This document shows, in pieces, positions 1-54,328 of a DNA stretch of 54,328 bases. The stretch is from Pirellula sp. (GTDB taxonomy: Bacteria > Planctomycetota > Planctomycetia > Pirellulales > PNKZ01): NCBI GenBank assembly GCA_013822735.1, contig PNKZ01000030.1:1-54328 (forward strand). Reading direction: 5' to 3'. Below the pieces are notes generated by a model. It did not search any database, had not been told where the DNA came from, and saw only the letters and a list, made by a program, of their open reading frames with translations. The translations under genes were made by a program, and so were the position numbers. The stretch's first letter is position 1. Every line of letters starts with the position of its first letter.

Positions 1-114
1 TGCCGACTACCGAAAAAGCCCACAGGACCGAAGCCGAAAGTGCGGCGGCGTGCGATACCGTCGGCACTTCCGGACTTCGACCCTTGCGTGGCTCGAACTC
101 GCCGCTACCGGCGA

Positions 115-375
115 TTAATAGAAACCGATGCCGAAGCCCGGCCGATATCCGCCATAGCCGCCGTATCCTCCGTAGCCGAAGCCGGGATAACCGTAGCCGT
201 AGCCCCTATATCCGTAGCCGCCATACGCCCGGCTGATGCCGTAGCCGACGGCCACGCGGGCCGCGGCCCTGACGCCTGCTCTCAAAACGGGGCGCCGTAC
301 TGCGGCGTTTGCCTCCTGCACGCTGCCGATGCCCAACATGCCGAGCATCATCAACACCAACACGAGCCGCTTCAT
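115..375 (-). CDS. small Gly/Tyr-rich secreted protein
   Basis: 86 residues. Residues 1-24 form a signal peptide: MKRL, then a Leu/Met/Val core, ending in EANA before AVRR. The mature part is a short Arg/Ala segment followed by a low-complexity tail of GYGGY-type repeats to the C terminus. The ATG at 375 is preferred over the GTG at 384, because an AAGGAG ribosome site at 389-384 sits 8 nt before the ATG and overlaps the GTG. A possible -10 box, TAGAAT, lies at 445-440. Small exported Gly/Tyr-rich proteins are common in planctomycetes but I recognise no named family. A structural or surface-coating role is only a guess. Confidence 0.6.
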   Translation of the reverse strand: MKRLVLVLMMLGMLGIGSVQEANAAVRRPVLRAGVRAAARVAVGYGISRAYGGYGYRGYGYGYPGFGYGGYGGYGGYRPGFGIGFY

Positions 376-556
376 GTGAAGCACTCCTTAAGAAACGGGC
401 GGCCGCCCCTCTCGACGAAGCCCGATTTTCAGACGGAGTATTCTATGCGCGCACTACGGGTGACATTTGCTTAAGCCGAGTTCTTCCTCGCTGCGGCCGC
501 AAAGTCATTGCGCGGCGTGCGCTTTACCACACGCTGCGATGCACGACATGTGTGTC

Positions 557-1624
557 TCACACGTCGGCGACGTACCAGAAGTTCATCGGGTCATGCTCTA
601 ACGACTCGACCCGCACGTTATTAAATCCTGCTTCGCCGAGCATCTTGAGGGCCAGTTCTTTGCCCCACATCGCCCCCAGCCCGGGACCGCCCCCTGCGAG
701 CGATACCGACATGCAATGCATGCAAGAAATCGTATAAAGAAACGGACCGACGGGATGATTGCAATCGGCGTGGAGATGGCCGGAGCCGGAGATGTCTTGC
801 ATAAGAAAGATGCCGCCGGGACGAAGCGCTCGGCGAACGTTGCGCAGTACGGTGTCCGGCTTCGCTTGGTCGTGAATCGCGTCGAAGGCCGTGATCAGGT
901 CGAATGCCTCCACGTCGCTCATCGTCGCCAGGTCGCGTTGCGAAAAGCAAACGTTCTTCAGGCCCCGGCGTTCGATTTCGCGCTTCGCTCCCGCCGTCGC
1001 TTCCTCCGAGAAGTCGTAACCGACAAATCGGCTCTTTGGATACGCCTCGGCAAGATGCATCATCGCGCGACCGCTGCCGCAGCCGACGTCGAGCACGTCA
1101 ATGCCGCGAGCCAGCCGCGTTTCCATTCCGGGAATGAGCGGCACGATGTGATCGTGCAATCCGGCGACGACGCTCTGTGCGCTCTCTTCCGCCATCACCT
1201 CGTGGAACCGGTTGTACGCCGCGTAGGGCACGCCGCGCCCGTGACGAAACGCCGCCAACACATGCTCTTCCACACCGCCGAGCACCGCCACAAATTGCGT
1301 CGATACGGCCAAGTTGTTCGGGCTCGCCTTGCGCGTGACCCAAGCCGCGTGTTCCGCGGGTAGTTGATAGGTGCGGGCCGCGGAGTCGAATTCGACGATC
1401 TCGCCGGTGACCATCGCGGCCAGCCATTCGCGAACGTATCTCTCGTTCAAGCCCGTCCGTTCGGCGATTTCCTCGCTCGTCGCGGGCGGCATGTCAGCCA
1501 TTGCGTCGAATAGTCCGCTGCGGTGCCCGAGCGACGTCATCAGCGCAAGGCCCGCGTGGTTCACGACGCTAAGCATTTTCTGTGCGAAGTCTTCCGACTT
1601 CTTTTGATCGAGTGTTTTCTTCAT
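557..1624 (-). CDS. class I SAM-dependent methyltransferase with N-terminal winged helix (Rv2258c-like)
   Basis: 355 residues. Residues 20-95 look like a winged-helix dimerisation domain of the O-methyltransferase/Rv2258c type (SGLFDAMAD, then TSEEIAERTGLNERYVREWL). The Rossmann methyltransferase fold follows, with SAM-binding motif I LDVGCGSGR at 178-186, an acidic residue at the end of strand 2 (FVGYDFS), and the post-motif block LRPGGIFLMQDI. The C-terminal part carries an extended cap. The family methylates small molecules or is uncharacterised, and the substrate cannot be read from the sequence. No strong ribosome site precedes the ATG. The gene stands alone and is divergent from the transglutaminase locus. 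Confidence 0.85.
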   Translation of the reverse strand: MKKTLDQKKSEDFAQKMLSVVNHAGLALMTSLGHRSGLFDAMADMPPATSEEIAERTGLNERYVREWLAAMVTGEIVEFDSAARTYQLPAEHAAWVTRKASPNNLAVSTQFVAVLGGVEEHVLAAFRHGRGVPYAAYNRFHEVMAEESAQSVVAGLHDHIVPLIPGMETRLARGIDVLDVGCGSGRAMMHLAEAYPKSRFVGYDFSEEATAGAKREIERRGLKNVCFSQRDLATMSDVEAFDLITAFDAIHDQAKPDTVLRNVRRALRPGGIFLMQDISGSGHLHADCNHPVGPFLYTISCMHCMSVSLAGGGPGLGAMWGKELALKMLGEAGFNNVRVESLEHDPMNFWYVADV

Positions 1625-2064
1625 GGCAAAAGTAAATATGAATTCACATAAGGACCCTATCGCAATTCGAAAGCTCGCATGTCGCGGTATCGAACCCTGA
1701 TGATCGCTAAGCGGAATGACGCGTCCGATGTTACCGAAAAGCCTTCGTTTTTGCCCCTACATCGTGGCGTTTATTCCCTATGCACCGGCCGAAGCGGCAT
1801 CTGACCCCTTACCTTGCCCAACATGCCGGCATAAAACTTGCCTAACCGTTAATCGTGGGCTAGGTATTATCTCCGCGTCGCAAATTAGCGGCATTAGGCT
1901 CGCCTGGCGTGCTGCGCGGTTATGCAGTCGTGCGTGCCTTGGCATCAGTGGCGGCGAGTGCCCAGGCTTATCCCCGCAGAGTTCCCTGACACACGCTCTC
2001 CCCAGCGTACCGGGCCGACGCGCCTCCTAGCGTTGTCGGCTCGAATCTCCCCCCCGAGGTTTGC
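1625..2064. other. intergenic region between divergent genes
   Basis: 440 bases between the divergent starts of the methyltransferase and the transglutaminase. No reading frame here resembles a protein family. It should hold both promoters. On the + strand TTGCCT (1838-1843), a 17-nt spacer and TAGGTA (1861-1866) make a weak sigma70-like candidate. Confidence 0.4.
1838..1866 (+). promoter_or_regulatory. weak candidate promoter for the transglutaminase gene
   Basis: TTGCCT, 17 nt, TAGGTA on the + strand about 200 nt before the start codon at 2065. The -35 hexamer is reasonable and the -10 hexamer is poor. Low confidence. Confidence 0.2.
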
Positions 2065-5000
2065 ATGTCGATTCGCGTCGCTCTTCACCACCACACGCGC
2101 TACCGTTACGACCGGCACGTGCAAATCTTCCCGCAGGTGGTGCGTCTCCGCCCGGCCCCGCATTGCCGGACGCCGATCTTGAGCTACTCGCTCAAAGTGC
2201 GCCCCGAAAAGCACTTCATCAATTGGCAGCAAGACCCGCACGGCAACTTCCTCGGCCGGCTCGTGTTTCCTGAGAAGTCGAACGTGTTCGACGTCGAGGT
2301 GGATCTCGTCGCCGAAATGACGGTGATCAACCCCTTCGACTTCTTCCTGGAAGAATCCGCCGAGAACGCGCCGTTCGTTTACGATGCGCACCTGATGGAA
2401 GAGCTCCGGCCGAACTTGGTCGTGCAGCCGATGGGGCGCCGCCTCGCGGAATTCCTCGGCACGATCGATCGCGAACAGAAACGCACCATCGATTTCCTGG
2501 TCGACGTCAACCAGCGCGTGCACAATCGCGTGGAGTACGTCGTGCGCATGGACCCGGGCGTGCAAACCCCGGAAGAAACGCTCACGCTTGCCAAGGGCTC
2601 TTGCCGCGATTCGGCTTGGCTGCTCGTGCACGTGCTGCGGCACCTCGGCATGGCCGCGCGGTTCTGCAGCGGCTACCTCATTCAGCTCACGGCCGACGTC
2701 AAATCGCTCGACGGCCCTTCCGGCACTGAAGTCGACTTCACGGATCTTCACGCCTGGACCGAGGTGTTTCTCCCCGGCGCCGGCTGGATCGGCCTCGACC
2801 CGACGTCCGGACTGTTTGCCGGAGAAGGACACATTCCGCTTGCCGCGACCCCCGACCCGCTTTCGGCCGCGCCGGTCTCCGGAGCTGTCGAGAAGTGCGA
2901 AGCCGATTTCGATTTTGCGATGACGGTGACGCGCATCCACGAGGACCCGCGCGTCACGAAGCCGTACACCGAAGATCAATGGAACGAAATTGAGCGGCTC
3001 GGCCAGCAGGTCGACGGCGTCATTCATAACCAGGACATGCGTCTCACGCAGGGAGGCGAGCCGACGTTCGTTTCCATCGACGACATGGAAGGGGAAGAAT
3101 GGAACACCGGCGCTCTTGGCCCGCGCAAGCGTCGTTTGGCCGGCGAGCTCATCAAGCGCCTCGGCAAGCAGTTTGCCGTCGGTCCGTTGCTCCATTACGG
3201 TCAAGGCAAATGGTACCCCGGCGAGCCGCTCCCCCGCTGGGCCTTGGGTTGCTACTGGCGTAAGGACGGCGAAGTGATCTGGGAAAATCCGGACCTCATC
3301 GCCGACGACGAAGACAACTTCGGCCACACCGATGCGGATGCCCAGCGTTTCATCACCGAGCTCGCCGAACGCCTGCACGTCGATCCCGAACATGTAATGC
3401 CCGCGCATGAAGACGTCTGGTACTACATGTGGAAAGAACGCAAGCTGCCGACCAACGTCGATCCGCTGCAATCCAAGCTTTCCGACAAGGTCGAGCGCGA
3501 CCGATTGGCAAAGATCTTCACGCAGGGGCTGAATAAGACCGTCGGCTACTGCTTGCCGCTTTGTCGCGACCACTACTACAACGCCCATTCCACGTGGCGC
3601 AGCGGTAAGTGGTTCTTGCGTCAGGAACACATGTTCCTGCTGCCGGGCGATTCGCCGATGGGTTTCCGTCTGCCGCTCGACTCCTTGCCCTGGGTCGCGC
3701 CGGTCGACTTCCCGCATATTTATGAAATGGACCCGTTCGCTTCCCGCGAAGGGCTCCCGGGCCGTGCCGACTTGGCCGCTTGGACGCCGCGTCCTCCCGT
3801 CACGCGTCCCGAGGGCGGCTCGACCTACGGCGGCGGACGTTACAGCTACTCCACGCCCGACGGCGGCGCCGTCAACGGCAACGGCTACCACACCTTGCGC
3901 GAAACGGAGTGGGGCGCCGCGGACAAGAGTCCGCTCGGCACCGTGATCCGTCAGCAATTCGGCGGCGGCAGCGCGGCAGGCAGCGAGTTTGAAAACGGCC
4001 TCGTCGCTCAACTCGAACGGGACCGCATCGCTTACGATCGACTCAGCTCGATCCGGCCGGAACAAACGATTTTGCTGGAGCAGGGCAAGTCGGCGGCGGG
4101 CATCGTCCGCACGGCCATTTGCGTCGAACCGCGCGCCGGCAAGCTGCATGTCTTCATGCCGCCGCTCGCCTACGTGGAAGACTACCTCGATCTGGTTCGC
4201 GCCCTAGAAGAAACGGCGGCGCATTTGCAGATGCCGATCGTCATCGAAGGGTACACCCCGCCGCACGATTACCGCTTGTCGGTATTGAAGGTGACGCCCG
4301 ACCCGGGCGTGATCGAAGTGAATCTCCAACCCGCGGCGAACTGGAACGAACTCGTACACAACACGACGACGCTCTATTCCGAAGCTCGCCTGACGCGCCT
4401 CGGCACGGAAAAATTCATGCTCGACGGGCGCCACACCGGCACCGGCGGCGGCAATCACATTGTGCTCGGCGGAGCGACACCGTCCGATAGTCCGATCTTG
4501 CGTCGGCCCGACCTGCTACGGAGCCTCGTCGCCTATTGGCACAATCATCCGTCGCTTTCGTACCTCTTCTCCGGCTTGTTCGTCGGCCCGACGAGCCAAG
4601 CTCCCCGCGCCGACGAAGCGCGGCATGAGTCGGTATACGAACTCGAAACGGCGATGCAGCAATTGCCGAAGGAAACGTTCTGCCCGCCGTGGCTTACCGA
4701 TCGCTTGTTCCGTCACTTACTCATCGACATCACGGGCAACACGCATCGCGCCGAGTTCTGCATCGACAAGCTCTTCTCGCCCGATTCCAGCACCGGCCGC
4801 TTGGGCTTGGTGGAACTGCGGGCCTTTGAAATGCCGCCGCATCCGCGCATGAGCCTCACGCAACAGCTCTTGCTCCGCGGCCTGCTCGCGCACTTCTGGG
4901 AGAAGCCGTATCAGAAGGAACTCGTTCGTTGGAGCACCGGCCTGCACGACAAGTTCATGTTGCCGCACTTCCTCGCTCAAGACTTCGCCGACGTCTTGGC

Positions 5001-5625
5001 CGACCTGCAGGACGGCGGATATCCGTTTAAGCAAGAATGGTTCGACGCGCACTTCGAATTCCGCTTCCCGCTCTGCGGCACCATCGCGCATCGCGGCGTG
5101 GAGTTGGAAATTCGCCAGGCCATCGAGCCGTGGCACGTTCTGGGTGAAGAGTCGGCAGGGGGCGGCACGGCCCGATTCGTCGATTCGTCGCTTGAGCGCG
5201 TCCAAATCCTCGTGAAGGGGATGGTCGATTCGCGACATGTCGTCGCCTGCAACGGTCGTCGCGTGCCGCTCCATCCTACCGGCACGCTGGGCGAGTTTGT
5301 CGCGGGCGTTCGGTTTCGCGCTTGGCAGCCGCCGTCGTGCTTGCACCCGACGATCGGCGTCCACGCACCGCTCAACTTCGAAATTATCGACGCATGGTCG
5401 GAACGCTCGCTGGGAGGGTGCACATGGCACGTCGCGCATCCCGGCGGCCGGTCGTACGAGACTTTCCCGGTCAACGCCTACGAAGCCGAATCGCGACGTA
5501 CGAATCGCTTCTTCCGCCTCGGCCACACGGGCGGTAAGGTCGCCGTGCCGCAAGAAGAGCGAAACGACGATTATCCGATGACACTCGACCTTCGTCGCTC
5601 GATCCAACGCGCTTACTCCGTGTAG
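2065..5625 (+). CDS. transglutaminase-like protein with DUF2126
   Basis: 1,186 residues. The N terminus is a bacterial transglutaminase N-domain (residues 1-90, starting MSIRVALHHHTRYRYD). A papain-fold transglutaminase core follows with a full triad: Cys180 in GSCRDSA, His229 in LHAWTEVF and Asp245 in GLDPTSG. From about residue 290 to the end is the long DUF2126 region, with TQGGEPTFV near 330 and GGGNHIVLGG near 800. This length and layout are normal for the family. It is typically found with circularly permuted ATP-grasp/alpha-E proteins, as here, in a locus predicted to make and process a peptide-like product. The ATG is preceded by a modest GAGG site 5 nt upstream. A strong terminator follows the gene. 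Confidence 0.92.
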   Translation: MSIRVALHHHTRYRYDRHVQIFPQVVRLRPAPHCRTPILSYSLKVRPEKHFINWQQDPHGNFLGRLVFPEKSNVFDVEVDLVAEMTVINPFDFFLEESAENAPFVYDAHLMEELRPNLVVQPMGRRLAEFLGTIDREQKRTIDFLVDVNQRVHNRVEYVVRMDPGVQTPEETLTLAKGSCRDSAWLLVHVLRHLGMAARFCSGYLIQLTADVKSLDGPSGTEVDFTDLHAWTEVFLPGAGWIGLDPTSGLFAGEGHIPLAATPDPLSAAPVSGAVEKCEADFDFAMTVTRIHEDPRVTKPYTEDQWNEIERLGQQVDGVIHNQDMRLTQGGEPTFVSIDDMEGEEWNTGALGPRKRRLAGELIKRLGKQFAVGPLLHYGQGKWYPGEPLPRWALGCYWRKDGEVIWENPDLIADDEDNFGHTDADAQRFITELAERLHVDPEHVMPAHEDVWYYMWKERKLPTNVDPLQSKLSDKVERDRLAKIFTQGLNKTVGYCLPLCRDHYYNAHSTWRSGKWFLRQEHMFLLPGDSPMGFRLPLDSLPWVAPVDFPHIYEMDPFASREGLPGRADLAAWTPRPPVTRPEGGSTYGGGRYSYSTPDGGAVNGNGYHTLRETEWGAADKSPLGTVIRQQFGGGSAAGSEFENGLVAQLERDRIAYDRLSSIRPEQTILLEQGKSAAGIVRTAICVEPRAGKLHVFMPPLAYVEDYLDLVRALEETAAHLQMPIVIEGYTPPHDYRLSVLKVTPDPGVIEVNLQPAANWNELVHNTTTLYSEARLTRLGTEKFMLDGRHTGTGGGNHIVLGGATPSDSPILRRPDLLRSLVAYWHNHPSLSYLFSGLFVGPTSQAPRADEARHESVYELETAMQQLPKETFCPPWLTDRLFRHLLIDITGNTHRAEFCIDKLFSPDSSTGRLGLVELRAFEMPPHPRMSLTQQLLLRGLLAHFWEKPYQKELVRWSTGLHDKFMLPHFLAQDFADVLADLQDGGYPFKQEWFDAHFEFRFPLCGTIAHRGVELEIRQAIEPWHVLGEESAGGGTARFVDSSLERVQILVKGMVDSRHVVACNGRRVPLHPTGTLGEFVAGVRFRAWQPPSCLHPTIGVHAPLNFEIIDAWSERSLGGCTWHVAHPGGRSYETFPVNAYEAESRRTNRFFRLGHTGGKVAVPQEERNDDYPMTLDLRRSIQRAYSV

Positions 5626-5666
5626 CGCCGTCGACGCAACCAGCGCAACTGGTTAATTGCTTAATC

Positions 5667-5706
5667 ACGTCGTGTGCCAAAGCAACTTGGCACACGACGT
5701 TTTCTT
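5667..5706 (+). terminator. Rho-independent terminator
   Basis: A perfect 14-bp stem (ACGTCGTGTGCCAA pairing with TTGGCACACGACGT) closes a 6-nt AGCAAC loop and is followed by a T-rich run TTTTCTTT. It lies 42 nt after the transglutaminase/DUF2126 stop and separates this gene from the ATP-grasp gene. Confidence 0.9.
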
Positions 5707-5757
5707 TGCGCTCAGCGAGACCGCGTGCTTTACGGCACGGCGCCAGACGCCGCCTGG

Positions 5758-5786
5758 TTTACAGAACCGGCCGCGCAGACTAAAAT
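5758..5786 (+). promoter_or_regulatory. sigma70-type promoter for the ATP-grasp gene
   Basis: TTTACA (5758-5763), exactly 17 nt, then TAAAAT (5781-5786). It lies between the terminator and the next gene, leaving a leader of about 185 nt. With the terminator it suggests that the ATP-grasp and second transglutaminase genes are transcribed separately from the first gene. Confidence 0.6.
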
Positions 5787-5980
5787 CCTGGTCTCGAAAC
5801 TTGAGCTCGAAGAAGGCGGGTTAAGCCCCTCGCGAAACGTCGGTCGAACGCGTCATGCGATCGACTTTCCGTATGGCGCGGAGTCGCGATGGTCTCGTCT
5901 TCGTTTGAACGGCGGCATGTCGAAATGAAGCGACGTTGCTGCCGGGGCGGAACTCGAACGACGACACGCGAGCGCCAGAT

Positions 5981-8545
5981 ATGAGCGTTACGACCGAAGC
6001 CGCAACGACGCGGCCTCCGGAAGACCTTCTCGCCGGCTACAAGCCGCCGCCTGGAATCTTCGACGAAATGGTCGACGGGGCCGGGCAGGTGCGCCCCGCT
6101 TGGCAGAAGCTCGTCGGCTCGCTCGAGCAAACAGGCGCCGAGGGCATCGCCCGCCAATCCGAGCAGGCCCGCCGCCTCCTCCGCGACAACGGCGTCACCT
6201 ACAATGTCTACGGTGAGGTGTCCGGCGAAGAACGGCCGTGGGAGCTCGATTGCGTTCCGATGCTCATTTCGAGCAGAGAATGGAACGGCATCGCCGAAGG
6301 GCTCACGCAACGCGCTGCGTTGCTGAACCTGCTGCTGGTGGATCTTTACGGCCGGCAAGACCTGCTTCGCCAAGGAGTGTTGCCGGCCGAATTGGTGCTC
6401 GGCAATCCCGAGTATCTGTTGCCTTGCCGCGACGTGCGGGTGCCGAACGATTGCTACTTGCATCTCTACGCCGCGCACCTCGGCCGCGGCACCGACGGCA
6501 ACTGGACCGTGCTGGCCGATCGCACGCAAGGACCTTCCGGCGCGGGCTATGCGCTGGAGAATCGTCTCGTTGTTTCGCGCGTTCTCGCCGAAGAATTTCA
6601 CGACGCGCGCGTGCGACGTCATGCCACATTCTTTAAGTCGCTGCGCGACTCGCTGTTCTCCTCGGCCACGAGGCATCGCGAGAATCCGCGCGTCGTGTTG
6701 CTTACGCCCGGCCCAAGCAGCTCGGCCTATTTCGAAGACGTCTACCTGGCGCGCTACCTCGGCTACACGCTCGTCGAGGGGGGCGATCTCACGGTGCGCG
6801 ACAACGCCGTGTACCTCAAAACGCTCGGTGGTCTGCTTCCGGTCGATGTCATTCTCCGGCGCTTGCAAGACACCGATTGCGACCCGCTGGAACTGCGAAC
6901 GGAATCGATGCTCGGCGTCGCCGGCCTGTTGCAAGCCGCGCGCTCGGGCAACGTCGTCATCGCCAACGCCCTGGGCAGCGGCATCCTCGAAGCTCCGGCG
7001 TTGGCGGCGTTTTTGCCGGATCTCTGCCGCCGTATGCTCGGCGAAGAGCTCAAGCTCCCTTCCGTGCAAACGTGGTGGTGCGGTCGCGACGACGATCGTC
7101 GCTACGTGCTCGATCATCTGCACGAGCTTGTTATTAAGCCTGCGATGCTGCATCGCACGCGGCAGCCGGTGTACGGCGGCGCGCTCTCGCAAACCGACCG
7201 CGAGCGACTTGCAGCGGCAATCACAAGGCACCCCAACAACTTTGCGGCGCAAGCGCTCGTCGAACGTTCTTCGACGCCGGTGTGGAGCAAAGGGAGCCTG
7301 CAGCCGCGGCACGTGGCCTTACGAACCTTCGTCGCCGCCGACGGGGAAAAATACGACGTTATGCCGGGCGGCTTGATCCGTGTCACCACCGATCCTTGCT
7401 TGCCCGCGGTCTCGATGTCGTCGGGGCAGGGGAGTAAGGACCTCTGGGTTCTCTCCGACGGTCCGGTCTCGCCGATGTCGCTTTTGAGGCCCTACGGTGC
7501 GCCGATCGAGCTACGCCGCAGCGGCAACGATTTGCCGAGCCGCGTGGCCGACAATATGTTCTGGCTCGGCCGACAATTCGAACGGGCCGAAGGCATTGTG
7601 CGCCAATGGCGCGCCGTGATCATGCGCTGGATGAGCGAATCGGAGCCCGGCGGATTAGTGGAACTGCCGATTCTCTTCGACGCCTTGCTACAAGATTGGA
7701 AGGAAGAACGTCCGGAAGCGGTCGTCGCGGGCGATCCGTATCGGGCCCGCTTCCGCCAATTGCTTCGGCTCTGCTACGACGAACGTCGTCCTGATTCGCT
7801 CCGCTCGACGATCTACTCGGCGCACCATTTGGCGTCGATCATGCGCGATCGCCTTTCGCTCGACAGTTACCGCATCATCAATCGTCTGCGCACCGAAATC
7901 GGCCCCGGCATGTCGCAGGCGCAATCGCTCGACGACATCCTGCTGCAGCTCAATCAGATCATCGTCCTGCTTTCGGCCTTTGCCGGCATGGGCATGGAAA
8001 GCATGACGCGCGGACCGAGTTGGCGATTCCTCGATATGGGTCGACGCATCGAGCGCGCGCAGCACACCGTACACATACTGCAATCGGTGCTCGTGCGCCC
8101 GCTTGCGGAGCCGGCGCCGGTGATCGAAGCGCTGTTGGAGATCGCCGACAGTTCGATGACCTACCGCTCGCGGTATCTCACTTCTATCCAACTAGCGCCC
8201 GCGCTCGACTTGATTCTCACCGACGAAACGAACCCCCGCTCGGCGGCGTTTCAACTTGCGGCGCTCGCCGAACATGTGCGCGGGCTTCCGCACGACGAAG
8301 GCAAACCGCAATCGACGCCCGAGCAGCGTGTGATGCTCGCCGCGCAAACGGAGCTCCGGCTCACCGACGTCGAAGCGCTCTGCCAATCATCGGAGACCGA
8401 CGGCGAACATCGGCAACTCGGCGAACTATTGGCGCGGCTTGAGCGGCACCTGATCGCCCTTGCCGAGGCGATCGGCCATACCTACTTGGTGCACGCCGGA
8501 CCGTCGCGTCATTTGGGTCGCATCTCTCCTTCTCCGCAACCTTAG
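5981..8545 (+). CDS. circularly permuted ATP-grasp ligase fused to alpha-E domain
   Basis: 854 residues. The first about 490 residues form a circularly permuted ATP-grasp domain: YLLPCRDVRVPND, then VVLLTPGPSSSAYFED, GNVVIANALGSG, the conserved HELVIKPA lysine block, and a late ALRTFVAADG segment. The last about 330 residues are the all-helical alpha-E domain, starting LPSRVADNMFWLGRQFERAEG, with GMESMTRGPSWRFLDMGRRIERA. In many bacteria these are two adjacent proteins and here they are fused. The pair is predicted (Iyer and colleagues' work on amidoligases) to form peptide-like bonds, with the neighbouring transglutaminases as peptidase partners. ATG 5981 is chosen over an upstream TTG because homology starts after it. 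Confidence 0.9.
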   Translation: MSVTTEAATTRPPEDLLAGYKPPPGIFDEMVDGAGQVRPAWQKLVGSLEQTGAEGIARQSEQARRLLRDNGVTYNVYGEVSGEERPWELDCVPMLISSREWNGIAEGLTQRAALLNLLLVDLYGRQDLLRQGVLPAELVLGNPEYLLPCRDVRVPNDCYLHLYAAHLGRGTDGNWTVLADRTQGPSGAGYALENRLVVSRVLAEEFHDARVRRHATFFKSLRDSLFSSATRHRENPRVVLLTPGPSSSAYFEDVYLARYLGYTLVEGGDLTVRDNAVYLKTLGGLLPVDVILRRLQDTDCDPLELRTESMLGVAGLLQAARSGNVVIANALGSGILEAPALAAFLPDLCRRMLGEELKLPSVQTWWCGRDDDRRYVLDHLHELVIKPAMLHRTRQPVYGGALSQTDRERLAAAITRHPNNFAAQALVERSSTPVWSKGSLQPRHVALRTFVAADGEKYDVMPGGLIRVTTDPCLPAVSMSSGQGSKDLWVLSDGPVSPMSLLRPYGAPIELRRSGNDLPSRVADNMFWLGRQFERAEGIVRQWRAVIMRWMSESEPGGLVELPILFDALLQDWKEERPEAVVAGDPYRARFRQLLRLCYDERRPDSLRSTIYSAHHLASIMRDRLSLDSYRIINRLRTEIGPGMSQAQSLDDILLQLNQIIVLLSAFAGMGMESMTRGPSWRFLDMGRRIERAQHTVHILQSVLVRPLAEPAPVIEALLEIADSSMTYRSRYLTSIQLAPALDLILTDETNPRSAAFQLAALAEHVRGLPHDEGKPQSTPEQRVMLAAQTELRLTDVEALCQSSETDGEHRQLGELLARLERHLIALAEAIGHTYLVHAGPSRHLGRISPSPQP

Positions 8546-8558
8546 GGGCGCTCCGCCG

Positions 8559-9431
8559 ATGATGTACCGCGTGCGCCATTCGACGGTCTACTCCTACGAC
8601 GAAACAGTGCCCGTTTGCCAAAACGAGGCTCACCTCAAGCCGCGTAACGCCGCGGCGCAGAAGTGCCTCAGCAACAATCTGATGATTGCCCCGCCGCCGG
8701 CGACGCTCGTCGAGCGTCACGATTACTTCGGCAATCACGTGACCTTCTTCACGATTCAAGAAGGACATCGCCGCTTAGCGATCACGGCCGAAAGCGTGGT
8801 GACGGTGCTAGAAACGGCGCCCCCCGCTCTAGAAGAATCCGGCGCCTGGGAACACACGGCTCGTTTGTTGCACAGCTACAGCGACGGCGCGCATCTCGAA
8901 GCGAAGCACTTCACGTTTGAGTCGCCGTTTGTGCCGCTGCTCGACCAATTGGCGGAATACGCCGCTCCGTCGTTCACGCCGGGCCGCCGCCACTTGGAAG
9001 CCACGCTCGATCTGACGCGACGCATCTTCACCGAATTCAAGTTCGACCCGACGGCCACTTGCGTCAATACGCCGCCGCTTGAGGTGCTGCAAAAGAAGCG
9101 CGGCGTCTGCCAAGATTTCGCCCATTTGATGATCGGCTGCCTACGCGCGCTCGGACTTTCGGCGCGCTACGTCAGCGGCTACCTCCTCACGCTGCCGCCG
9201 CCGGGCAAACCGCGTCTCGCGGGCGCCGACGTTTCGCACGCGTGGGTCTCCGTCTACTTCCCGGAGTTCGGCTGGCTCGATTTCGATCCCACGAACAATT
9301 GCATCCCTTCGGGCCATCACATCACGCTCGGCTGGGGCCGCGACTACGGCGACATTTGCCCGATCAAGGGCGTTTTCATCGGCGGCGGTCAGCACGCGAT
9401 GCAGGTCACGGTCGACGTCGAACCGGTCTAA
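8559..9431 (+). CDS. transglutaminase family protein
   Basis: 290 residues. A transglutaminase N-domain (MYRVRHSTVYSYDETV) precedes a papain-like core with Cys184 in KRGVCQDFAHL, His228 in SHAWVSVYFP and Asp243 in WLDFDPTN. It lies 13 nt after the ATP-grasp/alpha-E gene and is almost certainly in the same transcript. The start is one of two consecutive ATGs (8559 or 8562). It is the short partner of the DUF2126-type transglutaminase upstream, and both keep complete catalytic triads. A peptidase or amide-transfer role on the product of the ATP-grasp enzyme is predicted for the family but not shown. Confidence 0.92.
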   Translation: MMYRVRHSTVYSYDETVPVCQNEAHLKPRNAAAQKCLSNNLMIAPPPATLVERHDYFGNHVTFFTIQEGHRRLAITAESVVTVLETAPPALEESGAWEHTARLLHSYSDGAHLEAKHFTFESPFVPLLDQLAEYAAPSFTPGRRHLEATLDLTRRIFTEFKFDPTATCVNTPPLEVLQKKRGVCQDFAHLMIGCLRALGLSARYVSGYLLTLPPPGKPRLAGADVSHAWVSVYFPEFGWLDFDPTNNCIPSGHHITLGWGRDYGDICPIKGVFIGGGQHAMQVTVDVEPV

Positions 9432-9580
9432 AGCCGGCCATTCATTTAGTCGCGGAGCCCGTATCGGCGCTTCGTCGTTCCGCTTTCGGCCCTCTTGTCG
9501 GAATGGAATTCGGCCGCGCGTCGGGTTATAACCGATTCTGCCGCTCTTCCCGCCCCGATCCTCCCGTCGGACTTTTCGCC

Positions 9581-10873
9581 ATGCCGCAGCCTTCAGGCCC
9601 GCAATCTCGTTCCGTTTCGCGCCGTCGCTTCCTGCAAACCTCTGCGGCCGCCTTGGCAGCGCCGTATTTTGTGCCGCGCTCGGCCTTCGGCGCCAACGAG
9701 CGCGTCGTGCTCGGCTTTATCGGCGTGAAGAACCAAGGCACGGCGAACCTCAAGAAGTTCCTCGCGCACGACGGCAAGCTTTGCGACGTGGCAGCCGTAT
9801 GCGACGTCGATTCGAACGTGCTCGGCACCGCGCAAGCGCTCGCCGCCAAATCGACGGGTCGCACGGTCGATGCATCCGACGACTATCGCAAGCTGCTCGA
9901 ACGCAAAGACATCGACGCCGTAGTGATCAGCACGCCCGACCACTGGCACGCTCGCATGACGATCGACGCCTGCAACGCCGGGAAGGACGTCTACTGCGAG
10001 AAGCCGCTTACGCACACCATCGTCGAAGGGCGCAAGATGGTCGACGCCGCCCGCTCCCAAAAGAAGATCGTGCAAACCGGCTCCCAGCAGCGCTCGGACG
10101 CGAAGTTTCGTCAAGCCTGTGAGCTCGTTCGCTCCGGACGCATCGGCAAGTTGGAAACCGTCTTCGTCGGCATTCCGAAGCCCAACCATCCCGGCAAGCC
10201 GATTCCCGATAGCGATCCCCCCGCCGAACTCAATTTCAACATGTGGCTCGGCCCGGCTCCCGATCGCGCCTACAACAAGAACCGCGTCCACTACAACTTC
10301 CGCTTCTTTTGGGATTACTCCGGCGGCCAGATGACGAACTTCGGCGCTCACCACATCGACATCGCCCATTGGGGCATGGGCATGGACGATTCCGGGCCTC
10401 TGGAGATCGCGGGAGTGGCGACGTTCCATCCGGAGCATTGGCATGAAGTCTCGGAAACTTGCCGCGTGACCTATAAGTATCCGAACGACGTGACGATGAT
10501 CGTCGGCCAGCAACAGAAAGACATTCCGATGGGGGCGACGTTCGTCGGCTCCCAAGGCAAGATCTACGTCACCCGCGGCAAGATCGTCGGCGAACCGGCC
10601 GACGTCCTCAGCGAACCGCTCGGTGAGAGCGACGTCAAGCTCGCGGTGAGCACGAACCACCAGTTGAACTTCCTCGAATGCTTGAAGTCGCGCGCGTTGC
10701 CGATTTGCGACGTCGAGATCGGCCACCGCGCCGCGACGGCATGCCATCTCGGCAATATCGCCGTCCGTACCGGCCGCAAAATCACGTGGGACTCGGCCAA
10801 GGAACAGATCGTCGGCGACGATGCGGCCCAAGCGATGACGCTGCCGAAGTACCGCTCGCCGTGGAGTATCTAA
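9581..10873 (+). CDS. Tat-exported Gfo/Idh/MocA family oxidoreductase
   Basis: 430 residues. The N terminus has a twin-arginine export signal (SRRRFLQ at 13-19, then an Ala-rich core) as is usual for planctomycete members of this family. The NAD(P)-binding Rossmann domain begins VVLGFIGVKNQG. VYCEKPLTHT carries the conserved Lys of the EKP motif, and GAHHIDIAHWGMGMD carries the conserved His of the C-terminal domain. These enzymes oxidise or reduce sugars, inositols or related polyols, and the exported planctomycete versions are thought to act on periplasmic carbohydrates. The specific substrate is unknown. The 149-nt gap upstream implies its own promoter. Confidence 0.92.
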   Translation: MPQPSGPQSRSVSRRRFLQTSAAALAAPYFVPRSAFGANERVVLGFIGVKNQGTANLKKFLAHDGKLCDVAAVCDVDSNVLGTAQALAAKSTGRTVDASDDYRKLLERKDIDAVVISTPDHWHARMTIDACNAGKDVYCEKPLTHTIVEGRKMVDAARSQKKIVQTGSQQRSDAKFRQACELVRSGRIGKLETVFVGIPKPNHPGKPIPDSDPPAELNFNMWLGPAPDRAYNKNRVHYNFRFFWDYSGGQMTNFGAHHIDIAHWGMGMDDSGPLEIAGVATFHPEHWHEVSETCRVTYKYPNDVTMIVGQQQKDIPMGATFVGSQGKIYVTRGKIVGEPADVLSEPLGESDVKLAVSTNHQLNFLECLKSRALPICDVEIGHRAATACHLGNIAVRTGRKITWDSAKEQIVGDDAAQAMTLPKYRSPWSI

Positions 10874-10888
10874 AGCGGGAATCTGCAG

Positions 10889-10910
10889 GGAACGCCCTCT
10901 GTGGCGTTCC
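10889..10910. terminator. hairpin between convergent genes
   Basis: GGAACGCC and GGCGTTCC form a perfect 8-bp stem around a 6-nt loop in the 42-nt gap between the oxidoreductase (+) and methyltransferase (-) stops. Neither side has a clean T run, so it is a plausible but imperfect bidirectional terminator. Confidence 0.45.
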
Positions 10911-10915
10911 GCGCG

Positions 10916-11752
10916 TTACTTCTTCCGCAACACGAACACCGCGTCCGACAACCGATTGTCGAACTTCGCGGGTCGCTCCAGGTCGTAGTCGAAGTCGTAG
11001 ACGCCGCAAAGCTCCAGCTCCGGCACCTGCGCCAGCATCTTCCGCCATTGTGCGGCGTTGTAAAGCCGCAAGTCAAACTCATCGACGAGCCGAAACTCTT
11101 TCGCCGGCTTTCGTACGAGCATCGAAATGCGGCACCGCTCCAAGCGCGTTCGGCGGCTACTTTCGATGACGCGAAGCGTGTAATGAATCCGCGTCGTGCC
11201 GCGCTCGGCCGTCCAACGCTCAATGCATTCCAGCGATGCGTCCGGCGGCAGCAAATGCATTCCCAATACGAACACGCCGCCGGGCCGCAGCGCGCGGGTC
11301 GTGCAGCGTAGATGCCCCAGCGCCGCTTCGTCAGTCGTCAGATGGCGAAACGTATTGAACGTATTGAAGGCCGCATCGACCGGCTCCGGCAAGCGAAAGT
11401 CGACCATGTCGGCTTCAAACACCCGGGCCGACAACTTCCCGCGTGTGATTCGCTTGGCTACGTAATCCACCATCTTCGGATTGTTGTCGAAACCGAGCAC
11501 TTCGTACCCGCGCCGCGCCATCTCGACGACGAGCCGCCCGCCGCCGCAGGCAGGCTCCAACATCCGTCGCACCGGGCCGCGCGCGTATTTGGCGAATGCC
11601 GCATCCAAAAACTCCGCCTCGGCCGGCGTTTCATCGGCAAAGGCCCAATCGAAGTATTGAGGATAGTCGTACCAGTTTTCCGTTTTTGGATGTGCTTTAT
11701 CTTTTCTCCCCTCGCCCCTTGCGGGAGAGGGGCCGGGGGTGAGGGGCGCCAT
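10916..11752 (-). CDS. class I SAM-dependent methyltransferase with repeat-derived N terminus
   Basis: 278 residues from the ATG at 11752. The family-like part begins at NWYDYPQYFDWAF, followed by SAM motif I LEPACGGGRLV, GFDNNPKMVDY, and FNTFNTFRHLTTDEAALGHL, a layout typical of small-molecule methyltransferases. Residues 1-16 (MAPLTPGPSPARGEGR) are encoded by a dispersed GC-rich repeat. No ATG, GTG or TTG occurs in frame between the repeat and the homologous region, so the repeat apparently supplies the start. Upstream on the same strand are the SUKH genes, about 200 nt away. A functional link to the toxin locus is not indicated. Confidence 0.8.
   Translation of the reverse strand: MAPLTPGPSPARGEGRKDKAHPKTENWYDYPQYFDWAFADETPAEAEFLDAAFAKYARGPVRRMLEPACGGGRLVVEMARRGYEVLGFDNNPKMVDYVAKRITRGKLSARVFEADMVDFRLPEPVDAAFNTFNTFRHLTTDEAALGHLRCTTRALRPGGVFVLGMHLLPPDASLECIERWTAERGTTRIHYTLRVIESSRRTRLERCRISMLVRKPAKEFRLVDEFDLRLYNAAQWRKMLAQVPELELCGVYDFDYDLERPAKFDNRLSDAVFVLRKK
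11704..11749. repeat. dispersed GC-rich intergenic repeat (LTPGPSPARGEG type)
   Basis: A block of the form CCCCTCGCCCCTTGCGGGAG, then AGGGGCCGGGGGTGAGGGG, with inverted CCCCTC/GAGGGG ends. Read on the - strand it gives LTPGPSPARGEG, a peptide I know as a recurrent translation of a dispersed DNA repeat in unrelated bacterial annotations. Here it forms the 5' end of the methyltransferase gene. Confidence 0.75.
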
Positions 11753-11838
11753 TTCTTCTACCACCCCCAACTTCCGCTTCGCCTTCACTACGCTTGCCAC
11801 GCTTAGTAATCCTCTCCATTCCAACTACCGATCGCCAA

Positions 11839-11943
11839 CTACAGCCAAGCCTCCCAGGCTTCGGCCATCCGCTTCACACTTCGCCCTGCGGTTCGATGTA
11901 GTTTATAGCTTGCGTCGATCCAAGCGCCGAGCCAATCGTGCAT
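11839..11943 (-). CDS. possible 34-residue ORF or gene remnant
   Basis: An ATG 16 nt after the stop of the last SUKH gene opens a 34-codon frame, MHDWLGAWIDASYKLHRTAG and on, ending AEAWEAWL. It is amphipathic and Trp-rich. It could be a tiny gene in the immunity operon, a decayed fragment or chance. No ribosome site is obvious. Confidence 0.15.
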   Translation of the reverse strand: MHDWLGAWIDASYKLHRTAGRSVKRMAEAWEAWL

Positions 11944-11959
11944 GAAAAGTGCGCGACCG

Positions 11960-12511
11960 CTACGCGTCCCACGGCAATGGGACGTCCCGAAAGCTAAGCA
12001 GGTCGGGATCCTTCGCAAGCACTTTGTCTTGATCAAACGGCCAGTAGGTGTCCTCAAAGTCGCCAAGCTCCGGGCTGAGGATTTCCTTCTCGAGGACAAA
12101 CTCCAAGAAGTGCTCCAAGTCCGAAGCCACGATATAGGCTGCAGCTTCACGATCGCTGATCGGCTTCACAAACACAATCGGCCGGCCTTCGCCGAATTCT
12201 TCTTGAGTCACCATGACCCAATAGTTGCCGCAACCATCATTCAAGATGGGGATCCATTCTCTCTCAGTCCATTCCGGGAATATTTCGTAGACGTCGTCAA
12301 ATTTGAAGTAGTCGCGTTCCGTTCCGTAGAAGTCGCAACGCGCGACCCTCGGGCCGTTGGAGATCGCGAGCCACTCGCGCATCTCCTTCGGAAACTCGAC
12401 GCCGACGCGTTCCTCGCATTCCTCGATCTGCGCGCGTGTCGCCCCGGCGCTCGCGACATCGCTTGGCCACCGCGCAGCCTCAAGCAGCGAAAGAATTCGT
12501 TTGCGATTCAT
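11960..12511 (-). CDS. SMI1/KNR4 (SUKH) family immunity-type protein, copy 3 from the toxin
   Basis: 183 residues. The SUKH fold is recognisable from its core: an N-terminal helix, EFPKEMREWLAISNGP, a WIPILNDGCGNYWVMV strand pair, then EEFGEGRPIVF and a C-terminal helix DLEHFLEFVLE. The C-terminal tail WPFDQDKVLAKDP/VPLPWDA is almost the same as in the neighbouring copy, so the two are recent duplicates. SUKH proteins are the best known immunity proteins of bacterial polymorphic toxins, usually binding nuclease toxins. The start at ATG 12511 lies 7 nt after the stop of the upstream copy, which implies one transcript. A frame extension upstream runs into that copy and is not used. Confidence 0.9.
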   Translation of the reverse strand: MNRKRILSLLEAARWPSDVASAGATRAQIEECEERVGVEFPKEMREWLAISNGPRVARCDFYGTERDYFKFDDVYEIFPEWTEREWIPILNDGCGNYWVMVTQEEFGEGRPIVFVKPISDREAAAYIVASDLEHFLEFVLEKEILSPELGDFEDTYWPFDQDKVLAKDPDLLSFRDVPLPWDA

Positions 12512-12518
12512 ATGCGGG

Positions 12519-13073
12519 CTACGCTTCCCAAGGTAACGGTACGCCGTGAAACTTGAGCACTTCGGGATCTTTGGCAAGGACCTTTTCGCGCTCGAACGGC
12601 CAATAGCGATCGTGCTGTCGATTCCCTTCGGCTAGAAGGATTTCGTCTTCCAACACGAATTCGAGGAAATGGCCCAGGCTCGAAGCGGCAAGGTAACACG
12701 GAACGTCGTCGTCCTCCACCGAGTTTATAAAGACGACGGGATAACCCGCGCCAAATTCGCCCTGCGAGGCGACCACCCAGAAGTTTCCGCACCCATCGTT
12801 CAAAATGGGAATCCATCCCCGCTCGCGCCACTTCGGACAGACTTCATACTCCTTATCAAAGGTGTGCAGGCTATCGCTTATCCCGCAAAACAGACACGGC
12901 CCGGCGATGGGACCGTTGGAGATCATCAGCCACTCCTGCACGTCCGGCGGTAATCGAATACCGGTCCGCTCTTGATACTGGTTGATCTCGTCTACGGTTG
13001 CAGGACCGCGCAGCGGCCCGTCGTCCGTTTGCCGAACAGCCTCAATCAGCGAAAGAATACGCTTACCGTTCAT
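12519..13073 (-). CDS. SMI1/KNR4 (SUKH) family immunity-type protein, copy 2
   Basis: 184 residues. Closely related to the downstream copy: both start MN.KRILSL.EA, share IPILNDGCGN(F/Y)WV, a (Q/E)EFG-like block followed by PVVF, and the tail WPFEREKVLAKDP and VPLPWEA. The middle (SNGPIAGPCLFCGISDS) differs most, as expected of a partner-binding face. It follows the first SUKH gene after 35 nt, in the same orientation as the toxin gene. Its role as an antitoxin to an HNH-type tip is inferred from the family and location. Confidence 0.9.
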   Translation of the reverse strand: MNGKRILSLIEAVRQTDDGPLRGPATVDEINQYQERTGIRLPPDVQEWLMISNGPIAGPCLFCGISDSLHTFDKEYEVCPKWRERGWIPILNDGCGNFWVVASQGEFGAGYPVVFINSVEDDDVPCYLAASSLGHFLEFVLEDEILLAEGNRQHDRYWPFEREKVLAKDPEVLKFHGVPLPWEA

Positions 13074-13108
13074 CGCCTACTGTGAACGATCGTGCTGATG
13101 CAACGCTT

Positions 13109-13681
13109 CTAAACCTCCCAGGGATACCGAGCGCCGTGAAAGGCGAGAATCGCCGGATCGTTCTCTTGGATACGCTTCTTACGAGCGTCAGGATCACGTT
13201 CATATGTACTCATTATACCCTTGGTACGAATCAGGTGCGCCACCTCGACTTGACGCACCAAGAAGTGCTGCAAGTCGGAAGCTTCAATACAGGTCGGCTT
13301 GTCGAAACCTTTATCGATATCGAAATAGACAATCGGATAACCTTCGCCGAACTCTTGCTGTGTCGCCATTGCGCAATAACAGCCACAGGAATCCCCGCCG
13401 ATCGGAATCCAACGTTTGTCTCGCCAATTCGGAATTATTTCATACAACTTACCGAACGCTTCAGTCAGCGCACCGGGCACCCCGAAGTAATGATCAAAGC
13501 TACCGGAGATTTGGGGGCCATTCGTAAGCATCACCCAAGCTTTGAAATCCTCTGGAAAGGCGAAGCCCATTTCTTGCTCGTATAGCGCAACGCGTTCCGC
13601 CGAAGCCCCGCCGGGAATTATCCAAGGCGCTCCGGCTTGATACTTCCGTAACAAAGATTCGATTCTGTTTGCATCAAACAC
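13109..13681 (-). CDS. SMI1/KNR4 (SUKH) family immunity-type protein, toxin-proximal copy
   Basis: 190 residues, more diverged than the other two: FAFPEDFKAWVMLTNGP, RWIPIGGDSCGCYCAMA, then QEFGEGYPIVYFD and the tail ILAFHGARYPWEV. Its GTG start at 13681 lies only 2 nt after the TAA stop of the giant toxin gene, and the likely ribosome site (TTGAGG) is inside the last toxin codons, so translation is probably coupled. It is therefore the best candidate for the cognate immunity protein. The two further copies may be duplicates retained against variant toxin tips. Confidence 0.92.
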   Translation of the reverse strand: MFDANRIESLLRKYQAGAPWIIPGGASAERVALYEQEMGFAFPEDFKAWVMLTNGPQISGSFDHYFGVPGALTEAFGKLYEIIPNWRDKRWIPIGGDSCGCYCAMATQQEFGEGYPIVYFDIDKGFDKPTCIEASDLQHFLVRQVEVAHLIRTKGIMSTYERDPDARKKRIQENDPAILAFHGARYPWEV

Positions 13682-13683
13682 AA

Positions 13684-14241
13684 TTATGCCTCAAGTAGTT
13701 TATTGAAGTACTGCCCAAACGTCTTATCGATTACTTCCGCGCGTCTCATGACCTCTTCTGCGGTTGGATCCCGACCGAGCTTCTCAAACTTAATGCGAAA
13801 TTTGTTCCATGACGCCTTAAACTGAGTATGCAAATTGATGTGATGACCGGTATCGATCGCGAAGATATTGTCTAGATCGTTTGGATTCATTTCTGGGAAT
13901 AAGTGTGCCCATTCTAGTGGTATCCGATGATGCACCTGTGAATAGTTCGCATTCATCATTGCCTTTGCGCGTATTTCAAACAGAATTTTTGAGTGATCTC
14001 GTAACAGTTGCTTTTGAGCCTTGTCGAGGGGCACTTTCAGCCCGTCTGGCGCGCGATCGTTCAAAAGCCGTTGCGCCGAACGAAGCGCTTCGTTGTACAA
14101 TTCATTGCTTGCGTACGCACCACTAAGTAGGTCCTTGTTGGCCTCGCCTAGTACCTCCAGTTGCACCTGCCTTGCTGGATCACCCTTTTCCAAACCACGG
14201 AAAATGATGCCCTTCAGTTTGGCGCAAGCACTGCCGCCGGC
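13684..14241 (-). other. C-terminal nuclease tip, HNH/EndoVII (His-Me finger) type
   Basis: About 185 residues after the Hint domain. The core is VHHRIPLEWAHLFP (His4426, His4427), then NPNDLDNIFAID, then GHHINLH (His4455, 4456, 4460) followed by TQFKASWNKF. Paired histidines, an NxxN block and HHxxxH before a W/F helix are the hallmark of toxin nucleases of the HNH/EndoVII superfamily (related to the WHH, LHH and GH-E groups). I cannot assign the exact subgroup. About 100 helical residues connect it to the cleavage site. Confidence 0.75.
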
Positions 14242-17200
14242 GTTGTGGACCCAAATTCCTGAGTCGCCGACGAAGTACGTGTGGAAATCGGCTACGGCGA
14301 AGTTGTGGGTCGTGAAGGTTTCGCCCGACGCGGCTTCTTCCGTCGTCAAATCCTCCACGACCGCCTCTTGGCCGGTCGAAAGCTGCAGGCGGTAACCGGG
14401 CTGCAACGCTTTTAGCTCGACAAACTCGTCACGCTCCACGACGTAGAAAGGGTGCTCCCCCGTGCCGACGACGCGCTCAACCTGATCCGAACCGTCGACT
14501 CGATACGTCAGGTGATATAGCAGCGTCGGCTGGGTCGTGAACGTATTGAGAACTGGTCGCAGACCTTGCGCGCCGGAGATCGGATCTCGCGACAAGACTT
14601 GATCGCCGGCTCGAATCTGCTCGATTGGAATCAAGCCGCGATCGGTATGAACCGGCGTGCCGGCGACGAAGCAGAGTTCGTAGAATTCAACGCTGTTATA
14701 AAAGGCAACGATTCGATCGATCGTGCGTAAAATGGCCGGCCTGGCAACGTCGCAGCCGTCAAAATCCCAGTCTCCGACCTTCTCGGCAATTCTCGCGAGC
14801 TTGCCGGCTTTCACTGCTTTATCGAGGCCGAAGGTCGCAAAGGTGGCTGCGATCTCGAACTGCAAGGCTCCGATAACACGTCCTCTCGCCTCCCACGAAA
14901 GGCCGAGGAGTTCATCCTTGATCGCCGCTAATATCTGCAGACCGATTTCGACGTATGAACCATATTCCGCGCCGAGTCGATTCAGTTCGGCGCTGTCGCC
15001 ATTGAGATACGCATTGATGGCATCCTCGCCGTCGTTGAACACCTTTTCAAAGATGTCGCCTATCTTTAGTGCCACGTCCACGGCTTGGGCCAAAGCGATG
15101 ACTTCTTCATCCTTGGAGAGGTCGGCTCCGAACATCCATCGGAAAGGTACCGTGGCACCATAGTATGCGCCTTTCACGCCAAACTTGATCAGGTTCCACG
15201 CGTCCTCAACCATCCCCCAAACACCGTCCAGGTAGAATCCTTTCATAAGACCGATCTGGTATTCCGTCATTTCGCGAAGCGACGGAATGTAGTCGATCGG
15301 TTCGCCCCGTTGCTCGCTTACTTGCACGACCGCGGCGTGCGCGTCCGGTTCCGTCGGTTCGTTGGGGTCGGGTAGCGGGTCGGGTTCGGCCGGTGGGGCG
15401 GAGTGGCCGGCTACGTAGTAGTGACCGTCGAGTTGCTTGGTCAGGCGTCGAACGCCGTCTTCCGTCGGCACGCCTTCGATGGTGCGGAGGAAGAACTCCG
15501 GACCTTGCACTTGCATCAGGTAGGCATGGTAGACGCCCGGCTCGGTCTTATCGACGAGTTGCGCGCCGCTAAAGGCCAGGGAGTAGCCGTCGAAGCCGCC
15601 GCCGCCGGAAACCGTTGGTGGGACATGCACGCCGGTGAGCACTTGCGTGTTGACGCCGGTCTCCAACACCTTGATCGCGAGCTGCACCAAACCCCACGGC
15701 GCGTAGCTCAACAAGGCGTCAAACTCGTCAACAATCGTCGGATCGAGCGCGGCGCCTGCCGGAAGTTCCAGACGCCAGAGCGTGTCGGCGCTGCGGAAGT
15801 CGCCGCTACCGACGGCGGTTTCCGTCAGAAGCACGTCGATCCATTCGTCTCCCTCGCGTCGTACTTGCAGCAACAGTTGTCGAGCTGCTTCCGGATCGGT
15901 CGAGGCTTGCCATCGCAGGCACACTTCTACTTCCGAGCCGAGTTCGAAATCAATCATCGCGTCGTTGATGCCTGCATAGACGCCGGAGCCGGCATTCCCC
16001 GGTTCGACGAAGACGGCCGCCTGAGAGATTCCCATGGCGCGTTGTGATATGAAAACAACCGCGGCTTCGTTCGATTCCGGCGTCCAGCCTGCCGGCAGTT
16101 GCAGGCGCGTTACGTGTTGGGCATCCGTAAAGATGCCGCTGCCGACTTCTGTTTCCGTCAGCGACGTCGGCGTCGCAGTCGGCGCTCCGGTGCTGACGGT
16201 CGCGCTCATGACGCGCCGGCCGTCGGGTTCGGTGCCGGTGAAGTTGAAGACGACGGCGACCTGTGGCGCGTCGATCGGCTCCGACGCGGGCGGGATTAGC
16301 GTGATTTCGCCGGCCCAAGTGATGGAGCCGACGCTATGCCCGTTAGGATGCCGCGCTTCGACCTTCACCACATTGCGGCCGGGCATCAAGGCGAGGCCGG
16401 ACAGCACCTGGGAGAAGGTCGCCGAGAAGTCGTACGGCTTGCTAAGCGAATTAAAGCGTTCCTCTTTCGTGACGTCGGCGTCGATCACCGCAGTCGGCTC
16501 CACGGCGCCGTTGAGGTAGACGTACACCTTGTCGATAGTGCCCGCGGCGCCTTCTAGAGCGTCGAGTGAAGCGCCGTCGATTTCTCCCGATACCGAGATA
16601 TCGCCGACGATCTGCGTGCGATCGGCGTTAAAGCGCAGGTTGGAGAAGTTGAGGTTCGTGATCTTGACGGTCGGCAGGTCGCTGGATTTCTCCAAGACGG
16701 AAACCGGCCGCACGACGTCATGCTGATCGGCTTCGACGAAGCTGAAGTCGATCACGGTGGTCGCCACGGTATCGGCGACGCCGCCGGCCTGATCTGCGGC
16801 ATTGAATGCGTCGCCGTCGGGGATCAGTTCGACGGTGATCCGTTCACCGGCCACGCGCACTCCCGGTGCCACGGCTTCGACCCATAGTCGCCATTTGCCT
16901 TCGCCGAGGTAGGCGGACGCCGGCAGGTCCGACAACTTGTACGCCACATCGGGCGCCAAATAGTCGCCGCCGTCTTTGAGACTCGCGGATTCGCGCGAGG
17001 CGACGCCGTCCTTCGTCCACAGACGCAGTCGGCCCGGCGCCGCTTCGTACCAGACGCGGCCGGTCGACGTCACATACTGCTCCATTTGCGACGGATCGGA
17101 AGCGTCGTAATGGAACATCACGGCCGCTTTCGAGAGGTCGAGCAAGTCGCGATTCGTCTCGAAGATGATCGGCGTGAACGCTCCGCCGGCGTTGGGATCT

Positions 17201-20200
17201 TCGTTTTCGAACTGATCCATGCCGTCGGCGAAGTTCGGAACGTTGTCGCCGTCGGTATTGCCGTTGTTGACCCAGAGCACTTTGCCGGGACGTGCGGCAT
17301 CCGACGGGATATCTTCGTTGCGTTCTTCGATATCCGTGCGGCCCGGATCCTCGTCGGCGTCGTCGTTGTCGGAATCGATATCGAGATCAAACTTGAGGGC
17401 CGTGGCCGTGACGACGTCGGTGGCCGTGAATGAGCCGATCGTGTAGCGCGCTTCGATCACGATATCGCGCTTCGCCGTACTGGCCGCCTTGGCTTCGACC
17501 CAAATGGTCAAACCTTCGGCGGGCATCAGCTTCGGCTCGATTTGCAGCACGCCGTTCTGCAGCGTGATTTCGTTCTGCCGCGTCGGCTGGCTCCAGAAGC
17601 GCACGTTGCCGGCTCCCTGCGTCACCACCAATTCCATCTGGGCGCCGTCGAGAACCAACGGCGGCCGTTGAATTACCAGCCGCATCAGGTCCTGCTCGTT
17701 GCGACCCCGGTGACGCACATAAGCGCTCCGGCCGTCGGCCATGTGGTCGAGTTCGAGCGACTTGTCGAACGTGATCGACTTCTCGTCCTCGTCGATCGCC
17801 GTGATCTTCACTTCCTCACCGGGTCCGTCGACCGTATGGATGACGATGACGTCGCCGACTTGGAAGTATTTCACCTCTTCGACGACGATTTCAGTCGATC
17901 CTTCCATAGCTCCGGACGTGATGCGACGCGGACCGACGGCGACGACGAAGTTGTCCTGGGCGTCGGCCACGGAGTCGCCGTCGGTGTCGTCGACGTTCGG
18001 CGACGTGAAAGCCCCGACGTCCCGTTCCAACATCTCATCTTGTAGCCAACCGTTGCCGACGGCGGTCTCACGATAGTTGCCGCCGGAGATGTCGAGATCG
18101 ACCTGCACCACCGAGAGCATCACGCTGTCCGTTTTGACTATCGCGAAGTTCGGCGCGGTGATGGTGAAATCGAGATGAACTTCTCCGCCTTGGAGGCCTT
18201 CGAGATAGACTTTGTCCGGAACTTCTGAAAGGTTCTGCCACCCGTAGTAGGGCACTTCAACGAGCGGCGCGTCCGAAGCGGAGTTGTTCGGGTCGATCAT
18301 CCAGATGCGCACGCGGCCGAGGCCGTATTGCGATAGCTGGACGCTCCAGCCGGAAGCCGTCGATTCGTTAAACGTAAACGAGAGCTGCGCCTCTACCAGA
18401 TCGCGCGTCGCATCACTAATGTCGGCGCGCGTCGGAGTCTGGTCGTAGTCGGTCACGCCGTCGTTATTGTCGTCGTCGTCGTTGACGGCGAGAATCTTGC
18501 CGGGAGATTGAGTTTCGAACGCCGGCTCGGAGTTTTGTCCTACCGGAATGTTTGCGTGCGGGTCGTCGGTTTCGTCGATTGGGCCGTCGTTGTTCGAGTC
18601 GACGTTGATGTCCGGGTTGTCGTAATCGTGAATTGGCTTGGTGAGGACGTAGCTATATTTTTCTACGCCGTCCTTTTTGAGCGTGATGCGCACGCTCACT
18701 GTTTCGTCCTCTTCGGGTTCGTTGTCGTTTATGACCGGAACCGTAATGGTGACGTTGCTACCCGAACTCACGCCTTGAGTGCCTGAGGTCGCCTCGTAGT
18801 CTTGCCCTACACGGGCCGTGCCGTCGATCGCTTCATACTCCAATGTCCAGCCGTAGAAATTCGACGAATCCGGCATGCTCGAACGAACTGTAAACTCGAA
18901 CTTGACGGGGAATGTCTCCGTCCATTCTTCTCCATCGAGTAAACCAGAATCCGACATGGGGGTGACCAGCGGAGTCGCTTCCGGCGGGCTGTAGTCAGGA
19001 TCGCTCGGATCAAACGTCACCCACTCGTCGCGGCAGGCATCGTAGTACTGATAGACGCCGTTGCCGAGTTCTTGATAGTCGGTGTATTCGGGGAAGCCCA
19101 TGCAACACCAACACCACTCGTCGTCGCCGTCCCCGTCGCCGTCACCCGTATCTTCAGCGCTGTCGTTGATCGTCCCAGTGCCGCGCAGCACGGTGCCGCT
19201 CTGGAAAGCCGCGTTGACCGGATTGCTCAGATCGACGTAGTAGATCTCGCTGCCTTCGTCGCGGGCGTCGTCCGAAAGGATGTCGACCTTGATCGTGTTG
19301 GACGATTGTCCGGGGTTGAACGTCAAGGTGGTGGTCGTCGGAGCGTGATAGTCGCCGGTACCGGCCGTACCCGCGGTCACGGCGAAGGTCACCGTCACGG
19401 GATCCATCGAGAAATAGGCGACGCCGTTCTCATCAACGAGCGACACCGTAAACTCGGCCGGCGTGGAATCGTCATCGTCGCCGCCGTCGGGCTCTTCGGT
19501 GGTCACGTCTTCGATCTGCAGGTAGAGCTTCTTATCGGTGATTTCTCCCTTGCCGAGATCGTCGCCGAGCAGCACGTTCTCGCGTGCGCTCAGGAGCACA
19601 TAGAACGTCTCCTTGGCGTAGTCGTCTTTCTTGTGATCTTCGATGATCGTGACTGCGATCTGCTTCTGCGTTTCCCCGGGCTCGAAGATCAACCGACCGC
19701 CGGTGCCGACGTAATCCTTCCAAGCAAGTGCGGCGTGCTCGTCGCTTTCGCCATTGCCTTCGTCTGCTCCGTCCAGCGTCGTGTAATCAATTACAATCCG
19801 GCGGCCCGACGCCGAACTCAGCGTCACGTTGAAATAGGCGACGCCGTCAGATTCGACGAGCGCAACGTCGTCGATACTCACGGTCGGGAGATCATCGTCG
19901 TCAACGATGGTTCCGGTTGCCCGACCGTCGAGTATTTCGGCGTTCTGCGCGTTGGTGAGTCTGACGAAGAATTGCTCGTCTTGTTCGTCGCGCTGATCGT
20001 TGATGATGCTGACGTTGACGGTTTTCCATTGCTCGCCGGCGGCAAACGTCACGGTCTCGTAAAGGTCGGCAATGTCTTCCGACCACTGCGTCGTGTAATC
20101 CTCTCCGTAGACATCGACGGTGATTTCCTTCTGGCTCGCACGATTTAGGTAAAGCGTGAACGTGGCCACACCCGCCGCTTCGTTCACGATAACGTCGGCT

Positions 20201-23200
20201 ATCGACACCTGTGCCGGAGCATCGTCGTCGGCGATTGTGATGCTCGCTTCATCCACGTCGACGACGGCGTTATCGGCGCCGGTCAGCCGAACGTAGAAAT
20301 CCTCGTCTTCTTCGTCCTTTTTATCGTTCAGGATTTCGACGCGAATAGTCTTCGACGTCTCACCGGCGGAGAACGTTACGACCCCGACGCCGCGGCCGAA
20401 GTCGGGATCGTTCGGGTCGTCCGAAGCCGTACCGGTCGCCGTGGCCCAGAAGACCAGAACGTCGCGCTCCGACGGTTGGGACAAGGTAATGGTGAACTGC
20501 GCCCAACCTTCCTGTTCCGGCGCCGCGGCGGAATCGGCATAAATGGAAACCGTCGGGAGGTCGTCGTCGTCAATGATCAGCGCCGTCGCAACGTCTGCCG
20601 CAATTTGGGCGCCGGTCGCGTCTACGATCGCCACGTAGAACGCCTCGTCGCTTTCCGAGGTTGCGTCGCTCGACGTGCCGACGCTAATGAGCTTGATCGT
20701 TTCCCCCGGCGCGAACGTCACGATGCCGGCGAGCGACTCATAGTCACTTCCACCCGCGGCGTCGCCGTCTTCCGTTTCCCAAGTTATCTCGACCGGCGTC
20801 GCTGACGCGTGTGAAAGGGCGATGGCAAATACCGCGTCGCCCCCTTCCGTCGTTAGACCGGTCGAACGAATACGAACCAGCGGTTGGTTCGACGGTGGCA
20901 CGACATTGATCGTGAGCTGTCGCGGCGAGCTCGTGTTCACGCCGCCATGGGCCGTGCCGCCGTCGTCGTGTAGCACGACGGTGAGATGCGCCACGCCTGA
21001 TTGGCCCGGCGCCGTCGTAAAGGAGACGTCTCCGGTCTCATGGTCGATCGTCGGCGCGCCGGCAAACAGTTCGGCGTTGTCGTTGGCCGTGATCTCAAAC
21101 CAAACATTCTGCCCCGCCTCGTCGTCGGGCCCGGGCGACATGTCCGCTCCCCAAGCAATCGTCTGTGGCCCGGAGTCCGCGTCAACCGTGATTGCATCGC
21201 CGGGGGTGAACGTCGGTGCGTCGTTGACGCTTTGAACGACGATGCTAGCCGTGGCAAAGTCGACGCTGTACGGCGTTTGTCCGCCGTATTCAGCCGCAAT
21301 GACGACCGTGCCGTTGAGCGAGCCGTCGTCGTTGGATCGATCCCAGGCACGGAACGTGAGCGACGGATCGGCTGCACCGTCGACTTGATGATAGTTGTCG
21401 GCGGGGAGAAAGCGCACCGCGGTCAACGCATCGGCGGCGAGCAACAGCAACGTGCCGGGCGTCGTCCACTCGGTGGGGAAGTCCGTCCAGCCGGCCCCTT
21501 GCCCCAGATCGTATTGCCACGTTCCTCCGAGCGTGAGGACGGATTGGATCGCGATGCCGACACTCTCATCGTCGCCATCAGAGACGGCGCCCGCGATCAG
21601 GTCGCGAACAAGCGTGCCGGGATTGCTTTGCGGGTCGACATCTTCGTCGATCGAGGCAAGAGGAAGCACGGCCTGCGGATCGAGCACGGGCGCGACGTTG
21701 CCCGAGATAATCGCCATGGCAATCGTAAAAGGCGTCGTTGCGCCCTCCGAATCGACGACGCTCAGCATCAACACGTCGTTTGTCGTGAAGCTGCCATCAT
21801 GGACATACGTTACGCGCCCGTCGTCAATATCGGCCTGCGTGAAGACCGCATTCGCTTGCATGGCAACGCCGGAAAGCTTCAGCAAGCCGTTGATCGGCGC
21901 CGACGCGAGCGTATAGGTCAGCGTTTCCTGCGCATCGGTGTCGTCGTTCGACAGGAGCAGCTCCTGGGTGACGACCGCGGTTCCTCCCTGTGCTAACGTC
22001 AATCCCGGATTGTTCGTCACCGTGGGAGCATCGTTGACCGTTGCGACATTCAAGGTGACGATGATCGTCGTCGTTTGATACGAAGCGTCGGTGATGTCGA
22101 CAGTGAATTGATCCGGGCCGAACCTGTTGGGATTCGGCGTATAGGTGAACGCGCCGGTATTGACGTCGATCGTGAGAGTTCCGTAGCTCGGGCCGCTGCA
22201 GCTGCTGATCCAAAAGCTTTGCCCGTTCGGGTTCCAGACCCCTGCGAGCACTCCATGCTCCGCGTCGGCCGTGAGCGGCTCGTCTTCTTGCAGCGCGTAC
22301 GCTTTATCTTCGGCGCGCGGTGGTTGCGGCGTCTCATTGTCAATGATCTTGATCGCTCCGTTCGACGACGCACCCAAGACGGCGCCGGACGGCGAGCTCA
22401 ACTGAATATTGATCGTTTCATCGCTCTCGTGCTCACCATCGTCATTGATGTAGACTTGGGCCGTGGCATCCAGAGTGTGCGGAGCGAAGTAGACCCGGCC
22501 GCTCGTCTCGCCGATCGGCTCCCAGGCCGGTACCGTGTAGTAGTCCGTTTGACCCCAACTCCCGACGATGTGGTACCCCAGCGCCTCGTAGATCGACGGA
22601 TTGTCGGTCGTTAGCGAATCGAAGTAAGGAACTTCCTCCGTCCACTCCGTGTAGCCGTTGACCCAAGCCGAACTCGGCCCGCTGGTCGTCGATCCTGCCG
22701 GCTCCGTGTGATCGAAAACCGGTCGCGTGCCGGGTTGCGGATTGACCCAAGACGGGTCGGGCGTGCCGGTCGTAAATTGCGGCTCAGCGAACGGCACGGC
22801 CTCAGGGCTCCAATACGACGTCGCCCAATACCCGTATACGACGGTATCGTGCGGGCCCCATTGCGGATTGATCCAGGACGAAGGAGGCGTATCCGTCGTG
22901 AATTGCGGCTCCGGGAACTGCGTCTCGACCGTCGACCAGTACGCGGAAGCCCAATAGCCGTATTCGACGGTGTCATGAGGTCCCCACTGCGGATTGACCC
23001 ACGACGGATCGGGCGTCCCCGTCGTAAATTGGGGTTCGGGGAACGGCACTTCCACTCCCTCTTCCAGATATGACGACGCCCAATAGCCGTATTCCACCGT
23101 CGGGCGCGAGCCCCATTGCGGATTCACCCAAGACGAATCGGGCGCGCCGGTCGTGAACTGCGGTTCTTGGAACGGCACTTCCAAGGGCGCCCAATACGAC

Positions 23201-26200
23201 GATGCCCAATATCCATACTCAATCGCAGGCTGTGTCCCCGGCTGCGGGTTAATCCAGGATGAAGGAGGAGACGTATCCGTCGTAAACTGCGGCTCCGCGA
23301 ACGGCGTTTCAACGGGCGCTCCCCAATACGACGTTGCCCAATAGCCGCTTTCCTCACCATAGACGTCGTAGGCGTTGTAGTCGTAGTGCGTCACATAGTC
23401 CGTGCCGCTCCGCTCCATGGTGTAAAGCGTATAGGTATACGACTCTTGATGGTTTTCGTTCCAGGCGTAGCCGTAGTCGTAGGGAGCAAGCGCGGTTCCG
23501 TCGACTGCCGACCAATCGACGTACACTTGCTTCTCGGTCGCATCGGAGAGCTTGAAATGCACGACGGCCCAGCCCGTCGTCTCGGAGACCTCGATACTTT
23601 CGACGCTTACCGTCGGATCGGGATCGTTGTCCATGATGTACCCGTTGGCCGACGGGCGATCGATCACGGCATTCGTCGCGCCGGAGAACGCAACGAGGAA
23701 CCCTTCCGTGTACTCGGCGATTTCATCGTCGGGAATGGCAATGTCCAGGTACTGGAACGTCGTCCCCGCCGCAAAAGTCAGCGTGCCGCTGCGTGAAACA
23801 AAGTCGCTGCCGGAAGCCGAACTTGGCAACGTCTGGTAAGCGACCGTGACGGGTTGCGACGAAGGCGCGGTGAGCGTGACCGTGAATCGCGCCTTTGCGT
23901 CAGCCTGCCCCTCAGTTCCATAGGCATCGGCCACGGTGATCCGCGGCTGCACGAACAAGGAAACGTTCGCCGTTGCGCTTCGGGCGCCGCCGCCGGTCGA
24001 ATCTTGATCGTTCACGGTGATCGTTAGCTGCACCGGACCGGCGTAATTTCCGGCTGCCGTGTAGCGGAGTCCGTTGAGCGCAGCATTGATCTGGGCGACG
24101 GTGCCGGTAAAGTTCACCACCGCAGCCGCCGCTCCGCCGACCAGCGCCACGGCACCGTGATTCACGGTGAGCGTCAGAAGCTTGTTTCCCGTCTCAACAT
24201 CACCAACGGTAATCGCATTGCCGTTGGCACTGTTGAAAACAACCGTCGACGAAGTCGACGTCAGTTGCAGTTGCATCGGCGCCGAAACCGTGGGAACGTC
24301 GTTCACCGCCGGCACGGCAATCTGCACCGTTGCGACGCCGGACACCAGCGTGCCGTCACTCGCGCGATACGTAAACGTATCGAAGCCGTTCCAGTTATCG
24401 GCCGGGGTGTAGGTAAACGAGCCATTGGCGTTCAACGTAAAGCTCTTGGCGTGCAACGGGCCGTTCACCAGCTGCGCCGTGAGCGTATTTCCATCGACGT
24501 CGCCGTCGCTCCCAAGCACGCCCGGGGCAGAGGTGTTTAACGTGCCGTCTTCTGCAATCGAGTACGAGTCGTTACCGGCCGTCGGAGCATCATTCACCGG
24601 GACAATTTGAATCGTCCTCGTCTGCGCTCCGTGAGCGTTCGCAACAAATTGATTGCCGAGCATGATCCCGCCGACGATCGTCAGCACGACCGTCCCATGA
24701 GCGTTCGCGTCCGGCGTATACGTAAAGGTGTTGAACGCCGGCACGACGATCGTTGCCGCGGCCGGCTGCCCCGCCGCTGATAGAGTTCCGCCGGACACCT
24801 GCAGCTGAAATACCGGCGCAAACTCTCCGTCCAATCGATTGCGCGTGAGGCGCAAGCTGAGCGAAGAATCCTCCGACATGATGAGCGGCGACGAACTGTT
24901 AAAGGCGTAGACGACGACCGGGCCGACTTCCACCCACACCGTGGCAATCGATGTGAACTCGCCGTCCGAGGCGATATAGCGGAAGCTGTCGACGCCGATG
25001 AAATTCGCGTCGGGCGTATACGTGAATGAGCCGTTGGCGTGCCAGGTCACGCTGCCGTGGCTTGCATGTCCGTAAAGACCCTCCACCTGCGGCTGCGAAT
25101 CCGGGTCGTCGTCGTTCTCGAGTAGATGCTGCTCCGTGAAAGAAACGGCGGTATTCAGCGGCACGGCGACCACATCGTCATGCGCAACCACCGGATCATT
25201 AATGTCGGATATGGCGATCGCGGCCCAATCCGACGCCGTCAATTCGCCGGGACCGCCGTTGGCCAAGTCGTTCACTTCGAGCGTGAGCAATGCGTTGGTG
25301 GGGGGATTATCGCCCTCGGCAACGAATGTCAGCCACGCACCGCCGCTCCCTGCAAACACCTGATTGATGTCGTCGGCGCTTCCTTCGAAGATCAAAGTCG
25401 AACTGCCGGAGCCGTAGATCGCTACGCCCGCCAGCGATCCGAGGTCCGCGGCGAGAATGCCGTAGCTCGTCGCGAGCGTAGCGCGCACCGGTAACGATCC
25501 GCCGTCGCGATCGCTCACGTAAATGCCGGTATTATGTAGTTCGAGCGGTTCCTGCTCGTTGACGTAGTACCACTGCTGAGCAATGTCGGCATACGGCTCG
25601 TCGTTCTTCGGCCGGACGTGGATCGTTACGGTCACCGGAGTTGACGTCCCGTCAATCGACGTCGCCGAGTACTCGAACGTGTCGTCCCCCGACCAGTCGG
25701 AGGCCGGCATGTAAGTGAACGAACCGTCGGCATAGAGCGAGAACGACTGCGCGTTCTGCGGCGGCGTCACGATCGTCGCCGTCACGGAATCGCCGTCGGC
25801 GTCGGAATCATTCACTAGCACTCCCGGACCGAGAACCGTAAGCACGTCGTCTTCGTCGACCTCGTATGCATCGGCGTTGGCGACGGGCGCGTCACTCGTT
25901 GCATTGACGGTCACTGACACGGAGTCGGTGTTGCTCGTGAGCGAACCGTCGCTCACGTAGTAGCTGAAGTAATCCGTGCCGTTAAAGTCGGCGTTAGGTC
26001 GGTAAACGACGACATTGCCTTCTAACGAGAGCGTCCCGTTCGTCGGCGCGGTCGAGACATACAAGCTCAGACCGTCGCCATTGGGATCACCGGCCGGCAT
26101 TTCGAGTGCCGTGTCTTCATCGATCATCGCGTAGGCGATGCCCGACGTGTAAGGAGCCTCGTTGCCCACCGAGATTTCATTGATCGTCACATTGGCTCGC

Positions 26201-27207
26201 ACAGTGATGGTGTTTGTGCCGTCACTGATCTGGTAGTCGAAATAGTCGTAACCCCACGCGCCGGCGTAGTAGGTGAACGAGCCGTCGGAGTTCACATAGA
26301 AGTAGTTGCCCGCGGCGCTCGTGCCGGAGCCGCTCGCGGTGAGCGGGTCGCCGTTGGGATCCGTCGCGTAGAACAACAGGTTGTCGGCACCATACGCAGA
26401 CCCGGTGAAGGTTTGCCCTTCGCCGACCGAAAAGTTGAAATCCGGCGAAGACGGAGGATCATTCGAAACGGCGTAATTGTCGACCGTGATCGAGGCCGTA
26501 CGGGTAACGGTATTCGCACCGTCGGTGACGTCGAAGTTAAACGTCATCAATCCCGCGGGGCGTGAACCGGTGTAATAGCTAAACGAGCCGTCGGCATTCA
26601 CGCTCAGGTAGTCGCCGTATTCGAGATACGTCGAGAAGGGCGTTACGCTCAGCATGTCCCCTTCCGGGTCGGTTGCGCCCGCCAACAATGCCCCCGCGGC
26701 TCGGTCCAGAGTGAACGTTTGAAACACGCTGTCCTGATAGTCCGGCACGCTGGGTGCGCCGTTTTCCGGGGCCGGCGGAAACGCGACTTCGATATTCACG
26801 ATCGCCGAATCGGCGCCGGGGTCGTCGTCGGCAAGCGAGTAGCTGAAGCTGTCGATGCCGTAAAAGCCGGGGTTCGGCGTGTACGTCCAAGTATTGTCGC
26901 CGTTGTCGACGATCGATCCGTTGCTCGTCGTCGCGGGGAGCGAGACCGACGGTGTTCCGGTCGCGGAGTTATATGAGTCGTTGCCGTAGAGTTGGCTCGC
27001 CGCGATGAGCAGCGGTGTTTCGTGAGCGGTCGCGAAGTCGTCGTCGACGGCATCGGCATTGAGCACGACGCGTTGTTCAAGCGCGTCCATCCGATGACGA
27101 CGTCGCATGTTGCGTCGCCGGGCGCTCGCAGCTTTCCGTTGACGCCGATTGCGGCGCATGAATCCAAGTGCACTCCAAAACGACTCCCAAGCGCGGAACA
27201 AGCGCAT
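13684..27207 (-). CDS. giant secreted polymorphic-toxin-like protein: cadherin-like/Calx-beta repeats, Hint, HNH-type nuclease
   Basis: 4,507 residues. The start is the ATG at 27207, preceded by AAGGGTG; an in-frame upstream extension reads through arginine-rich non-conserved sequence. The order is: a basic N terminus with LEQRVVLNA at 43-51; about ten Ig/cadherin-like repeats (about 52-1083); one Calx-beta; a second Calx-beta split by a Trp-rich repeat array (about 1285-1498); four more cadherin-like repeats; five Calx-beta domains (about 2106-2685); an Asp/Gly linker and Cys-rich EWCWCCMG; a beta-rich region with DDTDGDSVADAQDN-type calcium loops; a helical pre-Hint region; Hint (C4179 to N4322); and an HNH/EndoVII-like tip with HH at 4426-4427. 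It probably acts as a cell-surface, calcium-stiffened rod that displays and releases a nuclease. Next to it are three SUKH genes and, divergently, an export-like cassette. Confidence 0.9.
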   Translation of the reverse strand: MRLFRAWESFWSALGFMRRNRRQRKAASARRRNMRRRHRMDALEQRVVLNADAVDDDFATAHETPLLIAASQLYGNDSYNSATGTPSVSLPATTSNGSIVDNGDNTWTYTPNPGFYGIDSFSYSLADDDPGADSAIVNIEVAFPPAPENGAPSVPDYQDSVFQTFTLDRAAGALLAGATDPEGDMLSVTPFSTYLEYGDYLSVNADGSFSYYTGSRPAGLMTFNFDVTDGANTVTRTASITVDNYAVSNDPPSSPDFNFSVGEGQTFTGSAYGADNLLFYATDPNGDPLTASGSGTSAAGNYFYVNSDGSFTYYAGAWGYDYFDYQISDGTNTITVRANVTINEISVGNEAPYTSGIAYAMIDEDTALEMPAGDPNGDGLSLYVSTAPTNGTLSLEGNVVVYRPNADFNGTDYFSYYVSDGSLTSNTDSVSVTVNATSDAPVANADAYEVDEDDVLTVLGPGVLVNDSDADGDSVTATIVTPPQNAQSFSLYADGSFTYMPASDWSGDDTFEYSATSIDGTSTPVTVTIHVRPKNDEPYADIAQQWYYVNEQEPLELHNTGIYVSDRDGGSLPVRATLATSYGILAADLGSLAGVAIYGSGSSTLIFEGSADDINQVFAGSGGAWLTFVAEGDNPPTNALLTLEVNDLANGGPGELTASDWAAIAISDINDPVVAHDDVVAVPLNTAVSFTEQHLLENDDDPDSQPQVEGLYGHASHGSVTWHANGSFTYTPDANFIGVDSFRYIASDGEFTSIATVWVEVGPVVVYAFNSSSPLIMSEDSSLSLRLTRNRLDGEFAPVFQLQVSGGTLSAAGQPAAATIVVPAFNTFTYTPDANAHGTVVLTIVGGIMLGNQFVANAHGAQTRTIQIVPVNDAPTAGNDSYSIAEDGTLNTSAPGVLGSDGDVDGNTLTAQLVNGPLHAKSFTLNANGSFTYTPADNWNGFDTFTYRASDGTLVSGVATVQIAVPAVNDVPTVSAPMQLQLTSTSSTVVFNSANGNAITVGDVETGNKLLTLTVNHGAVALVGGAAAAVVNFTGTVAQINAALNGLRYTAAGNYAGPVQLTITVNDQDSTGGGARSATANVSLFVQPRITVADAYGTEGQADAKARFTVTLTAPSSQPVTVAYQTLPSSASGSDFVSRSGTLTFAAGTTFQYLDIAIPDDEIAEYTEGFLVAFSGATNAVIDRPSANGYIMDNDPDPTVSVESIEVSETTGWAVVHFKLSDATEKQVYVDWSAVDGTALAPYDYGYAWNENHQESYTYTLYTMERSGTDYVTHYDYNAYDVYGEESGYWATSYWGAPVETPFAEPQFTTDTSPPSSWINPQPGTQPAIEYGYWASSYWAPLEVPFQEPQFTTGAPDSSWVNPQWGSRPTVEYGYWASSYLEEGVEVPFPEPQFTTGTPDPSWVNPQWGPHDTVEYGYWASAYWSTVETQFPEPQFTTDTPPSSWINPQWGPHDTVVYGYWATSYWSPEAVPFAEPQFTTGTPDPSWVNPQPGTRPVFDHTEPAGSTTSGPSSAWVNGYTEWTEEVPYFDSLTTDNPSIYEALGYHIVGSWGQTDYYTVPAWEPIGETSGRVYFAPHTLDATAQVYINDDGEHESDETINIQLSSPSGAVLGASSNGAIKIIDNETPQPPRAEDKAYALQEDEPLTADAEHGVLAGVWNPNGQSFWISSCSGPSYGTLTIDVNTGAFTYTPNPNRFGPDQFTVDITDASYQTTTIIVTLNVATVNDAPTVTNNPGLTLAQGGTAVVTQELLLSNDDTDAQETLTYTLASAPINGLLKLSGVAMQANAVFTQADIDDGRVTYVHDGSFTTNDVLMLSVVDSEGATTPFTIAMAIISGNVAPVLDPQAVLPLASIDEDVDPQSNPGTLVRDLIAGAVSDGDDESVGIAIQSVLTLGGTWQYDLGQGAGWTDFPTEWTTPGTLLLLAADALTAVRFLPADNYHQVDGAADPSLTFRAWDRSNDDGSLNGTVVIAAEYGGQTPYSVDFATASIVVQSVNDAPTFTPGDAITVDADSGPQTIAWGADMSPGPDDEAGQNVWFEITANDNAELFAGAPTIDHETGDVSFTTAPGQSGVAHLTVVLHDDGGTAHGGVNTSSPRQLTINVVPPSNQPLVRIRSTGLTTEGGDAVFAIALSHASATPVEITWETEDGDAAGGSDYESLAGIVTFAPGETIKLISVGTSSDATSESDEAFYVAIVDATGAQIAADVATALIIDDDDLPTVSIYADSAAAPEQEGWAQFTITLSQPSERDVLVFWATATGTASDDPNDPDFGRGVGVVTFSAGETSKTIRVEILNDKKDEEDEDFYVRLTGADNAVVDVDEASITIADDDAPAQVSIADVIVNEAAGVATFTLYLNRASQKEITVDVYGEDYTTQWSEDIADLYETVTFAAGEQWKTVNVSIINDQRDEQDEQFFVRLTNAQNAEILDGRATGTIVDDDDLPTVSIDDVALVESDGVAYFNVTLSSASGRRIVIDYTTLDGADEGNGESDEHAALAWKDYVGTGGRLIFEPGETQKQIAVTIIEDHKKDDYAKETFYVLLSARENVLLGDDLGKGEITDKKLYLQIEDVTTEEPDGGDDDDSTPAEFTVSLVDENGVAYFSMDPVTVTFAVTAGTAGTGDYHAPTTTTLTFNPGQSSNTIKVDILSDDARDEGSEIYYVDLSNPVNAAFQSGTVLRGTGTINDSAEDTGDGDGDGDDEWCWCCMGFPEYTDYQELGNGVYQYYDACRDEWVTFDPSDPDYSPPEATPLVTPMSDSGLLDGEEWTETFPVKFEFTVRSSMPDSSNFYGWTLEYEAIDGTARVGQDYEATSGTQGVSSGSNVTITVPVINDNEPEEDETVSVRITLKKDGVEKYSYVLTKPIHDYDNPDINVDSNNDGPIDETDDPHANIPVGQNSEPAFETQSPGKILAVNDDDDNNDGVTDYDQTPTRADISDATRDLVEAQLSFTFNESTASGWSVQLSQYGLGRVRIWMIDPNNSASDAPLVEVPYYGWQNLSEVPDKVYLEGLQGGEVHLDFTITAPNFAIVKTDSVMLSVVQVDLDISGGNYRETAVGNGWLQDEMLERDVGAFTSPNVDDTDGDSVADAQDNFVVAVGPRRITSGAMEGSTEIVVEEVKYFQVGDVIVIHTVDGPGEEVKITAIDEDEKSITFDKSLELDHMADGRSAYVRHRGRNEQDLMRLVIQRPPLVLDGAQMELVVTQGAGNVRFWSQPTRQNEITLQNGVLQIEPKLMPAEGLTIWVEAKAASTAKRDIVIEARYTIGSFTATDVVTATALKFDLDIDSDNDDADEDPGRTDIEERNEDIPSDAARPGKVLWVNNGNTDGDNVPNFADGMDQFENEDPNAGGAFTPIIFETNRDLLDLSKAAVMFHYDASDPSQMEQYVTSTGRVWYEAAPGRLRLWTKDGVASRESASLKDGGDYLAPDVAYKLSDLPASAYLGEGKWRLWVEAVAPGVRVAGERITVELIPDGDAFNAADQAGGVADTVATTVIDFSFVEADQHDVVRPVSVLEKSSDLPTVKITNLNFSNLRFNADRTQIVGDISVSGEIDGASLDALEGAAGTIDKVYVYLNGAVEPTAVIDADVTKEERFNSLSKPYDFSATFSQVLSGLALMPGRNVVKVEARHPNGHSVGSITWAGEITLIPPASEPIDAPQVAVVFNFTGTEPDGRRVMSATVSTGAPTATPTSLTETEVGSGIFTDAQHVTRLQLPAGWTPESNEAAVVFISQRAMGISQAAVFVEPGNAGSGVYAGINDAMIDFELGSEVEVCLRWQASTDPEAARQLLLQVRREGDEWIDVLLTETAVGSGDFRSADTLWRLELPAGAALDPTIVDEFDALLSYAPWGLVQLAIKVLETGVNTQVLTGVHVPPTVSGGGGFDGYSLAFSGAQLVDKTEPGVYHAYLMQVQGPEFFLRTIEGVPTEDGVRRLTKQLDGHYYVAGHSAPPAEPDPLPDPNEPTEPDAHAAVVQVSEQRGEPIDYIPSLREMTEYQIGLMKGFYLDGVWGMVEDAWNLIKFGVKGAYYGATVPFRWMFGADLSKDEEVIALAQAVDVALKIGDIFEKVFNDGEDAINAYLNGDSAELNRLGAEYGSYVEIGLQILAAIKDELLGLSWEARGRVIGALQFEIAATFATFGLDKAVKAGKLARIAEKVGDWDFDGCDVARPAILRTIDRIVAFYNSVEFYELCFVAGTPVHTDRGLIPIEQIRAGDQVLSRDPISGAQGLRPVLNTFTTQPTLLYHLTYRVDGSDQVERVVGTGEHPFYVVERDEFVELKALQPGYRLQLSTGQEAVVEDLTTEEAASGETFTTHNFAVADFHTYFVGDSGIWVHNAGGSACAKLKGIIFRGLEKGDPARQVQLEVLGEANKDLLSGAYASNELYNEALRSAQRLLNDRAPDGLKVPLDKAQKQLLRDHSKILFEIRAKAMMNANYSQVHHRIPLEWAHLFPEMNPNDLDNIFAIDTGHHINLHTQFKASWNKFRIKFEKLGRDPTAEEVMRRAEVIDKTFGQYFNKLLEA
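14242..14673 (-). other. Hint (intein/hedgehog-like) self-processing domain
   Basis: The domain begins with the nucleophile Cys4179 in LCFVAGTPVHTDRGLIPIEQ, has the TGEHPFYV block B histidine and the FHTYFVGDSGIWVHNAGG ending with His-Asn (Asn4322). All three catalytic elements of a Hint domain are intact. In polymorphic toxins Hint domains before the tip are thought to release it by self-cleavage, here just after Asn4322. Confidence 0.93.
19155..20890 (-). repeat. five consecutive Calx-beta domains in the giant protein
   Basis: Five modules of 100-125 residues start at VRIRSTGLTTEGG, VSIYADSAAAPEQEG, VSIADVIVNEAAG, VSIDDVALVESDG and LQIEDVTTEEPDGG. Each has the Calx-beta signature: F.PGET..I.V.I..D...E..E.F.V.L. 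A degenerate sixth lies downstream (VINDNEPEEDETVSVRITL near 18.7 kb). Calx-beta domains bind calcium and make extended rods. Confidence 0.85.
22716..23355 (-). repeat. five-copy Trp-rich 42-43-residue tandem repeat
   Basis: Five copies of 126-129 bp (equivalent points at 22771, 22897, 23023, 23152 and 23281) encode YGYWASSYW, a variable 3-5 residues, PF.EPQFTT(D/G)TP and SW(V/I)NPQWG. Each repeat has three or four Trp and few charged residues. The array lies inside one Calx-beta domain, between its first strands (VYVDWSAVDGTA) and its last (GRVYFAPHTLDATAQVYIND). I recognise no family. Confidence 0.9.
23960..27050 (-). repeat. cadherin-like/Ig-like repeat array of the giant protein
   Basis: About ten modules of about 90-110 residues with the patterns VNDAP....Y...ED, A.DPDGD, NADGSFTYTP, and F.Y..SDG. 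These are bacterial cadherin-like (VCBS/tandem Ig) repeats, known to bind calcium and stiffen long adhesins. Four more lie at about 22320-20900. Confidence 0.85.
27055..27207 (-). other. N-terminal planctomycete export motif
   Basis: Residues 1-51 combine an aromatic/basic stretch (RLFRAWESFWSALGF), an Arg-rich block (RRRNMRRRHR) and the LEQRVVLNA motif. This resembles the LEPRxLLSA-type N-terminal motif of large planctomycete extracellular proteins (Pfam Planc_extracel). The region lacks a usual hydrophobic signal peptide. Confidence 0.7.
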
Positions 27208-27872
27208 AACGTCACCCTTTGCGACGGCGTTGTAATAAGCAGCGTGTGGAACGCGATGGCGCCGCCGTTGCCTTGCGGCCTGCGGATCGCAATCGCGAGA
27301 CGAGATTCGGCAACCCAAGCAAGGGGTATGCCCGACCCGCTAAAAAGAACCTAGCTCACCCACCTTTTCGGGTTTGTGGTCATCGCGTAGTTAAGGCCGA
27401 TCATGCGTCGTCGGCGCGCTTCGTCATGACGCGCATCGTCGCAATAAAAGGCGATTCACGTTGTAACGACGCTAACGATCGCGGCGTCGCCAATTCGCAA
27501 CATCGATGCGCGCTTGCAACATACACGTCGCCTTCGGCGCGCAATCGCTTGGTTTGCGACGAATGCGCGGACTCGCGACGACGAAACATCGCGTCAAGAA
27601 ATCCGCGCACTTTTTCTTCATATTCGCCGCGCCACAGTCTCGCTTCGCGCAGCGGACTTTCGACGGCGCGTGATACGAAACCACTATCGGGGTGAGTGCG
27701 ATTTGTGTCGTACTTGTCCAACGGTATTTGGTTCTTGAGCTACGTTTTCTACGACGCTCGGTCCTTGCGAGGGGGCTGCTCCTTGCCGCCGGGCGTGATG
27801 GTGTTCGTCGACCGAACCAGTCGCCGAACGACGTTTGATTCGCATCCAACCTTCTTTCCTAGGAGTCGAGCG
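27208..27872. other. divergent intergenic region between toxin gene and export cassette
   Basis: 665 bases between the giant gene (-) and the DUF3467 gene (+), presumably with both promoters. A 106-codon Arg-rich frame on the - strand (27401-27721) and overlapping frames on + resemble no family and look like chance. No clear promoter hexamer pair, hairpin or operator was found. Confidence 0.4.
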
Positions 27873-28235
27873 ATGACCGCCCCTGCAAACTTCGAGATTC
27901 CCGCCGCGCCGCAAGCTTCCTCGGGCAACTCGACCCCTCCGCGTCCGACTTCAGCTGCAGCGCGCCCGCCGAAGGTCGACGAATCAAAGATGTCGACGAC
28001 CTATGCCAACTTCTGCCGCGTGAGCGGTACGCCGGAAGAGCTCATCGTCGACTTCGGCCTCAACACGCAGCCGCTCGGCGAAGCTGCGGATTCGATTGCC
28101 GTCGGCGAGCGCGTGGTGATGAACTACTTCACAGCCAAACGCCTGCTGCAAGCGCTGGAAATGAGCGTGGCCCGGCATGAGAAGGTCTTCGGCACGTTGG
28201 AAACAAACGTTCTGAAGCGCGCCGGCAAGCAATAA
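27873..28235 (+). CDS. DUF3467 family protein
   Basis: 120 residues. A Pro/Ala/Ser-rich N tail of about 45 residues precedes the DUF3467 core: YANFCRVSGTPEELIVDFGL, RVVMNYFTAKRLLQAL and ARHEKVFGTLE. AGGAG with a 7-nt spacer fixes the start at ATG 27873 and excludes a longer frame from 27696. The family is small, cytoplasmic and of unknown function. In planctomycetes it is often close to envelope or secretion genes, as here, where it is the first gene before the HlyD/M50/SecA set (49 nt gap). A chaperone-like or regulatory role in export would be a guess. Confidence 0.88.
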   Translation: MTAPANFEIPAAPQASSGNSTPPRPTSAAARPPKVDESKMSTTYANFCRVSGTPEELIVDFGLNTQPLGEAADSIAVGERVVMNYFTAKRLLQALEMSVARHEKVFGTLETNVLKRAGKQ

Positions 28236-28284
28236 CGCGGCGGCTACCCAACTTCGCTCCACACCCCATATTTAGCGCCCGATC

Positions 28285-30276
28285 ATGAACGCCGCACCAA
28301 TTGCTCCGTCGAAACTTGCCGCGCGTATGGCGGCGCTCCAAGCGCTCGCGCTAAACGCGTCGTCGCCGGAGCAGTTCTTTGCGGGCTGGCTGGAACATGT
28401 GTCGGCGCTGTGCGGTGCGACAGGGGCACAATGTCGCAAACCCATGGCCGACGGCTCGCTCGCAGTCGTTGCCGCCTTGCGATTCGGAACGACGCCCACT
28501 CCGGAAGGAGGCGCATCGCGCTACGAACGTCTCGTTTTGGAAACGTTCGCGACGGGGCGACCAAAGGCCGTCCCCCCTCGCGAACAACTGACTGCCGACG
28601 AAGCCGATGCCAATCCCACGTCGGCATCGCTGCTTCTCACGCCGCTGGAGATAGAAGGCGAAATCCGCGGGGTGCTGGAGTTGATCCTCCCTGTGCTACC
28701 GACGGGGGAAGCCCTGCAGCGGCTGCTCGGAGTCGTACAGAGCACGATGCCGGCCGTCGGCGTCTTCGAACGACGCCGACGCGAGCAAGCGATGGCGGCC
28801 CGTGCCGCGCTGGTCGACGAAGTCGAACGCTTTACGCAGGCCGTTCACGAAAAGCTCTCCGTTCGTCACACGGCCTACGCCGTCGTCAACGACGGCCGTC
28901 GCCTGATCGGCTGCGATCGCCTGACGCTCCTCGTGCGGCGCGGCCGACGTTATGACATCGTCGCCACCAGCGGGCTTGAAGTCGTGGAAACCCGTTCGCA
29001 GTCGGCGAAGCTGCTGAGTCGCTTGGCCGCCGTGGTCGCCGAAACGGGGGAACCGGCCTGGCAACTCGGGCGCAACGACGAACTGCCGCCGCAAATCCGC
29101 GCCGCGCTAGGATGCTATGTCGACGAAGCTCATGTGCGCGGCGTCGCAGTGCTGCCGATTTTGGCCAAGCCTGACCCTCGTCGCCCGAACGCCAAGCTGA
29201 AGCGGCTCGGCGTTCTGATCCTGGAACAGATCGAAGACATATCGCCCGCGCCGGGACGCGTCGACCGAGCCGAACTCGTCGTCGCGCACACGGCTACCGC
29301 ACTTCAAAACGCGCTCGAACACGAATCTATTCCGTTACTTCCGCTCTGGCGACTCGCCGCGCAGGCTCGCAACCTCACTGCGCCCGGCACCCGTCGTAAG
29401 ACAATCGCCGTCGCCACGGTCATCATCGCCGCTCTGCTGGCATTGAAGTTCGTCCCAGCCGACTTCGCCCTCTCCGCTCGCGGAACGCTGCAACCGGTCG
29501 TGAGGCAGCACGTCTTTGCTCCGCTCGACGGCACGGTGCACACCATTCACGTACAACACGGACAACGCGTGGAAGCGGGCCAATTATTGCTCGAACTTCG
29601 CAATACCGATCTCGATGTGGCTCTGGCCGACGTCGTCGGAAAGCGTACCGCCGCCGGCGAGCAGCTTCTCTCCGTCGAACGAGCCCTCTACGACGACTCG
29701 ACAAAACTCGGCGGCGAAGAGCGTCATCGCTTGGCAGGTCAACGGAGCGACCTCAAACAGCAACTCATTTCGCTCGACGAACAACTACGCTTACTACGCC
29801 GCAAGCGCGAACAGCTGCGCGTCGTAAGCCCGATCGCCGGCGAAGTGACTACTTGGAACGTCGAGCAGTTGTTGCAAAGTCGACCGGTGCGACAAGGCCA
29901 AGTGCTCGTCGACGTCGCCGCGATCGACGGTCCCTGGGAACTCGAACTTCAGGTTCCGGAAAACGGAATCGGCCACCTCTTGCGGGCGCAACGCGAACAT
30001 GGCGACGCGCTTCAAGTCCATTATCGCTTGGCAGCCGACCCGGAATTCGATCGAACCGCGGCGGTGAGCGAAGTCCATTATTCCGCCGAGGTCCGCGGCG
30101 ACGAGGGAAACACGGTGCTTGTTCGCACCAAGCTTACCGACGCAAACCTACCTCCGCTGCGACCGGGCGCCGAGGCCGCCGCCAAAGTGTATTGCGGCAG
30201 CCGCGCGTTGGGTTACGTCTGGCTGCACGACGCCGTCGACTTCATCCGCACCAAGGTACTGTTTCGACTTTATTGA
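28285..30276 (+). CDS. GAF-domain HlyD-type membrane fusion protein
   Basis: 663 residues. Residues 25-165 and 180-345 are two GAF-like regions (HTAYAVVNDGRRLIGCDRLTLLVRR). One membrane segment follows at about 373-389 (TIAVATVIIAALLALKF). The outer part is an HlyD/RND adaptor: a lipoyl-like half (VFAPLDGTVHTIHVQHGQRVEAGQLLLEL), a coiled coil with many Gln/Arg/Leu (about 450-515), the second lipoyl half (VVSPIAGEVTTWNVEQLLQSRPVRQGQ) and a beta-barrel end. The N-terminal GAF region is cytoplasmic, so the exporter may respond to a ligand or partner. Putative operon with the next three genes. Confidence 0.88.
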   Translation: MNAAPIAPSKLAARMAALQALALNASSPEQFFAGWLEHVSALCGATGAQCRKPMADGSLAVVAALRFGTTPTPEGGASRYERLVLETFATGRPKAVPPREQLTADEADANPTSASLLLTPLEIEGEIRGVLELILPVLPTGEALQRLLGVVQSTMPAVGVFERRRREQAMAARAALVDEVERFTQAVHEKLSVRHTAYAVVNDGRRLIGCDRLTLLVRRGRRYDIVATSGLEVVETRSQSAKLLSRLAAVVAETGEPAWQLGRNDELPPQIRAALGCYVDEAHVRGVAVLPILAKPDPRRPNAKLKRLGVLILEQIEDISPAPGRVDRAELVVAHTATALQNALEHESIPLLPLWRLAAQARNLTAPGTRRKTIAVATVIIAALLALKFVPADFALSARGTLQPVVRQHVFAPLDGTVHTIHVQHGQRVEAGQLLLELRNTDLDVALADVVGKRTAAGEQLLSVERALYDDSTKLGGEERHRLAGQRSDLKQQLISLDEQLRLLRRKREQLRVVSPIAGEVTTWNVEQLLQSRPVRQGQVLVDVAAIDGPWELELQVPENGIGHLLRAQREHGDALQVHYRLAADPEFDRTAAVSEVHYSAEVRGDEGNTVLVRTKLTDANLPPLRPGAEAAAKVYCGSRALGYVWLHDAVDFIRTKVLFRLY

Positions 30277-30300
30277 TTTGCTTACCGCTCGAGAACTGCC

Positions 30301-31212
30301 ATGCTCGCTCGCTATCTCATCGCACCGACCGTCGCCGCACTCGCGACGTTTGCTACTGCAGCGGAATTGAAGACGTCTGACAGTCCGCCTGGGGCGGTTG
30401 CCGGCGGCGTCCGCTTGACGCATTGCCTCGTGTCGCTCATCGACGATATCGAAGTCCCCGCCGAGAAGCCGGGCGTATTGACGTCGCTCGCCGCGCGCGA
30501 AGGCGCCTACCTCGAAGCGCAGGCGCCGATCGCCTCGATCGACGAAGAGCAAGCGGCACTACAACACGAGACCGCAAAGGCCGAAGCCGATGCCGCCCAA
30601 GCCAAGGCCGAAAACCCGCTTGAGATCGAATACGCCGTGGCTACGCATCGCACGGCCGAGGCCGAGTACAAAATCTCACTCAACGCCAATCTCAAGCAAC
30701 CGAACTCCGTCTCAGCAGTCGAACTCGAACGCTTGCGTCTGGCAATGGAACAGGCGCGCATTAAGATCGGCGTCACCGAATTCGAACGCGGACTCAAAGG
30801 GATCGAAGCCCGCGGGTTCGACGCCAAATCGCGCCTTACGGCGGCCGAAGTACGTCAACGGCACATCCTCGCACCGCTCGCCGGTGAGATCGTCGAAGTC
30901 TTCTATCGCCCCGGCGAATGGGTCGAGCCGGGCAAACCGATCGTCCGCTTGGTGCGCCTCGACCGGCTCCGCGTCGAAGGCTTTGTAAAGTTCTCCGAGC
31001 ACGCGCCAGGCTCGCTCCATGGACAGGCCGTTCGTGCCACGGTCGAAACGGCCGGCGGCAAACTTGAAACCTTTCCCGGACGCGTCACGTTCGTCAGCCC
31101 GCTGGTGCAGCCGGGAGGCGAATATCGCATCTGGGCCGAAGTCGACAACCGCCGCGTCGGCGAGCACTGGCTCCTTCGCCCCGGCCTCGAAGCAGAACTA
31201 ACCATCGAATAG
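30301..31212 (+). CDS. periplasmic adaptor subunit (HlyD/RND MFP type)
   Basis: 303 residues. A signal peptide (LARYLIAPTVAALATFATAA) is followed by a first lipoyl-like half (EVPAEKPGVLTSLAAREGAYLEAQAPIASI, in two pieces), a helical hairpin of about 110 residues rich in Ala, Glu and Lys, a second half (ILAPLAGEIVEVFYRPGEWVEPGKPI, likewise) and a beta barrel ending EYRIWAEVDNRRVGEHWLLRPG. It is shorter than classical adaptors and has no membrane helix besides the signal. It starts 24 nt after the GAF-HlyD gene. It probably forms the periplasmic part of the same channel. Confidence 0.87.
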   Translation: MLARYLIAPTVAALATFATAAELKTSDSPPGAVAGGVRLTHCLVSLIDDIEVPAEKPGVLTSLAAREGAYLEAQAPIASIDEEQAALQHETAKAEADAAQAKAENPLEIEYAVATHRTAEAEYKISLNANLKQPNSVSAVELERLRLAMEQARIKIGVTEFERGLKGIEARGFDAKSRLTAAEVRQRHILAPLAGEIVEVFYRPGEWVEPGKPIVRLVRLDRLRVEGFVKFSEHAPGSLHGQAVRATVETAGGKLETFPGRVTFVSPLVQPGGEYRIWAEVDNRRVGEHWLLRPGLEAELTIE

Positions 31213-31235
31213 CAGACGTTACGCCACCTCCTTTT

Positions 31236-31273
31236 GTCTCTAGCCTCCAGCTTCTAGCCTCTAGCTTCTTCTT
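31236..31273. repeat. short CTCTAGCCTC direct repeats
   Basis: Three degenerate copies of CTCTAGCCTC(C)AGCTT lie in the 64-nt gap before the M50 gene. I have seen this kind of simple CTAGCCTCTAGCC repeat in planctomycete intergenic DNA. It may place the M50 start without a Shine-Dalgarno site. Confidence 0.5.
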
Positions 31274-31276
31274 CCG

Positions 31277-33487
31277 ATGCCCGACGCCTCTCGCCCTGTG
31301 CCGCTTCGCAAACGTGCCGATCTCGTGGTCAACCGCGAGACGTTCGGCGAGCGCACGTACATGGTGGTGAAAGATCCGCTGGCGCTGAAGTACTTTCGGC
31401 TGCCGGAAGAAGAGTTCGCCCTCCTGGAATTGCTCGACGGTTCGCGCACGCTCGGCGACTTGCAGACGGCGCTCGAAGCCCGCTTCGCGCCGCAGAAGTT
31501 CCCGCCGGAGGAAATGTCGGGCTTCTTGGCATCGCTGCATCAGGGTGGGCTCGTCGTCTCCGAGGCCCGCGGGCAGGGTCCGCAATTGCTGGCGCGCCGC
31601 GCCAAGTCGCGTCGCCGCGAATGGACGCAGAAGCTCCTGAGCCCCTTGAGTATTCGCGTCCGCGGCATCGACCCGACGCGCCTGTTCGACATTCTCTACC
31701 CGGCCGTACGCTGGTGCTTCACGACGCCTGCGCTCGTAGCGGCGGCGTGCCTGATGCTGGCGGCACTCGGCCTGATCGTTGTGCAATACGACGATTTCCA
31801 ACGGAAACTGCCGACGTTTCATCAATTCTTCACGCCGACCAACATGCTCCTTCTGATGGCCCTGATGGGAGCGATCAAGGTGGTGCACGAATTTGGGCAC
31901 GGCCTCACCTGCCGACACTTCGGCGGCGAATGCCATGAGCTTGGACTCATGTTCCTGGTGTTCGCGCCGTGTCTATACTGCAACGTCAGCGATGCATGGC
32001 GATTGACGAAGCGGCAGCGCATCGCCGTCAGCGCCGCAGGCATATTCGTAGAGCTCGTGTTGGCATCACTCGCCGTGTTCGGCTGGTGGTTCAGCTCGCC
32101 GGGCCTTCTCAATCAGCTTTGTCTGGGAACGATGTTCGTCTCCGGCGTCAGCACCTTGCTCATCAACGGCAATCCGCTGCTCCGTTACGACGGCTATTTT
32201 ATCCTGAGCGACCTGGTGGAAACGCCGAACCTTGCCGAGAAGTCGACGGCCCTCGTCCGCTCCTGGCTCGTGCGTTACGGATTGGGTGTCGACGACGAGC
32301 CGGAACCGCTGGCTCCGCACCGTCAACAGTTGTGGTTCGCTCTTTATGCCGTGGCGTCGCTCGCTTATCGCGTTCTGATGAGCTACGGGATCTACCTATT
32401 TCTCATGGCCTGGCTGCGACCGTACAACCTCGAAGTCGTGGCCCGCATCTTCGGGCTCGTTTCGCTTGGCAGCTTCACCGTCATGCCGGGCTGGCGCTGC
32501 TACAAATTCTTCTCATCCTCGGCCCGGCGCGACCGGATGCAACGTGCGCACGTCGTCGGCTCGTCACTCGGCCTCGCGGCGCTGGTGCTGGCCCTGGTGT
32601 TCATTCCTCTACCGCAGCGCGTCTGGGGAACTCTCGAACTCGAGCCTCGTGACGTCCGCCGCGTCTATGTCGACGTGCCTGGCCGCATCCTCGGCAAAAC
32701 GCTGCAGCCCGGTGCGCAAGTGAAAGCCGGCGCCGTTCTCGCGCGGCTCGAAAACATCGATCTCGAACTCGAAGCCGCGGAGCTCGCCGGCCGCTCGGCT
32801 CAATACACCGCGCAACTCGCCGCACTTCGCCAACAACGATTCCACGACCAAAACGCCGCCTTGCGCATTCCGGAATTAGAGAAATCCCTCGCGGCCGTCG
32901 ACGAGCTGCTGCGCGAGCGCCGCGCGGAACTCGAACGTCTCACCCTCACGGCCCCCCGCGACGGGCTCATTCTCCCTCCGCCGGAAACACCGCACGCCCG
33001 CGAAACGGCGATTGGCGACCTGCGGGCATGGTCGGGCCTGCCGAACGATCGGACCAACCTCGGCGCCACGCTCACCGAAGGAACGCTCTTCTGCCAGATC
33101 GGCGACGAGCACCAGTGGCAGGCTCTGCTGGCGATCGACCAAACCGACATCGCACTGCTGCGCGAGGGTCAGGTCGTGGAGATTCGTTTCGACGAACATG
33201 CCGACTATGTCGTCGAGGCCCACATCGCCGAGATCTCGCGGCGCGAATTGACGGAAAGTTCGCAACGTCTCTCGAATAAATCGGGCGGCGAACTTGCCAC
33301 GGAGACCGATGCCGCGGGCGTCGAACGCCCGATCAGCCCGACCTATCAAGCTCGCATCGTGCTGTACGATCCCCACGGCCTGTTGCGGATCGGACTGCGC
33401 GGCACGGCGCGCGTGCATGTGCCGCCGGCTTCGCTCGGTAATCGGGCCCTGCGTTGGTTGAACCGCACGTTTCATTTCCAACTTTAA
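31277..33487 (+). CDS. PqqD-like / site-2-type M50 metalloprotease / HlyD fusion protein
   Basis: 736 residues. Residues 30-95 resemble a PqqD/RRE winged helix (ALKYFRLPEEEFALLELLDG, then TLGDLQTALE). The membrane peptidase follows, with zinc motif HEFGH at 204-208 and the second ligand region LLRYDGYFILSD at 301-312 (Asp305), amid at least six hydrophobic helices. The C-terminal 240 residues are an HlyD-like adaptor (VYVDVPGRILGKTLQPGAQVKAG as two half motifs, coiled coil, beta barrel). Such M50-HlyD fusions export or mature peptides. It overlaps nothing, with 9 nt to the SecA gene. The start lacks a ribosome site. Confidence 0.88.
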   Translation: MPDASRPVPLRKRADLVVNRETFGERTYMVVKDPLALKYFRLPEEEFALLELLDGSRTLGDLQTALEARFAPQKFPPEEMSGFLASLHQGGLVVSEARGQGPQLLARRAKSRRREWTQKLLSPLSIRVRGIDPTRLFDILYPAVRWCFTTPALVAAACLMLAALGLIVVQYDDFQRKLPTFHQFFTPTNMLLLMALMGAIKVVHEFGHGLTCRHFGGECHELGLMFLVFAPCLYCNVSDAWRLTKRQRIAVSAAGIFVELVLASLAVFGWWFSSPGLLNQLCLGTMFVSGVSTLLINGNPLLRYDGYFILSDLVETPNLAEKSTALVRSWLVRYGLGVDDEPEPLAPHRQQLWFALYAVASLAYRVLMSYGIYLFLMAWLRPYNLEVVARIFGLVSLGSFTVMPGWRCYKFFSSSARRDRMQRAHVVGSSLGLAALVLALVFIPLPQRVWGTLELEPRDVRRVYVDVPGRILGKTLQPGAQVKAGAVLARLENIDLELEAAELAGRSAQYTAQLAALRQQRFHDQNAALRIPELEKSLAAVDELLRERRAELERLTLTAPRDGLILPPPETPHARETAIGDLRAWSGLPNDRTNLGATLTEGTLFCQIGDEHQWQALLAIDQTDIALLREGQVVEIRFDEHADYVVEAHIAEISRRELTESSQRLSNKSGGELATETDAAGVERPISPTYQARIVLYDPHGLLRIGLRGTARVHVPPASLGNRALRWLNRTFHFQL

Positions 33488-33496
33488 ACGGCGCGC

Positions 33497-35440
33497 ATGT
33501 TCACGGCTTTCCGCAAACTACGCGACCGTCGCCGGCTGAAATGCGTCGAGCAAATCAACGCCGCCGAGCCTGCGCTCCAAGCGCTCTCCGACGTTGACCT
33601 CCGCAGCGCAAGCTTGGCGCTGCGCTATCGGGCTCGTTCCGGGGAATCGCCGAAGCGACTCACGCCCGACGCCTTCGCGCTAGTTCGCGAAGCCGCGCGG
33701 CGTACCATCGGCATGCGCCACTTCGATGTGCAGCTTCTCGGCGGTCTGTCGCTCGTCGAGCGCGGCTTAGCCGAAATGCAAACCGGCGAAGGCAAAACGC
33801 TTACGGCCACGCTGCCGATGTACTTGTTCGGGCTCTACGGCCGCGGCGCACATCTGGCGACGGTAAACGATTACCTAGCCCGGCGCGATTTGGATTTGAT
33901 GCGTCCCGTCTACGCAGCGCTCGGCCTCACGTCCGGCGTCGTCGAAAGCGGTACCGAGCCTGCAGAACGACGCAAAGCATACGCCGCCGACATTACCTAC
34001 GGCACGGCGAAAGAGTTTGGCTTCGATTACCTCCGCGACCGCCTATTACTCCGCGGCCAAGACGACGCCGGCAGCGATCTTGTCGGCCGGCTCACCGGCG
34101 AGCCCGACCCACGGCGCGGCGACAAGCCGTTGCAACGGCCGCCGTTTTTCATGCTCGTCGACGAAGCCGACAGCGTCTTGATCGACGATGCCGGAACTCC
34201 GCTTGTCATCGCCGGCGCGGCAGGGGAGGTGCCCGCGGCAATCTCGGCCCGTTATCTGTTCGCGGCATCGCAAGCCGGCATGTTTCGCGAGGAGGAACAC
34301 TACACGCTCAAGCGGCAAGAACAACGCGTGGAGTTGACGTTCGCCGGACGCGAGCTCGTCCGCAGTCTGCCGCATCCTCCGGTGCTCAGCGGCGTCGGAC
34401 TCGTGACGCTCTACGAAGATTGCGAACGGGCCATCCTGGTCGAACGGCTCTACACGCGCGATCGCAACTACGTGGTGCGTCCGAGCGAACAAAAGCACGA
34501 GTCGTCAATCTGCATCGTCGACGAGTTCACCGGTCGCATCGCCGAAGGGCGCAAATGGCGCTCCGGCCTGCATCAAGCCATCGAAGCCAAAGAGCGAATG
34601 CCGATCACCGACGACGGCGGTCAAGCGGCCCGCATCACGGTGCAAGAATTCTTCCTCCGCTACCGCCACCTGGCCGGCATGAGCGGCACGGCCCAAGGCT
34701 CGGCCGGCGAACTCAGGCGAATTTACAAACTACGCACACGACAGATTCCCACGAATCGTCCGCCGATCCGTAAGCAACTGCCGACCATGATTCTCGGCAC
34801 TGCGCAAGCCCGCTGGGACGCGGTCGTGGCCGAGGTGCGTGAGATGCACGCCGTCGGGCGGCCGGTGCTCATCGGCACCCGCAGCATCGATCAATCAGAG
34901 CGGCTCTCGGAGTTACTGCGCGCCGCCGACCTCGGACATGAAGTGCTGAACGCCCATCACGAAGCGCGGGAAGCGGAAATCGTCGCCCAAGCCGGCGAGC
35001 GGGGCCGTATCACCGTGGCCACAAACATGGCCGGCCGCGGAACCGATGTCCGCCTCGGGCCCGAGGTTCACGACCTCGGCGGGCTCCATGTCATCATTAC
35101 CGAAATGCACGAAGCGGCCCGTATCGATCGGCAACTCATCGGCCGCAGCGGGCGACAAGGAGACCCGGGCTCGTACCGCTTCGTGCTCTCACTCGAAGAC
35201 GATCTGCTCCAAGAGGCATTCGGCGCACGACGCGCTGAGAAGTGGAAACGGCTCGGTCTTGCCGCCGACCCCGCGGATGCCCAAGCATTCGCACGCTACC
35301 AGCGACTCTTTCGCAGAGCCCAGCGCAAGATCGAACGCCGTCGATTTCGTCGGCGCAAGCAATTGCTCGCCTATGAAAAGCATCGCCATCAATCGGCCTT
35401 GCCGTTGGGCCTCGATCCCCACTTAGACTTGCCGGGCTAA
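33497..35440 (+). CDS. accessory SecA-like translocation ATPase (short form)
   Basis: 647 residues, against about 850-950 for housekeeping SecA. The motor is complete: Walker A MQTGEGKT at 94-101, GTAKEFGFDYLRD, the Walker B block VDEADSVLIDDAGTPL at 221-236, a SecA-type preprotein cross-linking region, MSGTAQGSAGEL, and NBD2 with ITVATNMAGRGTDVRLG and IGRSGRQGDPGSYRF. The helical scaffold and wing are short, and the C-terminal zinc-binding tail is absent. It lies 9 nt after the M50/HlyD gene. A second SecA of this kind is usually dedicated to a special substrate, in this case possibly the giant protein. Confidence 0.9.
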   Translation: MFTAFRKLRDRRRLKCVEQINAAEPALQALSDVDLRSASLALRYRARSGESPKRLTPDAFALVREAARRTIGMRHFDVQLLGGLSLVERGLAEMQTGEGKTLTATLPMYLFGLYGRGAHLATVNDYLARRDLDLMRPVYAALGLTSGVVESGTEPAERRKAYAADITYGTAKEFGFDYLRDRLLLRGQDDAGSDLVGRLTGEPDPRRGDKPLQRPPFFMLVDEADSVLIDDAGTPLVIAGAAGEVPAAISARYLFAASQAGMFREEEHYTLKRQEQRVELTFAGRELVRSLPHPPVLSGVGLVTLYEDCERAILVERLYTRDRNYVVRPSEQKHESSICIVDEFTGRIAEGRKWRSGLHQAIEAKERMPITDDGGQAARITVQEFFLRYRHLAGMSGTAQGSAGELRRIYKLRTRQIPTNRPPIRKQLPTMILGTAQARWDAVVAEVREMHAVGRPVLIGTRSIDQSERLSELLRAADLGHEVLNAHHEAREAEIVAQAGERGRITVATNMAGRGTDVRLGPEVHDLGGLHVIITEMHEAARIDRQLIGRSGRQGDPGSYRFVLSLEDDLLQEAFGARRAEKWKRLGLAADPADAQAFARYQRLFRRAQRKIERRRFRRRKQLLAYEKHRHQSALPLGLDPHLDLPG

Positions 35441-35528
35441 ATCCTGACCGTCGGAGTCGGCGGTCGCATGCGCGCTCGTCGCGAGTTACCATAGGGGTAC
35501 GACTACAGCCCCCCGCGCACTCTCGCTC

Positions 35529-37211
35529 ATGACCTTTTCTCCCATCACGCGCCGCATCCGGCACGTCCAGCGGTATGCCCAGGTGCTGGAAGTTCTCGCG
35601 CGCCACGGCTTCGCCGATCTCTCCCAGCAGCTCGGGCTCGATACGCTGCTCGATCGGGCCCGCGCCGTCGTCGGGAGCACCCCCGCCGGACACGACCGCA
35701 TTCCGCTCGCTGCGCGGCTGCGCATTGTGCTCGAAGAATTGGGGCCGACGTACGTCAAACTCGGCCAAGTCCTCAGCACGCGCCCCGATCTCGTGCCGCG
35801 GGAATGGGTCGAAGAGTTCCGAAAGCTGCAGAACAACGTGCCGGGGGTCGACTACGCCGTCATTGAGAAGATGCTCCGCCAGGAGTTTCCGGGCTGTCTC
35901 GACCAGCTGTTTCTCTCGATCGACGAGCGGCCGCTCGCGGCGGGCTCCATGGCGCAGATCCATCGCGCGCGTTTGCGCGACGGCACGCCGATCGTGCTAA
36001 AGTTCCTGCGCCCGGGCATTCAAGAGATTACCGCGGTCGATATGGAGATTCTCCAATCGCTGGCGGAGTTCGTCGAAGCCTACTTTGCCAACCTCGGCTA
36101 TAGCCCCAGCGCGATCGTGCGCGAGTTTGCCAAGGAACTCCGGCGCGAAACCGACATGATGCAAGAGGGCAAGGCGACCGAACGTTTGGAGTCGTTGTTC
36201 GCCGATGACCCGGACGTCGTCTTTCCCAAGGTCTATTGGGAAGCGACGACCCACCATGTGCTTGCGATCGACGAAATCCAAGGCTTAGTGCTGTCGGACT
36301 TTACCGCCGACTGCATGAGTCGCGAAGATCGCCGTGCGCTGGTCGAGAACGGCGCACGGGCCGTATTTCGCCAATGTCTGGAGTTCGGATTTTTCCACGC
36401 TGATCCGCACCCGGGCAACCTCATTGCGCTACCGCACGGGCGCATCGCGTTTATCGATTGCGGTATGACGGGTGAGATCGACGAACGCACCTCGCGCCAG
36501 CTTGCCGATCTCGTCACGGGCGTGGTGTCCGGCGACCTAGACCGTGTGATCGCGGCGGCCGGCGCCATTTCCGACGTCGATCAGGAAAAGCTGGAAAACC
36601 GTTCGTTGCGAATCGACGTCCACACCATCATCTCGGAATTCCACGGCACGCCGCTCGAGCGGCTCAACATCGGCAAAGTGCTGCAAGACTTCTTCGAAAC
36701 GCTTCGCGCCCATCGCATTCATTGCCCGGCCGATATCGTGCTGCTGATCAAGTCGCTCACGACCATCGAATCGATTGCCCGCGATCTCGATCCGTCGTTC
36801 GAGATGGTTCCTTTCGTGCGACCTTACTTGGAAGACTTGGTCGGTAAGCGCGAAGGGGTCTGGGCCATGAAGGGGAGGGTGGAACGCAGCCTGCGGCAGT
36901 ATGCGGAACTGTTCGAGGGTCTGCCTGCCGAACTGCGACCCATTCTCTCGCAATTGCGCAAGAATAAACTGGCCGTGAATCTGGAACACCGCGGCCTCGA
37001 CCGCGTGACGCACACGATCGAGCACGCCAGCCGGAACATTTCTTTCGCGCTTATCATCGCCGCGATGTTCATCGGCTCGTCGATCCTCGTGCTGGCGGCC
37101 CGTAACTCGACCAGCGTCGTCTTGACGACGGTCGGTTATGCCGGCTTCGCAGCGGCGGCGCTCTTGGTCGTGTTCATGGTCGTTTCAAATCGTCGCCGCC
37201 GGGGCGAATAG
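35529..37211 (+). CDS. AarF/ABC1/UbiB-family atypical kinase
   Basis: 560 residues. All family motifs are present: the KxGQ block (VKLGQVLSTRPDLVP), the Ala-rich loop AAGSMAQIHRA, the ATP Lys in IVLKFLRPG, the catalytic block FHADPHPGN and metal-binding FIDCGMTGEID. Two hydrophobic helices lie at the C terminus (ALIIAAMFIGSSILVLAA and the following 20 residues). In many bacteria these kinases support quinone/coenzyme Q biosynthesis or lipid handling at the membrane. It is 88 nt after the SecA gene and may or may not belong to the same transcript. Confidence 0.92.
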   Translation: MTFSPITRRIRHVQRYAQVLEVLARHGFADLSQQLGLDTLLDRARAVVGSTPAGHDRIPLAARLRIVLEELGPTYVKLGQVLSTRPDLVPREWVEEFRKLQNNVPGVDYAVIEKMLRQEFPGCLDQLFLSIDERPLAAGSMAQIHRARLRDGTPIVLKFLRPGIQEITAVDMEILQSLAEFVEAYFANLGYSPSAIVREFAKELRRETDMMQEGKATERLESLFADDPDVVFPKVYWEATTHHVLAIDEIQGLVLSDFTADCMSREDRRALVENGARAVFRQCLEFGFFHADPHPGNLIALPHGRIAFIDCGMTGEIDERTSRQLADLVTGVVSGDLDRVIAAAGAISDVDQEKLENRSLRIDVHTIISEFHGTPLERLNIGKVLQDFFETLRAHRIHCPADIVLLIKSLTTIESIARDLDPSFEMVPFVRPYLEDLVGKREGVWAMKGRVERSLRQYAELFEGLPAELRPILSQLRKNKLAVNLEHRGLDRVTHTIEHASRNISFALIIAAMFIGSSILVLAARNSTSVVLTTVGYAGFAAAALLVVFMVVSNRRRRGE

Positions 37212-37254
37212 CGCGTTTCGAAACTTCGCAGCGCCGGGTGCCTGAGGCAGAGTG

Positions 37255-37268
37255 CCCAGTCGACTGGG
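37255..37268. repeat. 14-nt perfect palindrome in convergent gap
   Basis: CCCAGTCGACTGGG between the UbiB-like gene (+) and the Lys/Ala-rich gene (-). It could help terminate transcription or be part of a dispersed element. It has no T run. Confidence 0.4.
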
Positions 37269-37308
37269 GCTTCGCCTCCGGCTCCGGCCCCGGCCACCCA
37301 CGCGCCGA

Positions 37309-38049
37309 TTATTTCTTCGAAACCCACTTCGTCTTCTCGGGCTTCTTCTTGACCGCCACGCGCTTCGCGCCGGCGCGCTTCGTCGCGTGCTTCTTCTCCG
37401 CTTGCGGCAGATCTTTCGGCGCAAGCGCTTCGGCTAAGCCTTCCAAGAAACCTCCGGCGGCCATAACCACGCCTCCGGCCGTGCGACGGGCAACCCTTAC
37501 GCCGGCACGAGCCGTCTCTCCGGTGAGCTCCATGAGGCGCCCCTTGGAAGCACTCGCTGCTTTCTGCGCCGAGCCGGCGACCTTGGGACCTAGCTTCTCG
37601 GCTTCCTTCACCAGAGCGTTGAGTTCGTCGCGAACTTGCTTCGACGTCTTTCCGGCAAAGTTCTTCACCGTTCCCAAGAACTCCGTGTTCGCGTCGCGCA
37701 TTCGCTTCGCCGAGTTGGCCACGGGCTTCGCCGTGATCGCTTCGCCTCGCTTCCGGGCATCACTCAGCGCCGCCGAACCCGAGGAAGCAATGGCCTGAAC
37801 TCCTTCGCTCAGGCCGTCGAACACTTCGCGCAAGACGTTCGCGCGGGAGGCCGGGATGCTCTTATCCACCGCTTCCACGGCGCCTTCGAGAACCTCTTGA
37901 ACAAGCTTCGAGAGGTCGCTTAGCGAAAGATCGAGATCGCGAAACGCCGAAACCGACAGGTCGCGAACGCGATCGCGAACCGCCGTACCCGAGGCCGCCT
38001 TCTTGGCGCGGGCCTTGGTTTGATCGGGATTGGGCTTCTTGGACGACAT
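37309..38049 (-). CDS. Lys/Ala-rich helical protein of unknown function
   Basis: 246 residues. A Lys-rich N tail (SSKKPNPDQTKARAKKAA) and a Lys-rich C tail (AEKKHATKRAGAKRVAVKKK) flank an all-helical, Ala/Glu/Lys-rich core with phasin-like or coiled-coil character (SKLVQEVLEGAVEAVDKSI). One GVVMAAGGFLEGLAEAL segment is mildly hydrophobic. The basic tails could bind DNA or polyhydroxyalkanoate granules, and I cannot distinguish these. The ATG at 38049 follows AGGAGA with a 7-nt spacer, so the start is sound. It is convergent with the UbiB-like gene. Confidence 0.75.
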   Translation of the reverse strand: MSSKKPNPDQTKARAKKAASGTAVRDRVRDLSVSAFRDLDLSLSDLSKLVQEVLEGAVEAVDKSIPASRANVLREVFDGLSEGVQAIASSGSAALSDARKRGEAITAKPVANSAKRMRDANTEFLGTVKNFAGKTSKQVRDELNALVKEAEKLGPKVAGSAQKAASASKGRLMELTGETARAGVRVARRTAGGVVMAAGGFLEGLAEALAPKDLPQAEKKHATKRAGAKRVAVKKKPEKTKWVSKK

Positions 38050-38246
38050 GACGTGATCTCCTGAGTGAGCTTCGGCGCAACCTACTTCTCATTATAAGAA
38101 ACCGGCGGGTTCGCAAGGCGCGGATTATAGGGATTCTCTCCGAGATGGCAATTTTACCGGGCCAAGTCCGGAGTTCGGCGAGTCGCCATTCCGCGGCGTA
38201 AACTTGAATTGGCCCCATCCCGCACTGGTCGCAACGAGATGCCCCC

Positions 38247-38654
38247 ATGATTCGCTATCAGCTTGAGCCGCAACTCGGTGTCGACGATTTCATCGATGTG
38301 CTCATTCGCTCGACCTTGGCCGAGCGGCGCCCTGTGCACGAACGCTCGACCATCGAGACGATGCTGCGGAAGGCCGACATTCTCCTCACCGCGCGCGACG
38401 AAGCGCGGCTGATCGGCGTTTCGCGGGCCATCAGCGATTTCTCGTTCTGCACCTATCTTTCCGACTTGGCCGTCGACGAGTCGTATCAAGGGCGCGGGAT
38501 CGGACGCGAGCTCGTCCGCATGACGCATCTCGAAGCCGGTTTGAATACCGCGCTCATCTTGCTCGCCGCCCCCAAGGCGCAGACCTACTACCCGCACATC
38601 GGCATGACGAAGCACGACTCGGCTTGGGTCATCCCGCGGATACCTCACGTATAA
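38247..38654 (+). CDS. GNAT family N-acetyltransferase
   Basis: 135 residues. The acetyl-CoA-binding motif A is clear: LSDLAVDESYQGRGIGRELV. The short N-terminal domain and YPHIGM near the end are as in small bacterial GNAT proteins. The substrate is unknown. The gene stands alone, divergent from the Lys/Ala-rich gene, with a 237-nt gap before the carrier-protein cluster. Confidence 0.88.
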   Translation: MIRYQLEPQLGVDDFIDVLIRSTLAERRPVHERSTIETMLRKADILLTARDEARLIGVSRAISDFSFCTYLSDLAVDESYQGRGIGRELVRMTHLEAGLNTALILLAAPKAQTYYPHIGMTKHDSAWVIPRIPHV

Positions 38655-38891
38655 ACACGGGCGTTTTCGGCACGCACAAGCCCTACGATCGATACGCCCG
38701 CGCCAAACGGCGCACCGCGTTCAGACCGACCCTAACGGTTTCGTAAACTACGCAAACCCGCAGTTTTCGACGTAAGTTTCATCCAATCAGGCGTCATTAT
38801 CGCGCGCTTCTCACCAGGTCGTTGCCGTGGTGCTTGCGCGAGCGCTCGGGACGCGTTTCAACGCCAATATTCTCACCGGAAGACCCACCGC

Positions 38892-39158
38892 ATGACCCCT
38901 ACGAACTCGCCGGCCGTCGTCGACCTCGAATCCGTGAAGGACGTCGTCGCCATGCACATCGGCGTGCCGGTCGACGTGAGCACGCTCGATCCGCAGCGCG
39001 ATCTCTATTCGGCCGGCCTCACGTCGCTCGCCACCGTCGGTTTGATGCTCGCCTTGGAAGAGCGCTTCGATATCGAATTTCCCGAATCGATGTTGAGTCG
39101 CGGAACGTTCCGCACCATTGCTTCGATTTCGGAAGCGGTCGCCAAATTGGCCCGCTAG
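38892..39158 (+). CDS. stand-alone acyl carrier protein
   Basis: 88 residues. The phosphopantetheine attachment site is Ser45 in LYSAGLTSLATVGLMLALEE, on the typical helix-II boundary. An acidic four-helix bundle is expected. It starts the carrier-protein/aminoacyl cluster: 26 nt before the flavoprotein and followed by the ligase. A GGAAG site lies upstream. The housekeeping ACP would sit with fatty acid genes, so this one is a dedicated carrier, probably for an aminoacyl thioester. Confidence 0.9.
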   Translation: MTPTNSPAVVDLESVKDVVAMHIGVPVDVSTLDPQRDLYSAGLTSLATVGLMLALEERFDIEFPESMLSRGTFRTIASISEAVAKLAR

Positions 39159-39184
39159 TTCGCCTTTCTCCCCGAGCACGATAC

Positions 39185-40384
39185 ATGATCACGACGATTG
39201 TTCGCGACGCGCGCATCTCTGCGGCCGAGTTTGCCGATTTGCTCGCGCAGGCCCACGTCATCGGCGAAACGGCGCTGGCCCCGCACGCCGCGTCGGTCGA
39301 CGAGAACGCGCGCTTTCCCGCCGAGGCGTTCGCCGCCTTGCGCGAAGGGAAGTTTTTGAGCGCCTATGTCCCCGTGGAATACGGCGGCTTCGGGCTCAAC
39401 ATTATCGAAACGTCGAAGATTTGCGAAGCGCTCGGGCACTATTGCGGCTCGACCGCGATGATCTACGCAATGCACTGCATTCAAGTGGCGTGCGTCGTGC
39501 ATCATGCGCAAGAATCCGATTACTTCCGCCGCTACCTGCGTCAGCTGGTCGAAGAGCAACGGCTCATGGCCTCGGCGACGACCGAAATCGGCACCGGCGG
39601 CGACTTGCTCTCGAGCATCTGCGCCGTGGACGTCGACGGCGATACGTTCACGCTCACGAAGAAGGCCCCGGTGATCTCGTACGGCGAATATGCCGACGAC
39701 ATCCTCGTGACGGCACGCCGCTCGCCGGAGTCGCCGGCCACGGATCAGGTGCACGTCATGGTTCGCCGCGGCGAGTACCAGGCCGAGCCGCTCTCGACCT
39801 GGGACACCATGGGATTCCGCGGCACGTGCAGTTCCGGCTTCACGCTCACCGCTCAAGGCAACGTCGAACAAATCCTGCCGACGTCGTTTGGCGAGATCCT
39901 CGCCGAAACGATGCACCCGTATTCGCACATCGTCTGGGGCGCGCTCTGGTCGGGCATCGCGGCCGACGCCGTGAATCGCTCGCGAGCCTTTGTACGTGTC
40001 GAAGCGCGGAAGACGCCCGGCGAAACGCCCCTGTCGGCCGTTCGTTTGGCCGAGGTCGACTTGATGCTGCAAGAAATGCGGCACAACGTCTACTCGCTGG
40101 CCCGCGAGTATCACGAGAAGCTCAATTCGACTTGCGATGCGGCCTTTGAAGGCTTCGGCTTTCCGATTCGTACGAACAATCTGAAATTGTCGTGCTCGCA
40201 GAAGATCGTCGAAATCGTCGGCAAGGCCCTACTGATCAACGGCATCTCGGGCTACCGCAACGATTCGAAGTTCAGCTTGGCCCGACACCTGCGCGACTCT
40301 TACGGGGCCGCGCTGATGGTGAACAACGATCGCATCACAAAACTCAACGCCACGATGTTGCTCGCGCACCGAGAAGGACACTAA
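39185..40384 (+). CDS. acyl-CoA dehydrogenase-like flavoprotein
   Basis: 399 residues from the ATG at 39185. Recognisable features: AYVPVEYGGFGL, then SATTEIGTGGD (the FAD/substrate block, usually ...TEPxxGSD), the central beta domain ending STWDTMGFRGTCSSGF, and the C-terminal helix bundle. I cannot place the general-base Glu with confidence, so dehydrogenation is not proved. In amino acid:carrier-protein ligase loci this protein is the usual neighbour and is thought to act on the aminoacyl- or acyl-carrier protein, as prolyl-carrier dehydrogenases do in pyrrole formation. It ends 5 nt before the ligase start. Confidence 0.85.
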   Translation: MITTIVRDARISAAEFADLLAQAHVIGETALAPHAASVDENARFPAEAFAALREGKFLSAYVPVEYGGFGLNIIETSKICEALGHYCGSTAMIYAMHCIQVACVVHHAQESDYFRRYLRQLVEEQRLMASATTEIGTGGDLLSSICAVDVDGDTFTLTKKAPVISYGEYADDILVTARRSPESPATDQVHVMVRRGEYQAEPLSTWDTMGFRGTCSSGFTLTAQGNVEQILPTSFGEILAETMHPYSHIVWGALWSGIAADAVNRSRAFVRVEARKTPGETPLSAVRLAEVDLMLQEMRHNVYSLAREYHEKLNSTCDAAFEGFGFPIRTNNLKLSCSQKIVEIVGKALLINGISGYRNDSKFSLARHLRDSYGAALMVNNDRITKLNATMLLAHREGH

Positions 40385-40389
40385 CGCTT

Positions 40390-41319
40390 ATGTCGTGTAT
40401 CGCCACCGAATCGCTGACGGAAACGTACCGCCACTGCCGCGACCAGCTCGTCGAGGCCGGAATTCTCATTTCGATGGAAGTCGACGGGCTTTACGGCTTC
40501 AGCGGCGCGTTTGAAGACGTGATCGAACGCTTCGAGCGTTACGTCACCGTGCGCGGCAGCCATTTGCAGGCCGAGGTCATGCGCTTTCCGGCGATTATGA
40601 ATCGGGCACACTATCTGCAGATGACGCACATCGACAATTTCCCGGACTTGCTCGGCTCGGTGCATTCGTTTACCGGCAACGAGCGCGATCACCTGAAGAT
40701 GCTCGATAAGAAAAAGAAGGGGGAAGACTGGACCGAGCACCTGACGCCAACCCAGATCATGATGACCCCCGCGGCCTGCTACCCGCTTTATCCGACGGTC
40801 AAAGGCACGCTGCCCGAGCAAGGTCGAACCGTCGACCTGCGTTCGTTCGTGTTTCGTCATGAGCCGTCGCTCGATCCGGCCCGAATGCAGATTTTCCGGC
40901 AGCGTGAATTCGTTCGCCTCGGCACGCCCGAGCAGGCGCTCGAACATCGCGAATACTGGCTCAAGCTCGGCGCCGAGATCCTGAACCATGTCGGCCTGGA
41001 AGCCGAAGCCGTGGTCGCCAACGATCCGTTCTTCGGCCGGGGCGGCAAGGTGATGGCCGCGGCGCAGAAGGAGCAAGTGCTCAAATTCGAGCTCGTGCAT
41101 GAAGTGGCGACGGCCGAGAAGCCGACGGCGATCACCTCCTGCAACTATCACCAAAACCACTTCGGCCACACGTTCGGCATTCACACGCCCGACGGCAAAG
41201 ACGCCCACACTTCGTGCATCGGCTTCGGCCTGGAGCGCATCGCTTTGGCGCTCTTCATGAAGCACGGCTTCGATCCGGACCTCTGGCCTCACGACGTCAA
41301 GAACACGCTCGGTCTCTAA
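40390..41319 (+). CDS. amino acid:[carrier protein] ligase (SerRS-like)
   Basis: 309 residues. A class II aminoacyl-tRNA synthetase core without any tRNA-binding domain. Cys130 (TPAACYPLYP), Glu173 (RQREFVRLG) and Cys276 (HTSCIGFGLERIALALF) correspond to the zinc ligands of atypical SerRS-like enzymes that load Gly or Ala onto a carrier protein. Motif 3 is the GFGLERIALALF block. The gene overlaps the next by 1 nt (TAATG). The product would charge the ACP two genes upstream. The best-studied members are from Bradyrhizobium, Methylibium and Agrobacterium. The amino acid used here is not predictable. Confidence 0.92.
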   Translation: MSCIATESLTETYRHCRDQLVEAGILISMEVDGLYGFSGAFEDVIERFERYVTVRGSHLQAEVMRFPAIMNRAHYLQMTHIDNFPDLLGSVHSFTGNERDHLKMLDKKKKGEDWTEHLTPTQIMMTPAACYPLYPTVKGTLPEQGRTVDLRSFVFRHEPSLDPARMQIFRQREFVRLGTPEQALEHREYWLKLGAEILNHVGLEAEAVVANDPFFGRGGKVMAAAQKEQVLKFELVHEVATAEKPTAITSCNYHQNHFGHTFGIHTPDGKDAHTSCIGFGLERIALALFMKHGFDPDLWPHDVKNTLGL

Positions 41320-42290
41320 TGCTCGGCGAACTCACCCTCAATCCGACGGACTATCAACGGCATCGGCTCCACACGCAGGAGCGGAGTTGGGCCGAGACGA
41401 ACTGCTACGTCGATGTTTGGATCGAACTCCTCCACGCTTGGGGCTTCGAGCCGATCGCGGCGCTGCCGTTCACCACGACCATCGACTTCGAAGGGGACCA
41501 GTGGACCTTCTTCAAGTTCCCGCATGCCGATCTCGAAGAACTCTTCGGGCTCGACGTGCAGGAGCTGGCCATCTGGCGTCCGCTCGAAACACATGTCGAG
41601 GAACAACTTCGCCTCGGCCGGCCGATGCTGGTCGAGCTCGATTCGTACTACCTGCCCGATACGGCGGGCACGGCCTATCGCACGGCGCATGTGAAGTCGA
41701 CGGTCGCGACGATGGAGATCGACGTCGCCGCTCGCCGGCTCGGCTATTTCCACGGCCAGGGCTACTACGAACTCGCCGACGACGACTTCCTGAACGTTTT
41801 CCGCATGACCGGAAAGTTCTCGCCGGACGTGCTGCCGCCGTACGCGGAGATCGTCAAACGGCGCAATCCTGCACCGCCCATGGGCGACCAACTCGTCGCC
41901 GCTTCGCTCGACGTGTTCCGGCGCCAGCTGCGTCGCTTGCCGACGGAGAACCCCTTCGACAAGTTCCAGTCGCGCTTCGCCGCCGACCTGCAATGGCTCA
42001 CCGGCGCGTCGCTCGAAATGTTCCATCACTATTCGTTTGCCACGCTGCGACAGTTCGGCGCGAGCTACGAATGCGCGGCGACGTACCTGAAGTGGCTCGA
42101 CGAGAACCATGTGAACGGGCTGGAAACTGCTGCGGCGGGCTTCACGGCACTTTCGACCGGCGCGAAGACGCTGCAGTTTCAGCTAGCTCGCGCCATGGCG
42201 CGGAAGAAGCCGATGGACCTCACGCCGCTCGACGACTTGGCAGGCGTGTGGCAAACGACCGTCGACGACTTGTCGACGCGGCTACTCTAA
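41319..42290 (+). CDS. DUF1839 family protein
   Basis: 323 residues. Starts MLGELTLNPTDYQRHRLHTQ and contains WAETNCYVDVWIELLHAWG and AHVKSTVATMEID. DUF1839 is almost always next to the amino acid:carrier-protein ligase. Its biochemistry is unknown, though an acceptor-binding or transfer role has been suggested from context. It shares the TAATG with the ligase, so it is translationally coupled. No membrane segment or signal peptide is visible. Confidence 0.88.
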   Translation: MLGELTLNPTDYQRHRLHTQERSWAETNCYVDVWIELLHAWGFEPIAALPFTTTIDFEGDQWTFFKFPHADLEELFGLDVQELAIWRPLETHVEEQLRLGRPMLVELDSYYLPDTAGTAYRTAHVKSTVATMEIDVAARRLGYFHGQGYYELADDDFLNVFRMTGKFSPDVLPPYAEIVKRRNPAPPMGDQLVAASLDVFRRQLRRLPTENPFDKFQSRFAADLQWLTGASLEMFHHYSFATLRQFGASYECAATYLKWLDENHVNGLETAAAGFTALSTGAKTLQFQLARAMARKKPMDLTPLDDLAGVWQTTVDDLSTRLL

Positions 42291-42318
42291 CTTTCCGCCG
42301 GTGGAGGCGTCGCATTCC

Positions 42319-44850
42319 ATGAGCACAATTCCTTGCGCTGCTGCCGATCCGGTTGAAGCGCTCACGTTGCGCGCATGGTCGCTGCTCGGGCGATTGCCGG
42401 GGCTGACGACGCCTCCGGCCTTCACGCGCGATGAGCATTGCCGCTGGTTGCCGGCCGTGGTGCCCGGGACCGTTGCGCAAGCTCTCGATGTTGCGGGGGA
42501 GTGGGATTTCGCGCGGCCGACCGATATCGACGCCCACGAATGGTGGTATCGCACGACGTTCGCAGCGCCCGGCGCCGTCAACGATCGGCCCTGCCGCATT
42601 TGCTTCGCCGGCCTCGCGACTTCGGCCGAAGTCTGGCTCAACGGTCAGAAGATCCTGAGCGCGGACAACATGTTTCGTACGTACTCGATCGACGTCGGCT
42701 CGCTGCTAGAAGATGAAAACGAACTGCTGCTGTGCTTCCGCTCGCTCACGGAGTTGCTGAAGCAAAAGCGCCCGCGGCCGCGATGGAAGACGAACCTCGT
42801 GCGCAACCAGCAACTGCGCTGGCATCGCACCTCGCTCGTCGGACGCATCCCCGGCTGGGCTCCTTGCGCCCCGGCGATCGGTCCTTGGCGCGACGTGCGA
42901 TTGGAAACCGCGCAAGTACTGCTGGATGACCTGCGCATTAAGCCGACGCTCGCCGGCACGACCGGCGTCGTCACAATCTCCGCCAAGGCGTATGGCCGGG
43001 CCGCGCCGAATCGTGCGATGCTCCAGGTCGACACGCACGAAGCGGAGCTTTCGATCGTTCCTGTCGACGAAGGCTGGACGATTACCGGCGAGCTACGCAT
43101 TCCGAACGTACCGCTTTGGTCGCCGCACACGCACGGCACTCCGCACTTGCACGACTGCTCGATTCTGCTTGAGTTCGACGGAGAACCGATCGCTCACCCG
43201 CAAGCGCCGCTCGGCTTTCGCAAGGTCGAAGTTCGCACCGACGACCGCTTTGCCGTTTACATCAACGGCGAGCAGGTCTTCTGTCGCGGCGGTTGCTGGA
43301 CCGTCGACGATCTCCTCGCGCGCGGCGGCGACGAAGCGACGCTACGCCGCGATCTGACGTTGGCCCGCGACGCCGGGACAAACATGCTGCGCGTCGGCGG
43401 CACCATGCAATACGAGAGCGAGACGTTCTACCGGCTCTGCGACGAGCTCGGCCTGCTGGTCTGGCAGGATTTCATGTTCGCGAACATGGACTACCCAGTC
43501 GACGACGCCGGCTTCCGCGAGAACATCCGCGCCGAAGCGACCGAGCAGCTCGCACGGCTGGCGCGTCATCCGTCGGTCGTCATCTATTGCGGCAACAGCG
43601 AAATCGAACAGCAAGCGGCGATGCTCGGCATGCCGCGCGAGCGTTGGACCAACGACTGGTTCGCCCGCGAACTGCCGGAACTTTGCAGGGCGCTTCATCC
43701 AGGCACGGCCTATGTCCCGTCGACGCCGACCGGCGGCGTACTGCCGTTTCACACGCACACCGGCATCACGCACTATTACGGCGTCGGCGCATACTTGCGC
43801 CCGACGACTGATCTGCGCCGTGCCGACGTGAAGTTCACGCCGGAATGCCTCGGCTTTGCAAACTTGCCGGAACCGGAAACGATCTACGCCGTCACGGGGG
43901 GCGCGCATCCGGTGATGCACGATCCTGCCTGGAAGCAGCGCGTTCCGCGCGACGGCGGAGCAGGGTGGGACTTCGAAGACGTTCGCGATCGCTATCTGCG
44001 CGAAACGTTCGGAGTCGATCCGTCGCAGCTCCGCTCGTTCGATATGCCGCGCTACCTCGAGCTGAGTCGCGCCGTGACGGGCGAGATGATGGCCGCAGCG
44101 TTTGCCGAGTGGCGCAGCACGCATTCGCAGTGCGGCGGGGCGCTCACCTGGTTCTACAAAGATCTTTGGCCGGGCGCCGGCTGGGGCGTCGTCGATTCCA
44201 CCGGCTTGCCGAAGGCCGCGTACTACTACCTGAAACGCTCTTGGCAAACACGGCAACTCACGCTCACCGACGAAGGGCTGAACGGTCTCGACCTGCATCT
44301 CACGAACGAGACCGACCAACCGTGCGACGGCTTGGTCGAACTGCAAATGCTGAAGTCGCCCGGCACCGTCGTCGCGCACGCAGTCAGTCCGGTGCGCGTG
44401 AACGGCCGTTCGCGGCAACGCCTGAGCGGCGACGCGATTCTGGGAATCTTTACCGATTCGGCCTACGCCTATCGTTTCGGCCCGCCGCAGCACGACGTGG
44501 TCATGGCCCGGTGGTGCGATGCCGACGGCGCCGTCCTCGGCGAGGCCTGGCATTTCATCCGTCGGCTTGCGTCCGGTCGCATGTCGCCCCACACCGTAAA
44601 CGCCTCGGCGGAACTCGCCGCCGACAACACTTATCGCGTTACACTTCGCGCCGAAGGGTTCCTGGACACCGTTCGTCTGCACGCCGACGGCTACCTGCCG
44701 GACGACAATTACTTCCACCTCGCGCCGGGTCGCGCCAAGGTGGTGACGTTCCTTCCGCGAAACAACTCGGCCGGCGAATTCCGCCCGACGCTCGAAGCGC
44801 TGAACCTCGACACCGAACTCACGGTCCCCGTAACCGCCGCCGCTCACTAG
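42319..44850 (+). CDS. glycoside hydrolase family 2 protein, beta-mannosidase-like
   Basis: 843 residues from ATG 42319 (GGAGG lies 11 nt upstream; a GTG at 42301 is possible). The jelly-roll sugar-binding domain (WDFARPTDIDAHEWWYRTTF, then GLATSAEVWLNGQKIL) and Ig-like domain precede a TIM barrel. The acid/base Glu428 lies in YCGNSEIEQ and the probable nucleophile Glu509 in FTPECLGFANLP, the beta-mannosidase pattern. No signal peptide is seen, so it is cytoplasmic or only released by lysis. It follows DUF1839 by 28 nt, tying sugar trimming to the carrier-protein locus. Specificity is not certain. Confidence 0.85.
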   Translation: MSTIPCAAADPVEALTLRAWSLLGRLPGLTTPPAFTRDEHCRWLPAVVPGTVAQALDVAGEWDFARPTDIDAHEWWYRTTFAAPGAVNDRPCRICFAGLATSAEVWLNGQKILSADNMFRTYSIDVGSLLEDENELLLCFRSLTELLKQKRPRPRWKTNLVRNQQLRWHRTSLVGRIPGWAPCAPAIGPWRDVRLETAQVLLDDLRIKPTLAGTTGVVTISAKAYGRAAPNRAMLQVDTHEAELSIVPVDEGWTITGELRIPNVPLWSPHTHGTPHLHDCSILLEFDGEPIAHPQAPLGFRKVEVRTDDRFAVYINGEQVFCRGGCWTVDDLLARGGDEATLRRDLTLARDAGTNMLRVGGTMQYESETFYRLCDELGLLVWQDFMFANMDYPVDDAGFRENIRAEATEQLARLARHPSVVIYCGNSEIEQQAAMLGMPRERWTNDWFARELPELCRALHPGTAYVPSTPTGGVLPFHTHTGITHYYGVGAYLRPTTDLRRADVKFTPECLGFANLPEPETIYAVTGGAHPVMHDPAWKQRVPRDGGAGWDFEDVRDRYLRETFGVDPSQLRSFDMPRYLELSRAVTGEMMAAAFAEWRSTHSQCGGALTWFYKDLWPGAGWGVVDSTGLPKAAYYYLKRSWQTRQLTLTDEGLNGLDLHLTNETDQPCDGLVELQMLKSPGTVVAHAVSPVRVNGRSRQRLSGDAILGIFTDSAYAYRFGPPQHDVVMARWCDADGAVLGEAWHFIRRLASGRMSPHTVNASAELAADNTYRVTLRAEGFLDTVRLHADGYLPDDNYFHLAPGRAKVVTFLPRNNSAGEFRPTLEALNLDTELTVPVTAAAH

Positions 44851-44861
44851 GACTCCGCCGC

Positions 44862-46751
44862 ATGTCGCTGACGATCACCGAACCGACGGACCATTTGCTT
44901 ACTTCGGCCGCCGCGCGCGCGGCCGGATCGCAAAACGTCGACGTGGCGCGCTCGGCGTTTTATCTGACTAGCCGCAACGAACCGCTGCTGGCCTGGCTGC
45001 ACACTTCGAAGCAAGCAAGCTGCGTCGATCACGGCGTCGTCATCTGCGCGCCGGTCGGGTTCGAACAGCTGCACGCCAACCGAAGCTTGCGGCATCTGGC
45101 CGACGCCGTGGCGCGGCAGGGCATTCCGGCGCTGCGCTTCGATTGGCACGGCACGGGGGACTCCGCAGGCAGCGATGCCGACCCGGACCGCCGCGCTACG
45201 TGGCATCAGAACGTGCGCGACGCGGTCGCTTGGATGCGCTCCAAGCTCGGCTGCCGGCGGATCAGCATCGTCGGCCTGCGCATGGGAGCGATGCTCGCCG
45301 TCGAAGCGCTCGGGCCCGACGAGTGCGACAATCTCGTACTTTGGGCGCCGGTGACCTGCGGCAAGTCGTACATGCGGCAGATGCAGACGATCGAACAGAT
45401 GACCGAACTCCGCCCGCGCCCCGCGCACGCCGCCGCCGGCGATGTCGAAGCGGCGGGCTTCCTGGTCACCGAAGAAACAGGCGAGCAGTTTAAGAAGCTC
45501 AACTTGCTGCAGAAGCAACTAAGCTGCTTGCAAGCGCTCGTCGTCGGCCCCGCCGACAAAAAGCTCGCCGAACGCTTTGCGCAGTTCGATGTTCCGGTGA
45601 CGACGCTGTCGCCACCCGGCTATGCCGAGATGATGGCGGAACCGCACTTCAGCAAGGTGCCGGAACAAACGATTCGCGACATTGCACAATGGCTCGCGGA
45701 ACGCATTCGCGTGCCGAGCGCCGGGACGCTGGAGATCGATTTCGCGAGGATCGGCCCGACGCAGGCCTTGGTTTCGTACGAAAACGCGGCCGAGCCGGAT
45801 GTGATTCGCACGCTGCACGAGCGCGTGTTGCGCATCGGACCGGACCAACTCTTCGGCGTATTGGTCGAACCGACCGGCAACGTCGGCGATCTGCCGGCCG
45901 TCATCGTGCTGAATGCCGGCGCGGCCAACCATGTCGGTCCCGGCCGGATCTATGTCGAACTCACGCGTCGATTGGCAAATGCCGGTTTCCGCGCGTTGCG
46001 GCTCGACGTCTGCGGCCTGGGGGACAGCGTGTGCAGCAATCCGGCGCAAGAGAACGATCCGTACCCAAGCACGGCGTTTCGCGACGTGCAACTCGCCATT
46101 CGGGAGCTTCGCGAACGGTTCGGCGTCACGCGTTGCGTGCTCGTGGGGCTCTGCTCGGGTGCGTATGCCGCGTTTCAGTCGGCCGCGCAACTTTCCGACC
46201 CGACGCTCGTGGAAAGCGTACTGATCAATCCGCTGACGTTTCATTGGGAAGCCGGCATGCCGTTCGACGCCTCCGGCGCCGAAAAGCTCATGCAGGACCA
46301 TTGCCGCATGGCGCGGGCCACGAACGGCCGGAAACTGTGGAAGTTTCTCCGCGGCCAAACCGACATCGGCTACGTGGAGGCCGTCAAGCTGCTGGGACGT
46401 CGCCTAGGTAATCTCGTGCAGAAGCGCGACGTAGCGTCGACGGCCCGTTCGCAGTTTCCGCCCGAAGTTGTCGGGCATCCGGCCGACAACAATCTCGCGG
46501 CCGATCTGACGCGGGTGGCGACGGCCAAGCGCAAGCTCGCCCTGTTTCTCGCCGAGAACGATCCGGGCCAGGCCGTGATGGCGTATCACGCGCCGCAAGA
46601 GACCAAGCAATGGCTGCGCAGCGGCGATTTGCATCTGGAAACGATTCCCCAAGGGGATCACACGTTCTCGCGCCGCGCCCCGCGGGCCGAACTGTTTCGA
46701 GCCCTGACTCAATACTTGCTCCTGCGCTATGCAGTCGGCATAACTCCCTAA
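44862..46751 (+). CDS. two-domain alpha/beta hydrolase fusion with atypical nucleophile positions
   Basis: 629 residues, two alpha/beta-hydrolase domains in tandem. Domain 1 (about 50-290) has FDWHGTGDSAGSD and VGLRMGAMLA. The nucleophile elbow normally G-x-S-x-G reads GLRMG, with Arg140 at the Ser place. Domain 2 (about 340-615) has LDVCGLGDSVCSN and VGLCSGAYAA, with Cys431 there, and DPGQ/GDHTF near the end. The pattern is close to exosortase-associated and surface-polysaccharide hydrolases. Domain 1 may be non-catalytic and domain 2 may act as a Cys hydrolase or thioesterase. It lies 11 nt after the GH2 gene and 12 nt before the glycosyltransferase. Confidence 0.85.
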   Translation: MSLTITEPTDHLLTSAAARAAGSQNVDVARSAFYLTSRNEPLLAWLHTSKQASCVDHGVVICAPVGFEQLHANRSLRHLADAVARQGIPALRFDWHGTGDSAGSDADPDRRATWHQNVRDAVAWMRSKLGCRRISIVGLRMGAMLAVEALGPDECDNLVLWAPVTCGKSYMRQMQTIEQMTELRPRPAHAAAGDVEAAGFLVTEETGEQFKKLNLLQKQLSCLQALVVGPADKKLAERFAQFDVPVTTLSPPGYAEMMAEPHFSKVPEQTIRDIAQWLAERIRVPSAGTLEIDFARIGPTQALVSYENAAEPDVIRTLHERVLRIGPDQLFGVLVEPTGNVGDLPAVIVLNAGAANHVGPGRIYVELTRRLANAGFRALRLDVCGLGDSVCSNPAQENDPYPSTAFRDVQLAIRELRERFGVTRCVLVGLCSGAYAAFQSAAQLSDPTLVESVLINPLTFHWEAGMPFDASGAEKLMQDHCRMARATNGRKLWKFLRGQTDIGYVEAVKLLGRRLGNLVQKRDVASTARSQFPPEVVGHPADNNLAADLTRVATAKRKLALFLAENDPGQAVMAYHAPQETKQWLRSGDLHLETIPQGDHTFSRRAPRAELFRALTQYLLLRYAVGITP

Positions 46752-46763
46752 CGAGATTTCCAC

Positions 46764-47726
46764 GTGAAGCTGCTCGTCGTCATCGTCAACTACCGCACGC
46801 CGGCCCTTACGATCGACTGCCTAGAATCGCTGGCAGCCGAAGGAGGCTTGCCCGCGGATTCGCGCGTCGTCGTCACCGATAACTTGTCGGGAGGCGATTC
46901 CGTCGAGCGGATCGGCGCGGCGATCGTCGAGCGCGGCTGGCAGGGGTGGGCCACGCTGATGCCGCTGCCGCGCAACGGCGGATTCGCGTACGGCAACAAC
47001 GAAGCAATTCGTCCGGCGCTTGCCGGAGCGGACCAGCCGGAATTGGTGCTGCTGCTCAATTCGGATACGCGCGTCTATCCGGGCGCTCTGCAAACGCTGG
47101 TCGACTTTTTAGAACGGAACCCGGCCGCCGCGATGGTCGGCAGCCGACTGGAAGACCCCGACGGCACGGCGCAATTCTCGACGTTTCGCTTTCCATCGCT
47201 CTGGAGCGAGCTCGACGAAGCGCTCCGTATCGGGCCGGTGCATCGTCTGCTTTCGCGCTTCGTCACGCTCCTGCCGACTCCGACCACCGCGGCGCAGGTC
47301 GATTGGGTCGCCGGGGCGAGCCTTTGCATTCGGCGCGAGGTGTTCGACACGATCGGCCTGCTCGACGACGGCTACTTCCTTTACTACGAGGAAACCGACT
47401 TCTGCCTGCGCGCGGCGCGGGCCGGCTTTACCTGCTGGTATGAGCCGAAAAGCCGGGTGATGCACCTCATCGGCCAATCGACGGGGGTGACGGTGCGCGA
47501 ACAGGCGCTGCCGCGCCGGCCCAAGTATTGGTTCGATTCACGACGCCGGTACTTTCTACGCAACCACGGCCGGATGTTTACGGCGCTGCTCGACGCCGTG
47601 TGGTCGCTCAGCTATCCGCTCGGCCGGCTGCAATTGGGCCTGCGCCGCAAACGGGTCTTCGATCCGCGCCGGCTCTGGCTCGACTATGTGCGCAACAGCG
47701 TCTTTGTGCGCGGCTTTAGCAGCTAG
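46764..47726 (+). CDS. family 2 glycosyltransferase, rhamnosyltransferase-like
   Basis: 320 residues, GTG start. GT-A fold: VIVNYRTPALTIDCLESL, NGGFAYGNNEAI, the LLLNSDTRVYPGAL metal-binding region (DTR) and the YYEETDFCLRAARAGFTC acceptor block (ED/E) typical of rhamnosyl- or fucosyltransferases of the WbbL type. No membrane anchor is evident. It ends the carrier-protein/sugar operon and suggests that the pathway product is, or is attached to, a cell-surface glycan. Confidence 0.9.
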   Translation: MKLLVVIVNYRTPALTIDCLESLAAEGGLPADSRVVVTDNLSGGDSVERIGAAIVERGWQGWATLMPLPRNGGFAYGNNEAIRPALAGADQPELVLLLNSDTRVYPGALQTLVDFLERNPAAAMVGSRLEDPDGTAQFSTFRFPSLWSELDEALRIGPVHRLLSRFVTLLPTPTTAAQVDWVAGASLCIRREVFDTIGLLDDGYFLYYEETDFCLRAARAGFTCWYEPKSRVMHLIGQSTGVTVREQALPRRPKYWFDSRRRYFLRNHGRMFTALLDAVWSLSYPLGRLQLGLRRKRVFDPRRLWLDYVRNSVFVRGFSS

Positions 47727-47786
47727 AGCCTGATTCGGATGCGATTCGGATGCCGCGTGGGCCTCACTTCGTTCGACCCATCCTAC
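47727..47786. repeat. dispersed intergenic repeat (WVERSE-type)
   Basis: In the gap between the convergent glycosyltransferase and kinase genes. On the - strand it reads GTAGGATGGGTCGAACGAAG and then TGAGGCCCACG..., translated VGWVERSEAHAAS. I know this as a recurrent repeat peptide in unrelated genomes. GATTCGGATGC is also duplicated inside it. Confidence 0.7.
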
Positions 47787-47794
47787 TGACTGAT

Positions 47795-50700
47795 TTACTT
47801 CGCGGTCGGCGTGCCGTTCCATTCGACCGTGCACTGCGGCAGAGCCTGCTTCAAAGCGGCCACGGTTTCGGCGGTGACGGGCGTGCTGCGACAATAGACG
47901 TACTTCAGGTAGCGGCAGGAGTGCAATGGCGACAGATCGACGACGTCGGTATTGCCGATATAGAGTCTTTCAATCGGCGAGCCGCGCAGCGGAGACAAGT
48001 CCTTTAATTTCACATTACTGCAACTCAGCGCCACGAGCTTCATCTCGGCCAGCGGCGACAAGTCGCTAAAGTTCGCCTTTCCCGTTGATCCGCGGCACCA
48101 CAACGTCGTGAGCACGCCGAAGGCGCGGAGCGGGGAAATATCCGTGATCTGATCGACGTTGAGATCGATTTCCGTAACGACGCCGTCGACGATCGTCGGC
48201 GGTTTGTTGCCGCTTAATCCGGAGATTTTGCCGTCGAATTCGGGATTGAACACCTGCAACCGTTTCGCGACCTCTTCGATTTGCCTCTCCGCCGGCAGCG
48301 CGCCAACATCCCGCACCCACTGTCTTAGCGCGTCGTCCGACTGCGCGGCCCCGCCCAGCGTATCCCACTCGACGAGTAAATAGTGCGTTCCAAACTCGGG
48401 GCGCACGTCGTCCCAGGCCTTGTCCCCTTCCCACGTGAGGACGTTGCCGGAGCCGTCGGGTTGCCTGCCGATCCAGGTCGCTAAATCCAACGGCTCGCCG
48501 GTTAACCAAGTCCACACTTCGCCGACACGTTGCGCTCCTAGCGCCAAGCGATGACTCGCAGGGTCGATGTCGCCGACGCTCGGTACGGGGCGCTTTCGCC
48601 AGATGTTTTCGTTCACCCAGTTGATTTCCGCTTGGGAGGTGAGCGTCGCGAGATGCCCTCCCATTTGTTCGGCGATCGTTCGAGCCTCTCTCCAAGGGAG
48701 CGGATCGGCGACTAACAGATAACGATGCCCCGCAAACGAAAGGGCCTCCGGGGGAATTTGCGTACTACTGAACTCGGCAGCTGCGGTCAGCTTCGGGTCG
48801 ATCCAGACGGCGTAGGCGAAATCGTAGGCTCCGTTGCAAAACACTTCCAAACGCAATTGCTGCACGCCGCGCACATCGACGCTGCAATCGAGCCCCACGT
48901 CGGGCAGTGCTTGCGCAGGCGATTCCCAAAGAAGCTTGCCGTCGCCATAAACGCGAAACACGAGGGGCGTCTGTGGTTTGGCCACCATACCGACCGTGGC
49001 TGTGAACGTTTCGCACGCACCGCCGAGATGGTACTCGACCTGCGCGAGGCCGGTCTCGTTGTGCGGATGTGTGAAGAGCGAATGTTCGGGCTTGCCGCCG
49101 TGCCATTTGAGCTCGGTCCCGCCCGTATACATGCCGTGCTTACTGACAAAGCGATCTCCTCGGAAGGAGAGTTCTTGAAGGTCGTCGAGGTAGACGGACG
49201 CGGCCGGCTCGCCGGTGATCGGGTGCAAGCGGGGAAAAGGCGCCACGAGTTTCGGCTTCGACACGGCTTGAGATTTCGGCACGCGGCGGCTGACCCAGAG
49301 ATCGAGACCGCCGACGCCGCCGGCGCGATTGGCGGCGAAGTAGGCCGTGCGCGCGTCGGGCGCGAGCCAGAGATATTCCGTAGAAAAGGGATGCGCGGGC
49401 AACGGGAGCGCGGTCTTGCCGCCCCGTTCGTTCTGGTAAACAAAGTGCCAATCGGAATTGCGTCGAAACACGAGCGTCGTGTTGTCGCCGAGCAGTTGTG
49501 CGCTTGCCTCATACACGCCCGTGTTGACGGTCGGCCCGTAGTTCACGGCCGGCCCAAATGGTTCGGCAATGCTCGCGCGGCGACTGATCCAAATGTCGTT
49601 TTGGTTCGTCGGCAAATGCGTATGAAAGAGGAGCGATAAGCCGTCGGAGGAAAGTCGCGGGTGACGCGGCATGCCGGGGCCGTTTACCTGCGGCGGCAAT
49701 ACGGTCTTGTTCCAAGGCGCATCGAGCGTATCGCGCCGAGCGAGCGCCAACACTTCGGAGTTGCCTTCTTTTACAAGGTAGGAAATCGTGAGGCCGTCGC
49801 CGGAAAGCCACGCTTCCTTCACCGAGTGTCCCTTGACCGGCGCAGTGAAGGAAACATCCGTCGACGCGCGCGAAGCTTCCGTCCTACCGCCGCTGGAGCG
49901 GTCGTAGTAAATGCGACGTTGATCGTTCGTGAGCGAGGGAGACTTCTCATCGCCGGGGCCGTTGATGGAGGGCCCGAGATTTTCCGGCTCGCTCCAGACG
50001 TAGTCGGACGAATCGAGCAGCTGGGAGATCGAGATCGGTGCGCCGTCCGGCGCTGCGGGCTCCGAGTTCGACGCCGATGCGACGAGTCCGACGGCGGTAA
50101 GGGGTTTCGTAGCGGGCGGCGCGACGGGCTCAGCTGTTTGCGCCACCACTGCGACGGAGCGGCTTGCTGCATCAGCGGATTCAGCGACGGCTTCCCCCTG
50201 ATCGCGCCGCAGACCGATGAAAAGGCCTGCAGCGACGACCGCCGCGCCCAGAACGCCGACGGCGAAAAGCTTCACCGGCGGCCGCTTCTTTTGCGCGAGT
50301 GCGCTCTGCCGCGCATCGCGGCTCGCAGGAACCGGCCCTTTGAGCACTTCATTCTTGGGATCGGTTTCCTCTTCCGGCTTGGCGAGCGCCGTCGTCGCAT
50401 CGACCGGGACCTTCGTCTTCGAGCCGGAGAGCTTGGAAAGCGGCCCCGGCCCCTTCGACGACGAGCCCGACTCGGCGACCGTTTGCGAAAGCTTCGGCTG
50501 GGCGGCCATCGCTTGCATGAACGATGCGAGCTCCGCGCTCTGCAGCTTGCTGCTGCCGATGCTCGATCCGCCCCCGCCGCTCGAGGAGCCGCCGCTGAAC
50601 GAGTCGCCGAACGGCTCGAGCGCCGCGAGCACCTCGTCCATCGATTGGTATCGGTCTTGCGGCCGCTTGGCGATCATCTTGTGAAACACTTGCTCCAGCG

Positions 50701-51610
50701 GCCAGGCCACGTCGTCGCGCTCTTTCACGAGCGAGGGGAGCGGCGCATCGCGGTGTTTCATCAGCCGCGAAATCATCGTGTCGCCGTCGTACAGCTTCTT
50801 GCCCGAAAGCAGATACCAAAGCGTGCAGCCGAGCGAGTAGATGTCGGCGCGGCCGTCGGCGCTTTTCGTATCGGCCGCCTGCTCGGGGCTCATGTAATCG
50901 ACCGTCCCCATCACTTGCTCGGTCGCCGTGAGGCCGTCGCCCGAGTCTTCGATGCGGGCCAGGCCCATGTCGAGAATCTTGACGACCCCCTTCTTATCGA
51001 GCAGGAGATTCGCCGGCTTGATGTCGCGATGCGTTACTCCCGCGCCATGTGCAAAGGCGAGCCCGCGCGCGGCTTGCATCACGTAACCCACGGCGCGTTC
51101 CACGCCGAGCGGGCCGTTTTTCTTGACGAGTTCCGACAGGTCGCCGCCGTCGACGAACTGCATCACGAGATACTTGACGCTGCCGGCCTCGCCGGAGTCG
51201 TACGCGGTGACGATGTTCGGATGTTCGAGCCTGGCCGCGGCGATCACTTCGCGCTGGAAGCGCTTCACGGCGGCCGCGTCTTTCATCGCGGCGCTCGACA
51301 TCACCTTGAGCGCCACCACGCGCTTCATCCGCTGATGCTGGGCCTTGTAGACCTGCCCCATGCCGCCGGCGCCGATCTCGGCGACGATCACATAGTCGCC
51401 CATGATCAGCCGCGCGCCGCGGCCCGCGAGCAGTTCCTGAGCTTGAAACGCCGTGAGTTTGCCGGCGGCGACGAGCGCCTTCGCGAACCCTTCGCCCTCT
51501 TTCGGGCGATTTTCCGGCGCGAGCGCGGTCCAAAAGGCTTTGGCGTCCGCCGCGGTGAACAGCCCGGAGGCGACGAGCGCTTTGCCGAATTGTTCGATAG
51601 AAACCGCCAT
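47795..51610 (-). CDS. Ser/Thr protein kinase with TolB-like propeller, NPCBM, C-type lectin and leucine-rich repeats
   Basis: 1,271 residues. Residues 1-70 form a short helical domain, followed by the kinase (70-335): glycine loop [11 protein letters not shown], Lys102, HRDIKPAN (Asp196), DMG at 214 in place of DFG, and MSPEQ. A Ser/Gly linker leads to one membrane segment (about 447-466). The extracytoplasmic part has a PD40/TolB-like beta-propeller (about 560-840), a probable NPCBM domain (about 860-980), a C-type lectin-like domain ([18 protein letters not shown] and EWDTLGG, about 990-1125) and leucine-rich repeats to the end. Such kinases are numerous in planctomycetes and sense external signals. 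The ATG at 51610 is the start. Confidence 0.88.
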
Positions 51611-51718
51611 GCATCCCCCACAGAAGTTGTAGAGGACATCATAGCCCGGCAACGGAGTTTACGCACACCATTTCGCCCCGTCGTCCGCCGCAAACCGGCC
51701 GGCGCGCGATCGGGCGCG

Positions 51719-52276
51719 CTACCCCGGCGGCATTCGCTCCGTCGGCTTTACCAACGGGTGCTCCTCGCGCCGACCGCCGCAGAATACGGCCACCCACTCG
51801 GCGAGGCGACGTCCCAAAATGCGGCAGGCCGCCTGGTCGTCGTCGCTCCGGGGCGCCCGCGCCGTCACGGCGCCGTAGTGGAGCGTCGTGAGCTTGCCGG
51901 CGTAGTCGGTGACGCCGAACACGAGAAACCCGAAGTTCATGAGCACGGTCAGGAGCGACTGGCACGCGAGCTCCGCGCCGCCGCCCCAACCGCCGGACGA
52001 CGAGAACGCGCAGCCGATCTTCCCGTCGACTTTCATCCAATGCGGCCCCATCGTCTCGTCCCAGAAGCGCTTCATCTTCCAAGAGAGCAGGCCCATATTC
52101 GTGGGGCTGCCGAGCGCCAAGCCGTCGCACCACAACACATCCTCGGCCGAGGCTTCGTCAAGACTTCGCAGCCGGACGTCGATGCCGGCCACCTCCATCG
52201 CTCCTTCGGCGACAAGTTTCGCCATCGCGGCCGTGTTGCCGCTCGCAGAATCGTAGAGCACGAGCACTTTATTCAT
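51719..52276 (-). CDS. flavodoxin/NAD(P)H:quinone oxidoreductase family protein (WrbA-like)
   Basis: 185 residues. The FMN phosphate loop SASGNTAAMA (10-19), the GSPTNMGLLSWKMKRFWDE block and SSSGGWGGGAE flavin-binding block are those of the WrbA/flavodoxin-like family. It should be a cytosolic FMN protein reducing quinones or metal ions. The C-terminal tail is longer than in standard WrbA. It stands alone between the kinase and the cytochrome gene. Confidence 0.85.
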   Translation of the reverse strand: MNKVLVLYDSASGNTAAMAKLVAEGAMEVAGIDVRLRSLDEASAEDVLWCDGLALGSPTNMGLLSWKMKRFWDETMGPHWMKVDGKIGCAFSSSGGWGGGAELACQSLLTVLMNFGFLVFGVTDYAGKLTTLHYGAVTARAPRSDDDQAACRILGRRLAEWVAVFCGGRREEHPLVKPTERMPPG

Positions 52277-52303
52277 GGCAGACGTCCCTCAGACGGAGAA
52301 CAT

Positions 52304-52419
52304 GCAGATTGCAAATTGCAAAATGAGTAATTGAAAATTGCAAATTGAAAAAGCTTCGCAGCTCGCTTGCGCCAATTTGCAATTTGCGATTTGCAATTCT
52401 CGATTTGCAATCGCCTGCC
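52304..52419. repeat. long imperfect inverted repeat, AT-rich
   Basis: Arms at 52304-52347 and 52373-52419, rich in TTGCAAATTGC and pairing imperfectly over about 45 nt, with a 25-nt loop. Very AT-rich against the GC-rich surroundings. It lies between the cytochrome gene and the flavodoxin gene, both on the - strand, so it may end or process the cytochrome mRNA. Confidence 0.75.
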
Positions 52420-52451
52420 TTCTCCGTGCTCTCCGTGCCTCCGTGGTGAAT
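52420..52451. repeat. dispersed CTCCGTGCCTCCGTGGTGAAT repeat
   Basis: TTCTCCGTGCTCTCCGTG and CCTCCGTGGTGAAT. On the - strand it reads HHGGTESTEKA, another recurrent repeat peptide of spurious frames in many bacterial genomes. It abuts the inverted repeat and the stop codon of the cytochrome gene. Confidence 0.65.
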
Positions 52452-52456
52452 ATCAA

Positions 52457-54328
52457 TCAAGGCGTCTCCACCGTCGCCGCCACCACGATCGGCGCCGTGC
52501 GGTCCGGGCCTTTTACAAACTCCACTTCGTGCACCGTCGCGTCGGCCCGCTTGGGGCGCACCGCCAAGTAGCGAACTTGCCGGCCTTTCAAGTCGAATGC
52601 AAACTGCGAATCCGGCACGTCCACGCGGCGGATGTAGTCGGCGAAGTGCTTGCCGTTCACCAGCGGATGATCTTCCGTTTTGCCGTCGGCGTAATGCAGC
52701 CGAACGATCATCGACACGCTCCCCACGCCTCCCTTGCCGTTGTAGCCCCAGCCGCTCACGCCGCTCAAAAGATGCAGCGCCTTCACCGGCGAGTTGCACG
52801 CCAGCCGCACGGCGTTCGGCATCGTCGGCGGCAGCTTACCGCTGGTGCTGTTGAGCAGCACGACGTTCGGCGTCCGTCCCCCTTGCGGATCGACGAGCGT
52901 AAACGGCACTCCGGCGAACGTCTTCGGCGACCAATCTGGAAACACCAGCCGCTCGACGGCCGATTCTTCGCTGTAAAACATTCCGCGCACGCTCACGGCG
53001 GTCGCCGCTTTGCGCAAATCGAGCGGGAAGAATTTGCCCCGGGCCGTGAGGAATTCCAACAGGTTCGCCAAGTCGTCCTTGCTCACCTGCTTCTCAAAGC
53101 CCTCGGGCATGAGCGACTTCGTCGACGCCGTCAGTTCTTCAATCGCGTCGCGCTGCAGCACGTGCCGCTTCGCCTCGGCATCGACGATCTCAATCGCCGT
53201 CTTCGATTCGGATGCCAGCAAACCGCTGAGCACGCGGCCGTCGTCGGTCACCACGGTGTAAACACGGAAGTTTCCTTCGACGCTCCGGTTCGGGTCGATG
53301 AGATGCACGAGCAACTCGCGCTTCGGATGCACGGCCATGCCGGTGAGGTCGGGCCCGATCTTCTGCCCCTCGCCCGAGTGCATATGGCACTTCGCGCACT
53401 GCTTCACAAACACGAGCTTGCCGGCTGCGGCGTCGGCCTTTTGTTCCGTGAGCGATTGCAATTCGTCGAGTACCCGCTGCCGATCCGGGTTCGGCAATCC
53501 ACCGCTCGAGGCCAAGAGCTTTTTGGCCCGACCTTGCAGCTGCTTGTTCGGATGCGACGCCAAGGCCTGCTTCTGATCGAGCGCCAATTCGCCGACGCCG
53601 AGCGTTCCTTTTTCCAAAGCGCCGAGCAGGGCAGGGGTCCACGCCTCGCGGGCCAACAAAAGCCGCACCGCTTCCTTACGGGCTGCAGGCGTGATGACCG
53701 GCAGCTTCTCGACGACCAATCGCCCGAGCGTATCCACCTCGCCGCCGGCCAAGGCCTGCAACAGTCCGGCGGCCAGTTCCGGCGACGTGCGCGGCGTGAG
53801 CAACTTCAACAATGCCGTGGCCACGCCTTCGTCGGTCTTGCGAAACTCGACGGCCTGCCGCGCCGCCGCGATGCGCTTCTCATCATCCAGCTTCGGATCA
53901 GTCGCCTCCGCGAGGAGCGCGAAAGTAATCTCCGCCCCATACTCGACCATCCGCTTGCTACCGAGCCGCTCGGCCAATGAAACGAGCCGACCTTGCGACC
54001 CCCGCGGCAGATTTTTTAGCAAAGTCACAATGGCCTCTTCGGTCTTCGCATCGAGCTCGACCGCCGCATCTTTCGGCCAACCACGCGCGAGGCCTTCGAC
54101 AATGGCGGGCACGAAAGGGGACTTGCTGGTTGAGAGCGCGACGAGGAGAGGACGGACGTCGGATGAACCCTTCTCCCCCTGGGAGAAGGTGGCCGAAGGC
54201 CGGATGAGGGCCGCATCGCGCCGATCACCGGCATCTGATTCACCCTTAACCGTGCGCTCGTCACTCGCTGCTTGCGCAGGCTTTGCCAAGCGTTCCGCGC
54301 CGCGACCCTCACCTGCCCTTCGGGCATC
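52457..54328 (-). CDS. PVC-type heme-binding CxxCH protein with HEAT-like repeats, 5'-truncated
   Basis: At least 623 residues, open at the window edge (no stop before 54328), so the true start is outside. A helical HEAT-like part leads to a c-type heme site CAKCH in FVKQCAKCHMHSGEGQKIGPDL, followed by conserved HLIDPNRSVEGNF. The C-terminal domain (RTPNVVLLNSTSGKLPPTMP to WGYNGKG) is a beta-sandwich of the NPCBM/galactose-binding kind. The family is nearly restricted to the PVC group and is usually exported to bind carbohydrates or transfer electrons. Near the window end the frame reads through a dispersed repeat (ALIRPSATFSQGEKG), which may be a recent insertion. Confidence 0.88.
   Translation of the reverse strand, partial: DARRAGEGRGAERLAKPAQAASDERTVKGESDAGDRRDAALIRPSATFSQGEKGSSDVRPLLVALSTSKSPFVPAIVEGLARGWPKDAAVELDAKTEEAIVTLLKNLPRGSQGRLVSLAERLGSKRMVEYGAEITFALLAEATDPKLDDEKRIAAARQAVEFRKTDEGVATALLKLLTPRTSPELAAGLLQALAGGEVDTLGRLVVEKLPVITPAARKEAVRLLLAREAWTPALLGALEKGTLGVGELALDQKQALASHPNKQLQGRAKKLLASSGGLPNPDRQRVLDELQSLTEQKADAAAGKLVFVKQCAKCHMHSGEGQKIGPDLTGMAVHPKRELLVHLIDPNRSVEGNFRVYTVVTDDGRVLSGLLASESKTAIEIVDAEAKRHVLQRDAIEELTASTKSLMPEGFEKQVSKDDLANLLEFLTARGKFFPLDLRKAATAVSVRGMFYSEESAVERLVFPDWSPKTFAGVPFTLVDPQGGRTPNVVLLNSTSGKLPPTMPNAVRLACNSPVKALHLLSGVSGWGYNGKGGVGSVSMIVRLHYADGKTEDHPLVNGKHFADYIRRVDVPDSQFAFDLKGRQVRYLAVRPKRADATVHEVEFVKGPDRTAPIVVAATVETP
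54168..54210. repeat. dispersed GC-rich repeat (ALIRPSATFSQGEKG type)
   Basis: CCCTTCTCCCCCTGGGAGAA, GGTGGCCGAAGGCCGGATGAGGG. The CCTTCTCCC/GGGAGAAGG and GGCC/GGCC pairs can fold as two hairpins. In the - frame it is read as ALIRPSATFSQGEKG, a recurrent repeat peptide. It sits in the cytochrome coding frame. Confidence 0.75.

Follow-up and report, generated by a model that had tools for sequence, protein, structure and literature searches.

In the Dlt system, D-alanylation of teichoic acids decorates a surface glycan with a carrier-bound amino acid, by means of an adenylation enzyme and a membrane O-acyltransferase. The gene module analysed here would likewise decorate a surface glycan from a carrier-bound amino acid, but it encodes an aminoacyl-tRNA synthetase (aaRS)-like ligase and a cytosolic DUF1839 protein instead. 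Papers on amino acid:[carrier protein] ligases date back to 2010, and relatives of the present ligase have been described to load Gly or Ala. A nonribosomal peptide route for these ligases was first proposed in 2010, according to the account given in part of PMC2922099 (2010), whose note in proof made largely the same prediction as ours for the StRS/aa:CP-ligase neighbourhood, e.g. Atu2574. That neighbourhood resembles the one studied here in its ACP, redox enzyme, ligase, conserved uncharacterised protein, glycosidase and liposaccharide genes, and the same reaction was predicted. The 2010 note gave no fold or co-occurrence counts and named neither the double hydrolase nor the flippase considered below, and the present copy differs in being planctomycete and in having an extra glycosyltransferase. 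As late as 2022, a review (PMC9437257) still called what the loaded carrier does in biology unknown. Full-text searches found no paper that brings acyl-carrier-protein ligase together with both amino acid and polysaccharide, and none that was relevant by title on exosortase A hydrolase.

The second group of related systems consists of carrier-dependent transferases from small-molecule pathways. CcbD, as described in part of PMC12945683, transfers carrier-bound proline to an amino sugar, its acceptor, by a Cys-His-Glu ping-pong mechanism. The lincosamide condensing enzymes CcbD and LmbD share with DUF1839 the fold over nearly its full length, a Cys nucleophile and a carrier-bound amino acid; they differ in sequence (about 13% identity), in the published Cys-Thr/Ser-His site of DUF1839 and in that the DUF1839 carrier is loaded by an aaRS-like ligase. 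BtrH (butirosin) is a papain-like carrier-dependent acyltransferase, and BtrH_N is a carrier:aminoglycoside acyltransferase family. CtaG (closthioamide) and AziU3, of the AziU3/U2 pair, have the overall fold in common with DUF1839 by structure search. The substrates of BtrH, CtaG and AziU3/U2 differ from those proposed for DUF1839, as does the arrangement of the CtaG sites mutated according to PDB titles (C11, H128 and D144).

Organisation of the carrier-protein gene cluster

The stretch analysed (the window) comprises positions 1-54,328 of contig PNKZ01000030.1 of Pirellula sp. (GCA_013822735.1). Seven intact frames, all on the + strand, occupy positions 38892-47726 (Table 1). The gene names given in the original prediction were confirmed by Pfam and NCBIfam searches, and so was the spacing of 0-28 nt that it reported, the gaps from ACP through GT2 being 26, 5, -1, 28, 11 and 12 nt, with a TAATG overlap at the ligase/DUF1839 junction. 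Its description of the downstream genes as sugar-active is backed by family membership for GH2 and GT2, but not for HYD. An earlier GTG at 42301 is a possible alternative start for GH2, according to the ORF lister.

Table 1. Genes of the cluster and the matches on which their assignment rests (LIG, amino acid:carrier-protein ligase; HYD, double hydrolase).
Gene product	Position	Strand	Length and evidence
ACP	38892..39158	+	88 aa; PF00550 E 2.3e-9, NF005480
Acyl-CoA-dehydrogenase-fold (ACAD-like) flavoprotein	39185..40384	+	399 aa; PF02771 (N), PF00441 (C domain)
LIG (SerRS-like core)	40390..41319	+	309 aa; NF005479, Bll0957 structures
DUF1839, probable CcbD/AziU3/CtaG-like Cys enzyme	41319..42290	+	323 aa; PF08893, AF2 model, Foldseek, VIA-align
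GH2, beta-mannosidase type	42319..44850	+	843 aa; Pfam GH2 domains, beta-mannosidase structures
HYD, fused double alpha/beta hydrolase	44862..46751	+	629 aa; TIGR03101 + TIGR03100 matches below cut-off
GT2 glycosyltransferase, rhamnosyltransferase-like	46764..47726	+	320 aa; PF13641 E 3.8e-11

Consensus scans of positions 38600-48000 found no promoter-like sites (1.5 expected) and one terminator-like site, within the GH2 gene (9.2 expected). The cluster is preceded by a GNAT gene (38247-38654) and followed, on the opposite strand, by a Ser/Thr kinase gene (47795-51652). No polysaccharide locus adjoins it in the window, which counts against the reading that we favour below.

Predicted activities of the encoded proteins

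The ACP scored 84.6 bits against NF005480 (cut-off 72), with its phosphopantetheine Ser within DLYSAGLTSL; the G(L/M)(T/S)S motif was also present, on inspection by eye, in the ACPs of relatives. LIG reached 430.4 bits against NF005479 (curated cut-off 357) and matched the Bll0957 structures 3mey/4h2w with E about 1e-70. It has no tRNA-binding part, its 309 aa covering only positions 302-505 of the SerRS model. Residues C130, E173 and C276, which we take to be the zinc ligands of the amino-acid site, were invariant in 6/6 sequences of alignment A1. In the other alignments (A3-A6), rows outside length limits were dropped and others, mostly close relatives, were omitted by hand.

In the flavoprotein (A6; 44 rows from 74 candidates including the window, the L015 flavoprotein being excluded), H248, N381, D382 and R383 were invariant in 44/44 rows. 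When aligned to solved ACADs, 7p98 foremost, V379 falls on the residue following the Tyr in IYTGT of 7p98, presumably the MCAD-type catalytic base site, which is Glu in MCAD. The catalytic Glu of classical acyl-CoA dehydrogenases was absent at this MCAD-type position in all 44 rows (27 Val, 17 Ile). The isovaleryl-type base position seems to correspond to S247.

DUF1839 scored 405.3 bits against PF08893, far over the gathering cut-off of 22.5. Its AF2 model (pLDDT 94) aligned with CcbD over 285/323 residues (Z 19.5, 3.5 Å; Foldseek, VIA-align), and with AziU3 (Z 18.4) and CtaG (Z 17.7), the next-ranked matches having Z of about 7. A profile search of PDB sequences revealed no link between DUF1839 and CcbD, and a connection by sequence alone was dropped. 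BtrH_N was the next-best Pfam family for the DUF1839s, matched weakly by 19/58 of them with E values no higher than 1, the lowest being 0.00099. According to a published analysis, the DUF1839 site is Cys-Thr/Ser-His. In alignment A3 (58 rows from 77 candidates including the window), C29 and H145 were each invariant in 58/58 rows and T128 and H124 were each conserved in 57/58; by alignment columns, T128 and H145 fit the published site, with H124 also near. As published, this site would differ from the Cys-His-Asp/Glu of CcbD/CtaG, a point against our favoured reading. Judging from the modelled fold, DUF1839 is most likely a CcbD-like enzyme that would pass on carrier-bound acyl groups. It has been suggested to be an acyl-CoA-dependent cell-wall glycan processor (PMC10318531), but a carrier-dependent transferase fits better, given the CcbD-type match and the neighbouring ACP.

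GH2 matched beta-mannosidase structures (E 3e-60). In alignment A5 (47 rows from 67 candidates including the window), E428 and E509 align to Glu residues of beta-mannosidases and were invariant in 47/47 rows; we take them to be the acid/base and nucleophile. No TM-like segment was found in GH2, which from its sequence is predicted to be cytosolic. A cytosolic GH2 is odd for a biosynthetic operon, and this speaks against the reading that we favour.

By Pfam, HYD consists of two alpha/beta hydrolases in one chain (AF2 model pLDDT 86.8). It resembles exosortase-A-associated hydrolases 1 and 2 (TIGR03100, TIGR03101) as a fused pair; unlike those proteins proper, the HYD of the window fell under both curated cut-offs (TIGR03100, 110.6 vs 168.45 bits; TIGR03101, 113.3 vs 202.75 bits). 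Both families were matched by all 45 HYDs of alignment A4 (45 rows from 60 candidates including the window). The second half carries GLC431SG, with the Cys invariant in 45/45 rows, and the first half has no Ser or Cys nucleophile (R140 in the window; 36 Arg and 9 Gly among the 45). An ordinary Ser esterase is ruled out by these residues at the nucleophile positions; HYD may be an acyltransferase or equally a thioesterase.

GT2 scored 46 bits against TIGR01556, below its cut-off. A profile built from the single GT2 sequence gave the top-scoring label, at more than 25 bits, nowhere else among the 88 loci examined, one of which (L001) is a piece of the window itself. The coupling of the glycosyltransferase to the carrier genes, as originally predicted, was rejected as a conserved trait of the cluster; GT2 is a local addition and, not being conserved, says nothing general about the module.

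Conservation of the module in other genomes

A scan for ligase relatives yielded 493, the best 80 of which were analysed, and the resulting set of loci is therefore biased towards close relatives of the query. The ACP-flavoprotein-LIG-DUF1839-GH2 unit was identified by script in 71/80 of these loci, gene starts in the relatives being script guesses. Since relatives repeat the gene order, the arrangement is far beyond chance. The genomes carrying the module span six phyla by record title. The tree, with 50 rows, was midpoint-rooted and has a long L008 branch.

In a sample of 151 genomes from a single rhizobial family, the same 29 carried LIG at a score over the cut-off together with the GH2 subfamily and HYD, and no genome had any of the three alone at the thresholds used; in seven of the 29, HYD was unlinked. 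In a planctomycete sample, DUF1839, the GH2 subfamily (>1000 bits) and fused HYD (>450 bits) occurred in the same 2/392 genomes, that of the window and one other. Cluster members served to build the GH2 and HYD profiles, and the candidates scored per genome were the top 6 (GH2) or 8 (HYD) first-look ones in the former search and the top 2 or 3 in the latter. By these same-genome counts, GH2 and HYD accompany the carrier genes in related genomes rather than occurring apart from them, the outcome that would have refuted the original prediction. Three genomes with the LIG unit but no GH2 beside it had a GH2-HYD pair on another contig. Contrary to our favoured reading, HYD was absent from the L029 genome despite its five-gene unit.

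A candidate route to aminoacylated surface sugars and its alternatives

We lean somewhat towards the module acting in the cytosol to aminoacylate an amino sugar bound for surface polysaccharide; most likely, an oxidised glycyl or alanyl group would be linked through an amide to an amino sugar in a polysaccharide exported by Wzx. In such a pathway, the ligase would adenylate a small amino acid (going by its relatives, Gly or Ala) and load the carrier protein. The flavoprotein would then oxidise the carrier-bound aminoacyl group, by monooxygenation or by Calpha-N or Calpha-Cbeta oxidation. Cys29 of DUF1839 would receive the group and transfer it to a sugar amino group, in the way that CcbD handles proline and a thiooctose. 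The cytosolic GH2 and HYD may work on the same glycan or on the carrier, whether to trim, to proofread or to carry out another acyl transfer, and export, also in the planctomycete, would be by a Wzx-type flippase. The originally predicted aminoacyl transfer to a glycan is borne out in part: it gains from the GH2/HYD co-occurrence and from a DUF1839 fold typical of carrier-acyl transferases including CcbD, but the glycosyltransferase is not conserved and HYD may not act on sugars. In a more specific version, which we put forward tentatively and expect to fail in some part, the aaRS-like ligase, non-classical flavoprotein and permuted-site CcbD-like enzyme would put oxidised (e.g. N-hydroxy or dehydro) Gly/Ala on Wzx-exported amino sugars, with GH2 and Cys-type HYD as near-obligate partners across six phyla. 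Such an oxidised-aminoacyl surface modification was not met in the literature searched by full text.

Links to polysaccharide export were found in some relatives. In a Rhizobium, HYD is fused to a Polysacc_synt_3 part containing 13 hydrophobic segments; homologues of this part adjoin HYD in L071, L072, L076 and L077 (Pfam-confirmed in L072 and L076). Where HYD is unlinked, 6/13 stretches (L100, L101, L103, L105, L108 and L109) have Polysacc_synt genes next to it or a few genes away, and none of the hand-picked neighbours tested in the other 7/13 was a flippase. A Tsukamurella ligase is located inside an exopolysaccharide gene cluster. These flippase links of HYD in several lineages, in a protein accompanied by GH2 in 29/29 positive rhizobial genomes, together with the Tsukamurella locus, argue against the alternative that survives best, namely that the product is a small diffusible aminoacyl-amino-sugar metabolite, made by lincosamide, butirosin or mycothiol logic with no polymer decoration. 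We regard it as unlikely, even though the nearest folds (CcbD, AziU3 and CtaG) come from small-molecule pathways and a Priestia plasmid carries ACP-flavoprotein-ligase beside genes for a transporter, an ATP-grasp protein, a thioesterase and an alanine racemase, an arrangement that looks like small-molecule synthesis and counts against polysaccharide decoration. In favour of a polysaccharide link, 8/50 genomes had a PF02397 gene no more than 10 kb from the ligase, vs 0.51 expected when contig ends are ignored; five of these eight form one clade, and the 42/50 genomes with no such gene within 10 kb are compatible with a metabolite. The 50 genomes were hand-chosen from the best 80 of 493 relatives.

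The invariant C431, in a GxCxG motif that we take to be as in PHA synthases, raises a second alternative, slightly less probable again: HYD would be the glycan aminoacyl transferase, making esters via its Cys, and DUF1839 and GH2 would prepare the substrate or proofread. Consistent with it, Thiomonas L050 has ACP-ligase-HYD, the 21 kb examined containing neither a flavoprotein nor DUF1839 and the genome no GH2, and Tsukamurella L090 has ACP-ligase with HYD a few genes away. In structure, however, HYD was best matched by lipases and feruloyl esterases, the 50 matches listed included no PHA synthase, and DUF1839 is the better transferase match.

That an aminoacyl-carrier pathway merely shares its operon for convenience with an unrelated sugar-degrading GH2/HYD pair seems improbable. 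The separate GH2-HYD pairs of three genomes and the beta-mannosidases matched by GH2 would suit it, but LIG, GH2 and HYD keep to the same 29/151 genomes, never alone at the thresholds used, even where HYD is unlinked. A stand-alone nonribosomal peptide route is most improbable: the amino acids are carrier-bound and a Condensation-type protein adjoins the ligase in L015 (30.4 bits vs a Pfam cut-off of 30.6), but this is one of the 80 loci (best 80 of 493 relatives), with no DUF1839 in the DNA examined and neither GH2 nor HYD in its genome, and Pfam and NCBIfam searches found no condensation or AMP-binding domain in the operon of the window.

What is new here is the structural and co-occurrence evidence, which makes the 2010 idea testable. 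Should DUF1839 prove to be a CcbD-like transferase, finding the role of the loaded carrier would come down to one assay and one mutant glycan phenotype. The aminoacylation of surface-bound amino sugars, if true, would mean that rhizobia, azospirilla and planctomycetes can aminoacylate surface sugars by way of a carrier protein, and would provide a substrate class to test for exosortase-A-type hydrolases.

Co-occurrence of the sugar genes with the carrier genes

The seven genes of the cluster are separated by gaps of 26, 5, -1, 28, 11 and 12 nt, and the family assignments of the ligase, the carrier protein (ACP) and DUF1839 are firm as judged from profile scores (see table). A simple hydropathy scan found no transmembrane-like segment in any of the seven proteins and no signal peptide was recognised by eye at any of their N-termini, so that the whole protein set reads as cytosolic.

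According to the original prediction, the association of these carrier genes with sugar genes suggested the transfer of an aminoacyl-derived group to a glycan. In an unbiased sample of 151 genomes from the family of one Mesorhizobium genome, the ligase exceeded the cut-off in 29 (three more fell below it, with 79-163 bits), the GH2 profile scored above 1000 bits in 29 (with weaker matches in 14 others, the best of 280 bits), and the fused double alpha/beta hydrolase (HYD) was present in 29 and in none of the rest at E 1e-30. Compared genome by genome, the three lists were identical. In 22 of the 29 genomes HYD and GH2 were no more than about 6 kb apart; in the remaining 7, HYD was on another contig (six genomes) or 245 kb away on the same contig (one), so that operon inheritance alone does not account for the link. 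Few planctomycetes have the module: of 392 genomes of the phylum, DUF1839 was found in 2, the window's own and G118 (another genome of the collection). The same two harboured the GH2 subfamily (1203 and 1002 bits; next best 347) and fused HYD (637 and 457 bits; next best 250). Twelve other planctomycete genomes gave HYD matches. In ten of them the matches came as an adjacent pair, the pattern of separate genes, and one, G324, had a fused match (244 bits) without DUF1839. HYD thus resembles a fusion product of tandem hydrolases 2 and 1. GH2 and HYD therefore do accompany the carrier genes in related genomes, at the thresholds used in the same 29 of 151 and 2 of 392, so that the lack of co-occurrence that would have refuted the original prediction was not observed for them; the window's glycosyltransferase (GT), without a profile match above 25 bits in other loci, dropped out as a partner.

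Positions and scores of the cluster genes and of features at other loci
Feature	Sequence	Position	Strand	Remarks
Seven-gene cluster	window	38892-47726	+	
ACP	window		+	1st gene; NF005480, 84.6 bits (cut-off 72)
Acyl-CoA-dehydrogenase-fold flavoprotein	window		+	2nd gene
Amino acid:[carrier protein] ligase	window		+	3rd gene; NF005479, 430 bits (cut-off 357)
DUF1839	window		+	4th gene; 405 bits (cut-off 22.5)
GH2, beta-mannosidase type	window		+	5th gene
HYD, double alpha/beta hydrolase	window		+	6th gene
GT2	window		+	7th gene
4544-aa protein	window	13684-27318	-	
Possible export genes	window	28285-35440	+	upstream of the 4544-aa protein gene
Condensation-like protein	L015, planctomycete MAG	8604-9968	+	adjoins ligase
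Ligase cluster	L089, Priestia aryabhattai plasmid p-LAD4	8154-16713		
Exopolysaccharide cluster	L090, Tsukamurella tyrosinosolvens plasmid 13	6728-16897		
Second DUF1839 frame	L092, Cupriavidus metallidurans CH34 megaplasmid	17650-18897	-	
Lone DUF1839 gene	L094, Rhizobium sp. NZLR1 plasmid p3	11959-12945		
Module	L096, Rhizobium gallicum pRGM101a	1491-16387		

Gene order and exceptional loci

The genome collection was scanned with the ligase alignment and the best 80 of 493 relatives were retained. A script found ACP, flavoprotein, ligase, DUF1839 and GH2 in this order on one strand in 71 of these 80 loci. L037 escaped the count solely through the gene start chosen, the unit was cut by contig ends in L026, L065 and L074, and the true exceptions were five (L015, L041, L042, L046 and L050). 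HYD followed GH2 in 38 of the 80 loci, was convergent next to it in 11, preceded ACP in 6, was otherwise linked in 7 and was absent from the examined stretch in 18. When 16 genomes were searched (15 of those 18, leaving out L017, L026 and L065, plus L050 as a control), HYD was present in 14 and not found in those of L015 and L029, both MAGs. GH2 of L041, L042 and L046 resided on another contig, directly adjoining HYD; no such GH2 was found in the genomes of L015 and L050.

Annotated or scanned records also contained the five genes, in the same order, on plasmids of Azospirillum, Mycetohabitans, Rhizobium, Shinella, Burkholderia, Caballeronia, Cupriavidus and Phyllobacterium. The second DUF1839 frame of L092 lies downstream of the five-gene module, on the opposite strand. 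In L096, whose plasmid carries nifHDK, the module comes directly after nif genes and a gene with the annotation exopolysaccharide production repressor. On the conjugative plasmid of L094, the lone DUF1839 gene has a ParB-like gene as its neighbour, and no ligase was found in the 25 kb examined around it.

L015 combines the ligase with an ACAD, an FkbM methyltransferase and a Condensation-like protein, whose HHxxxDG region is degenerate and whose score, 30.4 bits, falls just short of the Pfam cut-off; DUF1839 was not found in the stretch examined nor HYD in the genome, and perhaps a different transferase takes the place of DUF1839. L050 (Thiomonas) shows an ACP-ligase-HYD arrangement, with neither flavoprotein nor DUF1839 found in the stretch examined. 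L089 encodes a holo-ACP synthase, ACP, flavoprotein and ligase, together with a DMT transporter, ATP-grasp, thioesterase, alanine permease and alanine racemase, and a D-Ala-D-Ala ligase upstream; it could be an alanine-derived antimetabolite cluster with self-protection. From these exceptions, the ACP-flavoprotein-ligase trio seems to be a portable unit for activating amino acids, with DUF1839 as its usual outlet among the loci examined.

Predicted activities of the encoded proteins

The DUF1839 model (mean pLDDT 94, 58-sequence alignment) had AziU3/U2, CcbD and CtaG as top PDB matches in Foldseek (E 8e-9 to 5e-5, TM-scores 0.53-0.65). VIA-align 2 gave Z 19.5 with CcbD (3.5 A, 285 residues), 18.4 with AziU3 and 17.7 with CtaG, followed at about 7 by helical proteins and papain-like peptidases. 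BtrH_N was the second Pfam family, matched by 19 of the 58 members at E up to 1 (best 0.00099); the next family matched 4. CcbD transfers carrier-bound proline by way of a Cys to a thiooctose, whose amino group is the acceptor, using a Cys-His-Glu triad (PMC12945683). PMC10318531 describes DUF1839 as papain-like, with a Cys-Thr/Ser-His site and a guessed role in glycan processing at the cell wall; C29 (58/58), T128 (57/58) and H145 (58/58) fit that site. Given this fold and the ACP gene nearby, we favour a carrier-dependent reading, by which DUF1839 probably works like a CcbD-type enzyme, though not classed as a CcbD family member.

The second half of HYD retains Cys431 in 45/45 aligned sequences, Asp567 as 39 Asp and 4 Glu (n=45) and His600 in 43/43 ungapped rows. 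The HYD fold resembles those of lipases and feruloyl esterases, and all 45 members matched both TIGR03101 and TIGR03100. Both catalytic Glu residues of GH2 were kept in 47/47 sequences. In the flavoprotein, the V379 column (Val in 27, Ile in 17; n=44) aligns with a Thr of 7p98. MCAD-type enzymes have their Glu base at this position, which leaves ordinary alpha,beta-desaturation uncertain. Monooxygenation has been proposed for the redox step (PMC2922099). The ligase matches Bll0957, of which structures exist; in PMC9437257, such ligases take Gly, Ala or Ser and their biological role is given as unknown.

Polysaccharide genes, origin and earlier descriptions

A 1103-residue protein of Rhizobium sp. 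NLR16a ends in HYD and begins with a Polysacc_synt_3 flippase homologue, in which 13 hydrophobic segments were counted, and homologues of this flippase part adjoin HYD in L071, L072, L076 and L077 (Pfam concurs for L072 and L076). Among 13 stretches around HYD genes not adjoining the ligase, 6 carried Polysacc_synt genes beside or a few genes from HYD (L100, L101, L103, L105, L108 and L109, representing four lineages, with a Pannonibacter and a Shinella pair), some also with GT or GH5 genes. HYD is directly adjoined by a GT2 in L106; L107 has a PMT_2 glycosyltransferase, L102 has a UDP-sugar dehydrogenase nearby, and in L097 and L098 GH2 has an OpgC gene in its vicinity. The few neighbours tested in L099, L102, L104 and L107 included no flippase. 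In L090 the ligase is part of an exopolysaccharide gene cluster, which also comprises GTs, a flippase, an exopolysaccharide glycosylphosphotransferase and a HYD homologue (GVCSG); flavoprotein, DUF1839 and GH2 were not found in the 21 kb examined. This cluster also carries its own phosphopantetheinyl transferase. Of 50 genomes, 8 had PF02397 no farther than 10 kb from the ligase, where 0.51 would be expected (Poisson 7e-8, a value that overstates independence since five of the eight belong to one clade).

A tree built from three concatenated proteins (50 rows) placed the window together with L010 and the Schlesneria MAG L009 (support 100/99), and verrucomicrobial copies were nested within a larger planctomycete group. 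Elsewhere in the window, the 4544-aa protein bears cadherin-like, Big_9 and Calx-beta repeats and a C-terminal pretoxin HINT domain (PF07591); its gene lies beside two HlyD-type genes, a third that is HlyD-like in part, and a SecA-like gene of 647 aa, and it may be a giant secreted protein encoded with its export set.

The neighbourhood was already described in 2010 (PMC2922099, note in proof), where an uncharacterised protein was predicted to join an amino acid to a cell-surface sugar at the sugar's amino group, with redox modification; the original prediction is thus an independent rediscovery. We infer the product, the amino acid used in Pirellula sp. and the GH2 and HYD reactions. New relative to the literature searched are the CcbD-type fold predicted for DUF1839, the strict co-occurrence of ligase, GH2 and HYD, and the Cys-type HYD, with its likeness to exosortase-A hydrolases and its flippase fusion.
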